Assembly: GCF_018320785.1 (NCBI RefSeq)
Contig: NC_054875.1
Span: 2,733,001-2,797,000 of the forward strand
DNA length: 64,000 nucleotides
From: Cheilinus undulatus
Lineage: Eukaryota > Chordata > Actinopteri > Labriformes > Labridae
Direction: 5' to 3'
This document shows, piece after piece, positions 1-64,000 of the stretch. A program made the position numbers and the translations under genes. A model generated the notes under the pieces. That model did no database searches and was not told the DNA's origin. It worked only from the letters and a program-made list of their open reading frames with translations. Each line of letters starts with the position of its first letter. Position 1 is the stretch's first letter.

Positions 1-1560
1 GTAACGGGTGTGAACAACAGAGCCACATTTACATAAAGTCCACCCAAATCAAGCTTCTGAATCGGACTGGTGACACTCATCAAAATATTCCCATAGGAAA
101 TCTGCCTTCATCAACTTGCCCTGTCGAGTGATCCTGAAGTCGTCCCGAGTCTGTTGATAGTTACTGCTGCTTCTTCATCGTCTCTTCTACTTTTCTTCGC
201 TGCAGGGTGCATCTTGAGGCTTGCTGATAAAGGTGAAACTACAAACAGCTGTATACGTGATGAGGGGGGTGGAGTTTGAGCCATGCGATGTTTATTATTG
301 TCCATCTCAATGGGCGAAACTGGGAACAATGGAAGACTGAGTGGCCAATTATCACCCTGCAGTTTTGCTTTTGCCTCCCCTCAATCTCCTTGCAGCAACT
401 GCGAGAATAGGGCATTTTAAAACACAAAATTAACGCTTTTAAATGTCATCTTTGTGTTACTTTTTTCATCGAATGAGTAGTTTAAATGTCGGACTTGCAT
501 AAAATGAGAAAAAAAAGGAAAATGATCATTTTGAAGAAAACGACTTTGTATCCATTTTTCTGAACCAGCGGAATGCCGACTTGCAGGAACTTTATCTGGC
601 TTTGGTCACATATAGTTCCAAGAACACCATCATTCCCTCCACTTGTGTGTCCTCATCCATGTTGGGTGTTGTGTTCTCTGGTTGTTGCTATGTTTCTTCT
701 TCTTTTTGTCAGATCACGTGTGATCACGCGAGATTTCTGGCTTGGGGGACGAGATTCTAGATCGGTGGTGGGACAGAATCATGATGTGTGTGGTGTGCTG
801 TGTTCAGATTATCGGAGCATACCACACACAGTACGATCAAAACTGTTCAGTGCCTGATTTTTATCTTTGTGTGGGGTCTCTAACAGATCAAAAATCTCTT
901 AAGATTTAGAAGATCCTTATGTGTGTACCCCGCTTAAGACAAGTTCACACTTAACAGCATCAGTCAGGTGAAGAAAAAGAGAAAGGAGGCCAAGGGATCA
1001 ATAGAGGCTGTTTGAGCAAAGTCAACAGGTAAGCTCAATCAAATTTCAAGTACCCAAGACACTGTGCCCCAGCTGATATGGAAGCTCTCTCTCTCTTTTT
1101 CCTTCTCTCCCTCTCGTGCGCACACAACTATGCGTGCATTGGCGCACTAACATTTAAAATAAACATTCAACATGTAATTTTCATGGACTGCATGTCTGAA
1201 TGCAGTCAGCACACTGGGCATTGCGGCCAGATTTGCATGATACTTTGATTAAACGCACCGTGTTGTCCAGTTTTCTTTGATTTGTTGAGATTTTTTCTGT
1301 TGACTGAAAACTCTTTGGTGACCTCAAACTTACTCTCAATGACAGGCAATCCAGTGAGGTTCATTTTGTGCTTCACAGCCGTTTTATCAGAAAGTTGTTA
1401 CTTTCAGGATTGTTACGGCCTCTTAAAAATGATTAATTTAAACCATAAAAATGAGGCTCATACACAAGAGACCAATAACATATTAAAAGGACACAGACAT
1501 GAGTGGTTTGGGTTTCAAAACAATAATCCAAGCTTTATTTATATTGCAATAGTTAATTGA
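1..1560. other. Non-coding stretch, no gene seen
   Basis: I see only short random frames with no domain, no paired splice sites around a long frame and no repeat I can name. A pyrimidine-rich tract lies near 1085-1120. Confidence 0.5.
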
Positions 1561-1631
1561 TCAATCCAACAGTAAATAAATAAATGAATGAAATTAAAAA
1601 GGCTGTAGCCGCCAGCCAAAAAGAACAAAAG

Positions 1632-1686
1632 AGGGGTGGTGGACTGGCTAACCTCGCAATGGGCCATTGGACCAGCCACCACCCCT
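1632..1686. repeat. Short inverted repeat (hairpin)
   Basis: AGGGGTGGTGG at 1632-1642 is perfectly complemented by CCACCACCCCT at 1676-1686, giving an 11-bp stem around a 33-nt loop. Function unknown. The surrounding 1561-3830 is otherwise non-coding, with a TATA-like CTATATAAGC near 2309 but no reading frame attached to it. Confidence 0.6.
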
Positions 1687-3899
1687 AGCTAAAACTACCT
1701 AACCAAAAAAACTTAACTATTTAATCAAGGAAAGAAAAAAACAAGAAAATAGGACTACCGATGACTACAGCCAAACCAAAATGACAAAACCCAGCAATCT
1801 AAACACGCATGGGAATTTAAACGGATGGAGAAAACAAACGCTTGAAAAAATGAATTAATTAATCAACGAAAGAAGAATGTTAAAGACTCTGTAGAGTAAA
1901 AATAAATCTGTATTTATGTTTGTTGTATGATAGATCACTGTGTTATGAACCCCCAGGTCAAATTTCAGTCCAATAAAGCATCTACAAGTTTATAAAATTA
2001 AGTTTTAAATCATGAAAAATGAGGCAGTAAAATCTGCTCCAGGATGGTGTGGGCGTGTCTGTTGAATGCGCTGAAACCACGCCCACTCAGGACACAGGTT
2101 GTCTGCAGCATTAACCCCCTCACTCATGGTGTCATACTTGGAAAAATAGTTTCCCCTAAAAACATGAACCAATAAACAAAACATGCATAACTGAATGTAG
2201 CCGGCGGCCTTTTTGTTCCTTTTCAGCTCCTGTAGTTTAGGTCACATGGGTAGGTTTTTGCTTTGGTGGCACCGCCCACTTCCTAAATTTGTGAACAGGT
2301 ATCCTACTATATAAGCAGCTCCGCTTTGGCACGTGGGAGGCTGCTTCTTTTGTTTGATCCCCTTGCTACTGGGCTGATTCCTGGATGTGGTGCTGTTAGT
2401 GTAGGCCGACTGAGACGTATGGGTAAGCGAAGGCTCTTGATGCACGTGGCACAATTGTTTTACACCATCTTATGATTGTTTTTTTTTGTCACAGATCCTG
2501 CATTGTAGCGTTGACATGGACGGTTGAATCATTACTGCTGCGCTTCTAAGGTATATAAACAGTTTTCTTAAGTCAGCATATGATGGGCATTTTGATATGT
2601 ATTTGGCAGCATCATGTTAACATTTTAAATTAATCTCTTTGTAGATTTACTGCCACTGCTGCTTTGTTTTAGGGTTTTGTTTTAGCGCTTTATTTTGTTA
2701 GTTTATTTTGGTGTTTATCTTTAGTATGCATTATTTGGGTTAAGTGTATAATCCGTTTTGTTTTGGTTTCTTAGAGAAGCGTTTTGTTGTTATATGTTAG
2801 GTTGATTGTTTCCCTTTCTTTGTACATTATTGTTAACTTTGTTTTTCTTCTGTTTCCCCTGGGTTCACGGAGTATTGCAGACCGAGGGGTGTCCGTCACC
2901 GAGCGCGTTGGGGCTGCCGGCGGGGATAGGCCTCACCACCTGCACCTCACTTTCCTTTAATTATGTGTGAGTGGTTTTTGGCACTTTTTGATTTCTCTCA
3001 CTAGGCATGTTTTTCTTTCTTTTTGGTTGCAGTGTGAGTGTGTGTAGGGTTTGGGCACTGTGTGTGTGGTAGATAGTCTCCTCCCCAGTTGCTAGCGAGT
3101 TGATACACCCTTTGTCTGCAATATTCAGCTTAACGATTTGTTTGGTTTAAATCTTTATCTAATGAAGAAAGTTTGTGGTGTTTTAACAAGTGCACATTTT
3201 ATAGAGAGTCAGTAATAAATCTTATATTTTTTTCTACAAGTAAGACTGACGTGTTACCATTTTAAAAGAAATCTTCCAAATAAACCACATTGTTTGAGCG
3301 TAAAACTTGTCTGACTGATTTACTTTGCTGTCAATTTGCTGTCTCACATGTGTCCTAAGGTGAATGTGTGTTTGGGATAATTTTAAATGCTTTCCAAAAC
3401 ATAAGTAAAATAATTTGGCCTAACCTGGAGCCCGGCCACATATAACTTCGCAATGAAACATGAACATTATAGAACGGTACAAGAGTACAAGACTGAATTC
3501 CTTTGCACAAAATGAACCAGAAGTCCCTGCTCCAGGTGACTGCTTCCTTCCATAGTATTGTAGTGTTAGAGGGGCGGGGTCATTCTCTACACATTTTGGC
3601 CCCACCCACATGAAACCAAGCCAGGAAAGAGATGAAATGGCCTAAATCCAGAATTCAGTCTCATGTAGATCTCAGAGTTTTCACATGTTTACAGCAACCA
3701 TATTCCAACATTTCTAGAGTGTTAAGACAAAAACTTTGGATTTCACTTTACTGGATCTTTAATAAAACAGAGCTGTCTGGATCAGCTCTTTTCCCCTGCC
3801 ACTCTAAATACTCCCCTCCCCCACACTAAGTGCTAACAGCATTCAGGTGTGCTGCAGCCTCGCAGGTAGAGGGAGGAGGGAGACCAGAGAGCCAGGGGG

Positions 3900-4275
3900 A
3901 GAGAGGGCATGCAGCACTCCGGGCCGCATATAACAGGATTCAGTGCCACAAGCGCACTGGCCAGTTGTGAGTTGCACTCGCTGATTCTTGAATCATCTCA
4001 CCAAGCACCGCATAGATAGTGCTAAAATACAGCCTCCTAAGTTCTGTTTCTTCATCTTCATCCTCCCTTTCATCTGTAGTTCCCAGAACCACATACATAT
4101 CCAAGTTTGTGTTTGCTTTGCGTCTCTGTTTGGGCACTGCTGGTGTTAAGGATGCACTTGCGCTGGCAGCGGAGGCCGAGTCCCACACCTTACTGAACTC
4201 AGCATCACAGGCCTGTACAGTGGTGCAGTGGTGTGGGGAGGAGGGGGCGTGGCCTGCAAATGCCCCCGACGCCAA
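3900..4275 (-). pseudogene. hAT-type transposase fragment (decayed)
   Basis: On the minus strand a frame reads a Lys/Arg-rich linker (PKQRRKANTNLDMYVV) followed by ELRRLYFSTIYAVLGEMIQ. This matches the pattern seen in fish hAT transposases and ZMYM1-like domesticated relatives, where an acidic stretch precedes an 'LRR.(F/Y)F...D.V..EM..RF' helix. Right after EMIQ the family-like continuation (ECNSQLASALVALNP) moves to another frame, so the copy is frameshifted. Only about 110 codons remain, with no catalytic core or C-terminal dimerisation region. It abuts the left end of the large inverted-repeat unit at 4290, but its other half is not seen beyond 20217, so I cannot show that the unit inserted into it. 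Confidence 0.6.
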
Positions 4276-4289
4276 TACCGCTCTCTACT

Positions 4290-6310
4290 AACCCAGTCTC
4301 ACAAAAATACGTGAAATACTCACGAAGTTTAATCTATTGAGTCGTGTCCATGGACACGAATTTCTGCTTTTTCTCGTGTTGAACTAAATCCCATTCATTT
4401 GAATAGGCAGCATCTTTCGTGCTGACATCACGTTTTCTTCAAGAGCAGGAAAGAAGCTATATTGGGTTTTTAATCCACTCATAAAGCGTAATAACTTGGT
4501 ATGTATTAACGATAATTCATCGGGTTGCTTTTGTTTTTAATTTTGCTTTCATTACGTCGTCATACGAGCATACATTGTTACGATTTCAGAATTTATAATC
4601 GTTTTTTTACATGTCGATGACTTGTTCGTACTGTAAGATTTCACTGAAACTCTCTCCGCTTTTTCCTGTCACCTTGTGTTCTTTTTAGACTTATTTTCCA
4701 GGAAAATGGCCTGTATTCGCAATTTTTAGCTTCCCTTTAAACTGTTATTACGGTAATTATTACCTCCCATAATTCTCAGCGAGTGTTACGATGAGAACGG
4801 AGAACAGAGTCTGCTTCTCCGTCAGCTTCCTGTCTCTGCAGGGCGTCATGCATGTAAGTATCATGGTCGTTATGATTCTGCATGTTATTTTAAATGTTTA
4901 CATGAACGCCTTTCTGTGCTTCACTAGCGTGGTTTAAGTACCAGGGCAGCAGAAAAAGTCAGGCTAATGAGATCACTATTATCATCCGAAAGAGTAATAA
5001 GAGTATCTGCATGGCCGTTTTTCTATCAATTCAAGCTAAGAAACTCTGTTGATACAGACTGAGTGTAAAGTGGAGTATTACTAATGACCATGAATACTGT
5101 CCATTAGTTTTTCACTAATTAAACGTTTAAATGTCCACTGGTCGGACCCCCATGTGTGCCCGGACACTTTATTGTGACGGACGCTGCATTTCATTTAAAG
5201 GTCCTCAAATATACGTAAAACCACCGCTGCAAAATCTGCATCAAGGAATTCTATAACATCATCAGTTCCTCCAGTCTGGGAATTCTTGATATCCTTAATT
5301 TTAAAATTGAGCATGAAGATGGCTGAAGAGGAAAACCTTGGAACATTTAGGCTAGAGGCAAACATCTATGTAAAAACTCTATGCAGGTGTTACAAGGTTA
5401 TTGAGGACACAGATGAATAGATTGATTGAATTTTTAAATTATGGTGAAAGGCTCATTTCAGCAACAGCCATATTTGTTATACAGGGATTGGTATCTTACA
5501 TAAAAGCACACCTCTTTTAAAAATACTGGTAATGTTGATTAAGTTCTTACTACAGTCTTTAAGATTATATAAAATGACACTACACCAGTGGAGTTTCAGA
5601 GAACTAAGTGGTCATTCGTTACTTTTCCTTTATTTCTCATCAGTTTTAACAAGTCAGCCTCACAAGATTTTTCTCTTCAAAACAGAGAGCAGCTGAGGAC
5701 GGAAAGGAACAAATCCTGGAGAAAACCCTTCACAGGACTCCAAGGGGACTGGATTCATGTGGTGGAGGTAAGGTTTACTGTTAATATGCACAAACAATCA
5801 GCATATCAGATAAATAATTAATTTGGTTATTCAGAATTAGCTGAATTGGCCAAGTATGCCTACACAACAAGGAATGTGACTGGTTAATTTTGCTCTCAAT
5901 GTACAGGAATTAAACATTGAAGATAAAAAATAAATAAACCGACAAAAGTATAAAAAAATAAGATTTAGATGTATACAAGCTATTGTTGGTATTATTTCTA
6001 CAATAAACAAGTCTATGAGTATTGTTAGTGTGTTTGCAAGATTCACAGAGGATGCAAGGATGCTGACTAGACATGATCAGAATATATAAACAGTTATATT
6101 AAAAAATATTTTTTGTAAATATTAGCCTGCTTCAAACCATTTTCTTAGTTAAGTTTTTGTCTTCCAGAACCAGATGTGTTTGGATGGCTTTCAGGGCTCC
6201 CCTCAAGACCACCGGCCATCAAACTTTAACATCATAGCAGAGAGCCCTGCTCATAACTCTAGTTCAGTGGGTAATCACTGAGAACCAAAGGTAAGAGAAA
6301 AACACTGAAT
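4290..6310 (+). repeat. Left arm of giant inverted repeat
   Basis: This 2.0 kb arm matches the reverse complement of 18171-20217 almost base for base. The match begins at AACCCAGTCTCAC and stops abruptly after AACACTGAAT at 6310. Visible differences are a few percent or less, plus one roughly 20-bp extra stretch in the right arm near 19785. A perfect 16-bp palindrome, CGTGTCCATGGACACG, lies about 53 bp inside the end (4343-4358) and recurs at 20149-20164. The arm contains a donor-like GTAAGT at 4854 and three exon-like blocks, described separately. No target-site duplication is visible at the outer ends, so a transposon origin is likely but not proven. Confidence 0.9.
5313..6281 (+). CDS. Putative small three-exon gene in left arm (103 aa, unknown function)
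   Basis: Model: join 5313-5386, 5644-5767, 6168-6281. The first coding exon opens after an acceptor at 5200 and ends CTATGCAG/GT. The second is bounded by TCTCATCAG and GAG/GTAAGG. The third follows TTTTTGTCTTCCAG and has TGA at 6279-6281, with a donor (AAAG/GTAAG) 9 nt later. Phases agree across both joins and the frame stays open for 103 codons, starting MKMAEEENLGTF. A possible 5' non-coding exon ends at the strong donor 4853/4854. The product is hydrophilic and Lys/Arg-rich in the middle (REQLRTERNKSWRKPF), with no signal peptide, membrane segment or domain I recognise. The same model exists in the right arm. It could instead be a non-coding transcript or a chance frame; no transcript evidence is available here. 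Confidence 0.4.
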
Positions 6311-7553
6311 GGGTGTAACTTGATTTATCCCTAATAAAGTGAATCTTTTTTAAATTATGAGTTCACATGGGTTGGGGACCTAATTTGATGTTTTTGGCTA
6401 GTGTTTGGCTGAAGTTATTGTAGCATGACTGCCCAGTCTGTTTAAAAGAAAGTGGTAATATACTTCATGCATTAAGTTTTTTCTTTGACAGGGACTGATG
6501 TTCTAACAACACACCCCCTTTTACTGGAGTTAAACACATTTTTTCTGTATTAATGTGCTTTAAATGTGATGCAAAGTTTTATGTGTATTTTTGTCAATCC
6601 AGTGAAATATATGAAAGGCAGAAAGTCCTAATCAGGGGGGAAATAATGTTCATGCTGGCAAGGACACTCTGGGGCAGACGGAGGACTTTAGCTGTAAAAT
6701 GAGAGAGGTCAGCAGTGAAATGATCCAAAGCAACTTGTGGATGACAACAGCATTAGCATAACAGTCTGTTTATATTTAGATTTTTACCTCATTCTAATGA
6801 ATCAATCCAAGATAAATGTTACATTTAACATTAGAATCAATTAGTCAATCTTTGTATTGCCACTTCATAACTGGAGTGACACTTCACAAAGAGGGCAGGT
6901 CTAGACTGTACTCTCTGTATTATAAATGTAGAGGATGTACTAAATTAGGTCATGCTGTAACTGCAACACTCAAACATATGGTTGATATACAAATAATCAG
7001 AAATTGTTAAAAGTAGAAATAAAAAAAATTAGGAGTGGCATGGTGGCAAGTCTCTTCTTTAGAAAAACTGTTTGATCAAGTATTAACATGGCTGTGGACC
7101 TACGCTCTACACCTGTAATGAGGGTCAACTAATTTCCCACTTCTAGGGCTCAATAAATACATCAGTTGTCAAATGTAACTCTGACCCCTATCTTAACAGA
7201 ATATTATACTTCATGTGAAGACAGATAATCTAAATTTAATGTAATTAGCATTTCTTCCTGTTTTTACACGTGACTACACTGTAATCATAGATTTCTTTCT
7301 TGATTTTATGTTTGATTTTAAATGTATGTTTTTTTTCTTTTTATGTATGATTCATTTCAGATCTTTCTGAGGGAAAATTTTGAAGGTGTTTATGTTTGAG
7401 ACCTTTAGGTATAGAAAAGACTTTTTTCGTCTTGCCAGATGTCTAGTTAAGGGATGTACTCTGTTGCAGAAGAGCCACTGACTTCCCTATGAGTGGAAGC
7501 ACATAAGCACACAGAAGTTGTCGTAGTGCTATCTTAAATGAATTTCTCTGAAT

Positions 7554-8335
7554 CAGAGGTAGGAAAAGTATCAGACTGTTGTACTCAAGTAAAAGTACAG
7601 TCTACAGTTACTCTGTTTATAGCTTGCTTGAGTAGAAGTAAGAGTACTGGTCTATAAATCTACTCAAGTAAAAGGAAAAAGTAAGTCATTTAAAACTTAC
7701 TCTAAGTACTGAGTGGCTACTTGTGATACCCACAAGGCTTTCACATTGAAATCCGACCTCTCCTTAATGTGCAACAACGACAACAAAATATGGACCTCCA
7801 ATTAGGTTGTTTATTATAAGGTTGACCTAACCTAAAGTACAATGCAGGAGCTGTTTGGGAGGAAATATTGAATCATTCTCTGCTATGTGCATGTACTGAC
7901 CATCATGTGTTGTGAAAGCTAAACTGGTAATTTTCATGTTGTTGGCAGAAAGCTTGGAACCCCTGGTTGTGGCGTTTAGTGTAATTTTTTTTTTTTTTTA
8001 CTTAGCACACAATGCTTTTTCAAATGTAATTAAGCAAAATACTTCAATGAAATATACTGCAGTAAAAGTAAAAGTAGTAATTTTAAGGATATTACTCCTA
8101 CTTTCATACTATACTATTCTTGTTATGACTATTGCGGTCATGTGGTGATTTCATAATCATCACTTGTGTTCTCTGTATTTTTTTGGCTGTGTAAAGCACT
8201 TTGACTGCTGTCTGTGAAAATTGCTATATAAATAAACTTTACTTAATTACTTTAAAAATGACTCAAAAAAGTACACAAAAAAGCTACTTGGTTACAGTAC
8301 TGTGTGTAAATGTAATCAGTTACTCTTCACCACTG
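7554..8335. mobile_element. hAT-type miniature element with 8-bp TSD
   Basis: The left end CAGAGGTAGGAAAAGTA and the right end (reverse complement CAGTGGTGAAGAGTAAC) form imperfect terminal inverted repeats of the fish 'CAGTGGTGgaaAGTAAC' type. The flanks CTCTGAAT (7546-7553) and CTCTGAAA (8336-8343) form an 8-bp target duplication with one mismatch, as expected for hAT. The ends are rich in ACTCAAGTAAAAGTA motifs. It has no transposase and is non-autonomous. A retroposon-like tail (CTATATAAATAAA) sits inside near 8220. Confidence 0.85.
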
Positions 8336-8930
8336 CTCTGAAATGATCTGATGTATGTTCATACATTTACAGCCAGTCCCTCAGCTGAAAGGCTGACTAC
8401 CACACAGTGAATCAGTACTATGACCAAAAAAAAAAAAAAAAATAGGACCTGATCGCCTGTTTGTCAACATCAAACTAAGCAATTGTTCAACACCAAACCA
8501 ATATAAAGAAATTAATAAGAGTTTGATAATTTAACAGCACTTAGACATAAGTAATACAGTTGGAGTTATCTAAAGCTTGACCCAAAAGAGGCATAGACAT
8601 AGTCACAGCATCTTTATTTCCGAATATCAATATATATGTTCTGTGGAGAGTATAAATAACACATTAACCAAATGATGAACACTGGGCTACTGCAAACATT
8701 CAGAGTAGACTGTCGTCATTATGATGAGCTTTATCATTTCTTGGATCTTTGTCCTGCTCTACAATCAGTTGAGTAGTAGTTTGTGAATCAATGAGCTGAT
8801 ACTGATTCTGTCTTCCAGGTTGGCCTAGCTTCCCTTCCTTTCAGACAGACTTCCATCAGTCTAGAGCCACCATCATCTAACCAAAACAGGTGGGTCTAAG
8901 ATGATGACTGGCACTTGAGTGAGTTTAAGA

Positions 8931-9093
8931 CATGGGTTCTCAAAGTGCTGCCCACAGGCCAATGGTGGCCCGCAATTGTTAAATATTTTTGTTAAATGTC
9001 TGTTTTTTTCCATTTTTTTCCCCTTCAGAGGCCCTCAGTCTAATGTTGGGTTCCTAAATAGGCCCTCAGCTATCAAAACATCAAGAACCCCTG
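8931..9093. mobile_element. Short hAT miniature element with perfect TSD
   Basis: The ends CATGGGTTCTCAA and, in reverse complement, CAGGGGTTCTTGA are imperfect inverted repeats. GTTTAAGA is duplicated exactly at 8923-8930 and 9094-9101. The 163-bp body contains two 'GGCCC(T)CA' blocks typical of fish hAT miniature elements. It has no coding capacity. Confidence 0.9.
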
Positions 9094-12000
9094 GTTTAAG
9101 ACTTGATAATTGATGCTGATTGGCTGTTTCATTTCTTGACAAAACGGTACCACACATTCACAGAAATGTTGAAGCTTCAATATCCCAGCTCTTTTCTCTA
9201 TTCTGTCCGTTTCTTATTGCTCAGTGCTGCATCACACATTTTTTTGATCTGATTGGTTGTTGCATTGTCCATCACCATGGGTAATGCACTGTCGGAACAG
9301 AGAATCAGCGACAATGTTGGAGCTATGCTCATACCTGGCAGTGCAAGGCTAACCCTACAATAATTTTTCAGTTTCATAATGCAAATGAGTCCAGCCATGT
9401 TAGGCCAGTTTAATAATAAATGTCATTTCTATTATTTCTGTGTATTGTGAACCTTTATAACACTACTGTGCTATTTTTCCATCAGTGAAATGGAAGTGTC
9501 AATATTTTCTTTGCTTTCATGCAACACTTATGTCACCTCACTGACACGACAGAAGAGACTTTAGAGTACCCCTGCTAAGTTGTCTTTATCATGTTCCTTA
9601 ATGAATAATCCGCCTTATTATGACCATTTCACATATTATCACCTTGTAAAAACAGTATAACCCACACTTTCACACTTTTAATTTCCTCTAATAATGAGGT
9701 CCAGCACACAACATCCAGGCAAAGTCAGTGGAGACATTGAATCAATGTCTAAAAATGGCAGTTCTTGTAATTTTCCTGTAAAAGCCAGTCCCTTTAACTC
9801 TTTGTTTATTGCAGAAAATAATTTAAGTTTAATTTCTGAGAACTCCGTTACTTTCCTCTGAACTAGTCAACAAGTAACTTGTTTGAAAATTATTTCAGAT
9901 TTAATAAAAAGCAATCAAGTTTGTGTACGTATGTGTATATAAGCATAAATCTATATAAATTTATATTTGATAAAGGAAATAAAATTGTTAATGAATTTCT
10001 AATTCCGATAATAGCAAATTAGTGAATTAGGGAGAAGGGGTGGCATTAATTAAGTGTTTACTTCCTCCCACTTCTTTTTGGATGTATAAATCAAATAGTT
10101 ACATGTGACATTTGAAATGCACTGTATTTTTTATTTTTATTTCTTTTTTTTTGTCTAAGAGCATTATTTGCTTTCATTGTATGACCACTTTGCACTCTGT
10201 TTTACACATTCAAAATAAATATCTATCTATGGAGAATTTAAAAAGTATGCTGACCACCTGAACTTTACATTTATCTGTTGAAGTTTAGACAGCCAATGCT
10301 GTTTTGTCTGTTTCTAATCTTGCCTTTACTGTATCCATTAACAGAATAAAATCTGTAAAATTTAACATTATCACTCTTTGTATTAAGACGCCTGTTAAGA
10401 GTCATATATACACACACATGCTTATACACACACACGTTAATTTCACCCAGCCTGCTCTAAGATGTATTATCTTGTTATCCTTCACAGATGGAGATTGTTC
10501 ATGCTGTATCGTCCTCTTCACTTTTGATGACAAGAAGAAGAGTTCAGAAGGAAGTGGCAAAAGTTGGGACTGTGAAACAAATTTACAAATTGAGGTCGCA
10601 TGGTCCAGTGGAATGTTTTTCAGACATATGACTTCACTGCATGTCTGAAAGCATCCTGAAAACATCTAGAACTTTAAAAATGCTTGAAAACATGTTACAC
10701 TTCCTGTACTTGGAGCTAAATTGTCATTACGGTTTAATGTCTTCCCAAACCCAGACACTCTCTGAAACATTGAAAGTCTTCTACAAAGTTTTGTAGTTCA
10801 TTGTTGTTATGACATGAGGGATCTTCTCTTGGGTGTTAGGGCTACAGCTATGGTTACAGCTTGAACTTTAGCACAACATATAACTTTGTTTTAATATCTT
10901 CTTTTTCTTAGGTTTGACTTATTTTTGCTAAACGATGATGAGCCATAATTCACATGCTGAATTTTAAATTAACTTTTGACAGTCATCAGAATGTTCTAGT
11001 CAGTAGAATTAGGACAATCTGCATGTCTGAAAGGACTGGATATGTACTGTGCATTTCATCTGTGATATTAACATGATAAGATGCAATAAAACATAAAACA
11101 CAAGTTTAACTGTGCAGAATGTTCTTTTAATTTCAGAGAAATGTCCAGAAATACAGTATATGCTACTGAATTACACTGCTCCTGAAAAGATTAAAAAATA
11201 AGTCAGAGATGGAAAATAGTGGTTTAAATTAAACAAAAAATATGTGTGAGCAGAGACTGGCAACCCACCAGAGGAAGAAGAAAGAAGAAATGTTGCAGCT
11301 TAGAGAAAATACAGGACGAGATAGATATGCACCTGTTATAGAAGTATTTCTATGTTTTAGCTGCTAAGAATCTATGCACATTTTAAAACCATTTTTCATA
11401 CTGTTAAGCATACAGACCACGTATGTGAGGAGTAGTGAGATGATGATGAAGAAGGAAGAACACATGGGTCTGATGCTCACATCTCCATGTCTTTGAGTTT
11501 ATCTCTTTCTGTTGACTTTAGGTTTAATGGGAACACTGTACTGGGTGGGGCTGAATACAGCAGGACCTGGATTATTTTAGTAAGATCTCATAGGCCTAAT
11601 CAGTTGAAACCTACCTGTTTTATCTGTAAGACTGACTTACAAAACAAAAAGCTTATTACATCATTAATTGTGGGCAAAAATGTAACTTTTGATTTAAAAA
11701 AGCTTCAGTGAATGAAACTGGGTAAAAATGCCCTAATATATTTGCTTCTGAGATGTGTTAATGGATGAAGGTGAATGTAGTGGAGGGGTAAAATAGCATT
11801 CAAGGCTCATGAATGACAATGTATTACAGTAGTAAGTATTTAAGTAGTTTCAGACAATCTGTGGAGGAAAAGTGGAATATGTAGACTTCAGGTAAGTACC
11901 CTAACCCTAACCAAAGCCCTATAAGCCATCATCTAAGCCTAAATCCCCCTTATTGTATACTCTTCTTGATCAAAAACAAACAAAAGAACATATAAACAAA

Positions 12001-13973
12001 CATGAAAACAAGTAAACCAACAAAAGATAAACAAATAAACAAATGTCTAAATTTTATGGAGATGGGTGTTCAAAGTATCCCCTGACACTCCACTTCTTCT
12101 CCTGTCCCAAGATTTTTGGAATGTTTAAGTTTTTGCCATAGAGCTACAATACATATATCATTGGAAAGGTCTTATCATGGGGAGAAACATAACAGAAGAC
12201 GAGGTCTCTACATGACCCCTGCTGTGAGATAATGACCTTTGAACCTTTGACTCAGGGCATTTTTGAAGGCTTATAACTCAACAATAAAAGGGACTACAGA
12301 CATGAGACCAACTGTAATAGAAAGGTCTTGACCCCAACTATCATGTGGGGTCAATGAACAACAGGGGGCGCTATCAGCAATGTGGAAAACATGGTTAAAA
12401 CACATTTTCTCCAATTTAACAGTTATTTTATAAAACAATTCTTACATAGATGTGTTCAGCATCCACGTAAACCCCCATTAGGTCCTGAATTTATTCCTAG
12501 AATCATTCCATAACGGAATAATAGCTAAAAATTTAAATAAACTACAATTCCCTACAGTCGCAGCATGCAGCCTGAACGTAATCAGCGCCATATTTGTAGT
12601 TCTTTTTGGTTTCTAAACTAGGGTACAAAATAGGGTCATGAAACATAATTCCCCTTCAAATATTAATCATTTCATACAGCCGAAATACTATTAATATAAC
12701 AAGTAGATGATCTATTTCACTCTAAAGTCCTGATATCACCGTTTGTCTGAGATTTTGCCGTTTTATCTAAAAACGGCCGTTTGGGCGGGGGGGTCCGCCA
12801 TTTTTGCAAACCACATCCATAAATAGGGTCATAAAAACGTATTTCTGCTTACTTTATGTAAACATTACTACTGCCGAAATAACATATTACTGACTAAAAA
12901 CCTTTGAAACTAAAGGTTTAGTCTTATTTCACATATTTTGGCTGTTACTCTCAAATTGCTGTTTGTTTGCTAGCTCTTCTTGTTTTATCATATCAAACGT
13001 AATTTTTCACATATTTACTTAATCTATAGAATATTTGTTACAGCCGAAGTTGTAGTTACAGGCTATTTAGAAGCAGCATGTAAAGAAAGGATTGCTTTGT
13101 TGATTAATTTAACATATTTCTGATAAAACAAGATGCAAATATGTTGAGATTCTAATAATACGCTAATAATAGAGGGGTAATCCATGTAGAAATCTACTGA
13201 AAAATGGGCAAGCATGTCTTAATTGCCAAAAATGCCTCAGTTGATCACATTTATTTGAAGTATTAATGGGTAAATTGTTATATCTAAAGTAATTTATAAC
13301 TAATTTAAATAAACTTAGATGTCGTTAGCTGTTCCATAAAACAATTTTAGGATAGTTCTCTTCAATTTTTACTTCTATATAATGTTAAACAACCTCCAAT
13401 AAAGTATTAAGTATTGATCCAATGGCACCTTGGTTAGTTGGATTATAAGTTCTAAGATTAAAAAATATAACAGCAACAATACATCTATAGAAACACTTTA
13501 TTATACAGAAAGAGCAGTCAAAATACCGTTTTTTGTGTGTGTAAATGAAACTATCAGCAACACCATTTAAATTAGAAAAAAGGAGTAATCCTGAGATGTT
13601 ACTGGCAGACTGAATATGTCCTGCAGGACAAAAAATAAAGAGCATTATGCATTTTAATATTTCACAACACAAGTCTCACAGCTATGGGTCCTGTAACTTG
13701 GAATAAAGGATCAGTTTGACATAGAGGCATGATTTATAGAAGAACTAAGGTACAGAAATGGTGTATTGTAAATTTATAAAACAGGGAACAAATAGACTTT
13801 CATCCTTGTTATTTTTCATATCTCTTAGTATGTCATCTTATAATTTTGTCACTGTTGTAGGTTTTAGCTTTTTATAAAGGGTCCCAGGCACAGTTTGTAA
13901 AAAAATACACTACCATCACTCTAACAGCAAAATTGCAAATCTGACCCAATAAATGGTTAAGTTCAGTCAGTCA

Positions 13974-14003
13974 GATGATGATGATCATCATCATCATCAT
14001 CAT
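13974..14003. repeat. Palindromic GAT/CAT microsatellite
   Basis: A (GAT)n run flips directly into a (CAT)n run. The tract is therefore both a trinucleotide repeat and an inverted repeat able to fold on itself. Confidence 0.9.
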
Positions 14004-14939
14004 ATAAGTGTGAGTCCTAGGGGCTGAGACAGGCAGGGACTGTCCAAGGTGATGTCACTTTGAAGGGGATCAACCTCTGGTGGGTGGTAAACATTTATGT
14101 AGCAGTATCTAGCCCTTTTTCCACCTGTTCGAGGAGCTGGATGAGAGCAGCTATTCTATCCAGCTGTCTTGTGCCATCAGCAGTAGAGTGCTTGCTACGA
14201 AGGGAAGTGGTCCATCACACTTTTCATGACTGACGAGACTGATCGAACAATCGTTTATGTACAAAAAAAAAGATGGTAGACAAATGTGCAATGTCTGTAG
14301 AGATAAAACTCAATTGTGATGTCTTCATGGAATCAAAGGGATAGTGAAGTCAACAGCAGGGCAGGGCACCCCCCTTATGGAGTCTGGACATAGGTGGTGG
14401 TGGTGAGGGATACAGGATGAGATGAGCAGAGGACTTGTGATGAGCTGAACCTGATGTTGATGAAATGGAATTGAAATGGCTGGGGTGTAGGAGAGTTACA
14501 GCTTTGACTTCAAATATCTGCAGAAGAGAAGAGAATTTAAAATACAAAATCAGCACCATTAGGCAAATGAAGTTGTGGTAAAATCTGACATGTTTACTTA
14601 AAGTCAATGCCCATAATCAGCTGATCACCATAGCAGGAAGGGAAAGGTAAAAAGAGGTAGAGACATGAATAAGCAGTAACTTCATAAATAAATGTGAAAC
14701 AGTCCCCTGCTTGAACTTCCACTGGGCTTCATTTAGTGATCAGTGCAGCGATAGTTAACTATTGTCACTACAGCATCACTATGATGTAAGACCGTTCTTA
14801 CAGTCTCATCAAGGCAGGAGTGCACCGGCTGAGAGGGATTACATCATAATAAATCATCTTATTTCTTAAGGAAGACCCTGAGGTGAGGTTGCATCTGCAT
14901 GGTGCTCTTTCATAAACAGTATCAGCTCTGACAGTCTAA

Positions 14940-15680
14940 CGCCCGTTTCAGACTGGGAGCGTGTTTTGCTGCTTGCGTGTGCCACGCGTCAGCTCCGGCT
15001 CCTGCCGGTGCAGCACACAGGGCGCGAGTTTGCTGCGTGTCAGCCGCATTTTCCTGCTCCCAAAGCCCTGTCCTTCCTCACGAGTTTTACCTGAATAAAC
15101 CCCGCTACATGCTTATTGATTTAGCGTATTGAGGAAGTTTGTTGGGAACTATTAAAAAAAAAAGCATTCTGTACAAGTGAACGGAGTTTCTCTGAAGAAA
15201 TACTAAACTGGGCTTTTACTTTGAAAAAAAAAAAAAAAACAGAAAAGCATTCATACGATGTTTATCTTTCCTGTGATATATTCTAACAGTGTGGAGACAG
15301 AAAGTTTCACTAATAGTTGCTCTTTAGAGAACAACTTTATAAAACAGGCACATTTAAGCTTGTGGCCTTCCTCAGGGTTATCAAGAAACACATTGTAAAC
15401 ATATTCTATGTGCATATTTGCCACAACGATGTAAATATTGCTCTCTATTTATCATTTTCCTGTCTAATATGGTCACCAGCCGCATGCAGTGCGTGGAAAA
15501 AATAGGCGAGACTTCGAATCTCTGAACTCTCCGCGCCTGAGCTGCGCGTATCACCCGCGCGAACCACGGCGCTCATGCTGGCAGTCTGAAAGCCCTGACT
15601 TGTTAACATGCAATCAAACTGAAAATCCACGCGTGTCGCGGTCAAGACACGCGCGTCACGCTCCCAGTCTGAAACAGGCT
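14940..15680. mobile_element. PIF/Harbinger-like miniature element
   Basis: CGCCCGTTTCAGACTGGGAG at the left end is mirrored at the right end, where the reverse complement reads AGCCTGTTTCAGACTGGGAG. The sequence just inside both ends is unusually rich in CG dinucleotides for this window (CACGCG, GCGCG). Flanking TAA and TGA triplets could be a worn three-base TWA target duplication. No transposase frame is present. The superfamily is inferred from end style and TSD length only. Confidence 0.6.
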
Positions 15681-17501
15681 TGACTGTTGATCTGAAGCAA
15701 AAGTCAGAAAACAGACATCCAAGTACATGCATAGGTTAGTGTGTATTATAGTCAGTGTCAAACTCCTGTCATGACTTTAAATACTTCACAGATATTCTTC
15801 TTATCTTCTTACAGTTGCTAACTTGTTAGGAGGCTGCTCATGGACCTGATCTAGACAGCATGCAAGGAGAAGAGATGAAGACACTGTCAAAGCTATGATA
15901 AAGTACCTGTTCATCCACAAGGCTCACAGGGTGGTATTTTATTTCACAGTGTACATAAAGGAATAAGAATTACATTTACAGTAATCTAATTAACTCCTTT
16001 ATCTTGTTAACATTTAAGACTTCATAGTGATATTAAACTCATTAATCCATTCAGTTCAGATCATTACATGCTGATCTGTTGCTTGTATGGCCAAAGTCTT
16101 TACTCTTTCTGCATCTTCATGTCTAGCTCTGAATCCAATGCTGTACAACAACAATTACAGAGGAAAGGCAGCCTTCTGCACTAAAAGTAATTTGTGAATA
16201 AAAGCACAAGACCAACTTTAAAATAAATCAGTATAATGGCTTAATTGGTGATTCTCTGCTGAGAGATCTTCTTGTGAAAGAACAGTTATTTTGAAAGCTT
16301 AAACCGACCAGCACTAGGAACAAAGACATTTTTACATGAAAAATATAACATTTATAAAACATTAAACCACCTTAGTGGAGTGGGCAAACCTTGGTCTGGA
16401 GATTTCCTCAGTCTGTCTCCATTCCTTGGACGTACTGTATGTGAGCCAAACACAAGGAACCTCTGGTGCTGGATGATCTGAAATTTAAATAAAGTTTCAG
16501 AACCTCACAAACTCAGACAGTAAATTTAGATCATTGTAAAGTGTAGCTAGCCAATATCAGACAAAAACAAGCAGCAAAAATGTTAGCATTTACCATTTCT
16601 TATAATCCTTTCCAATTTCTTTCCATTATGCAGCAAAACACAGAACAATGAAGGCCAAGCAGAGTAAATGAGATGTGGCCAAAAATCAGTACGATTATTC
16701 TGTATGCTTGGATTGGCACAAAAATTTGTGGGGTGTCCTGTCCTGATTTCTGGTTAGAAGCAATCTAGATACAATAGATGCAATATAGCAAAACATTTGA
16801 TGGAAGTGTTTTGATAAGCAACAGCCAGTGAACAAATAAGGAACTCTTCTGTTCTTAGAGCAAAATTCTAAAAAGATAAACACAGGTTATTTTACATATG
16901 CAGCCCTTATAATGCAGAGAAAACAAATGCATTAATACTATTACTATTTGATGAGAATATTTAATGGTGCTGTGAAAAGATTTTTATATAGATTCAGTCA
17001 GTGCTTTAACAGTACAAATCTGAGTAATAAAAACAAATTCAGGCTGCAGCTTAAACTAATTTATGGGCATGAAGTCCAATAATCCAACTGTGAGAGAAGA
17101 TCCATCAAACTTCTCTTATGGAAGTCATGATCCATAAACTGACATATGAACTACCCATATGTAAACCAAATGAACAAGCAGCAGTCATGGAGGACATTAC
17201 TGTTTCAAATACAAGTTTACGCTAGTAAGTTATTTTAAAAAATATTGACAGCTTTACATACCGCTTCATAATCACATGTGCTCTATGAATTATTTAATTG
17301 TTCTAATAATATAGAGAGTAAAACAACTGAGAACAGTGTGTAATCCAGTGCAGGTGTTCATTTTACATCTACAAGAAAAAATTAAATTTTCACTGGGAGA
17401 TCTTCAAATTGACTTACTAAAGCAACTTTCACTGCAGTACACACCCCTTCACAGATACCTGACGCCTCACAGACACAGACTTGTTGTCTAAGACTTCTCA
17501 C

Positions 17502-17579
17502 CCGTACATGGTTGGAGACCAGGGGTGCAGGCTTTTTATTCAGACTCACAAATCTGAACACTGAAGGTACAGGACAACC
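17502..17579 (-). other. Exon-like block with good splice sites
   Basis: On the minus strand this 78-nt block follows TTTTTATCTTTAG and ends ACGG/GTGAGA. It is open in one frame for all 26 codons (GCPVPSVFRFVSLNKKPAPL...). The VPSVF motif resembles the end of THAP zinc-finger domains, but no upstream C2CH residues are visible, so this is only a hint. It lies downstream of the right-arm gene and could be a 3' exon of that transcript. Confidence 0.25.
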
Positions 17580-18170
17580 CTAAAGATAAAAATGAAGAAA
17601 AAAGTCATAAGCAAGGAAGTCTACCATATCTACACAAGACAAATGAACATCTTTACATTTTCATACAGGTATTCATTGTTCATAGGACTGGATTATTAAC
17701 CGGTTAAAGGTAGCAGCAGTGACTGTTTTAACAGTAAAGTGACCTGTACTAACAATTACCTTCAAATCTTTGATATATTTACATTATGAACCTCATGGCT
17801 CTCAGGTACACTGAGACATAACTCCTTGGAGGAAGGCCCATGGTAAGCTTTCTGTAAGAAAGATTGATATCTATACCAACATTTTTGGGCAACAGTCTAC
17901 AAGACAACAGAGACAGGTATTATGTACAACATCTATAAAAGGATTAAGACTAACGCTATATGTGCAAGCATAATAAGTTAGCTGACAACAAAAAAGTGTT
18001 GTTCCTATGTTTTCAACCAAACATTACAATGGTTTTGCTTCAGTGCAGCAGTAGAAAAAGCAAATACTGAAACATTTATGTTACAATATCTTACAGTATG
18101 TACATGTTTATTTTAGATAGCTAACTTTGAAGCTATAATTCATAAAAAAAATTAAACACTTTCAAAATCA

Positions 18171-20217
18171 ATTCAGTGTTTTTCTCTTACCTTTGGTTCT
18201 CAGTGATTACCCACTGAACTAGAGATATGAGCAGGGCTCTCTGCTATGATGTTAAAGTTTGATGGCCGGTGGTCTTGAGGGGAGCCCTGAAAGCCATCCA
18301 AACACATCTGGTTCTGCAAGACAAAAACTTAACTAAGAAATGGTTTGAAGCAGGCTAATATTTACAAAAAATATTTTTTAATATAACTGTTTATATATTC
18401 TGATCATGTCTAGTCAGCATCCTTGCATCCTTTGTGAATCATGCAGCCACACTAACAATACTCATAGACTTGTTTATTGTAGAAATAATACCAACAATAG
18501 CTTGTATACATCTAAATCTTATTTTTTTATACTTTTGTCGGTTTATTTTTATTTTTTATCTTCAATGTTTAATTCCTGTACATTGAGAGCAAAATTAACC
18601 AGTCACATTCCTTGTTGTGTAGGCATACTTGGCCAATTCAGCTAATTCTGAATAACCAAATTAAGTATTTATCTGATATGCTGATTGTTTGTGCATATTA
18701 ACAGTAAACCTTACCTCCACCACATGAGTCCAGCCCCCTTGGAGTCCTGTGAAGGGTTTTCTCCAGGATTTGTTCCTTTCCGTCCTCAGCTGCTCTCTGT
18801 TTTGAAGAGAAAAATCTTGTGAGGCTGACTTGTCAAAACTGATGAGAAATAAAGGAAAAGTAACGAATGACCACTTAGGTCTCTGAAACTCCACTGGTGT
18901 AGTGTCATTTTATATAATCTTAAAGATTGTAGTAAGAAGAACTTAATCAACATTACCAGTATTTTTAAAAGAGGTGTGCTTTTATGTAAGATACCAATCC
19001 CTGTATAACAAATATGGCTGTTGCTGAAATGAGCCTTTCACCATAATTTAAAAATTCAATCAATCTATTCATATGTGTCCTCAATAACCTTGTAACACCT
19101 GCATAGAGTTTTTACATAGATGTTTGCCTCTAGCCTAAATGTTCCAAGGTTTTCCTCTTCAGCCATCTTCATGCTCAATTTTAAAATTAAGGATATCAAG
19201 AATTCCCAGACTGGAGGAACTGATGATGTTATAGAATTCCTTGATGCAGATTTTGCAGCGGTGGTTTTACGTATATTTGAGGACCTTTAAATGAAATGCA
19301 GCGTCCGTCACAATAAAGTGTCCGGGCACACATGGGGGTCCGACCAGTGGACATTTAAACGTTTAATTAGTGAAAAACTAATGGACAGTATTCATGGTCA
19401 TTAGTAATACTCCACTTTACACTCAGTCTGTATCAACAGAGTTTCTTAGCTTGAATTGATAGAAAAACGGCCATGCAGATACTCTTATTACTCTTTCGGA
19501 TGATAATAGTGATCTCATTAGCCTGACTTTTTCTGCTGCCCTGGTACTTAAACCACGCTAGTGAAGCACAGAAAGGCGTTCATGTAAACATTTAAAATAA
19601 CATGCAGAATCATAACGACCATGATACTTACATGCATGACGCCCTGCAGAGACAGGAAGCTGACGGAGAAGCAGACTCTGTGCTCCGTTCTCATCGTAAC
19701 ACTCGCTGAGAATTATGGGAGGTAATAATTACCGTAATAACAGTTTAAAGGGAAGCTAAAAATTGCAAATACAGGCCATTTTACAATGTTACAATGTCAT
19801 TTTCCTGGAAAATAAGTCTAAAAAGAACACAAGGTGACAGGAAAAAAGCGGAGAGAGTTTCAATGAAATCTTACAGTACGAACAACACATCGACATGTAA
19901 AAAAACGATTATAAATTCTGAAATCGTAACAATGTATGATCGTATGACGACGTAATGAAAGCAAAATTAAAAACAAAAGCAACCCGATGAATTATCGTTA
20001 ATACATACCAAGTTATTACGCTTTATGAGTGGATTAAAAACCCAATATAGCTTCTTTCCTGCTCTTGAAGAAAACGTGATGTCAGCACGAAAGATGCTGC
20101 CTATTCAAATGAATGGGATTTAGTTCAACACGAGAAAAAGCAGAAATTCGTGTCCATGGACACGACTCAATAGATTAAACTTCGTGAGTATTTCACGTAT
20201 TTTTGTGAGACTGGGTT
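18171..20217 (-). repeat. Right arm of giant inverted repeat
   Basis: This is the inverted copy of 4290-6310, about 26 bp longer because of small insertions. The outer end reads CTGGGTT and is followed by GAAATACAGC, which does not duplicate the sequence left of 4290. Splice signals and the small gene frame are retained. The high similarity of the arms implies a recent origin or ongoing homogenisation by gene conversion. Confidence 0.9.
18200..19172 (-). CDS. Mirror copy of the small three-exon gene (103 aa)
   Basis: Model on the minus strand: 19172-19099, 18838-18715, 18313-18200, with the same phases and stop as the left-arm copy. The first coding exon is identical. By eye I count four base differences over the 312 coding bases, changing Asn to Asp, Asp to Gly, Ile to Thr and Asn to Ile, with no stop, frameshift or lost splice site. 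The third-exon acceptor reads CTTGCAG here instead of CTTCCAG. Because all differences change an amino acid, intactness may reflect youth rather than selection. Function unknown. Confidence 0.4.
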
Positions 20218-21499
20218 GAAATACAGCTGTTACATTTACTCTGCTCTTCAGTGACGTTTAGAGTTTACAGTGGGAGAAGAAAACAAGAACATGGGGAGAG
20301 TCAGGGTTTATCTCACTCAGTCAGCACCACATTTATTTTAGTTTCACTGCTCTGCAGACGTTTATGAGAAAGAACAGGAGTGTTCAAATCACAGCAACAG
20401 AAAACTCTACACAGCATAGACTGACCTCATATACTCAGGATGTGGTGAAAGAATGGAGCATGGTCCTGACTTTAACACCTTCAGCACATAGATGAAGTAA
20501 ACATCAGTCACTGTCTCTGTCAGTCTCCAGATCCTCTGCTGGGGTTCACTGGTTCTACTGATCATTAGTCAGATCTTTTTAATGTTATTCAGTTTTATTT
20601 TGAAGGGGCAGCTTTCAGAGACTCTCATCTAGAAAGGAAAAGGATGATGGAATAAAGTAGACTAGAGATAAAGCAGCTGGGTCTTGGTAGGTGAAGCATC
20701 AGTCTGTGCTGCTGCTGTGACTCATGGAGGGTTAGAGGATTTCTCCTCCTTCATGGCTCTAACACATCAGTCAGAATGATCTGGGAGGGGGAGAAGACCC
20801 TGGGACCCACATCTGAAATCCTGCTAGGACAGTGGTGTAGTAGAGGCTGTAGCGCTCCATTCTAGTCATTTCTAAGTTTGCAGGAAAGAAAAAGTCTGAA
20901 CCTTTGAAGTTTTCTGCTTTTCTGCATTAATGATCATCAAATGTGTCCTGATCTGTTTCTAAGTCACAAGTTCAGACAAACACAATGAGTTTAAGCTAAA
21001 ACCACAGAAATAATCAATATATTTACAGTCTCTACTGAGCATTAAACATCCACAGTGCTGCTGGAAAAGGACTGAACCCTGGATTTAGTCACTGGTTGGT
21101 CCTCCTTAGGGGGCAGAACAGAGACTCAGGAGGTCCCAAACATTTCTGTCCCTAAAGTCAGAGAGCTGAAAGTTAGATCTGTGTCACACTGAGAGTTAAT
21201 GGTTAATGATCACACTTTAGAAAATACAGGAACATGTCTGTGTTCAGATCCTGAACACAGATTTAGAGATATTTAGCAGATTTATAGAGGAGGATTCAAA
21301 CAGGACTGTGGCCTCACTAAGGATCTTTCTATCAGCCTCAGTTATCACCTGGTACCAGATCTGACTCTATTAACCAAGATTAAATGACTGATTTATCCAC
21401 CACAGTAAATCTAATGATCAGGTCTGTAGAAAGAAAGCTGCTGGTAAATAATCTACTGGTTTATTCAGATATTTAGGAGTAAATGTTCAGAATCCTCTA
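20218..21499. other. Non-coding stretch right of the inverted-repeat unit
   Basis: No gene is recognised. A 48-codon minus-strand frame near 20410-20560 (…YFIYVLKVLKSGPCSILS…) has no clear start or splice context. An AATAAA on the minus strand near 20335 could mark the 3' end of an unseen minus-strand transcript, but nothing confirms it. Confidence 0.4.
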
Positions 21500-22110
21500 A
21501 AGCAGCGTTACCCAACCAGAGAGACAAACTGTTGAAGAATAAAACAGCAAGAGCCACAGTCTAAGAGGTGAAAAGTGGAGAAAATGTGTTAAAGTGGCAA
21601 AATAGGCATTAATTTGCAAAAAAAAAAGTGTAAAAACATGGGAGAAAAATTGACATAAATGGATAACAAAAAAATGAGTTACAGGTGGCAAAAGTGGTCA
21701 AAAAACAGAAAAATGACTTTAATGGGCAGAAAGCAGCAAGAGTGGTGAAATGGGGGAAAAAGTGGCTTCAATGGAAAAAGGCTGGCCTTAATGGGCGAGA
21801 AGTGGAAAAAATTTAAAAAGGAAGGGGGGAAATCTGAAAATAGCACAAAGCAGGTTAAAGAGGCAAAAAATGGTAAATAACGGGGCCAAAGACAGGATTA
21901 AGACAACAAAAATTGGCTTAAAAAGCAGCAAAAATGATTAAAAGTGGTAAAAAAAGGGGGAAAAGTGAATAAAAATGGAAAAAAGGATTAAAAGTTGCAA
22001 ATAAATGGTCAAAATGGGTAAAAAAAAAAAGTGGTAAAAAGGTGTTATTTTAATGAAAAAAGGTAGCTTAACTGGGTGAAAAATGCCAAAAATGGGTTGT
22101 AATGATTTTA
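21500..22110. repeat. A-rich 'AAGTGGCAAAA' dispersed element, first copy
   Basis: The sequence is built from irregular repeats of GTGGCAAAA, ATGGGC and AAAAAGTGG on the plus strand. It opens with CAGCGTTACCCAACC and an AAGAGCCAC motif close to those in the element at 63071-63696. The edges are approximate, because I could not find a clean target duplication for this copy. Confidence 0.6.
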
Positions 22111-22383
22111 AAAGAGGCTCTGCTGGTTTTACAGCAGGCTGTGAGGTCAATCAGCTGTCAGACTGATGCTGTAAGAAAAACCCCTAACCAGTCTGTACTT
22201 CCTCTTCCTCTCTCCTCCTCTCCTTCAGTTTACCTCTGGGTTAAACTGAGAAGCGAGCAACGACGATAAAGGAAACCAGTCTGACATGAGAAGGACCTGA
22301 TGGTTCATCTAAATCTCTGACACTGTCGGAGTTTTATCTCAGACTACCTTAGACCATCTGTCCTCTGTCTGCCTGTCTGGATA

Positions 22384-22768
22384 GAGGTAGAACCAGAGAG
22401 GTAGAACCAGAGAGGAAGAACCAGAGATGAAGAACCAGAAAGGAAGACCCAGAGAGGAAGAACCAGAGAGGAAGAACCAGAGATGAAGAACCAGAAAGGA
22501 AGACCCAGAGAGGTAGAACCAGAGAGGTAGAACCAGAGAGGTAGAACCAGAGAGGTAGAACCAGAGAGGTAGAACCAGAAAGGAAGACCCAGAGAGGAAG
22601 AACCAGAGAGGTAGAACCAGAAAGGAAGACCCAGAGAGGAAGAACCAGAGAGGTAGAACCAGAGAGGTAGAACCAGAGAGGTAGAACCAGAGAGGAAGAA
22701 CCAGAGATGAAGAACCAGAAAGGAAGACCCAGAGAGGAAGAACCAGAGAGGTAGAACCAGAGAGGTAG
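22384..22768. repeat. 14-bp minisatellite (GAGGTAGAACCAGA)n
   Basis: About 27 tandem units of a purine-rich 14-mer. The main variants have GAGGAAG, GATGAAG or AAGGAAGACC in the first half. Since 14 is not a multiple of three, every minus-strand frame cycles through the same 14-residue peptide (Leu/Ser/Gly/Phe), which explains two long overlapping open frames that are not genes. Confidence 0.95.
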
Positions 22769-23094
22769 TGGGAGGACTAGTCTTAGTGCCTCGACCACAC
22801 ATACTACTAGGATCCGTCATCCTCCATGTGGGACAGCCTAAAACCAGAAGAGCCTAGACCAGGGTTAACATTCTTATCTTATTGTGGAAGTGAACGGAAA
22901 CGCCCTCATGCACACGGAACGAGTCTTTCTCCTCTTGTTACGAGGTACGTCAGTTTTTCACTCTCTTCATATTTTCTCTAAACTAGTTCTCTAGTAAACA
23001 TTAAACATAGTTAAAGTGGTTTATTTTGGTCTTAATGCTGAAACTCTCTCAGAGGAAGTCAGTCATGTTCCAGAAAGTTCCATAAAGAAACAAT

Positions 23095-23245
23095 GGTGGT
23101 AGACGGCTCTTGTCCCTGCGCTGCAGGACAGAAATATTTAGAAAATCTTTCATTCCATCAGCAATAAGACTTTATAATTCTACCGTAAACAGATGAGAGA
23201 GACTCCAGACAAATGAATTCCCCTTCGGGGATAAATAAAGTTATT
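23095..23245 (+). mobile_element. LINE 3'-end fragment
   Basis: One frame reads RTEIFRKSFIPSAIRLYNS, the very C-terminal motif of fish non-LTR reverse transcriptases ('R..F..SFIP.AI.L.N'). It is followed within 60 bp by the usual TTCCCCTTCGGGGATAAATA tail. Only the last roughly 150 bp are present, a typical 5'-truncated insertion. The clade is not assigned. Confidence 0.75.
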
Positions 23246-24211
23246 GTATTGTGTTGTAAACGTCGTAGATGATCAGGTTCTGATCCTGAATTATAGTAAT
23301 GGCGACGTCTTCTTGGTCCTGAATCTGAAGCCTGCTACAGTTAAATGGTTATGGTGGGTAATTATTGTCAGAGTTCTTCTTTGCACAGTGGTTGTTAATG
23401 TGACTGATGATGAGGAGTCTGCATGTGATGAAGATCAGCAGTGTTTGCATTCAGAGAGAGGGGGTGGGGGGAATTTTTGCTCCTAATGTTGCTTGTAGTC
23501 ATCTTTGTGTTTAGAGTTTGTAGTTTTTTTGACCTGAGACTGTGGGGTCCAGCGTAAAACCAGGCCTGGATTTGTTTTTTTGTGGTTTGTACTGCATTGG
23601 ACTGAACTGTTTTCTTCTGAAAACCTGAACCAACTTTGTTCTGAACTAACTGACCTGTTTGCTGCTAACATATGTCAGAAACTCCTCTCTGCTCTTCTGT
23701 TTATTTCCTCATGTGTATCAGAGTCATTAGAGTTTACCGCATGCTCACTGCTTTTGTTCATTGTTGTTTTTCTGTGCAGGTTAGAAAATATCAATACTAG
23801 CAGTCATTTCTGCATTAGTTTCTTAACTTCAGACTCTCACTGGTGTCCTCTTTAAGGCTGTGTTTATATGACGTTTCCTGGTGAGAACAAAAAAATCTTT
23901 TGCTGTGTTTTGGTCGTCTGTTTAAACGAGAACGTGTTCTAAGGACTGCAGTCACACCATCCAGGCTTTAAATTCTGTTGCACACATAGACTAAATTTTA
24001 CGGCTGTTTCTGTGATGCGTTCAGTGGCATCGCGGAAATTCGGGTTCTCTTGGCCATGCATCACTGAATGGAAATTAGGGCTGGGCAATTAATCACAATT
24101 TAGATTAAATCGCAATATGGCCTGCTGCAATTTACAAATTGCAGAAGTTGCAACTTGAAATATGTCAAAATAGCACTTTAATACATTCATTTTTGCATCA
24201 GCAGCTTTACT

Positions 24212-25475
24212 AGCTTCACTTCCTCCACCCCAGCCTCCTCCTTTATAGACTAAAGCTCCACCTCCTCCACCCCAGCCTCCTCCTTTATAGACTAAAGCTT
24301 CACCTCCTCCACCCCAGCCTCCTCCTTTATAGACTTAAGCTTCACCTCCTCCACCCCAGCCTCCTCCTTTATAGACTAAAGCTTCACCTCCTCCACCCCA
24401 GCCTCCTCCTTTATAAACTAAAGCTTCACCTCCTCCACCCCAGCCTCCTCCTTTATAAACTAAAGCTTCACCTCCTCCACCCCAGCCTCCTCCTTTATAA
24501 ACTAAAGCTTTACCTCCTCCACCCCAGCCTCCTCCTTTAAAGCATAATGCTTCACCTCCTCCACCCCAGCCTCCTCCTTTATAAACTAAAGCTTCACCTC
24601 CTCCACCCCAGCCTCCTCCTTTATAGACTAAAGCTTCACCTCCTCCACCCCAGCCTCCTCCTTTATAGACTAAAGCTTCACCTCCTCCACCCCAGCCTCC
24701 TCCTTTATAGACTAAAGCTTCACCACCTCCACCCCAGACTCCTCCTTTATGGACTAAAGCTCCACCTCCTCCACCCCAGCCTCCTCCTTTATAGACTAAA
24801 GCTTCACCTCCTCCACCCCAGCCTCCTCCTTTAAAGCATAATGCTTCACCTCCTCCACCCCAGCCTCCTCCTTTATAGACTAAAGCTTCACCTCCTCCAC
24901 CCCAGCCTCCTCCTTTATAGACTAAAGCTTCACCTCCTCCACCCCAGCCTCCTCCTTTATAGACTAAAGCTTCACCTCCTCCACCCCAGCCTCCTCCTTT
25001 ATAAACTAAAGCTTCACCCCCTCCACCCCAGCCTCCTCCTTTATAAACTAAAGCTTCACCTCCTCCACCCCAGCCTCCTCCTTTATAAACTAAAGCTTCT
25101 CCTCCTCCACCCCAGCCTCCTCCTTTAAAGCATAATGCTTCACCTCCTCCACCCCAGCCTCCTCCTTTATAGACTAAAGCTTCACCTCCTCCACCCCAGC
25201 CTCCTCCTTTATAAACTAAAGCTTCACCTCCTCCACCCCAGCCTCCTCCTTTATAGACTAAAGCTTCACCTCCTCCACCCCAGCCTCCTCCTTTATAGAC
25301 TAAAGCTTCACCTCCTCCACCCCAGCCTCCTCCTTTATAAACTAAAGCTTCACCCCCTCCACCCCAGCCTCCTCCTTTATAAACTAAAGCTTCTCCTCCT
25401 CCACCCCAGCCTCCTCCTTTAAAGCATAATGCTTCACCTCCTCCACCCCAGCCTCCTCCTTTATAGACTAAAGTC
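24212..25475. repeat. 42-bp minisatellite with 294-bp higher-order repeat
   Basis: About 30 units of a C/T-rich 42-mer (core CACCTCCTCCACCCCAGCC, then CTCCTCCTTTATAGACTAAAG). A distinctive unit with TTTAAAGCATAATGC ends at about 24546, 24840, 25134 and 25428, exactly 294 bp (seven units) apart, so blocks of seven units have been copied together. As 42 is a multiple of three, the plus strand gives long open frames (LHLLHPSLLLYRLK)n, which I regard as by-products. Confidence 0.95.
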
Positions 25476-25491
25476 TATAAAGGAGGAGGCT
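25450..25491. repeat. Perfect 19-bp hairpin closing the 42-bp array
   Basis: The last half-unit (25450-25468) is followed by the loop TAAA and then its exact reverse complement (25473-25491). The array therefore ends in a perfect inverted half-repeat, suggesting fold-back replication or template switching at its edge. Confidence 0.95.
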
Positions 25492-25916
25492 AATTTCATT
25501 TTTTCAATACACATTGTCATTTATGTATCTATCCATATAGGGGTTTTAACATGCACTCCCTGGAAAGTCAAAGCCTCGTTAGAGCATCTTTAGAGCAGAG
25601 CCTTCTCTGCCAAGTAAAACTGTAGGCTATATCCATTTTGCAGTGAAATGGTAAAATGTATGAGTGTTCCTGACTGAAGGTAGGTTATAATATTGATTTA
25701 TTGCTTGAATTTGTTGAAAAATGTATAAGTTGAGTAATCTAATAATAACCGCATATTTAATTGCAATAGCAATATTAGGGGAAAAAAATTGCAATTTGAT
25801 TATTTTTGCAAATTGTTCAGCCCTAAGGGAAATCAAATCTTTACTGTCTTGACAGTCCCTGTTAATTTTCGAAACATGTCAAAATGTATCAGACAGTTAA
25901 TGTTCAATTGAATTTT

Positions 25917-26235
25917 AGACAGTTTGACAGTAGCATTACTGATTTACAGCATGCCAAAATCAGACTTCTGAAGCTCAATCACCGAAAACAGCAGATATTG
26001 AAATATTCATAACAAATCAACTTAAATCATAAGGTCCATCAGAATATTTAAGGTACACTCCCAGGAACATCTGTGCTGATTTTCAGATAATTTGACTGTA
26101 GCATTGTTGATTTAGAGCACTCCAAAATCAGGCTTGTGAGGTCAAATTTACTAAACTGACAGATACATTGAATAAATCCTACTAAATCAACTTAAAAGTA
26201 TGATCTATAAGGTCCAACAGAATATTTTATGGTGG
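25917..26235. repeat. Diverged tandem duplication (~175 bp unit)
   Basis: Two neighbouring segments share the order: a TTTGACAGTAGCATT-like motif, GATTTA.AGCA, CCAAAATCAG, AAATCAACTTAAA, and AAGGTCCA.CAGAATATTT. Divergence is considerable, so the event is old. No coding content. Confidence 0.7.
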
Positions 26236-29200
26236 CTTCCCTTCATGGCTGAAACTGAAACTAAATTTAAGATCACACCCTTACAAAGAGTTCTAACCAG
26301 CCCTGGTTTGGGTTAGGATGCAGAGAACAGCCATTTGAACAATCTGCAGTTAGTTAGCACTAAGAGGCAGCATACTCAGAGTCATCAGGTGAGAGGAGAC
26401 CAGACTCTCCTCCATGAGCACCACAGTCTTCATCACATGATCATGAATCAGCAGAGCAGAGGCAGCTCTAGTCCTGCAGCTTTAACCGTCACAACTGATT
26501 TTATTCTTCTTTCTGTGTTTGACCCCCTTCTTATCTAGTCCCCCACCTCTACATGAGGCTGACTCTGTCAGGATAGCAGACTCAGGAGGGAGACTTTGTC
26601 ATCAGGGTCTTTTTTAGAGGAGGGATGCAGAGATGTCTGCAGAGTCTGGATGTTGGTCATTATTTAAAAGTTTATTTTAGATTTACATTACAGATGCATG
26701 AAACTCCTGCAGCTCTGTCTCCTTCAGAGTGCAGCAGACAGACACTAAAGTCTGCTAATAAATCATTCCCTGACACCTTTATGGATAAAAATCAAAATTG
26801 TATTAAATAAGACTTTTTGGTTTCCTGGTTCAGGTTTAGATGAGCTCATTTGGTCCTTCTCCCTGGTCTAAAACAGAGCTGATGTAACTCTGTTATTATA
26901 CTGCAGATGAACAGGCTGCTGCTATCAAACTATGAGCTCTGCTTTAAGGCTCTGTTAGAAGATAGATATAACTGTCTAAAATGTTCCTGATGAACTAAAA
27001 TAGACTAAAAACACAAAAGAGGACACAGAACAGAATCATCATTTTATTGTGATGAATGCAGGGAGATAGAGAGTGTTAGGTGTGTGAAATATCAGGGACA
27101 AACCTTCAGATTCTTCTGATTGGCTGCTCAAAGGATGGCAGAAAGAAGCCACACTGAACTGGACAAGAGCTTTTATTTAGGTAGAAGAGTTTAAAATACA
27201 GCATCTAGGAGTACAAATGGCAGTTAACACATGTTTAATCAGTGTGAGGGTTATGTGGGGGTCCTTGGAGGGGTATCCTGTACGAGGTCCCTAGCCCTGA
27301 AAAGTTTGAGAACCTCTGCTGCGGAGGACATTTATGAGAGAAAAAAGGAGAAGCTGAACAGAGAGGATGGAAAGTTAGTGGGAGGTAGAGGGTAAAGGTC
27401 AGCTGTTTGATTAGAGCTGGGATGATGAGGTCACTGTTCAGCCCTCTGGAGGAGTCATGGAGACAGCTGAATAAAACTCAGACTAAGGAGGTTCTCAGCC
27501 CTGGAGGCGTGCTGGCTATCAGCTGTTCATGTTCTGGACGGTGGAGGAGGGAAATATTAAAGACTGCTGGGTTAGAGAATCACTTCACTGAGAGCTTTTC
27601 TTTTCTGCAGAGCTCAAGTTCAACGTTCTGTGTTAGTCTAACTGAATAGACCTCTTATCATAAGTAATAAAGTCATAAACAGATGTAGAACTTCTCCACC
27701 CTCAGCTCTGTTTGAGCCGGACTACAGGGATATAAACTGATTTAAGACAGGGAGAATTCAAAAGTGAAACAAAAGCTACTCTGTTATCACTGTCTAGATA
27801 AAGATCATGATGAAGCTGATGAACTAGAGAAATGCTGGCATGAATGAGGAATGATGAGGGTGATGATAGAGGGACTACAGTCTGGTGGACAGGTCTCTCC
27901 ATGGAGCCCGATGGTTCTGTTAAGCCATGTTTCCATCAGGGGGTTTGATTCAGTACGGTTTGGTATGGTTTGATATGGTTTGGTACGCTGAACCCCAGAA
28001 TAGTTTGCACTGGGGGCCAAAAAGTGGGATGGTGCAGGTCAGTTTTTTGGGAAGCTTTCCGACTTTTGCTCTATGGAAACACACACAAAAAAAAATGCAT
28101 GCCATTCTGCACCGAACTGAGCCAGACCGCTTGGTGGAAACAACCTGTCTGTGTCAGAGCTCTGTGTTCTTCAGATTGATAGCATTAATAACCCTCAGTT
28201 TTATTATCAGCTCTTATCAGGAACACTAGAGTCAAAGCCCAGCCCTACTAACAATCATCTCTCTGAGTTCTCTCCAGCTCCTCTATAAAACCAACTTCAA
28301 CTCAAACATGCTGGTTCCATTAATGACAGCTGAGGTTTACTTTTGGACTCGTTTGACAGGGAGGGGTGCGTTTAGGAGCCAGAGAGTGTAGGAGAAACCA
28401 GACTCTACATGACTCTGCTGCAGGGTTAATGAGGCCATGTGTGCTTTGCCCTCTGTTCATCATATTTTATACTTTATATAACAGAATCTGATACCTTATA
28501 AAAACAACCTGATAAATCCCTCTGTAATCAGGAGTCCAGGGGTCCACAGGGACTGTTTAAATCATCATTTTATTTCCTCTGAACCCCTGATTTACATTCT
28601 AGATACTCGTCTTAGTCTCTGACAGTCATTATAAACATCAGACTCATATCTGAGACTCAAGTGACTTTACCTTTAGAGCCCAGAGAATCTCCCTGTAAAA
28701 ACTGTAGAAAAGTCTGTGTGTTCATGTAGAAACCTGATTAAACATATCTCTATAGTTCATGTAGATAGATGCATCACAGTTCCTTTTTCTATGCTCTATT
28801 TCTCACATGTAAATGATTCATCAACATCAGTATAATAATTCCAGTGGACCTTAAACCAGACTGAACTCTGAGCTCAGACTATCTCAGACTAGCTGTGTGT
28901 TCTCTGAGAGGACGGTGAAGGAGATGGAAATGCTGAATAAAGATCAGGTTGAATATCTGCTGTTTCTGTGATGGATCCTGCAGGAGAACTCAAACATGTT
29001 TGTACCACATTTTCTCTGATTATTCAGGGGAGTTGTGGTTTTATGTGAATTCTTCTGGGTTTATTGATTGTTGAAGGTCATGACCCTTCAAACCTCCATG
29101 ATAGATTTATTTATTAATCTGTCACTCTGATGTGGACCTACAGGCTCTCACATAGAGCATGAAGTTAAAATAAGCCATGTGTTCTAACCTGACGTGTACC

Positions 29201-29620
29201 AAGGTTGTTAGAAACATGTTAAATTAAGGGTTCCTTTACTCTGGTGGCCTGGGCCCTGATCTGAGAACACTTGACCCCAGAGTCTGGTTGATTTGATCAG
29301 TGTGAACCGTACTTATTCCAGCCTCACACCTAAACACTTTCACATGATTTCAGAGTCAGACTAAATCCCACAGTCAGAGTAAAATCCTGAGAGTGTTGCT
29401 GAAGTTGATATCAGTTGTCAGGATTAAGACGGTCATAAAACTAGATCTAACCAGTTTAAGGCGGTCTCTGTTCAGTCGTGGTGTGGAGATAAAATCAAAC
29501 TTGTTAGGTGTTGTTCTGAGTCTTTAGTCCGGTTTTATGCAGACAGTGTTCTCAGTGACATGACTGTCATCATCTACCAATGGGAGCCAGTGTTGAGAGT
29601 TAGCACGTTAAAACAGTTAA
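26236..29620. other. Intergenic stretch upstream of the receptor gene
   Basis: No coding exon is recognised. A miniature-element-like segment lies at about 27925-28150, with near-inverted ends (GCCATGTTTCCATCA and, reversed, GGTTGTTTCCACCAAG) and no convincing target duplication. A hAT-like end motif (GTTTGAGAACCTCTG) occurs near 27304. Non-coding first exons or promoter elements of the receptor gene may lie here but cannot be placed. Confidence 0.4.
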
Positions 29621-29624
29621 CCTT

Positions 29625-29995
29625 TCAAAACATGAACATGAGTGCAGGTCGGTCTGAAGCTGTCAGATCTCTGCATCCTGTCTGCTGCAACCACCTTCTT
29701 CAACCCCACCAGAGATTTTCTCTGGGTTCCAGTCAGGAGACTGATGGCCATTCTAGAATCTTCCAGGACTTCCTCTGGGACCAAGACTTTACTGAGTTTT
29801 AGGGTATTCTTGGACCATGGTCCTGTTGGAAGGTTCAATGACACCCAAGCTTCAGTTTCCTCACAGACAGCATGACGTTTCCTCCTAGGATTTCCTGATC
29901 CTTTAGTGAATCCATCTCACTCTCCACACGCTGCAGGAGGATGCCAAGCAGCCCCAGAGCATCCCTGAGCCACCGCCATGGCTCGTCAGCAAACG
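29625..29995 (-). pseudogene. Tc1/mariner transposase relic
   Basis: On the minus strand the translation moves through recognisable Tc1-like blocks in shifting frames. They are HGGGSGMLWGCLASS (family HGGGSVMLWGCF around the second catalytic Asp region), a worn lysine/leucine stretch, a version of 'WPSQSPDLNPIE' (NGHQSPDWNPEK) and a GGVEEGG tail. Several stops and frameshifts are present and no terminal repeats were found, so it is an old inactive fragment about 200 bp upstream of the receptor start codon. Confidence 0.75.
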
Positions 29996-30103
29996 CCTCT
30001 GTCTAGACATTTGCTGATCTGTGTACCCATTTACAAAGGAGAGAGGATAGTGAGGCTGAAGGTGAATGGTCATGTCTAATACAGTCTTTCTTTCTGTTCC
30101 CAG

Positions 30104-30145
30104 ATGCTGTCGTTGTTTTGGACCACAATAATCTCGTCATTCTAA
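30104..30145 (+). other. Upstream ORF in receptor 5' leader
   Basis: An exon appears to begin at 30104 right after TTTCTGTTCCCAG. It opens with an ATG encoding 13 residues (MLSLFWTTIISSF) and stops at 30143-30145, 53 bases before the main start at 30199. Another ATG directly followed by TGA lies between. If this leader exon is used, the uORF could lower receptor translation. Confidence 0.4.
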
Positions 30146-30198
30146 ATCTGAGTGATGTGACATCTTCTCTCCATGAAAACCAGGTCCTGATCTACATA

Positions 30199-33100
30199 AT
30201 GACGCTGATAAATGAACCGTGGTCCATTATGTTGTTGATGGTAAGTCATGTTCTTATGCATGAATTTTCCTGGCAGGGAAACAGTGCAGACATCATAATT
30301 TCCCCTCATCAGTTCTGTCTTTGTCATCTTCCTCCACAGGAACTAAACATGTTTTATATCTGCTTAAAGAGAAGAGCAGATTTGGTTATTCCTCTGTAGG
30401 CAGAGTGTAAATACAGGCAGAGTGTAAATACAGTCAGTGTAGGCTGTTCTCACACATGCTTTAACCTTTCCTTTCACTGGTTAAGTAGGGGCGGACAGAC
30501 AGAGTGTGAAAATTCATACATCTTATTTGCAAACAGTTTCCACATAAAGATTACAAAAACATAAGACCATATTTGTCAAAATAAAAACCACTGAAACTTT
30601 CTCAGCCTCCTACTGATGTTACTGTTTCTGATATTTCTAGTTCTTTCTGCAGATCTTCATGATGAACGCATTGTTAGGTCGAACCCTCACCTGCCATCGG
30701 ACGGAGTATTTGTTTGGGAATGAGTGCTGTCCCATGTGTCCTGTTGGTAAGATCCTCAATCTTCCTTATTCTGGGTTTAAACCCAAGTGCTCAGGTATCT
30801 CAGGGTCTTGTTCTCGCTGGAACAAAGAGGGGAACTGAGATCCTCCAGGAGGGTGTTTGGGCTCAGTCTCAGAGAGAGAGAGAGGAGGAGGTCAGAGCAG
30901 AGCAGCTGCTGCTTCACTTTGAAAGATGGTCTTCACTTTGAGGTTATCTGATCAGGATCCTCCTGGTGGAGACCCCAGGGTAGACCCAGAACTCTCTCGA
31001 GGGATTATCCATCTGACCTGGGAACGCCTCCGGACCCCCCAGGAGGAGCTGGAATGATCCAGCGCTGGAAAAACAGAAGAAAATGGAAGAAAATGATTGG
31101 ATTAATGGATGGATTGTCTGCAGCTTTGTTCTTTTTTTTCTCAGTTGCAGCGCTGAAGTTTAAAGGTCACATATTTTACCCTTTAGGACAAGCTTATATC
31201 GGTCTCAGAGGTCCCAAAAACATGCCTGTGAAGTTTGTTGCTGTAAAAACACTCCAGTATTGGATTTTATGTCTAAAACCCCCCTCTGTTTCAGTCCTGC
31301 TCAGAACAAACTGTTTATGTGTCTGTGGCTTTAAATGTTACTGAGCTGTCTGACTCCGCCCCTGACCACACCCCTCTCCAGAAATGGATGGGGCTCTCCT
31401 GATCCCCCTCTCAGCTGGCAGCTAATGATAAACCTGGATCAGAACCAGACTGATGATAAACCTGGATCTGAACCAGACTGATGATAAACCTGGATCAGAA
31501 CCACACTGATGATAAACCTGGATCAGAACCAGACTGATGATAAACCTGGATCTGGACTGACGTCTGCTGAAGCTGTGATGGGTCTAAAAGAGTTAGAGGG
31601 GAGAAGCAGAGAGAAACTGAGCAGATCAGGATAAATTCATGGCTGTCCAGAATTCTCATCATCTTAAACTCATTATCTCATGAATTGTTTGTTTGTTTTT
31701 ACAGGAAACAGGGTAAAAACAGACTGTGAGGAGGACAAAAGCACCTCGTGTCAGCCGTGCTCTGAGGGAACCTTCATGAACAAGCTGAACGGATTAAAGT
31801 CATGCTTGCCCTGTTCGTGGTGTGAAGCAGGTACATTCTAGGGCAGAGCAGTGATATTGTGATGGCTTTTCTCTCTGGGGTTTCTGTTAGAGCGTTATAA
31901 GTGGTTCCAAAAGGGGGCGAGGGTTTCTCTGTTTGTAGGACCTTAGGCTAGGACCTATAGAAACATCAGTCAGACTCGGTCTGTTTGCTGCTGAGGAGCC
32001 CTTGAGCCAATCAGAATCATCCAGTGCCAGTTGGAGGATTTTGTTTGTGTGTAGTCCAGTAATGACACTCACATGTTCAAATAAGTTCAGTTATGAATCA
32101 CTGAAACATCAATATTAACAGCAGTTTGCTCCACTTTTACTGTAAGACAGGGAGAAAAGGAGTTAACCCTTTATGAGCTACCATAGAAGGCAAAAACTAA
32201 ATTTAATTGTGCTGAATTTGCAAAAAGACAGCATGTTAATAAAGATAAACTATTTCCAGTAGTGCAGTCAAATCTCTAAGTGTGCCTCTGAGCAAACACG
32301 TCTGCAGAGATGCTGGAACAATAACAAGCGTGACACATGACCTGCAAAATGTAATTCAAGGCCTTTTTTTTTTTTTAACCTAGAAATGTACAAAGATCAC
32401 CCTGAGGCTAGCTAACAGCCACACGAGTCTCATCTGACTGCATGGGAATGATGAGACAGCATTTTTATTTTTTTATTTTATTTTACCAGGAAAACCTCAC
32501 TAAGATCAAAAATCTCATTTACAAGAGTTTCCTGGCCAAGAAAGGCAGCAGCACAATGAACAGAGTTACAGACATGATATATATCAGTTATAAACACACA
32601 TCAAACAAATCCCCAATCACAGAGCACAAAGTCACTGGTCAGAGCATCTACAACTTGAAGCATCATCCTCCAACGCCTTCAGTCTACTTTAAAAAAGATT
32701 TAAAGAGACCAGCTCCAAGACAGAGTCTCCTGCAGAAGATTCCAGGCTGCAGGAGACCTGAAACTCCTCTGACCCATTTCAAGACAGACTTTGGGAACAG
32801 AGAGCAAAAATAAGTCTTGTGACTGAGTCCCAGAGCGAAGACTGTAACTTCCAGAGCTTTTCACATGATTAAGATCACACAAGTATGATGGAAGCAGATT
32901 TAGTAAAGCCTTATAAATAAGGATGAGCCAATGATTTAGCCTACGCTTTGATGAAGGAGGCCAGCCAGCTCAATCATACAGAGTACAACGATGAGTTAAG
33001 GACTTAAGGTTGGTTATAAACCTCAGCGCTCCATGGATCACAGTATCCAGAGATTTAAGGCATCGAGAAGATGCATGCATTGTTTGTAAGAAGTGATATT

Positions 33101-36100
33101 TATTTTTTAATGTGATGCATCCTGACCTTTGTGAAGTGTTTTCTGGAAAAGATCCATCCATCCATCCATTTTCTATACCCCTTGTTCCGTTCCGGGTTGG
33201 GGGGGGGACTGGAGCCTTTCCCAGCTATCATTGGGTGAGAGGCGGGGTACACCCTGGACTGGTCACCAGTCAATCGCAGGGCTGACATATAGAGACAGAC
33301 AACCAGGCACACCTACGGGCAATTTAGAGTGATTAAGTAACTTAATGAGCATGTTTTTGGTGGTGGGAGGAAGCCGGAGCACCGGGAGAGAACCCACCCT
33401 CTGGCAAAGATCATAATGCAGTTTACCGTACAGCTGTCATTTATTTCTTTAAATATTTTTTTCTGCTTTTATAAAAGCGTGCATTTTTATTTAGAGACAG
33501 GGAAGTCTTACTGAGAGCAAACATGCACACCATGGTTTATCAGCTTCCTGTGTTGTAACTGCAAACTTCACCCTTCCTGCCAAAGTGAAACCAAACTGTG
33601 TTTATGTCTTGCACAAGTCTTCCTCTGACCTCTGAAACCCAGACTAGAGTCTTTCTGATGATATCCTGTGAATTTAAGAACCAGAGAAGCTTTAAATGTT
33701 TCACATCTTGTACGTCTCATGAGCTGACAGCAGATCAGTCGTTAGGATTTGTGTAGAATAAAAACTTTAGCAGGACTCTCCTGGTGCAGGTCTGCAGGAT
33801 CCTGTTTGGATTCATCCTGTGTCTGTAGCATGTTTAACAACTGTCCTTTAATACAAGCCTTTTTTTAACAGATTCTGGTCTTAAGATAAAGTCAGCGTGT
33901 ACAGAATCATCAGATACAGTCTGTGAACCTCTGGAAGGATTTTACTGCATAGAGTCTGCAGAAGAAGGCTGCAGCCAAGCCAAGAAACACAAAAGCTGTG
34001 GACCAGGAGAATACATCAGAGAGAGAGGTTGGTTTCCTGTTTCCATTTGAGATTATTGTTGTTAAATTTGACAGGAAGCAGAAACCTCCTGCTCAAAGCT
34101 GCAGCGATAAATAAAAAAAAACAAAGTAAAACTCCAGTCACAGAGGTAGAGTTCATGATTATACAGCCATTATTCAGCTCTGACAGCTTCCATTTTCATT
34201 ATAACACTGATGTGTGAAATATGACACCGTTTCTATGTGGAAAGACAAAAATTAAATTCATGCACTGAGATGCAAAAATTATTGATATGAGAAAAAATAG
34301 CTTTACAAAAATAGTAAAATCCATGAAAAAATGAGCATTAAATACTCTTAGGAATAAAGCATTTAGACATAAATCTGCCTTCTCCTGTTCTTGGGGACAA
34401 GGACAGTATCACAATGAAAATATCCCTGATGAGCTAAAACCAGAACAGTGCATGTAAATTCACTGAAAGACTTTGTCTGCAACCAAAAAGTGTATGATGT
34501 TTGTCGTGTTTGTCATAGATTTTATTTTTAGTGCCTGAGCACCGGTCTAGGGTTGATGAGGACCCTATTGTACCTGTATGGGTCTTTTGTCTGTCAGAAG
34601 AGTCTCTGATTTGGGGGCTTCATGCTCAAAAACTCACCAAACTTTACAGAAAATTGACCCACAGGGGCCCCAAACAGAGATAGGGGACTGGGTAAGAGCT
34701 ACGTCCTCGAAAATCAGCACACATGTGTATCAGGATTAGACGAGAAAAACAGTCTCTTGGGGCGGTCCTCTAAAATGTACAGGAAGTGCACTACAAACAG
34801 CTAAAGGTCAAATTTTGCCAATTTTGGGTGATTGACAAGTTTCATATTTTAACGAACTAATCCGAGAGATTTCATCCGATTGACTTCAGAATTTCTTTAC
34901 ACATACTAGACAACATGGAGGTCTTAAGTTATGTGAACTGTGAGTTTTCACTGTAGAGCGGGGCCGTGACTGCCGCCCAAACTTTTACAACTTTTTTGTT
35001 CATTTTTTAGAGTGAAAATTCACCAATAATGCCTTATGACTTTTTATAGCTTATGTCAGTCATCACTAAACTTCACAAGGATGATCACACATTGATTCTA
35101 AGTACATTCAGCAATGCAAATGTTAACCATAAGGCAAATTGACCTTGACCTTTGACCTCCAAACTTTCCCATTCATCCTGGAGTCAGATTGGACTTTAAA
35201 AAAATCCCCCCAATCAGGGACTGGTCTTAGGAATATTTTTTAGATTTTTATTCACTCTTTGCCCTTATTTACACTTCAAATACACATCTTAATTTTCAGA
35301 CATAAATGTCATTCTGAATGCACACCTAGAATGACTAAACCTTTACATCCGTTGGATCCTGACACTCCAGGCAGTTACCTGCCCTTGCCTTGTTTTTACT
35401 TTCCCTCTCCTGGAGATTAATGACCTGACTGAAGAACAAGCTGATCCTCTTACTGCCTACAGTAAACCTGAGTCTGAATGAAAGTGAAAGAAACTTGTGA
35501 TTGTGATTGCACTCTTGGACAATGAAAAACACTGACCACTGACGCTGACCACTAGATTATACTGGAATTTTCTGCTCTGCAGCACACAGACTGCTTTCAT
35601 GAGAGCTGGGTTGTTTGGGTTCATAGAGGATACAGTCAAAGGAGCAGCTGTTCTACTGAAAGAACCCTGCAGGTGTTTAAACAAAGCATAAACACCTGCT
35701 CTGTTTGACTCTGAGGGCTGTATGAAACCTTTACAAGCTTTAGGACCTCCTACTGAGCAAACTGGCACATCTGGTGGATGTGAAACTTACTTCACATCTT
35801 AAAACAATCCTTCCTGCAGTAAGTGGCGCATTAGCAAAAAATATGCAACGCTAATTCAAACACATTCAAATATGTAGAGGAGCAGACCCAGACCCTGTGA
35901 GATTTGATGCAAATCCGAAGTTTCATACAACAGTTACAGTGACTTCCTGTGAAACGGCGAGATAAAAAAATAGCTCACCAATTAAGAAATGGCCCAATTG
36001 TGCCACTTCCTGTTGCCAGTGGGAGGTGCTACATCAAAACGATGAAATTATCCTCTGAATATGTAGAGGGGCAGACCCTGATCCTACATGTGAAATATGA

Positions 36101-39100
36101 AAGTAATCTTACGTTTGGTATGAGTTTCACATACTTCCTGTCAAATTGGCGAGATATTGAAATGCTCGCTGTCGCCACTGAGACATCCTTTAATCTGTGT
36201 TGGGGCCAATTATCGAGGTCCTGTCAAAAACAGAGCTCAATAAGTTAAACACAATAAAAAGAAAGATACGACCCATTTTTGTCACTTCCTGTTACCAGTA
36301 GGGGGTGCTGTGATGAGATGTTTGAGCATGGTCAGTGTGAGATTGTTGTCTGCTAAGAAAGATGAGGAGGAAACACAGAAAATTGTTTACTAAAGTTATA
36401 ATAGATTAATGTCATTTGGCACCATTTAAAATGCTTTATTTTGAAATTGAGATGAAGCTGGTGGACTTCCTGTTTGGGTTTGGGTCCAAGAGTCTCATGA
36501 TGACACATATGCAGACCAAAAACCATAAACCTAGACTGAATGGCGTGCAGGGGCTGACTACTTAAAGGGAAAATTTAAAAATCAGAGGCAGAGATGTTCA
36601 ATTTGCCAGATGGGGGCGCTGTGACAAATTAATGCTGTTGATGTATGAATGTGTTCAGGATCAATGTGTGATCATTCCTGTGAAGTCTGGTGATGACTGA
36701 CAAAAGCACTAAAAAGTCAGAAGGCATTATTGGTGCTTGGGCTGTGGTTACGGCCCCACCCTACAGTGAAACTCCCAGTTCACACAACTTCAGACCTCCA
36801 GGTTGTCTAGTATGAGAAAAAAAATTCTGGAGTCAATCGGATGAAATCTCTCAGATTAGTTTCTTAAAATGTGAAACATGTGAATTACCAAAATACGCCC
36901 AAATTTGACCTTTAGCTGTTTGTAGTGCACTTCCTGTACATTTTAGAGGACGGCCCCATAAGACTTTTTTTCCCGTCTAATCCTGATACACATGTGCTGA
37001 TTTTCATGCATGCAGCTCTTACCCAGTCCCCCATCTCATGTTTGCATGAGTCCACCAAAACACATTCATTTCCACTGGGGGAAACTTTTCTGTGAAGTTT
37101 GGTGAGTTTGTTAAAGCCCCCTGATGAACTATTGTTCTGACAGAAAATGACACATTAGGCTTCTCAGCAACCCTAGACCAGTACCCAGACCCTCATAAAC
37201 ATCTGTTAGGATAGGCAGTACCAGCGTAGTCTCTAACTGTGAAGGGACGTTCCACTTGGTATACCCCGTGGTGTCCTGTTTTAGTAATAAGGGTGTGAAT
37301 GTGTGCAGGGAGTTCATCACTGAGTAACCACTCTGTTTTTCTGCAGGAACATCAACCACAGACACGCTCTGCTCTAAATGCTCTGCAGGAACATTCTCAG
37401 ACGGGACGTTAACGTCATGTCAGACACACAGACAGTAAGTGGAGCTTTAAATCACACATGAACACAGCAGGAATTTCAGAGTAGGACAACTCAGGTTGTC
37501 TCCTGATAGACGATTCAAACCAAGAGAGAGAGGGCATCGACACTCTCGAGATGTTCTGATGGTTTCTATCTAAGCGTGGCCGCACCCTGGAGGGTTAAAC
37601 TGTGAAAGTTAGAAACGTAGAGCAGAGCATGAGGACAGTTTCAGCTGATTTTTAACATTAATATCCTCTCAACCATTGGTCATCAACCAGTGGCCCTGGG
37701 GCCACATCAGGCCCCCACAGCTTCCAGTCTGGCCCCCAAAGATTCTTAAAGTCAGAAAATGCACATAGGAAATTATATGATATCTTTAAATACCTAAACA
37801 ACCCCAAAAATTATAAATATTAAAACATTTTTATCAGTAAAGACTTCTGAGACCGATGTTGTCGTTCACGAGTAGAAGAGACACGTGTGATTTAACGTTT
37901 AATAACCTTTGAACCAGAAATCATAACTGCTTACTTGTTTTTCCTCTGAAAGGTCTCAATAAAACACAGACTGTTAACTTTTTATTAAAGATAAAAATCT
38001 GGATCATATGGCACCATTTCTGTTAGTTTTAAATTACAGTTTCTCACTACAGTTAAATATATATTTAAGGCAGTGTCCATTTAGGATTATTTAATGTGCA
38101 TTTGTGTTTTTTTCTACTATTGTACCAAATTATTTATATTTGTACAAGGATGTTGATGATCTCTGTTTGTATGTCTGAATGTCATACCTCACTGTTCTAA
38201 ATAAAATTTAAAAGTAAAAAAAAATAAAAATAATAATTAAAAAAAGGATAAAAATCTGCAGTTTTTAGTTTTATTTCTGGTAAATTTTGTCATTACACCG
38301 ACAAAAATGTCCACTTCACAAAAACTGCAGTAAAATATTTTTAATCTTTTAAGTCAATCTTTTGAAAAAGCCTGAAATATACAAACCAAATATTAATTAT
38401 ATTTTGGGGGATTTAACCCTTTAAAGCCTGGTATGTTTACACAGTTCAGCTGTTTTTAACAGAACAAAAACAAAATAAAACACACACACCATTATCCAAC
38501 ATCAGCAGTGACACACACGTTTGTCAGTAGTAAGGCAGCGCTGCAGAAAACAGTACAAGTGTGAAATTTTCCCTCATGCTTTGAAGGGAAAAAGTAGCGC
38601 CATCTGGTGGACAAATGTAAAAACTACAACTTGAAATCTAGTCGTCCAAAATGAATTCTTAACATAAAGGAATGCTTTAGTTTATGTTCAGATAAATGTG
38701 GGATAAGGAATGGCTTTTCAGTGGTTTTAAACTGGAAATTTTTGGTCCTCAGGAACAAATGTGTCGTTGTTTGAGTAGTTTCCCTTTAAGCTAATTTAAG
38801 GAACTAGGATACATTCACTTTTTTAAAGTCGGTTTTCTTTGTCAAATTTGAGCTATTGTTATTCAACACAGCCTAAATGACTTCAAAATAAATAAAAAAG
38901 AATGGCACAAACTGTCCCTAGCACCCCTTAAGGGTTCAGACTTTTTGGAACTTTTAGATTCTCTTGTAAATTTCTGCCTTTTTAAACTTTGACTGTGATT
39001 TCCTGTAAATATCTGATTTTATAATCTCAAAAATTTCAAATTATTCCCCAAAAGTTTGTTGTTGTTTTTTTGTCCATAAATTTTTGTATTCTCTCTTTTC

Positions 39101-40686
39101 TCCATCTCTATGTTGGCCCAAATCCACCATCATACATTTAGTTTCTGATCATGGTTCTCAGAGAATAAACATCTAGTTTTGACCAGGTTAGAGCAGACAG
39201 GGTCCCATACCCCACCCTTGGATCTTTGGAGCCCCCTGGGGGTGCCTGGAGCCCAGGTTGGGAACCTCTAAACTAGAGAACTATGAAACATCTAACAGAT
39301 TCCTCCAATCACTGACTGACTGTTCCTCTCTCTGCCTCAGTAAACATGTTTGTGGCTTCAGGGAGTATTGATCATGTTTTACATCCACTGATCATCAATA
39401 TTGATCTTTATTTCCTGTAAAGTGATGAATCCGACTGAAGCCCAGTTAAAATATTAACACAAGCTCACACTGAAGTTTCTATCCAGCCCTGTGTGTGTCA
39501 GACTAGGACAGTGGAGGTGTGTACATTTATGGGGCAGTGTGCTTCTATACACCCATCCTACAGCATTAAACGATGAAGAAGAGGAGGACAGCTCCGTGTT
39601 TATCCATGAATCATTGGTCTTATATCATAACTAAAGCTGGGCAGAGACTGGCGGGGGGATATCAGACCATGCCAGAGCGCCACAGTCTCAGTAACCAATG
39701 GAAACACTGATGTAGACGGCACAGTTATTTAGGCAAATTATTGTTTTCACCAAGACTGGAGTCAGGACGCTCTGGCTTAAAATCAGGTTTAAAATCATGT
39801 AGAGAGAGGCCAGCTAATTTGCCCCACCCACCGAGCATGTCATCACTGTTAAGATGGTCTATATATTTAATATTAACTATAATAACTGTCTCTTCATCAT
39901 TACAGGTGTGAATCAGAGAATCGGGACCTCCTGAGAGCAGGAACTGACTCAGAAGATGCTGAATGTGGAGAACTACAGTCAGACGGGACGGTAGCTGTAG
40001 CTGTTGGTGTTGGTGGTGTTTTATGTCTAGCAGTCACAGCTGTAATGTTCTTCATAATAAAGAAGATAAAAACGAGTCCATATTCAGGTAATGAATCTCT
40101 ATGATGGTAAAGAGTCATCTTGTTTTCTTATGATGATTCTGACATGACTTTATTTCTCATCTTCCAGTAAGGGAAAGAGAACCAATGAATGGCCACCAGG
40201 TATGTTTTCTGCTTCATGTTCAGTCAGTCCATTTACAGTTAAATAATAAAATCAAGTCTCTGTCTGAAATCACACTCTGGTTCCTTTATAATGCTCTATA
40301 TCATGAGTATACTGTCTGAGTCCTGCACCCACGGGTACCAAATGGAGACCTGAGAAAATGTTCAGCTATGGGAGAAAATATAATTCTATCATTTTAGTGT
40401 TTAGTCAAAACTATCCAAGACCAAAACATGACAGAGACCAGAGTGAACCCAGACCAAGACCAGGACAAGACAAGGACTTTTCATGGTTCCAGACCAAGAC
40501 TGTTCTGGAGTACTCCAAGTCCACTATATAGTCCACTATAGTCAGCTCACTGTGGAGGGAAAAGGGAGGAAGGACTGATTGTTGATTTCAGACTCAACCA
40601 CTCACTGATCTTTGTTTTCCTTGAAGGGCGTGGCTTCAAACGGAGACGTACCTCCAGACATGGCGAGAGGAAACGGCCCAGTGTAA
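30199..40686 (+). CDS. tnfrsf14: TNF-receptor-superfamily protein, TNFRSF14 (HVEM)-like, 259 aa
   Basis: Eight coding exons: 30199-30240, 30653-30746, 31705-31830, 33872-34027, 37347-37434, 39906-40087, 40168-40199, 40627-40686. All are flanked by AG/GT and joined in phase to give exactly 260 codons with the stop. Residues 1-27 form a hydrophobic signal peptide (PWSIMLLMIFMMNALLG). Cysteine-rich repeats run from Cys28 to about 189, starting CHRTEYLFGNECCPMCPVG and continuing with TSCQPCSEGTF, DTVCE..GFYC, GCSQAKKHKSCGPGEYI and LCSKCSAGTFSDGT. A transmembrane helix covers about 198-220 (VAVAVGVGGVLCLAV...FFII), followed by KK. The 39-residue tail has no death domain and no obvious TRAF-binding PxQxT or PxQxxD motif. 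The family binds TNF-type or Ig-type ligands at the lymphocyte surface. HVEM fits the CRD1 pattern and short tail; a CD40-like or fish-specific receptor is the alternative. Confidence 0.85.
30940..31110 (+). mobile_element. LINE-type 3'-end fragment in intron 2
   Basis: The segment contains TTATCCATCTGACCTGGGAA, CGCCTCCGGACCCCCCAGGA and GGAGCTGGA, then an AAGAAAATGGAAGAAAATG tail with TGGATGGA. This is the degraded terminal part of an abundant fish non-LTR element whose full copies end in GATGGATGG repeats. It is strongly 5'-truncated. Confidence 0.65.
31427..31555. repeat. 28-bp minisatellite, about 4.5 units
   Basis: Tandem units GATAAACCTGGATCAGAACC-AGACTGAT differ at single positions (CAG/CTG, AGA/ACA). 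The array lies inside intron 2 of the receptor gene, 150 bp before exon 3. Confidence 0.95.
32460..33120. repeat. Dispersed fish repeat in intron 3
   Basis: The segment begins with a TTTTATTTTACCAGGAAAAC block and AAATCTCATTTACAAGAG..CCTGGCCAAGAAAGGCAGC, a signature I know from many fish introns, and continues to about 33120. A 123-codon plus-strand frame inside it has no family match and is not called as a gene. Confidence 0.5.
33148..33415 (-). mobile_element. Retroposon 3' tail with (CATC)n
   Basis: It starts with CCATCCATCCATCCATTTTC and contains TGGAGCCTTTCCCAGCTATC, GGCGGGGTACACCCTGGACT and GGGCAATTTAGAGTGATTAA. This is the well-known fish retroposon 3' region read on its antisense strand. 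The GATG-type tail at the 5' side places the element on the minus strand. It lies inside intron 3. Confidence 0.8.
34590..37130. mobile_element. Inverted-repeat element filling most of intron 4
   Basis: About 540 bp at 34590-35140 match the reverse complement of 36590-37130. Shared pieces include ACTCACCAAACTT.ACAGAAAA, CAGGATTAGACG, GTACAGGAAGTGCACTACAA and TCAGTCATCAC..ACTTCACA. The roughly 1.4 kb between them contains two imperfect repeats around AATATGTAGAGG.GCAGACCC and ACTTCCTGT..AACGGCGAGAT, and two GTTGCCAGTGGGAGGTGCT-like motifs. A related fragment lies at 45120. No coding gene was found, and the class is not assigned. Confidence 0.75.
38597..38610 (-). promoter_or_regulatory. CTCF-like motif (reverse)
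   Basis: The reverse complement reads CCACCAGATGGCGC, a full match to the vertebrate CTCF core CCASYAGRKGGCRS. It lies within intron 5 of the receptor gene. Occupancy is unknown. Confidence 0.45.
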
Positions 40687-40939
40687 CTGGCGAGTCAGAG
40701 TTTCTGTGAATGTTGTCTAACTGACTGAGGACACGTCTACACAAAAACAGGATCTTTAGACAGACGGCTGAGTTCACAGATCTGCACAAATCACTGAAAA
40801 TGCAACACATGCATGCTCACAGCGTCTTCTTTCTACAGAGAGGTGAGGATAAACTCACAAACATGGATTAACACCAGTGTTAATGTGGACAGACAGAGAA
40901 GTGGGCTAGTTTCTACTAGTGAGACATGCTCCTTAGGTT

Positions 40940-41012
40940 ATTGGTGACTCTAAATTGCCCGTAGGTGTGAGTGTGATCATGCCTGGTTGTCTGTCTCTAT
41001 ATGTCTCAGTGA
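40940..41012 (+). mobile_element. Retroposon tail fragment in receptor 3' UTR
   Basis: GTGACTCTAAATTGCCCGTAGGTGTGAGTG followed by a CTGGTTGTCTGTCTCTATATG-like stretch is the same family as 33148-33415, but in the opposite orientation and shorter. Confidence 0.7.
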
Positions 41013-42253
41013 CCTAACCCCAGGATGACCTTATCCTGATCTAGAGAGGCTTTACTGTCAGAGTCAGAGCGTTGTGTTGGATTTTGAAGTTGACCTGGTT
41101 CCTTACATGATTTTTGTCTGTTTGGATCGATCTGCTGCACGTGGATCGACACGTTTTGCAGCATTGGTGTGATGTGAAATACCGTGGTGCACACTGGGAA
41201 ATGTGGTTCCCCCAACAGCCACTGTCTAATTCAAACACTGGTGACAGGCCTCAGGTGGGTCTTTGTCGAAGGGTCTCCTTACTCCTGAAACCAGTCCTCT
41301 GTTGTTCCTGATATTATTTGATTTAAACCTCAGATAAACTTTATCATGTCTTTACAAATGAACCATCAGTGTCAGGTTAAAATAAATCTTTTCTTTTCAC
41401 AGATCATGATGGAGGAAAAGATGACTGGCGGATATATTAATGCACACTACAGGGTGAATGTCCTCCAGGATCTGGTTCCTGGATTCTGGGTCCTTATCTC
41501 TACAGTGTTCATAAATATCATCATCATCATTAATTTTTATTGATTATGATTATTTTTTTCGTCCTTGATTATTAAAGAGATGGGAGTTTGTGCAGGATTG
41601 ATGTTTGACAGTTTTTAAGACAAAAAGTCCGGGAGGGACACAACGGTGAAAAAACAGCTGTGAGCTCTAAGGGTTAACCAGGAAAACTCTCTTCTGATTG
41701 AAAATCTGTTTTTAAGAGTTTTCTGGCATGATGATACATTTCTTAGAAGGGCGGCACATGAAGCATGTCAGCGTTGACCTCCAGTCTGATCAGGTCATTT
41801 AGTCAGAGCAAACATTTAATGAAAAAGCAGCATGAACACAGCCTAGACTTCTGATGTTAGATTTCCATGTTATTCTGGTAAACCAGCATGTAAACAGCTC
41901 TGTTAGAGTTTTTATAGTTTTATTTTTAATCATTGATTTTACAGGAATATTTTCTGGTTGCTTTATTATCAATAATCACCAAAAACATCAAGGATATTCT
42001 GTATTTGTATAAAAATGTCTGTCAGTTTGAATTCCTCTTTCTGTTCCAGAGGATGTGAGAACTTTTTGACTATTTTAGTACTTAATCTGAATTATTCTGT
42101 AAATATTTCACCTTTTTTTTTGTAAAAATACATGTGAACATTTGTGTTATTTTTTATGAGAGAGACATGAGTCCTCATTATAGGAGGGATTTTTAAATCC
42201 TCTTGAATCCAACAGGATATTTCAGAAAGTTTGTATTTTTTGTCCCTTTTTTA

Positions 42254-42259
42254 AATAAA
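42254..42259 (+). terminator. Candidate poly(A) signal of receptor gene
   Basis: AATAAA is followed at about 10-40 bp by T/GT-rich sequence. It lies 1.57 kb after the receptor stop codon. An earlier ATTAAA near 41570 is an alternative, so the 3' end is uncertain. Confidence 0.4.
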
Positions 42260-42888
42260 GATATTAAATGTCTCTTTCTGTCTGATTATGAGCTCTGTTG
42301 CTCTCATAGTTAATTGAGAACATTTTATTCAGCTTCTATAAAACATACAGCCGCTAATGCACAGCAGCCTGGAGCAGACGCTGAAAGTTCATTTTTCCTC
42401 TGACAGCCACTAAAGTGATCCATTCTGATCCAGACTCAGCTCAGACCATCACAAACACCACCAACCTTGGTTTTTACCACAGACCATTCTAATGGACAGG
42501 ATGAACACACTCTGGTTCTGGAGAACTCTCTGATAGGGAGAACACTGGCGCCACCGTGTGGTCACTTTAGTAACAACACATGAGGGATGGGCAACAATGA
42601 AAATACACGATGAAAACTATTATTCTGATTGATGGGGGGTTTAAAATGTGTTTTCTTTAATATTATATTATAAGATAGCCTTAAGTTAATCACATGATTA
42701 TGAAATAAAATGAATAAATAAAATACATTTAAGAAACAATTTAAAATAAATCAACCTGTCACTTCAGTTTATTGTAACGACGAATTCACTCTGAAATACT
42801 AACCTAATGAATGTCACATAGTTTTTCTTTAAATATAGAAAATGATTCATCACTTTAATGTAAATCTAGATGTAGTGACCTTTGTCTG

Positions 42889-42902
42889 CCACCAGGGGGC
42901 AG
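42889..42902 (+). promoter_or_regulatory. CTCF-like motif (forward)
   Basis: CCACCAGGGGGCAG matches every position of the CTCF core CCASYAGRKGGCRS. It lies between the receptor 3' end and the hAT element. Confidence 0.5.
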
Positions 42903-43184
42903 TAGCTCGGTGGTAGAGCAGTATGATGATCAGATTCAGATATGTGTGCTCAGCATGGACGAAATTTTGATTTCAGAGGTGGGGGGGACACAACTGGTTT
43001 GAGTACGGGGGTATGGTCAATAGACCTCATTTACATAAAATGATACCTAATTTTTGAGTAAAAATAAGCTATAATAAGCTATAATAGGATATAAAAATAA
43101 GATTATAATCACCCTAATATTTGTCACAATGCTCAATCTCATGAATAACATATCTTTATTCTTTCAACCTCACCTGTGAGCCTC

Positions 43185-43630
43185 AAGTCTCTCCTCCTCC
43201 ATCTTCTCCAGCCTCTCCTCCATCTCCTCTAGTCTCTCCTCCAGTCTCTCCTCCTCCATCTCCTCCAGTCTCTCCTCCTCCATCTCCTCCAGTCTCTCCT
43301 CCTCTACCTCCTCCAGTCTCTCCTCCTCCATCTCCTCCAGTCTCTCCTCCTCTACCTCCTCCAGTCTCTCCTCCTCCATCTCCTCCAGTCTCTCCTCCTC
43401 CATCTCCTCCAGTCTCTCCTCCTCCATCTCCTCCAGTCTCTCCTCCTCTACCTCCTCCAGTCTCTCCTCCTCCATCTCCTCCAGTCTCTCCTCCTCTACC
43501 TCCTCCAGTCTCTCCTCCTCTACCTCCTCCAGCCTCTCCTCCTCCATCTCCTCCAGTCTCTCCTCCTCTACCTCCTCCAGTCTCTCCTCCTCCATCTCCT
43601 CCAGTCTCTCCTCCTCTACCTCCTCCTGTA
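43185..43630 (-). repeat. 24-bp minisatellite (Glu-rich or Gly-rich in translation)
   Basis: About 18 tandem units of a pyrimidine-rich 24-mer (CTCCTCCATCTCCTCCAGTC plus TCTC), alternating CTCCATCTC and CTCTACCTC versions. On the minus strand two frames stay open for about 157 codons, one giving (EEERLEEM/V)n and the other (GGETGGDG/GR)n. Having both open, plus unit-level homogeneity and a position inside a hAT element, argues for a repeat rather than a gene. Confidence 0.9.
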
Positions 43631-44155
43631 TCTTCTTCTGCATTTCTATTATCTGTCACCTGTCAAAAATATATTGATGGATGACATATGAACAGTGGGA
43701 CAATTTGGGATGCAACAATCATTTATTTTGATGGTATGGTCTGAAGAAAAAACTCAGTTTCTCAATTATTATGTCTAATTTATTCACAAACAATATGGAT
43801 GTATAAAATCACATTTGTAATCCAAGGTTTTATTTTATTTTTCCCACAAACTTTCATTGTTAGTGTTTTTAAACAGTTTCTGCCTTTCAAAACACAAATA
43901 ATACATGAAAAAAAAAATTAAAAAGTGTATCTCTTTGGCTTTAAATATACGCTTTTTTAAAATCTCTGTGTTGTTGAGGCTCTACAGTAATAATAATAAT
44001 AATAATAATAATATTTTATTTGTCAGCTCTTTCAATAAAACTCAAAGACACTTTACAAGAATAAAAATATTGCATAATATGAACATATAAATTGCAATAC
44101 ATAAGTTTATCATAAAGTTAAATAATAGAATTTTTAAAAATATATAAGTAATACT

Positions 44156-44197
44156 ATTACTACTACTACTACTAACAATAATAATAATAACAACAAC

Positions 44198-44249
<52 letters not shown>

Positions 44250-44250
44250 G
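44156..44250. repeat. (TAA)n / (TAC)n microsatellite
   Basis: A TAC run passes through AATAATAAC into a long AATAAT tract, with a smaller TAA run at 43988-44013. On the minus strand it extends the hAT transposase start as poly-Leu. Confidence 0.95.
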
Positions 44251-44265
44251 GAGGGGAGAGAGTCT

Positions 44266-44376
44266 GAGTTTCTGATGATGAGGGGAAGGAGTTTGTGGTG
44301 TAATGTGTTCCTCTGAGTAACTTACACTTTGACTTCTAAAGAAGTCTCTTATATCCAGTTTTCTTTTTTTCGACAT
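44266..44376 (-). pseudogene. hAT transposase N-terminal remnant
   Basis: The frame begins MSKKRKLDIRDFFRSQ, a typical start for fish hAT/ZMYM-like transposases ('MSK.K...D.FF'). It runs about 37 codons before entering the (TAA)n tract. No BED finger or RNase-H-like core survives. Its orientation agrees with the surrounding 42954-44879 element. Confidence 0.6.
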
Positions 44377-45119
44377 CTTGCCACCTGGCTGCGCCTAATT
44401 ACCAAACACACACACACACACACGCACACACACAGACACACGTTCAATGTTAATGTAAACGAAACCTCTGATATCAAAATCCGTCTAGCTGACGTGACCC
44501 AGGCAGAACAAATGCCCAACATGTTAACAACTTACAGCAGCAGATGAACGTGGACTCATGGACAACTAGCTAAACACCGCTGTGCTCATGTGCTATAGTC
44601 CAGGCGCTGTTTACAACCAGATGGAGTGACAGCGGGGACGGCCAATCACACGTTAGCAAGAAACGGCAGAGCCAATCGATGAGCTTGTGGGCGGTCTAAA
44701 GGGAAACAGGCTTCAGCTTGAGCAGCCATTTTCCGCTTGGTCCTAGTGCTCAACCCGTCTCCATTTAATATAGCGTAACATTGTTTTTGGATGGTAAAAA
44801 CTGCAGGGGACCAAAAGTGCCTTTTTAAAAAGTGCAGGGGACATGTCCCCCCTGCCCCCCGCCCCAAATTACGTCCCTGGTGCTCAGGCATCTGTCTGAT
44901 CTGAATACAAATGTTCTGACATGCGCCGTATCGTCCCACCGGTTAAATCTACCGACAATTTGCCGTAGAGAAAGAAATTCTTCTTCTGCACCTGTAAACA
45001 AACCGCAACATGCCTGACTTAGACTAGCCATCCCCAAATGACGGCCAGCGGGCCAGATCCGGTGCCAGCAGGGGTCACCTGGCTCGAGAGACGTTTGGGG
45101 GAAAAGATGGATATTTTCA

Positions 45120-45290
45120 GGGCCCGAGCACTGAGGGTGCGAGGACCTAATTGTTTTTGCTGTAAACCGAGAGTTTGCATGGACTTTGGAGGCCCTTAAC
45201 GTATTCAAAAAGTTGTGAAACTTTGCAGGTGCATCCAGTCTTGTGAAAAATTGGATATTTTCCTGGTTTGCAACATGCCTATTCAGAATC
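45120..45290 (+). repeat. Fragment of the 'GGCCCGAGCAC' fish repeat
   Basis: GGGCCCGAGCACTGAGGGTG followed by CGAGGACCTAATTGTTTTTG corresponds to the outer part of the family seen in receptor intron 4 (34540 onward). A 'GCGGGCCAGATCCGG' hAT-like end motif lies just before, at 45047. Confidence 0.6.
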
Positions 45291-45469
45291 GCCTCAACAG
45301 CGGTCAGGGTACAGCTTCTGCTTTCCCGCCTGGCATGATTGGATAAAAGGTCCTCCTGAAGTTGTCTAAACTTCAGTGAAACTTTACAGCAGCAGCAGAG
45401 ATAAATAATGGAGGAGAAACGGAGTTTATAACAGACGATAAACGGACTCAACAGACTCTAAACAGAATA

Positions 45470-46626
45470 TAAACATCAGCGGTTTAAAAGGCTCAATAAC
45501 TGATGGGCTGGGGTTTAAAATAAGTGTTTGAAATAAGAATTTACAGTGAAATATTGAGAATAAACAAATCAATAATAAAGAGTGAATCAGTGGAGTTTAA
45601 TATTTGATTAGTTTTCTGATTCACCTTCAAACATAAAACATGTTAAAAGCTCATAAAATCTAAAGATTCAGATATAAATCTTCTTTTCCCACCAAACACC
45701 GACAACATTTAGAGGATTTTTTTCTACATTCAGTCATCACAGCTTTAATTTAGACAAAAGATAGTCGGAGGAAGGTGAGCCATGTTTTGTCCGTCTAATT
45801 TAGTCCAAATTTAGCCCAATAATAGTCGTTAAAAAAAGACAATATTACAGCAATGTCTTTATAGAGACATATTTTCAACGACCTGAAATTTACTGCATTT
45901 CACCTTTAACTTTTCTATTAAATCCAGACGTTGTTTAGACAGAGCGGAGACGTTTTTTCAACGTCTTTACCAATATTTTTGCTGAGTGTTATAGTCTATT
46001 TAGTCATTTCTGTTTATAAGATTATGAAGAGAATTAAAATCAGACAGCAGCAGTCTGTCTGATTTTAAAGAAGAAACACGTTTAAATCATAGCGGTATTA
46101 ATAAAGTTTCTATCAGTCTGACAGCGTCAGGTTTGATCAGCCTTCACACTGAATAATTATGATAATTAATAATTTGGTAATATAGATTTGCAGGTAGAAA
46201 GAGCCCGCATGTTTTTGATATAAAAAATAGTAGCAATGACATTAAAAACGTCTCCACTCTGTCTAAACAACATCTAGATTTAATAGAAAGGTGAAAAGTT
46301 GTCATTTTCATGTACTTGTAAAGACTTTTAACAAGTATTATTGGGCTAAAATTGGTCTAAATCAGGTGGAAAGAATAATTTAATCTTTTTCTACGACTAT
46401 CTTTTGTCTAAATTCAAGGTTATGACAGACGAATGTAGAAAAAATCCTCTAAATGATGAAGGTTTTTTGGGGGGGAAAGGGAAGATTTATATCTGACTCT
46501 GTTGATTTTATGAGCTTTTAACAAGTTTGAAGGTGAATCAGAAAACAAATCAGATATAAATTCTATACTGGTTCACTCTTTATTATTGATTTTGAGTTCA
46601 TGAGCCTTTAAAACTTCTGATGTTTA
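45470..46626. mobile_element. Foldback element (two ~570-bp inverted arms)
   Basis: The 5' arm from TAAACATCAG and the 3' arm ending CTGATGTTTA mirror each other over almost the full length. Shared stretches include AATAATAAAGAGTGAA, CTGATTCACCTTCAAAC, TTAAAAGCTCATAAAATC, TTTAGACAAAAGATAGTCG and the 'GACGTTGTTTAGACAGAG.GGAGACG' block. The centre is a 14-bp perfect stem (46034-46047 with 46055-46068) around CAGCAGT. Divergence of the arms (roughly 10-15 percent by eye) suggests moderate age. No coding capacity and no clear target duplication. Confidence 0.85.
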
Positions 46627-46722
46627 CTGCAGGTTTCTCTTCATGCAGGGGTTTTTCTGATCCCTGTAAATGCAAACATCTGTTAATTTAGGGAGACACA
46701 ATCAGCTGTTTCTGCCTCCTGA

Positions 46723-46770
46723 CAGCTGATTGATGATCAGCTGATTGATGATCAGCTGATTGATGATCAG
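46723..46770. repeat. 15-bp tandem repeat, just over 3 units
   Basis: CAGCTGATTGATGAT is repeated three times without change and followed by CAG. Each unit contains an inverted TGATCAG/CTGAT motif. Confidence 0.95.
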
Positions 46771-47000
46771 GGCACCGTCATCATAAACTGACGTCGCTTC
46801 AAGTGACGCTGCAGATGTAAGGACGTCCCATGAACCATTAATCGTGGGTCTTATGGCTTCAGTCTTCCTCGGTCTCTCCATGAGTCTTTGGTGGGCCGGA
46901 CTAAGACTCAAGGAAAAGACTCAAGCCTTATAATGAGAGAAGTGAGGAGCACCCCATGACTGCGCCCCTGAAGGGATTACCACTAACCACTCCCCAGATG

Positions 47001-47014
47001 CCACCAGGTGGCAG
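47001..47014 (+). promoter_or_regulatory. CTCF-like motif (forward)
   Basis: CCACCAGGTGGCAG is a perfect match to the core consensus. It points toward the TRIM gene and faces the reverse motifs at 55716 and 56116. Confidence 0.5.
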
Positions 47015-47359
47015 CAGAGAGAAACGCTTCGTAATTTGAGACTCACAGAGGAAGTCAAGCGCCATGGTGGTACATCTCTGGCCTCCTGTCAGAAACTGCG
47101 CCTGTGCTCGTTGATTATCCTATCAAGAGACGCTAGGAAGACAGTTAGCAAAATGCAATAAGAAAACTCAGTGGAGTGTTCAAGAATCAGGCGTTTAGAG
47201 AGGAGGACACTGGAGGAGACACTTAGAATTAAAGACCTGACAGACCAGATACCAGGATGAAGCAACAAAGCTGTGAGTAATATTAAGAAGTAAGTAAATC
47301 AATCAATAAATAATAGTTCTGTTGGTTTAAGCATTTTTGCTGCATTCAGGTCTGGTATA

Positions 47360-47901
47360 CAGTCCTTAACAAATGTATTAGACCACCCTAACCCTAACCA
47401 AAGTCAGGTTTATCCCACAGCTGCCCTAAATTAACAGCATTGGTAACTACTAAAATCATTTTTGATGTTTCTGCAATGGTTAATACACCAATATGTAGAA
47501 GCTCTTTAACCCAAAGGATATTTTTAATGCTAAAATATAATTATTATTGTTATCCATGAATTTTCAAATTACTGATTTACAAAAAAACTGGAAAAACAGT
47601 AGAGCACATTAATATTTCTTGATTAATATGTCAAATTATAGTTATTTACTGTAATTCCTGAACAGAAAAATGAGTTTTAGTGTTTGAATGTTATGCTTGA
47701 TTCATTTCTGACTTCTCAGAGAAGCCCAGTGAGCCGGCTCAAATTTGGGTGAGTTCAGTTTGAAATTCCTCATTCCTGTTTAAAATGGTAAAACGTGGAG
47801 AGCTCAGTGAAAATGAAGAGTCTGCATTAAAGCACTTCATGATGCTGGATGGTCTCTGAGACAAATATGACAGGTGGTCTAATACATTTGTTAAAGCACT
47901 G
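47360..47901 (+). mobile_element. Tc1/mariner miniature element
   Basis: The ends CAGTCCTTAACAAATGTATT and, reversed, CAGTGCTTTAACAAATGTAT continue as inverted repeats through AGACCACC, about 29 bp in all. The target dinucleotide TA is present on both sides (47358-47359 and 47902-47903). Near the right end an ATG at 47786 starts MVKRGELSENEESALKHF before a stop, resembling the N-terminus of Tc1-like transposases. It is thus an internal-deletion derivative of an autonomous Tc1-like element. Confidence 0.9.
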
Positions 47902-47903
47902 TA

Positions 47904-49394
47904 CATACTTTTAACTCAACCAGTCACTAGTGAATCAGTGACTACTGTCACCTTATGCCTTTTGTAAATCTTTCTATTTAAAATAAACATTCAGTCAGCT
48001 CTTTAACATAATTTTGTCATGTAATGAGTTGATAATGTGTAATAAGTTAAAAAATTTAAGTTGACTGTGATAAGAGTTGCTCCTTGTGGCTGCTGCTGAT
48101 CCTTATTAAAGCCATCTTATTTTAATATTTGTTCACCGGCCAAACAAATGCAGATGTAAAAAAGGCATACTAATGTAACTTAACTCTCAGTGTAGTGACA
48201 TCTTCTGATGAACCTTACATACATATCAAATTGGGATTTTGTTGTAGCCCCTCCCCGAAGAAAAATGCTCCACCCGTCACTGCTTTTCAAAGATTAAAAC
48301 AGGTGTGTGGCTGTTTTATTCTGATTAGAGATCTGACCTAAAATCCCGCTGAATGATAAACCAGGAAAACTTTCACTGAGACAAGAAGACCAGAAAGAGT
48401 CTGAAAATGTGTCTGAGGATGAACCAGATGAATTCAGGGGGATAAAAAGGGACAGTTCAACTAAAGAGGACTGACTTTAGTCAAGATACCAGGACCCATT
48501 TCTCAGCCAAAAACCTAAGACTAGATCACCGATAGGCTCTGGATCCCCGCTCACGTCCGCTACAGTCATCATTCAGTCTGTCTGGAGCTCCTCCTGATTT
48601 TAAAATATGAATGTTTTTTACACTCAGTGGTCTATATTCATGTATGTAGTAATAATGGCATTCACTGGGACCAAACAATGAACGAGGTCTGTAAAATAAA
48701 ATCATTTCAACTGACATAAAGCAGTGAATATAAAAAATTATGTTGAAAGATAGGTGCAAAATGTATGCTTTTATCATGTTCTTCTTAGTGTCAAGTTAAT
48801 GTGTTCAATTGAGTCACTTTAGTTGGTCAGGCTAATGCTACAGCAGTATAATAAACTGCATGTCTGTTAAAGCAGAATAAAGGTGAAAAACATCTTTTAA
48901 ACAAATCTCTATCAATGAGCCAGTGCAGCTCACAATATAGCTATAATTTTAAACCAAAGAGAATAACTCTAATTTTATCACTAAAATAACAGAAAGTAGA
49001 TTCTGCTTCTGTGTTTTACTCATAAAATCTGGTTCATTTGTTGTCTAAGTGGTTTTTATTATCTGGACTTACATGAATATAGATCACTGAGTATAAAAAT
49101 ATTCATTAAATCAGTTTAATGTGATCGTTTGTGCTTTTTACCACTCACATCCTCCTCGTCTAGTTGTATTGCCCTACATAGAGAACTTGCCTCTCACAAT
49201 ATGGCGGTGACGTACAGCCAGCCAGTCAAAGAGGCGTCTACATATGTTATGTCTATGCATCACTACGGCACTACTTCCTGATCTCACAAACTACGGGGTG
49301 GGTCGAGGGTCATACAGAATGTGCACCTGTTAATTTTGAGATAAAAAATGAATGTTATTGTAATTTTTATTCTCTGATATCAGCATCGGTCAGT
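47904..49394. other. Non-coding stretch before the TRIM neighbourhood
   Basis: AT-rich, with no long frame, no recognised repeat family and no RNA gene. Confidence 0.5.
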
Positions 49395-49672
49395 CAAAGT
49401 TGTAAATGTCCTGTTTTATCTGGCTGTTATAAATCAGAGATCTGCTTTTATTACTGTTAAAGATGAACCAATGTAGAGGAGAAGTTGTACTGAAACCAGT
49501 TTCTCTTATTGTTGAACAGAGTCAGGACGCCCAGACAGCGTGGGAGAGCTTTCTGTGAACACGTTCAGAGGACTTTTAAAGGGATTTGGAGAGTTTTTCT
49601 ATAAAATGTCTCACAGAGAGAAGTCATGACTGACAAATCTGCTGTTTTTGAAAAGTACCTGAGTTGCCACCT
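49395..49672 (+). pseudogene. Truncated 5' end of a TRIM paralogue
   Basis: This stretch parallels 52340-52617, the leader and first codons of the intact TRIM gene: AAATGTCCTGTTTTATCTG, TGTAGAGGAGAAG, CGTGGGAGAGCTTTCTGTGA and ATGTCTCACAGAGAGAAGTC are shared. From ATG at 49626 it reads MTDKSAVFEKYLSCHL, against MTDKSAVLENFLSCHV in the intact copy. Similarity stops at 49673, exactly where the segmental duplication begins, so the RING domain is cut after its first Cys. Upstream leader divergence (roughly 15 percent) shows that this TRIM duplication is older than the minisatellite-block duplication. Confidence 0.85.
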
Positions 49673-51963
49673 GTTTTTATATGTATTTATGTTGTCACTC
49701 TGTTAAGTTACTGTTAAAGTTCAAATCTATAAATACTCAGGAATAAAACATCAGTGGATATGTAGGTGTTAGGTGTTTATTTAGACATAATAGTTAGACA
49801 TATATGACCCCAGTTAGGCCGTCCCAGTCTAACAGTCTGGCTCCGCCCCTCTTCTGGAGGACTGTAACTGCAGGTTGCAGTGGATATGTAGGTGTTGAAA
49901 GGGTATATGACCCCAGTTAGGCCGTCCCAGTCTAACAGTCTGGCTCCGCCCCTCTTCTGGAGGACTGTAACTGCAGGTTGAGTCATGAGAACAGATTATT
50001 TTACCAGCTCACATAAACCAGTAAAACCTCTGAAATCCTACTGAAGCAGGAGTATCATTAGACGTTAGGGTCAAAGGTCGGGTATTAAAGTCCACAGACA
50101 GGGTGAGTTATTATCAGCCGTACAAAGGAACAATGATTATAAATTACTGGTTCAAAAACAGCCGGAGACCAGATCCACTGCAGCCTGTCCAGACCCTCCT
50201 CCATCTAAGACCCTGCAACCCCTAATACGGGACGAGCTGTAGACAAATACCAGACCCTCCTCCATCAATGCACCAGACCCTCCTCCATCTAATACAGGCC
50301 CTCCTCTAATCCAATGACCAGACCTCCTCCATCTCATACCAGACCCTCCTCCATCCAATACCAGACCCTCCTCCATCCAATACCAGACCCTCCTCCATCT
50401 AATACCAGACCCTCCTCAATCCAATACCAGACCCTCCTCCATCCAATACCAGACCCTCCTCCATCTAATACCAGGCCCTCCTCAATCCAATACCAGACCC
50501 TCCTCCATCTCATACCAGACCCTCCTCCATCCAATACCAGACCCTCCTCCATCTAATACCAGACCCTCCTCAATCCAATACCAGACCCTCCTCCATCTCA
50601 TACCAGACCCTCCTCCATCCAATACCAGACCCTCCTCCATCCAATACCAGACCCTCCTCCATCTAATACCAGACCCTCCTCCATCCAATACCAGACCCTC
50701 CTCCATCTAATACCAGACCCTCCTCAATCCAATACCAGACCCTCCTCCATCTCATACCAGACCCTCCTCCATCTAATACCAGACCCTCCTCCATCCAATA
50801 CCAGGCCCTCCTCAATCCAATACCAGACCCTCCTCCATCTCATACCAGACCCTCCTCCATCTAATACCAGACCCTCCTCCATCCAATACCAGACCCTCCT
50901 CCATCTAATACCAGACCCTCCTCAATCCAATACCAGACCCTCCTTCATCTAATACCAGACCCTCCTCCATCCAATACCAGACCCTCCTCCATCTAATACC
51001 AGACCCTCCTCCATCTCATACCAGACCCTCCTCCATCCAATACCAGACCCTCCTCCATCTAATACCAGACCCTCCTCCATCTCATACCAGACCCTCCTCC
51101 ATCTAATACCAGACCCTCCTCCATCTAATACCAGACCCTCCTCCATCCAATACCAGACCCTCCTCCATCTAATACCAGACCCTCCTCCATCTAATACCAG
51201 ACCCTCCTCCATCTAATACCAGACCCTCCTCCATCTAATACCAGACCCTCCTCCATCTAATACCAGACCCTCCTCAATCCAATACCAGACCCTCCTTCAT
51301 CTAATACCAGACCCTCCTCCATCCAATACCAGACCCTCCTCCATCTAATACCAGACCCTCCTCCATCTAATACCAGACCCTCCTCCATCTCATACCAGAC
51401 CCTCCTCCATCTAATACCAGACCCTCCTCCATCTAATACCAGACCCTCCTCCATGAATCTAAAATCAAATCTAGTGAACTAAATATTTAGGAGCATCTCT
51501 TCTGAGGTAACGAGGCCAGGGAACTACAGAGGTCCATTTCATAGAGCAGGTTTAGTTCAACATAAACTAAAACACATTTTCAGCTCAGTAGACCTACCAT
51601 CCATGATCCTGTGTGATTAAAAGGCCTTTAATAATAAATCTATGTTCACTTTTATGTTTAAATTCAGCAGTAATTTTTAGACATGTTTAAGAGAAAATCA
51701 AAAACTTTGATCTCATCATTTGATGAGATTGAGGACATGAATGTATGAAATTTTAGAACTTGAATATTTTAACATTGATGACTTCAAACAATAAATATTT
51801 TTTTCTTTCTGTGGCTCTTAAACTTTTCTCAGGCTAATAAAAAAGTGAATACTTGATGTTTGTCTGCATGACAATGTCACAGTTTAGAGGATAAAGAACG
51901 TGGATCTGTTGTTGTCACCTGGTGAATCGGTCTATCTGGGCTCCATTAGTGATGCCTTAGTCA
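49673..51963. repeat. Segmental duplication, copy 1
   Basis: The sequence from GTTTTTATATGTATTTATG to GATGCCTTAGTCA recurs at 56827-63037, and the part from 51966 to at least 52080 recurs from 63893 to the window end. The 500 bp after the minisatellite differ from copy 2 by about one base, so the duplication is recent or homogenised. It contains a 103-bp tandem doubling (units starting 49801 and 49904) that is single in copy 2, and the shorter of the two 22-bp arrays. Confidence 0.95.
50262..51452. repeat. 22-bp minisatellite, short array (~54 units)
   Basis: The unit is TACCAGACCCTCCTCCATCT plus AA, with three main junction variants (CTAATAC, CCAATAC, CTCATAC) and a CTCAATCC version. The plus strand is pyrimidine-rich, and the minus strand carries GGAGGAGGG runs. 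As 22 is not a multiple of three, all minus-strand frames cycle through EEGLVLDGGGSGI/WRRVWYW; these frames are not genes. The left edge mixes array units with flank sequence (see findings). Confidence 0.97.
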
Positions 51964-52551
51964 GCTGACCTCTACAGCTGACTAGTCCTCTTCTTCCTCT
52001 GTGTCTGTTCTGCTTCATCTTCATGTCTAACGCCTGCATCAGCCACTTTAGGCCTCTCCTACACTCTCAGATGGCTGATGTGTTTCTCACATTGACTTTG
52101 ACCTGCAGGAGGATGAGTGAGACTAACTGGTAGCCAGGGTGTTGAACTTTCAAGGCCAGTGTTTCTGTGAACCAAGTGTGCTGAATAATGACGTTTCAGT
52201 TTAGTGAGAGCAGAGTTGTACTTGGAGTTAGCTTCAAATTCTCACGCCTGTGTCCACAGCTCTGTGTTTGAGTGTTTACTGTTGAGATGATCTGGAAGAA
52301 GAGGTTTGAACATTTTCTTGTTTGGTTCTTACAGAATTCAAAGGTCATCAAATGTCCTGTTTTATCTGCCTGTTATAAAATAATCTGCTTTTATTACAGT
52401 TAAAACTTAACAGATGTAGAGGAGAAGCTGCAGTGAAAATCAGTTGGTGATTTTGTTTAGCAGAACCACGTCAGCCAGACAACGTGGGAGAGCTTTCTGT
52501 GAACACGTTCAGAGGACTTTTAAAGGGATTTGGAGAGTTTTTTTTTATAAA

Positions 52552-52575
52552 ATGTCTCACAGAGAGAAGTCATGA
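52552..52575 (+). other. uORF overlapping the TRIM start codon
   Basis: ATG at 52552 encodes MSHREKS and its TGA stop overlaps the TRIM start as ATGA (52572-52575). The truncated paralogue at 49606-49629 keeps the identical arrangement. This layout permits termination-reinitiation and could tune TRIM translation, provided the leader is transcribed. Confidence 0.5.
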
Positions 52576-54020
52576 CTGACAAATCTGCTGTTTTAGAGAA
52601 CTTCCTGAGCTGCCACGTGTGCTCGGAGACTTTCAAAGATCCCGTGTCTCTGAGCTGCAACCACAGCTTCTGTTCCAGCTGCCTGAAGGAATTCTGGGAA
52701 AAAGCTCAGAACAAAAACTGTCCCATTTGTAAAAGAAAATGCTCAAAGGATAACCTAATAGTGAACTTTGGTCTGAAGGAACTAGCCGACTCTTTTGCTG
52801 GCAGACAGAAAGATGGATCATCTGAGGCTGAAGGAGAGAAGAAGGTGGAGCTGGTGTGTCAGAAACATCCAGAAGAGCCCAGATTATTCTGTAAAGATGA
52901 GGACAGAGTCCTGTGTCCTGTCTGTGAGTCTTCTCTTCACCACAGTCATAAAGTGGTTCCTGTAGAAGAAGCCGTCAGTGAGGTGAAGGAGCAGCTGAAA
53001 TCTGACTTAAAGTCTCTGCAGGACAAGAGAGACCAATACCAACAAACAGAGAAGACGTACCATGAAATGATCCAACACTCCAAGAAGCAGCTGGTGTGGA
53101 CGGAGAGGAAGATCAGAGCAGAGTTCAAGAAGCTCCAGCAGCTCCTGAAAGAGGAAGAGGAGTCCAGGCTGGCGGCTGTGAGGGAGGAAGAGGAGACGAA
53201 GATGAAGACGGTGAGCAGAGAGATGAAGAAGATTCAGGAGCAGATCTCCTCTCTGTCTCAGAGTATCGGTGCTGTTGAAGAAGAGCTGCAGAAACACAGC
53301 GTGTCCTTCCTCAGCAGTTATAAAGACACTCAGAGCAGAGCCAGAGCCCGCTGCTCCGTGTCCCATCCACAGCTGGTCTCCGGAGCGCTGATCCATGTCA
53401 GCAAACACGTTGGCAACCTGTCTGTCCAAGTGTGGGAGAAGATGAAGGACAGGCTCAGCTTCAGTCCAGTCATTCTGGACCCAAACACTGCAAACAGCAG
53501 TCTCTATCTGTCTGATGATCTGACCTCTGTGAGAAAAGGAGACACAAAGCAGCAGCTTCCTGATAATCCAAAGAGAAACACTTATTATCCTACTGTTCTG
53601 GGCTCTGAGGGCTTCAGCTCAGGGAAACACAGCTGGGATGTGGAGGTGGGAGACCATCCTCGCTGGAATTTGGGTTTGGCTAAAGAGTCAGTGGACAGGA
53701 AGGGAGAGAGATTTGCTACACCGGAATATGGAATCTGGTGTTTATTATACAGGGATGGAAAATACACAAATGGTCTTGGTCACACTGTCAGAGTGAAGAA
53801 GAGTCCTCAGAGGGTCCGAGTCCAGCTGGACTATGACATTGGGAAGGTTTCCTTCTATGACCCTGAAGACATGACTCTCATCTACACTCACAGAGACACT
53901 TTCACTGAGAAACTCTTCCCTTGCTTCTATGTTGGAGAGTCTGGTGATGCTAAAACATCAGAAATCCAAATCTGTCCCCGTCAGATGTCTGTGATGTTCA
54001 TGGAGGGCGCCAAGGTCTGA
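52572..54020 (+). CDS. TRIM E3 ubiquitin ligase, RING/B-box/coiled-coil/PRY-SPRY, 482 aa
   Basis: A single-exon frame. The RING finger has Cys14, Cys17, Cys29, His31, Cys34, Cys37, Cys50 and Cys53 in C3HC4 spacing. The B-box type 2 uses Cys96, His99, Cys107, an acidic residue at about 110, Cys115, Cys118, His123/124 and His126. A coiled coil rich in Glu, Lys and Gln runs from about 130 to 250. PRY-SPRY spans about 296-475, with the family landmarks LDPNTAN, WDVEVG and LDYDIGKVSFYD. Length is usual for fish TRIM35-like / zinc-binding-protein-A33-like proteins, cytoplasmic RING ligases in lineages expanded by tandem duplication and often linked to antiviral or inflammatory signalling. The PRY-SPRY would bind the target and the RING an E2. 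All key residues are present, so it looks functional. Its exact orthologue is not assigned. Confidence 0.95.
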   Translation: MTDKSAVLENFLSCHVCSETFKDPVSLSCNHSFCSSCLKEFWEKAQNKNCPICKRKCSKDNLIVNFGLKELADSFAGRQKDGSSEAEGEKKVELVCQKHPEEPRLFCKDEDRVLCPVCESSLHHSHKVVPVEEAVSEVKEQLKSDLKSLQDKRDQYQQTEKTYHEMIQHSKKQLVWTERKIRAEFKKLQQLLKEEEESRLAAVREEEETKMKTVSREMKKIQEQISSLSQSIGAVEEELQKHSVSFLSSYKDTQSRARARCSVSHPQLVSGALIHVSKHVGNLSVQVWEKMKDRLSFSPVILDPNTANSSLYLSDDLTSVRKGDTKQQLPDNPKRNTYYPTVLGSEGFSSGKHSWDVEVGDHPRWNLGLAKESVDRKGERFATPEYGIWCLLYRDGKYTNGLGHTVRVKKSPQRVRVQLDYDIGKVSFYDPEDMTLIYTHRDTFTEKLFPCFYVGESGDAKTSEIQICPRQMSVMFMEGAKV

Positions 54021-55715
54021 GTGATGGAGCAGCAGATCAGTTCAGCTGTGAGATGATGCTTTTTCCAACGCCGGCTGTTCTCTAAAGTTAAGTCCTTTTT
54101 CTCTCTCAGGGATTTCCAGAAGGTTCTTCATCAGTTTGGTTTGATTTCTGAAGATCTGAATGAAGGAGGCGGTTCTTGTTCAGCATAAATGTTGTCATTA
54201 TTATTGTGTGAATCAGGTTGAACTAAATGTTGTTTTGTGCTGTAAACCTGCTGATAGGACTGGGACCATTTAGATTCCCTAGAATAACGCCTGATTCACA
54301 AATGTTGTATTTTCTAAGGAGGAGCAGGTTTTATATTTGTGTCAGGGATGAACCATATTATCAGCATGATATTGATATCAGCAGATCTGAGAATATTTAA
54401 CTGAAATATCAGGTTTAAATATCAGCGTATGAATGAGTGAGTCTGTAGTTTTATTCAGGACCAGCAGACCTGTGTCAGCTCTAGTCTTTTTCTTTGGTCA
54501 TCCTTAAACTTTAAAGTGTTTTAAGGACTGAAGTTTTAAACATTTATAGATCAGTATCAGCTAAAATTAATCTGTAAATATCAGGTATCAGCAATGATCT
54601 AATCTGGTGTTGATCCAAAAATGCAAGTTCATTAAACTCTCTTGTCCATGCATTCTGTTATTTACATTTTTACACAGCGCTCCAACTTTTTTGAAACTTG
54701 GGTTATGATCAAAAATACCACTTTCTTTAAGCTTATGTGTGTCTGCTTTAGGCTTTTATCTAAAGGGCTTTGCTAAATTGGTGCTTCTTTAAATGTTTCT
54801 TTTTAAATGTTTTATGGAGGTTTTTCTTGTCTTTTATGTTTTATTCATCTGTTTATTTTCTCTTTAAGTCAGCAGCTGTTTAAGTTGTTCTCTTCTATTA
54901 GCCTATACATGTATCTTGGTTTAATCCTCTCTTTTGTGTAGGTCTTTTTTAGTTATTGGGATTTTTATGGCCTGTCTTGAAAGTACTAATAATAATATCT
55001 TGAATTTATATAGCGCCTTTCAAGAAACCCAAGGACACTTTACAGGAACACGTAGAAAAGCATTGTCAATGTTGGTTTTGTTCAGTGTTATGTAAATAAA
55101 CTTTATTATATTTAATCTGCACAGACACCTTTCATGATGTCTTCCGTGTGTATTTAAATTCATTACTGGTGATTTCACTGTGATAAGAATCATTGTTAAG
55201 ACAGAGCTTTTATTTTGAAATCTTAAATCTTTTTGGCGGGAACCACTCTGTCTAAATTGACGTTTTCATATGCGTCACTATGGTTACCAAGATCCAAATT
55301 CACCTGCCCCATTGTTTCAAACGGAGCATGTTCTTTAACCTAACTAAACCATCTTTAATAATCATGTTGGGGTTTAAAACTAGAGGATGGTCGACTATTT
55401 CAGAGAAAGATTCATTCAAACAACATCTAGCTCTTTTTTATTCCCCATTTAAGTCCTCTTGGCCTCAGAACTACCATTTTATCTTTTTATTTTATTTGTA
55501 TGTCGTTATAACGAAAGAGAAATGTTTTTCAAACGTCATAACAACTAATTGTTGATAATGGCAGCAGTGATGTAAAGTGAGTTTTGACAATAATTTATCT
55601 TTCTCTTGTGAGGGATCCATAAAGTCAAACAAACAAGCAAATGAATAAATAAATAAATAAAAATCACTTTCTTGACATGCAGCTGCAAGCCTCCTCCGTG
55701 TAATGCAGTCATTTG
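54021..55715. other. TRIM 3' flank
   Basis: The probable 3' UTR comes first. A short retroposon-like segment follows at about 55000-55105 (TTGAATTTATATAGCGCCTT, CAAGGACACTTTACAGGAA), with an AATAAA at 55095-55100 that might serve as poly(A) signal. No further gene is recognised. Confidence 0.5.
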
Positions 55716-55729
55716 GCGCCACCTGCTGG
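55716..55729 (-). promoter_or_regulatory. CTCF-like motif (reverse), copy 1
   Basis: The reverse complement reads CCAGCAGGTGGCGC, a perfect core match. It sits in a longer repeated context beginning TAATGCAGTCATTTGG that recurs 400 bp downstream. Confidence 0.5.
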
Positions 55730-56115
55730 TTGATTAACTAATTACCTCAACAAGACGTCAAAGTCCAGTTGTTGTAAAAAAGATAGTAGAGTGGAGCATC
55801 TCTATTCCATTTTGTCTGTTATAAGATGATAAATAGGAGAGAATACAGGTAGACTGGGACAGTTTTTGCTGCAGGTCTGCTTTCCTAATGTGTGAAAATG
55901 AAATATGATATTTGGCTCAATGTTGACACAACTGACACAAAACTAATCTGGCATTTAGAATTCACTTTTATACCTTTGCTTTCATTACAAATTTCAAACA
56001 GATGAGTTAAAATGCTGCTCTCACTAAAATGAGTGTCAAAGGTGAGAGCTGTCGTGTTCATCTACTTCTAGAACCCTCACTCTGCCGGCCTGCTCTGTTT
56101 TAATGCAGTCATTTG

Positions 56116-56129
56116 GCGCCACCTGCTGG
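56116..56129 (-). promoter_or_regulatory. CTCF-like motif (reverse), copy 2
   Basis: The core and the surrounding stretch of about 34 bp (56101-56134) are identical to the copy at 55701-55734, while the sequence between them is not otherwise duplicated. Confidence 0.5.
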
Positions 56130-56639
56130 TTGATCAATGAATGTCCTCCAACAGAGTAGACACATGAATGGGGTAAAAGAAACAAAAGATCTGTGGTTTC
56201 CAGACTTTTCTGCCTCCCTTTGGCAGGTGAAAATAACTTCCAGCCCCCTCATCTGTCCCCATGCATAAATGTATGATGATATACTCAGAAGATCCTGTCT
56301 CAGAGGCAGAAGAGAGACATACGGCTCTCTCTAACTCACATTGTTGTACAGGTGAAATGAACCGTCATATTTTCTCATCTTCATTTACTCTGTGAGGACT
56401 TCTAGTTGAAATTCATCGTTAGCTGCTACTGTAGCACAGCACAGGCAGCAGCAGTAAGCATTGTTGAACAGGAGAATTGATCAGTTATGTAGCACTCCAC
56501 CTCTTTATTTATCTCTAAGAAAGAAACCTTATAAAGCCAGTGGACTGTTCAGATTCCACGTCTGTCAGCAGAGGTTGAAAATATATGCAGTTACTTTGTT
56601 AGAATCTGTTTTCACTTCGACAATTAAGAGATTTAAATG

Positions 56640-56680
56640 TTAAAATAAAAATAACAACAATAATAGCAATAACATTAATA

Positions 56681-56721
<41 letters not shown>

Positions 56722-56725
56722 CTAA
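56640..56725. repeat. (TAA)n microsatellite
   Basis: Imperfect AATAAC/AATAGT units pass into a clean (AAT)n run at about 56683-56720. Confidence 0.9.
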
Positions 56726-57423
56726 CAATAATAATATTGTAATTATCATTATTAAAATGACAATTATAATAAGTAATAATAGATTTATAAAATCAATAAA
56801 TGGTTCAAGCATCCAGGTGGTGAATAGTTTTTATATGTATTTATGTTGTCACTCTGTTAAGTTACTGTTAAAGTTCAAATCTATAAATACTCAGGAATAA
56901 AACATCAGTGGATATGTAGGTGTTAGGTGTTTATTTAGACATAATAAGTGAAATCAGAAAGGGTTAAAAATGCTCTTCATTCCTGTGTGTTTTCACACCA
57001 GGTTACCCTTATATGACCCCAGTTAGGCCGTCCCAGTCTAACAGTCTGGCTCCGCCCCTCTTCTGGAGGACTGTAACTGCAGGTTGAGTCATGAGAACAG
57101 ATTATTTTACCAGCTCACATAAACCAGTAAAACCTCTGAAATCCTACTGAAGCAGGAGTATCATTAGACGTTAGGGTCAAAGGTCGGGTATTAAAGTCCA
57201 CAGACAGGGTGAGTTATTATCAGCCGTACAAAGGAACAATGATTATAAATTACTGGTTCAAAAACAGCCGGAGACCAGATCCACTGCAGCCTGTCCAGGA
57301 TGTCCTCAAGACCCCTGCAACCCCAAACGGGACGAGCTGTAGACAAAAATGTCTTTAATGCTCCGCGGCATTTCACAGGGCCGTCTCCTCTAATGTGACG
57401 GTCCAGGTCCAGAACCTCCTTCA

Positions 57424-60400
57424 TCTAATACCAGACCCTCCTCCATCTAATACCAGACCCTCCTCCATCCAATACCAGACCCTCCTCCATCTCATACCAG
57501 ACCCTCCTCCATCTAATACCAGACCCTCCTCCATCTAATACCAGACCCTCCTCCATCTAATACCAGACCCTCCTCCATCCAATACCAGACCCTCCTCCAT
57601 CCAATACCAGACCCTCCTCCATCTAATACCAGACCCTCCTCAATCCAATACCAGACCCTCCTCCATCTAATACCAGACCCTCCTCCATCTAATACCAGAC
57701 CCTCCTCCATCTAATACCAGACCCTCCTCCATCTAATACCAGACCCTCCTCCATCCAATACCAGACCCTCCTCCATCCAATACCAGACCCTCCTCCATCT
57801 AATACCAGACCCTCCTCAATCCAATACCAGACCCTCCTCCATCCAATACCAGACCCTCCTCCATCCAATACCAGACCCTCCTCCATCTAATACCAGACCC
57901 TCCTCAATCCAATACCAGACCCTCCTCCATCCAATACCAGACCCTCCTCCATCTAATACCAGGCCCTCCTCAATCCAATACCAGACCCTCCTCCATCTAA
58001 TACCAGGCCCTCCTCAATCCAATACCAGACCCTCCTCCATCTCATACCAGACCCTCCTCCATCCAATACCAGACCCTCCTCCATCTAATACCAGACCCTC
58101 CTCAATCCAATACCAGACCCTCCTCCATCCAATACCAGACCCTCCTCCATCTAATACCAGGCCCTCCTCCATCCAATACCAGACCCTCCTCCATCTCATA
58201 CCAGACCCTCCTCCATCCAATACCAGACCCTCCTCCATCTAATACCAGACCCTCCTCAATCCAATACCAGACCCTCCTCCATCTCATACCAGACCCTCCT
58301 CCATCCAATACCAGACCCTCCTCCATCCAATACCAGACCCTCCTCCATCTAATACCAGACCCTCCTCAATCCAATACCAGACCCTCCTCCATCTAATACC
58401 AGCCCCTCCTCCATCTAATACCAGACCCTCCTCCATCTAATACCAGACCCTCCTCCATCCAATACCAGACCCTCCTCCATCCAATACCAGACCCTCCTCC
58501 ATCTAATACCAGACCCTCCTCCATCTAATACCAGACCCTCCTCCATCCAATACCAGACCCTCCTCCATCTAATACCAGACCCTCCTCAATCCAATACCAG
58601 ACCCTCCTCCATCTCATACCAGACCCTCCTCCATCCAATACCAGACCCTCCTCCATCCAATACCAGACCCTCCTCCATCCAATACCAGACCCTCCTCCAT
58701 CTCATACCAGACCCTCCTCAATCCAATACCAGACCCTCCTCCATCTAATACCAGCCCCTCCTCCATCTAATACCAGACCCTCCTCCATCTAATACCAGAC
58801 CCTCCTCCATCTCATACCAGACCCTCCTCCATCCAATACCAGACCCTCCTCCATCCAATACCAGACCCTCCTCCATCTAATACCAGACCCTCCTCCATCC
58901 AATACCAGACCCTCCTCCATCCAATACCAGACCCTCCTCCATCTAATACCAGACCCTCCTCAATCCAATACCAGACCCTCCTCCATCTCATACCAGACCC
59001 TCCTCCATCCAATACCAGACCCTCCTCCATCTAATACCAGACCCTCCTCAATCCAATACCAGACCCTCCTCCATCCAATACCAGACCCTCCTCCATCTAA
59101 TACCAGGCCCTCCTCAATCCAATACCAGACCCTCCTCCATCTCATACCAGACCCTCCTCCATCCAATACCAGACCCTCCTCCATCTAATACCAGACCCTC
59201 CTCCATCCAATACCAGACCCTCCTCCATCTCATACCAGACCCTCCTCCATCCAATACCAGACCCTCCTCCATCCAATACCAGACCCTCCTCCATCTAATA
59301 CCAGACCCTCCTCAATCCAATACCAGACCCTCCTCCATCTAATACCAGCCCCTCCTCCATCTAATACCAGACCCTCCTCCATCTAATACCAGACCCTCCT
59401 CCATCTAATACCAGACCCTCCTCCATCCAATACCAGACCCTCCTCCATCCAATACCAGACCCTCCTCCATCTAATACCAGACCCTCCTCAATCCAATACC
59501 AGACCCTCCTCCATCTCATACCAGACCCTCCTCCATCCAATACCAGACCCTCCTCCATCCAATACCAGACCCTCCTCCATCCAATACCAGACCCTCCTCC
59601 ATCTAATACCAGACCCTCCTCAATCCAATACCAGACCCTCCTCCATCTAATACCAGCCCCTCCTCCATCTAATACCAGACCCTCCTCCATCTAATACCAG
59701 ACCCTCCTCCATCTCATACCAGACCCTCCTCCATCTAATACCAGACCCTCCTCCATCTCATACCAGACCCTCCTCCATCCAATACCAGACCCTCCTCCAT
59801 CTAATACCAGGCCCTCCTCAATCCAATACCAGACCCTCCTCCATCTCATACCAGACCCTCCTCCATCCAATACCAGACCCTCCTCCATCTAATACCAGAC
59901 CCTCCTCAATCCAATACCAGACCCTCCTCCATCCAATACCAGACCCTCCTCCATCCAATACCAGACCCTCCTCCATCCAATACCAGACCCTCCTCCATCT
60001 AATACCAGACCCTCCTCCATCCAATACCAGACCCTCCTCCATCTCATACCAGACCCTCCTCAATCCAATACCAGGCCCTCCTCAATCCAGTACCAGACCC
60101 TCCTCCATCTCATACCAGACCCTCCTCCATCCAATACCAGACCCTCCTCCATCTAATACCAGACCCTCCTCAATCCAATACCAGACCCTCCTCCATCTCA
60201 TACCAGACCCTCCTCCATCCAATACCAGACCCTCCTCCATCCAATACCAGACCCTCCTCCATCTAATACCAGACCCTCCTCCATCTAATACCAGACCCTC
60301 CTCCATCCAATACCAGACCCTCCTCCATCCAATACCAGACCCTCCTCCATCTAATACCAGACCCTCCTCAATCCAATACCAGACCCTCCTCCATCTCATA

Positions 60401-62527
60401 CCAGACCCTCCTCCATCCAATACCAGACCCTCCTCCATCCAATACCAGACCCTCCTCCATCCAATACCAGACCCTCCTCCATCTCATACCAGACCCTCCT
60501 CCATCCAATACCAGATCCTCCTCCATCTCATACCAGACCCTCCTCAATCCAATACCAGACCCTCCTCCATCTCATACCAGACCCTCCTCCATCCAATACC
60601 AGACCCTCCTCCATCCAATACCAGACCCTCCTCCATCTAATACCAGACCCTCCTCAATCCAATACCAGACCCTCCTCCATCTAATACCAGACCCTCCTCC
60701 ATCTAATACCAGACCCTCCTCCATCTAATACCAGACCCTCCTCCATCTAATACCAGACCCTCCTCAATCCAATACCAGACCCTCCTCCATCTCATACCAG
60801 ACCCTCCTCCATCCAATACCAGACCCTCCTCCATCCAATACCAGACCCTCCTCCATCTAATACCAGACCCTCCTCAATCCAATACCAGACCCTCCTCCAT
60901 CTAATACCAGACCCTCCTCCATCTAATACCAGACCCTCCTCCATCCAATACCAGACCCTCCTCCATCTAATACCAGACCCTCCTCCATCTCATACCAGAC
61001 CCTCCTCCATCTAATACCAGACCCTCCTCAATCCAATACCAGACCCTCCTCCATCTCATACCAGACCCTCCTCCATCTAATACCAGACCCTCCTCCATCT
61101 AATACCAGACCCTCCTCCATCTAATACCAGACCCTCCTCCATCCAATACCAGACCCTCCTCCATCCAATACCAGACCCTCCTCCATCTAATACCAGACCC
61201 TCCTCAATCCAATACCAGACCCTCCTCCATCCAATACCAGACCCTCCTCCATCTAATACCAGACCCTCCTCCATCCAATACCAGACCCTCCTCCATCTCA
61301 TACCAGACCCTCCTCCATCCAATACCAGACCCTCCTCCATCTAATACCAGACCCTCCTCAATCCAATACCAGACCCTCCTCCATCTCATACCAGACCCTC
61401 CTCCATCCAATACCAGACCCTCCTCCATCTAATACCAGACCCTCCTCCATCCAATACCAGACCCTCCTCCATCCAATACCAGACCCTCCTCCATCTAATA
61501 CCAGGCCCTCCTCAATCCAGTACCAGACCCTCCTCCATCTCATACCAGACCCTCCTCCATCCAATACCAGACCCTCCTCCATCTAATACCAGACCCTCCT
61601 CAATCCAATACCAGACCCTCCTCCATCTCATACCAGACCCTCCTCCATCCAATACCAGACCCTCCTCCATCCAATACCAGACCCTCCTCCATCTAATACC
61701 AGACCCTCCTCAATCCAATACCAGACCCTCCTCCATCTAATACCAGACCCTCCTCCATCTAATACCAGACCCTCCTCCATCTAATACCAGACCCTCCTCC
61801 ATCTAATACCAGACCCTCCTCCATCCAATACCAGACCCTCCTCCATCTAATACCAGGCCCTCCTCAATCCAATACCAGACCCTCCTCCATCTCATACCAG
61901 ACCCTCCTCCATCCAATACCAGACCCTCCTCCATCTAATACCAGACCCTCCTCAATCCAATACCAGACCCTCCTCCATCCAATACCAGACCCTCCTCCAT
62001 CTAATACCAGGCCCTCCTCAATCCAATACCAGACCCTCCTCCATCTCATACCAGACCCTCCTCCATCCAATACCAGACCCTCCTCCATCTAATACCAGAC
62101 CCTCCTCAATCCAATACCAGACCCTCCTCCATCTAATACCAGACCCTCCTCAATCCAATACCAGACCCTCCTCCATCTAATACCAGACCCTCCTCAATCC
62201 AATACCAGACCCTCCTCCATCTCATACCAGACCCTCCTCCATCTAATACCAGACCCTCCTCCATCCAATACCAGACCCTCCTCCATCTAATACCAGACCC
62301 TCCTCAATCCAATACCAGACCCTCCTCCATCTAATACCAGACCCTCCTCCATCCAATACCAGACCCTCCTCCATCTAATACCAGACCCTCCTCAATCCAA
62401 TACCAGACCCTCCTTCATCTAATACCAGACCCTCCTCCATCCAATACCAGACCCTCCTCCATCTAATACCAGACCCTCCTCCATCTCATACCAGACCCTC
62501 CTCCATCTAATACCAGACCCTCCTCCA
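57424..62527. repeat. 22-bp minisatellite, long array (~232 units)
   Basis: Same unit and variants as the array at 50262-51452 but over four times longer. The CTCAATCC-CTCATAC combination recurs at spacings that are multiples of 22 bp, including 154 bp (seven units), so blocks of units have been duplicated. The last roughly 150 bp before both arrays end (…CCTTCATCTAATACC… to CCATGAATC) carry the same variant order, so the right edges are shared while the interiors differ. Confidence 0.97.
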
Positions 62528-63070
62528 TGAATCTAAAATCAAATCTAGTGAACTAAATATTTAGGAGCATCTCTTCTGAGGTAACGAGGCCAGGGAACTA
62601 CAGAGGTCCATTTCATAGAGCAGGTTTAGTTCAACATAAACTAAAACACATTTTCAGCTCAGTAGACCTACCATCCATGATCCTGTGTGATTAAAAGGCC
62701 TTTAATAATAAATCTATGTTCACTTTTATGTTTAAATTCAGCAGTAATTTTTAGACATGTTTAAGAGAAAATCAAAAACTTTGATCTCATCATTTGATGA
62801 GATTGAGGACATGAATGTATGAAATTTTAGAACTTGAATATTTTAACATTGATGACTTCAAACAATAAATATTTTTTTCTATCTGTGGCTCTTAAACTTT
62901 TCTCAGGCTAATAAAAAAGTGAATACTTGATGTTTGTCTGCATGACAATGTCACAGTTTAGAGGATAAAGAACGTGGATCTGTTGTTGTCACCTGGTGAA
63001 TCGGTCTATCTGGGCTCCATTAGTGATGCCTTAGTCACTGAAACTCAGAGTTTCTCATCAATGTTAGATC

Positions 63071-63696
63071 AGTGTTACTCAACCCTGCTCAACCAAAAAA
63101 ACTGTTGAAAAATACATTTGTAAGAGTCACAATCTAGGCCTAAGCGGTGAAAAATGGCAATTAAAATAAGTTAAAGGTGGCAAAAGTGGTCAAAAAGCAG
63201 CAAACACTGGGAGAAGTGGAAAAAAACGCAGAATGTGACAAAAATGGGTGGGAAGTGACCAAAAAGATAAGTTAAAGGTGGCGAAAAAAGGTGGGATAAT
63301 GGGCAAAAAGTGGCAAAAGGCAACTTAAATGGGCAAGAAGTTGCAAAAATAGGCAAAAAGAAAGAGCAGAAAGTGGCAAAAAATTGCTGAGGGTGGCAAA
63401 AAAATTAGTTACAGGTGGCAAAAATGGTCCAAAAGTGGCAAAACCGTGGCAAAAAATGAGTGAAAAGAGACTAAAATGTGCAAAATGCATCAAAGAGTGG
63501 CAAAAAAGAAAATAAGTGGCATTTAATTGCAAAATGCAGCTTAAATGGGCAAAAAGTGGCAAAAAAAAAGTTGAAAAAGGGGCATAATATTGCAAAAAGC
63601 AGGATGAAAGTGTCAAAAAGAAGTGGCAAAAATGGGAATAATGTTTCAAATTGAGGATAAAAGAGCCACAAATCATCACAGAAGAGCCATCACTGG
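63071..63696. mobile_element. A-rich hAT-like element with 8-bp TSD
   Basis: GTTAGATC is repeated exactly at 63063-63070 and 63697-63704. The ends are (C)AGTGTTACTCAACC and CCATCACTGG, with a GAGTCAC/GAGCCAC motif near each end. The body is irregular AAGTGGCAAAA/AATGGGCAAAAAG repeats, matching the copy at 21500-22110. It lies inside the 855-bp stretch missing from duplication copy 1, so it inserted after, or was lost before, the copies separated. The superfamily is inferred from TSD length and end style. Confidence 0.75.
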
Positions 63697-64000
63697 GTTA
63701 GATCAACTCAGAGCTCAGGATTAGACTCAGAGTCTGTTGAACCTCCTTCGTGAAACAGTTACCTGGGCACACCTACATGTGAAATAAAACTACCCAAACA
63801 GCCTCTATAAGCATCTTAAAGGAACCGTGCCATCCACCAAAATGTCTTTTCAATAGAACCATCCTCATCCTCATCCTCTTCCTCTCCCTTGATGACCTCT
63901 ACAGCTGACTAGTCCTCTTCTTCCTCTGTGTCTGTTCTGCTTCATCTTCATGTCTAACGCCTGCATCAGCCACTTTAGGCCTCTCCTACACTCTCAGATG

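Follow-up and report, generated by a model that had tools for sequence, protein, structure and literature searches.

The unit with long inverted arms in the window (the whole 64,000-nucleotide stretch of Cheilinus undulatus DNA that was analysed) is very probably a non-autonomous DNA transposon of the KDZ (Kyakuja-Dileera-Zisupton) type, whose terminal inverted repeat (TIR) has grown to 2 kb by the copying of one end. We observed sharp ends shared at several loci, a shared interior, 7-bp target duplications at some of the copies and a same-ended relative, the C4 relative, that contains KDZ and CxC3 pieces; from these data we infer that a KDZ enzyme moved the family of the window copy. The unit is laid out as follows:

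4289..6310, + strand: left arm, a long terminal inverted repeat with the terminus TAACCCAGTCTCAC; its first base is T, versus C in most copies
4342..4359: perfect 18-bp palindrome TCGTGTCCATGGACACGA near the terminus, which the right arm contains as well and which is imperfect in the C4 relative
6168..6290, + strand: block resembling an exon, with AG/GT borders conserved in each of the four aligned sequences (the window and three diverged relatives)
6311..18170: interior without a recognisable protein domain, from copy alignment and a six-frame Pfam scan
18171..20218, - strand: right arm, a long terminal inverted repeat with the terminus CAACCCAGTCTCAC read inwards

The first-pass annotation had described near-identical inverted arms of about 2 kb and no mobility gene in the unit, and both descriptions were confirmed. 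The arms are about 98% alike: a gapped alignment (4290-6310 against 20217-18171) gave one match of 97.7% over 2048 columns, an ungapped search gave five pieces of 97-99% each, and substitutions amount to 0.94% when gaps are left out. Both inner borders, at 6310 and 18171, are sharp, as are the outer ones, where the element includes one extra terminal base (C in most copies), which in the window is T at 4289 on the left and G at 20218 on the right. The Pfam scan, which spanned 4290-18170 and took the right arm (18171-20218) as covered by its mirror image, the left arm, detected no domain at E 0.001; the sole weak match was to DUF2157 (E 0.088, 13 bits versus a cut-off of 32.4). The palindrome is a candidate transposase-binding site, and the block at 6168..6290 may be an exon.

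To support transposition, the first-pass annotation had proposed a search for several loci that share both ends but differ in their flanks, and it had regarded a single genomic locus as evidence against transposition. When the same 1.17-Gb genome was searched with the arm, at least 59 matches were obtained, and the same two ends were found between different flanks at several loci. Five units of 14.9-16.7 kb, including that of the window, have arms, interior and termini in common. The first-pass annotation had also named arms produced by an assembly artefact as a ground for refutation; the two-arm structure is, however, present at these four further loci as well. The window interior differs from those of five other copies by 1.9-3.1% substitutions in alignments of 10.8-11.7 kb, with 1.9-2.5% for the four other two-arm units and 3.1% for a rearranged C3 unit. 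When 24 flanks were compared all against all, only the left flank of the window and the right flank of the C6a unit proved to be the same segment, and one further pair had in common merely a 175-base repeat at 76%. The genome also contains relatives of 1.5-3.4 kb whose termini are the same or nearly the same.

The termini of the family are CAACCCAGTCTCAC...GTGAGACTGGGTTG, and a 7-bp target duplication adjoins them in four of the nine two-ended units (two at 7/7 and two at 6/7), while C14b has an 8/8 duplication that fits 8 bp and not 7 (one of nine). At the borders of the other four, namely the window, C6a, C6b and C3mini, no target duplication was found. At least 6/7 duplicated bases were present in 4/9 real units versus 0/72 swapped flank pairs, and in 0.24% of 10395 shifted, overlapping control borders; the frequency among the nine units is thus well above both controls. 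The earlier statement that no target duplication is visible therefore stands for the window copy, where 0/7 bases are duplicated, and fails for the family. Elements of the piggyBac class have a TTAA target and CCC ends. The CCC..GGG ends had suggested piggyBac, which was rejected because the family has 7-bp target duplications and flanks other than TTAA; a giant piggyBac/herpesvirus element like Teratorn was rejected on the same grounds. The C12 unit contains a reading frame that resembles piggyBac; it was set aside, since it lies in another copy than that of the window and was named by eye.

These loci bear directly on the view that the unit is a lone, immobile inverted segmental duplication whose arms are kept alike by conversion. 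In some copies the two arms resemble each other more than they resemble the arms of other copies, which would agree with this view, as would the position of some flanks in duplicated segments; however, loci on several chromosomes have these two ends beside differing flanks, and several of these loci have target duplications. We regard it as highly improbable, and as the sole explanation it is refuted by the target duplications and the multiple loci. In contrast, the proposal that the unit is a large, mobile non-autonomous DNA element is supported, because the same two ends recur with differing flanks, target duplications border some copies, a paralogue of one flank is free of the element, and one relative with the same termini encodes a transposase.

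That relative, in C4 (C4:14951842-14976276), is 24.4 kb long; its termini are the same, its TIR spans 1.02 kb at 97% identity, and it is bordered by a 7/7 target duplication. Searching the genome with PF18758 (KDZ transposase) at E 0.001 returned a single match, which lies inside the C4 unit, and CxC3 (PF18804, E 1.9e-12) is found upstream of it on the same strand. The coding pieces lie in several different frames, like those of a gene with multiple exons. The KDZ match covers profile positions 51-167 of 217 in a stretch that contains an in-frame TAA, and a second piece (profile 164-203, E 0.071) falls below the cut-off; because of the stop codon and the partial coverage, the C4 gene may be dead. 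Identity between the C4 relative and the window subfamily is about 77% in the outermost 300 bases and falls to about 65% deeper inside. Neither a KDZ transposase nor CxC3 was detected in the window unit by the six-frame scan of 4290-18170, a tblastn search of the window with four gene pieces from C4 gave no match, and no copy of the window subfamily was found with a KDZ gene. Two stretches of the window unit have counterparts in the C4 relative:

5404..5737, + strand: arm block with a single counterpart in the C4 relative, located on the same strand as the KDZ piece there and upstream of it
10936..12929, + strand: interior stretch with two main blocks that match the C4 relative at 88-90% by sequence alignment

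The second stretch may be either interior common to both elements or a repeat inserted in both.

Another transposase class that makes 7-8-bp duplications (hAT or P) might move these ends, with the C4 KDZ gene as a passenger, which we consider unlikely. P elements usually make 8-bp duplications. The 8/8 duplication of C14b would suit this explanation, given the 8 bp usual for hAT elements (PMC12730594), but the 7-bp duplications and CA..TG ends that the same source gives for two Kyakuja families fit the present family. In addition, only KDZ and its companion CxC3 were detected in the Pfam scan of the C4 unit, which covered the minus-strand frames at unit positions 9660-25459. Because the transposase of the C4 relative places the element in a described superfamily, the earlier suggestion of a new type of giant-TIR element was too strong.

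Zisupton, of the KDZ superfamily, was reportedly first described in platyfish by Bohne et al. in 2012. In common with the C4 relative, it has TIRs and a KDZ transposase accompanied by a CxC cysteine cluster. It differs in making 8-bp duplications (PMC12730594), versus 7 bp in four of nine units and 8 bp in one of nine here, and the TIRs here are 1-2 kb. Because an 8-bp duplication fits C14b only, we did not file the family as Zisupton proper. The same source gives 7-bp duplications, 5'-CA..TG-3' termini and no TIRs for two TET+ Kyakuja families of Laccaria (PMC12730594); CA..TG termini are present here and four of nine units have 7-bp duplications, whereas the TIRs are very long, in a genome of 1.17 Gb. 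KDZ1 of Cryptococcus neoformans is likewise a large KDZ element with TIRs, but it is about 11 kb long, with 241-bp TIRs, 8-bp duplications and its own transposase (PMC12810828), which the window unit lacks.

Regarding the origin of the long arms, all three diverged relatives examined, of which two appear to be a duplicated pair, extend from the left arm into the sequence beyond 6310, while on the right side they stop within 30 bases beyond 18171; for this reason the left side of the unit looks native. The two arms are reciprocal nearest relatives within three of five copies, which modestly suggests gene conversion between the arms of each copy. Private alleles common to both arms number 2-7 in four copies and 0 in C6a, and the right arm of C6b differs by 1.34% from the left arm of C6a versus 1.84% from its own partner. 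Of the earlier alternative, an inverted segmental duplication kept alike by gene conversion, the conversion part is modestly supported and adds to the transposon reading, while duplication alone does not hold.

The flanks of the window copy showed relationships of their own:

1..4288: left flank, the same segment as the right flank of C6a (C6:16545421-16561389), with 38 substitutions in 4266 sites
5114..5371: interval where near-identity with C6a ends, the proposed exchange point inside the arm
20219..21217: right flank, with a 99% copy at C11:1477931-1478929 that is element-free and starts exactly at the element border

The segment common to the left flank and C6a runs on at least 3.5 kb to the left of the window (45 mismatches in 7815 columns overall), and part of the right flank is also present at C11:1440753-1441505. 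It is fairly likely that the unit is a transposon whose left side in the window arrived not by its own transposition but through inter-chromosomal segmental duplication or exchange, or through an assembly misjoin, inside the arm. Consistent with this, near-identity with C6a reaches 0.8-1.1 kb into the left arm before giving way to the difference of about 2% seen with other copies, a match of 97% over 658 columns persists about 20 kb out, and the right border coincides with that of the element-free C11 paralogue; the missing target duplication of the window copy would also be explained. However, four other loci show the two-arm structure as well, which makes it independent of the left junction of the window. 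This question bears on the history of one copy and not on the kind of element.

Under the KDZ explanation, a transposase acting in trans would cut and paste the unit, recognising the CAACCCAGTCTCAC termini and perhaps the palindrome just inside, and insertion would leave a 7-bp target duplication. The 2-kb arm would derive from that end of an ancestral element which lay upstream of its transposase gene; a copy of this end would have replaced a shorter TIR on the opposite side, and gene conversion within each copy would keep the two arms similar. The flank that the window copy shares with C6 may have come in by exchange or duplication within the left arm, with loss of the target duplication. 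More tentatively, we consider it possible that a KDZ lineage making 7-bp duplications had its transposase-side end copied onto the other by conversion, taking TIRs from about 1 kb to 2 kb with homogenisation per copy, and that the arms then became sites of segment exchange or duplication between chromosomes.

To our knowledge, animal KDZ transposons have been little described. In the open-licence PMC literature, we found nothing on long-TIR non-autonomous fish elements or on TIR expansion with gene conversion, and none of the matches listed describes the family of the window. Within a single genome there are a KDZ-coding element whose TIR measures a kilobase, a non-autonomous family of 16-kb units in which the TIRs are doubled, and relatives of 1.5-3.4 kb. 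This set of elements offers a test of how TIRs of such length come about and remain similar, and of whether long TIRs provoke inter-chromosomal duplications.

The about 2-kb inverted arms and sharp inner stops (6310 and 18171) described in the first-pass annotation of the window unit proved to be real: positions 4290-6310 matched 20217-18171 at 97.7% in an alignment of 2048 columns, gaps included (0.94% substitutions with gaps excluded), and the length of this match cannot be due to chance. The outer border extends one base more, and the termini are (C/T)AACCCAGTCTCAC...GTGAGACTGGGTTG. When the left arm was used to search the source genome (1,173,462,691 bases in 46 contigs, the window being C11:2733001-2797000), at least 59 matches were obtained, the count being a minimum because the best 40 of 1239 first-look candidates were scored; in many cases several matches belong to a single unit. 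Twenty stretches were fetched around part of these matches. Both arms were present in four further units about as long as that in the window, and other relatives were found as follows.

Relatives of the window element (prefixes denote contigs; percentages closing a line are interior substitutions relative to the window)
C6:16545421-16561389, two-armed unit C6a, 1.9%
C8:839052-855780, two-armed unit C8, 2.1%
C6:16348411-16363332, two-armed unit C6b, 2.5%
C14:1563853-1579325, two-armed unit C14a, right arm matched over 1.36 kb only, 2.5%
C3:7051809-7073270, rearranged further copy without left terminus, 3.1%
C14b, short two-ended relative, 3.4 kb
C3:4990177-4992761, short two-ended relative C3mini, 2.6 kb
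C2:53876037-53877532, short two-ended relative C2mini, 1.5 kb
C4:14951842-14976276, 24.4-kb relative with the same termini, 1.02-kb TIR at 97% and a 7/7 duplication

Truncated or single-ended relatives occurred on C6, C19, C28, C12 and C7 among others, and on C28 the contig end falls within the unit. The region C6 16.35-16.63 Mb (C6:16348411-16629714; stretches L009, L010, L013, L014, L030 and L031) is dense with copies and fragments. An all-against-all comparison of 24 flanks (each at most 950 bases) revealed the same segment in one pair, the window left and C6a right flanks (95.3%, 962 columns), and a common 175-base repeat (76%) in one further pair. The window unit is one member of a family, with the same two ends at several loci and mostly different flanks.

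Target duplications were scored with the terminus set as CAACCC..GGGTTG. The flanking 7-mers were identical in C8 and C4 and agreed at 6 of 7 positions in C14a and C2mini, that is, at least 6/7 in four of the nine two-ended units; agreement was 0 in the window, 1 in C6a, 4 in C6b, 1 in C14b and 2 in C3mini, whose right border is uncertain. When flanks were swapped between units, agreement of 6 or more occurred in 0 of 72 combinations, and with shifted borders in 0.24% of 10395 overlapping trials. Measured against these controls, the agreement indicated that insertion of this family makes a target duplication, whose length is best read as 7 bp, although among these nine units, a small sample, it varies: the flanks of C14b agree 8/8 at 8 bp instead. 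The earlier statement that no target duplication is visible therefore holds for the window copy but not for the family.

The window unit was also said to lack a recognisable mobility gene, and translation of 4290-18170 in six frames yielded no Pfam domain at the E 0.001 threshold, nor did any of four gene pieces of the C4 relative match the unit. On its minus strand, C4 encodes a KDZ (Kyakuja-Dileera-Zisupton) transposase piece (PF18758, E 2.1e-12; profile 51-167 once neighbouring bases were added), preceded by a CxC3 domain (PF18804, E 1.9e-12); a further KDZ piece was weak (E 0.071, under the cut-off). The stronger KDZ piece was the sole PF18758 match in the whole genome at E 0.001 (9 of 9 first-look candidates scored), and it contains one TAA. 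The C4 copy is thus possibly defective; an active source could be absent from the assembly or could have been missed by the PF18758 search.

Other repeats lie inside and beside the element. Inverted ends that match perfectly over 19 bp (GTTTCAGACTGGGAGCGTG) mark a nested unit that looks like another DNA transposon, and the interval 7551-8340, in which CAGAGGTAGGAAAAGTA stands close to the start and CACTGCTCTG at the end, is reminiscent of fish hAT-type MITEs; C4 holds a 77% copy of 7551-8086.

Repeats in the window
14945-15675, nested unit in the interior
24212-25473, tandem array, 42-bp unit, 30 copies
43214-43633, tandem array, 24/48/72-bp
50246-51454, tandem array, 22-bp unit, about 55 copies, sequence related to that of the 57409-62528 array
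57409-62528, tandem array, 44-bp unit, about 116 copies

The left flank of the window is the same segment as the right flank of C6a, with 45 mismatches in 7815 columns, and about 20 kb out from the element the two sides were still 97% identical over 658 columns; at two points about 40 and 60 kb out, colinearity assumed, no match was found. In a genome search, among the best 40 of 3151 candidates, the terminal 1000 bases of this flank matched at full length only at the window and C6a, the others being partial repeats. The near-identity extends into the arm and ends within 5114-5371, with 3 differences before and many after, where divergence returns to the usual 2% or so. A 10-base deletion was limited to both window arms and the C6a right arm among 30 aligned termini. 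The window's left arm has thus probably been the site of an exchange, of a segmental duplication that stops within the arm, or of a misjoin; the absence of a target duplication in both copies agrees with this. The window right flank has a 99% paralogue (C11:1477931-1478929) that begins exactly at the element border and has no element there; part of this flank also occurs at C11:1440753-1441505.

How the arms grew and were kept alike is inferred from comparisons among copies. The diverged relatives in stretches L030, L031 and L032 (74-77% identity over longer pieces) run on beyond the left arm, reaching 6732, 6709 and 6405 in the interior, in each case at most 90 bases short of where the fetched stretch ends, but on the right they end less than 30 bases beyond the inner border of the arm. 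It therefore looks as if the left side is native and the right arm is a copy of it. Reading frames common to the flanks of L030 and L031 suggest local duplications in the C6 cluster, and these two may thus be duplicates of one insertion. Next to its diverged relative, L031:224-323 is exactly 100 N, a pattern as from a scaffold gap. The arm block 5404-5737 has one match in C4 (22061-22426 of the fetched unit), outside the TIR and upstream of CxC3 when read on the transposase strand. Of two exon-like blocks, the one at 6168-6290 has both its AG and its GT border conserved across the four aligned sequences; in the other, at about 5644-5767, the AG is not conserved.

The two arms of one copy differed by 0.94% in the window, 1.78% in C8, 1.84% in C6b, 2.12% in C6a and 2.42% in C14a, and arms from different copies by 1.3-5.6%, mostly 2-5%. 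A copy's own arms were reciprocal closest relatives in three of five cases (window, C8 and C14a); the C6b left arm was nearest its own right arm, which was nearer the C6a left arm (1.34%), and the C6a right arm was nearest the window left arm (1.34%). Private alleles common to both arms numbered 3 in the window, 7 in C8, 2 in C6b, 3 in C14a and 0 in C6a, while 113 of 115 cross-copy pairs shared 0-2; the outliers were two arms within the C3 unit (4) and C14a versus C14b (11), which lie about 80 kb apart. In some copies the two arms thus evolve in concert, and within-copy divergence and shared private alleles together lend modest support to gene conversion between the arms of one copy.

PMC12730594 gives a duplication length of 8 bp for Zisupton; for two Kyakuja families of Laccaria it gives 7 bp, CA..TG ends and no TIRs. 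The fungal KDZ1 element of PMC12810828 is about 11 kb long, has TIRs of 241 bp and makes duplications of 8 bp. Since the 8-bp feature of Zisupton proper fits only one of our nine units, we do not file the family under that name. Nevertheless, the family works like a KDZ transposon, and the window unit very probably belongs to a non-autonomous KDZ-type transposon family. This family is a variant within KDZ, set apart by TIRs on the kilobase scale, by the doubling of the arm in the 16-kb units and by a target duplication best read as 7 bp.
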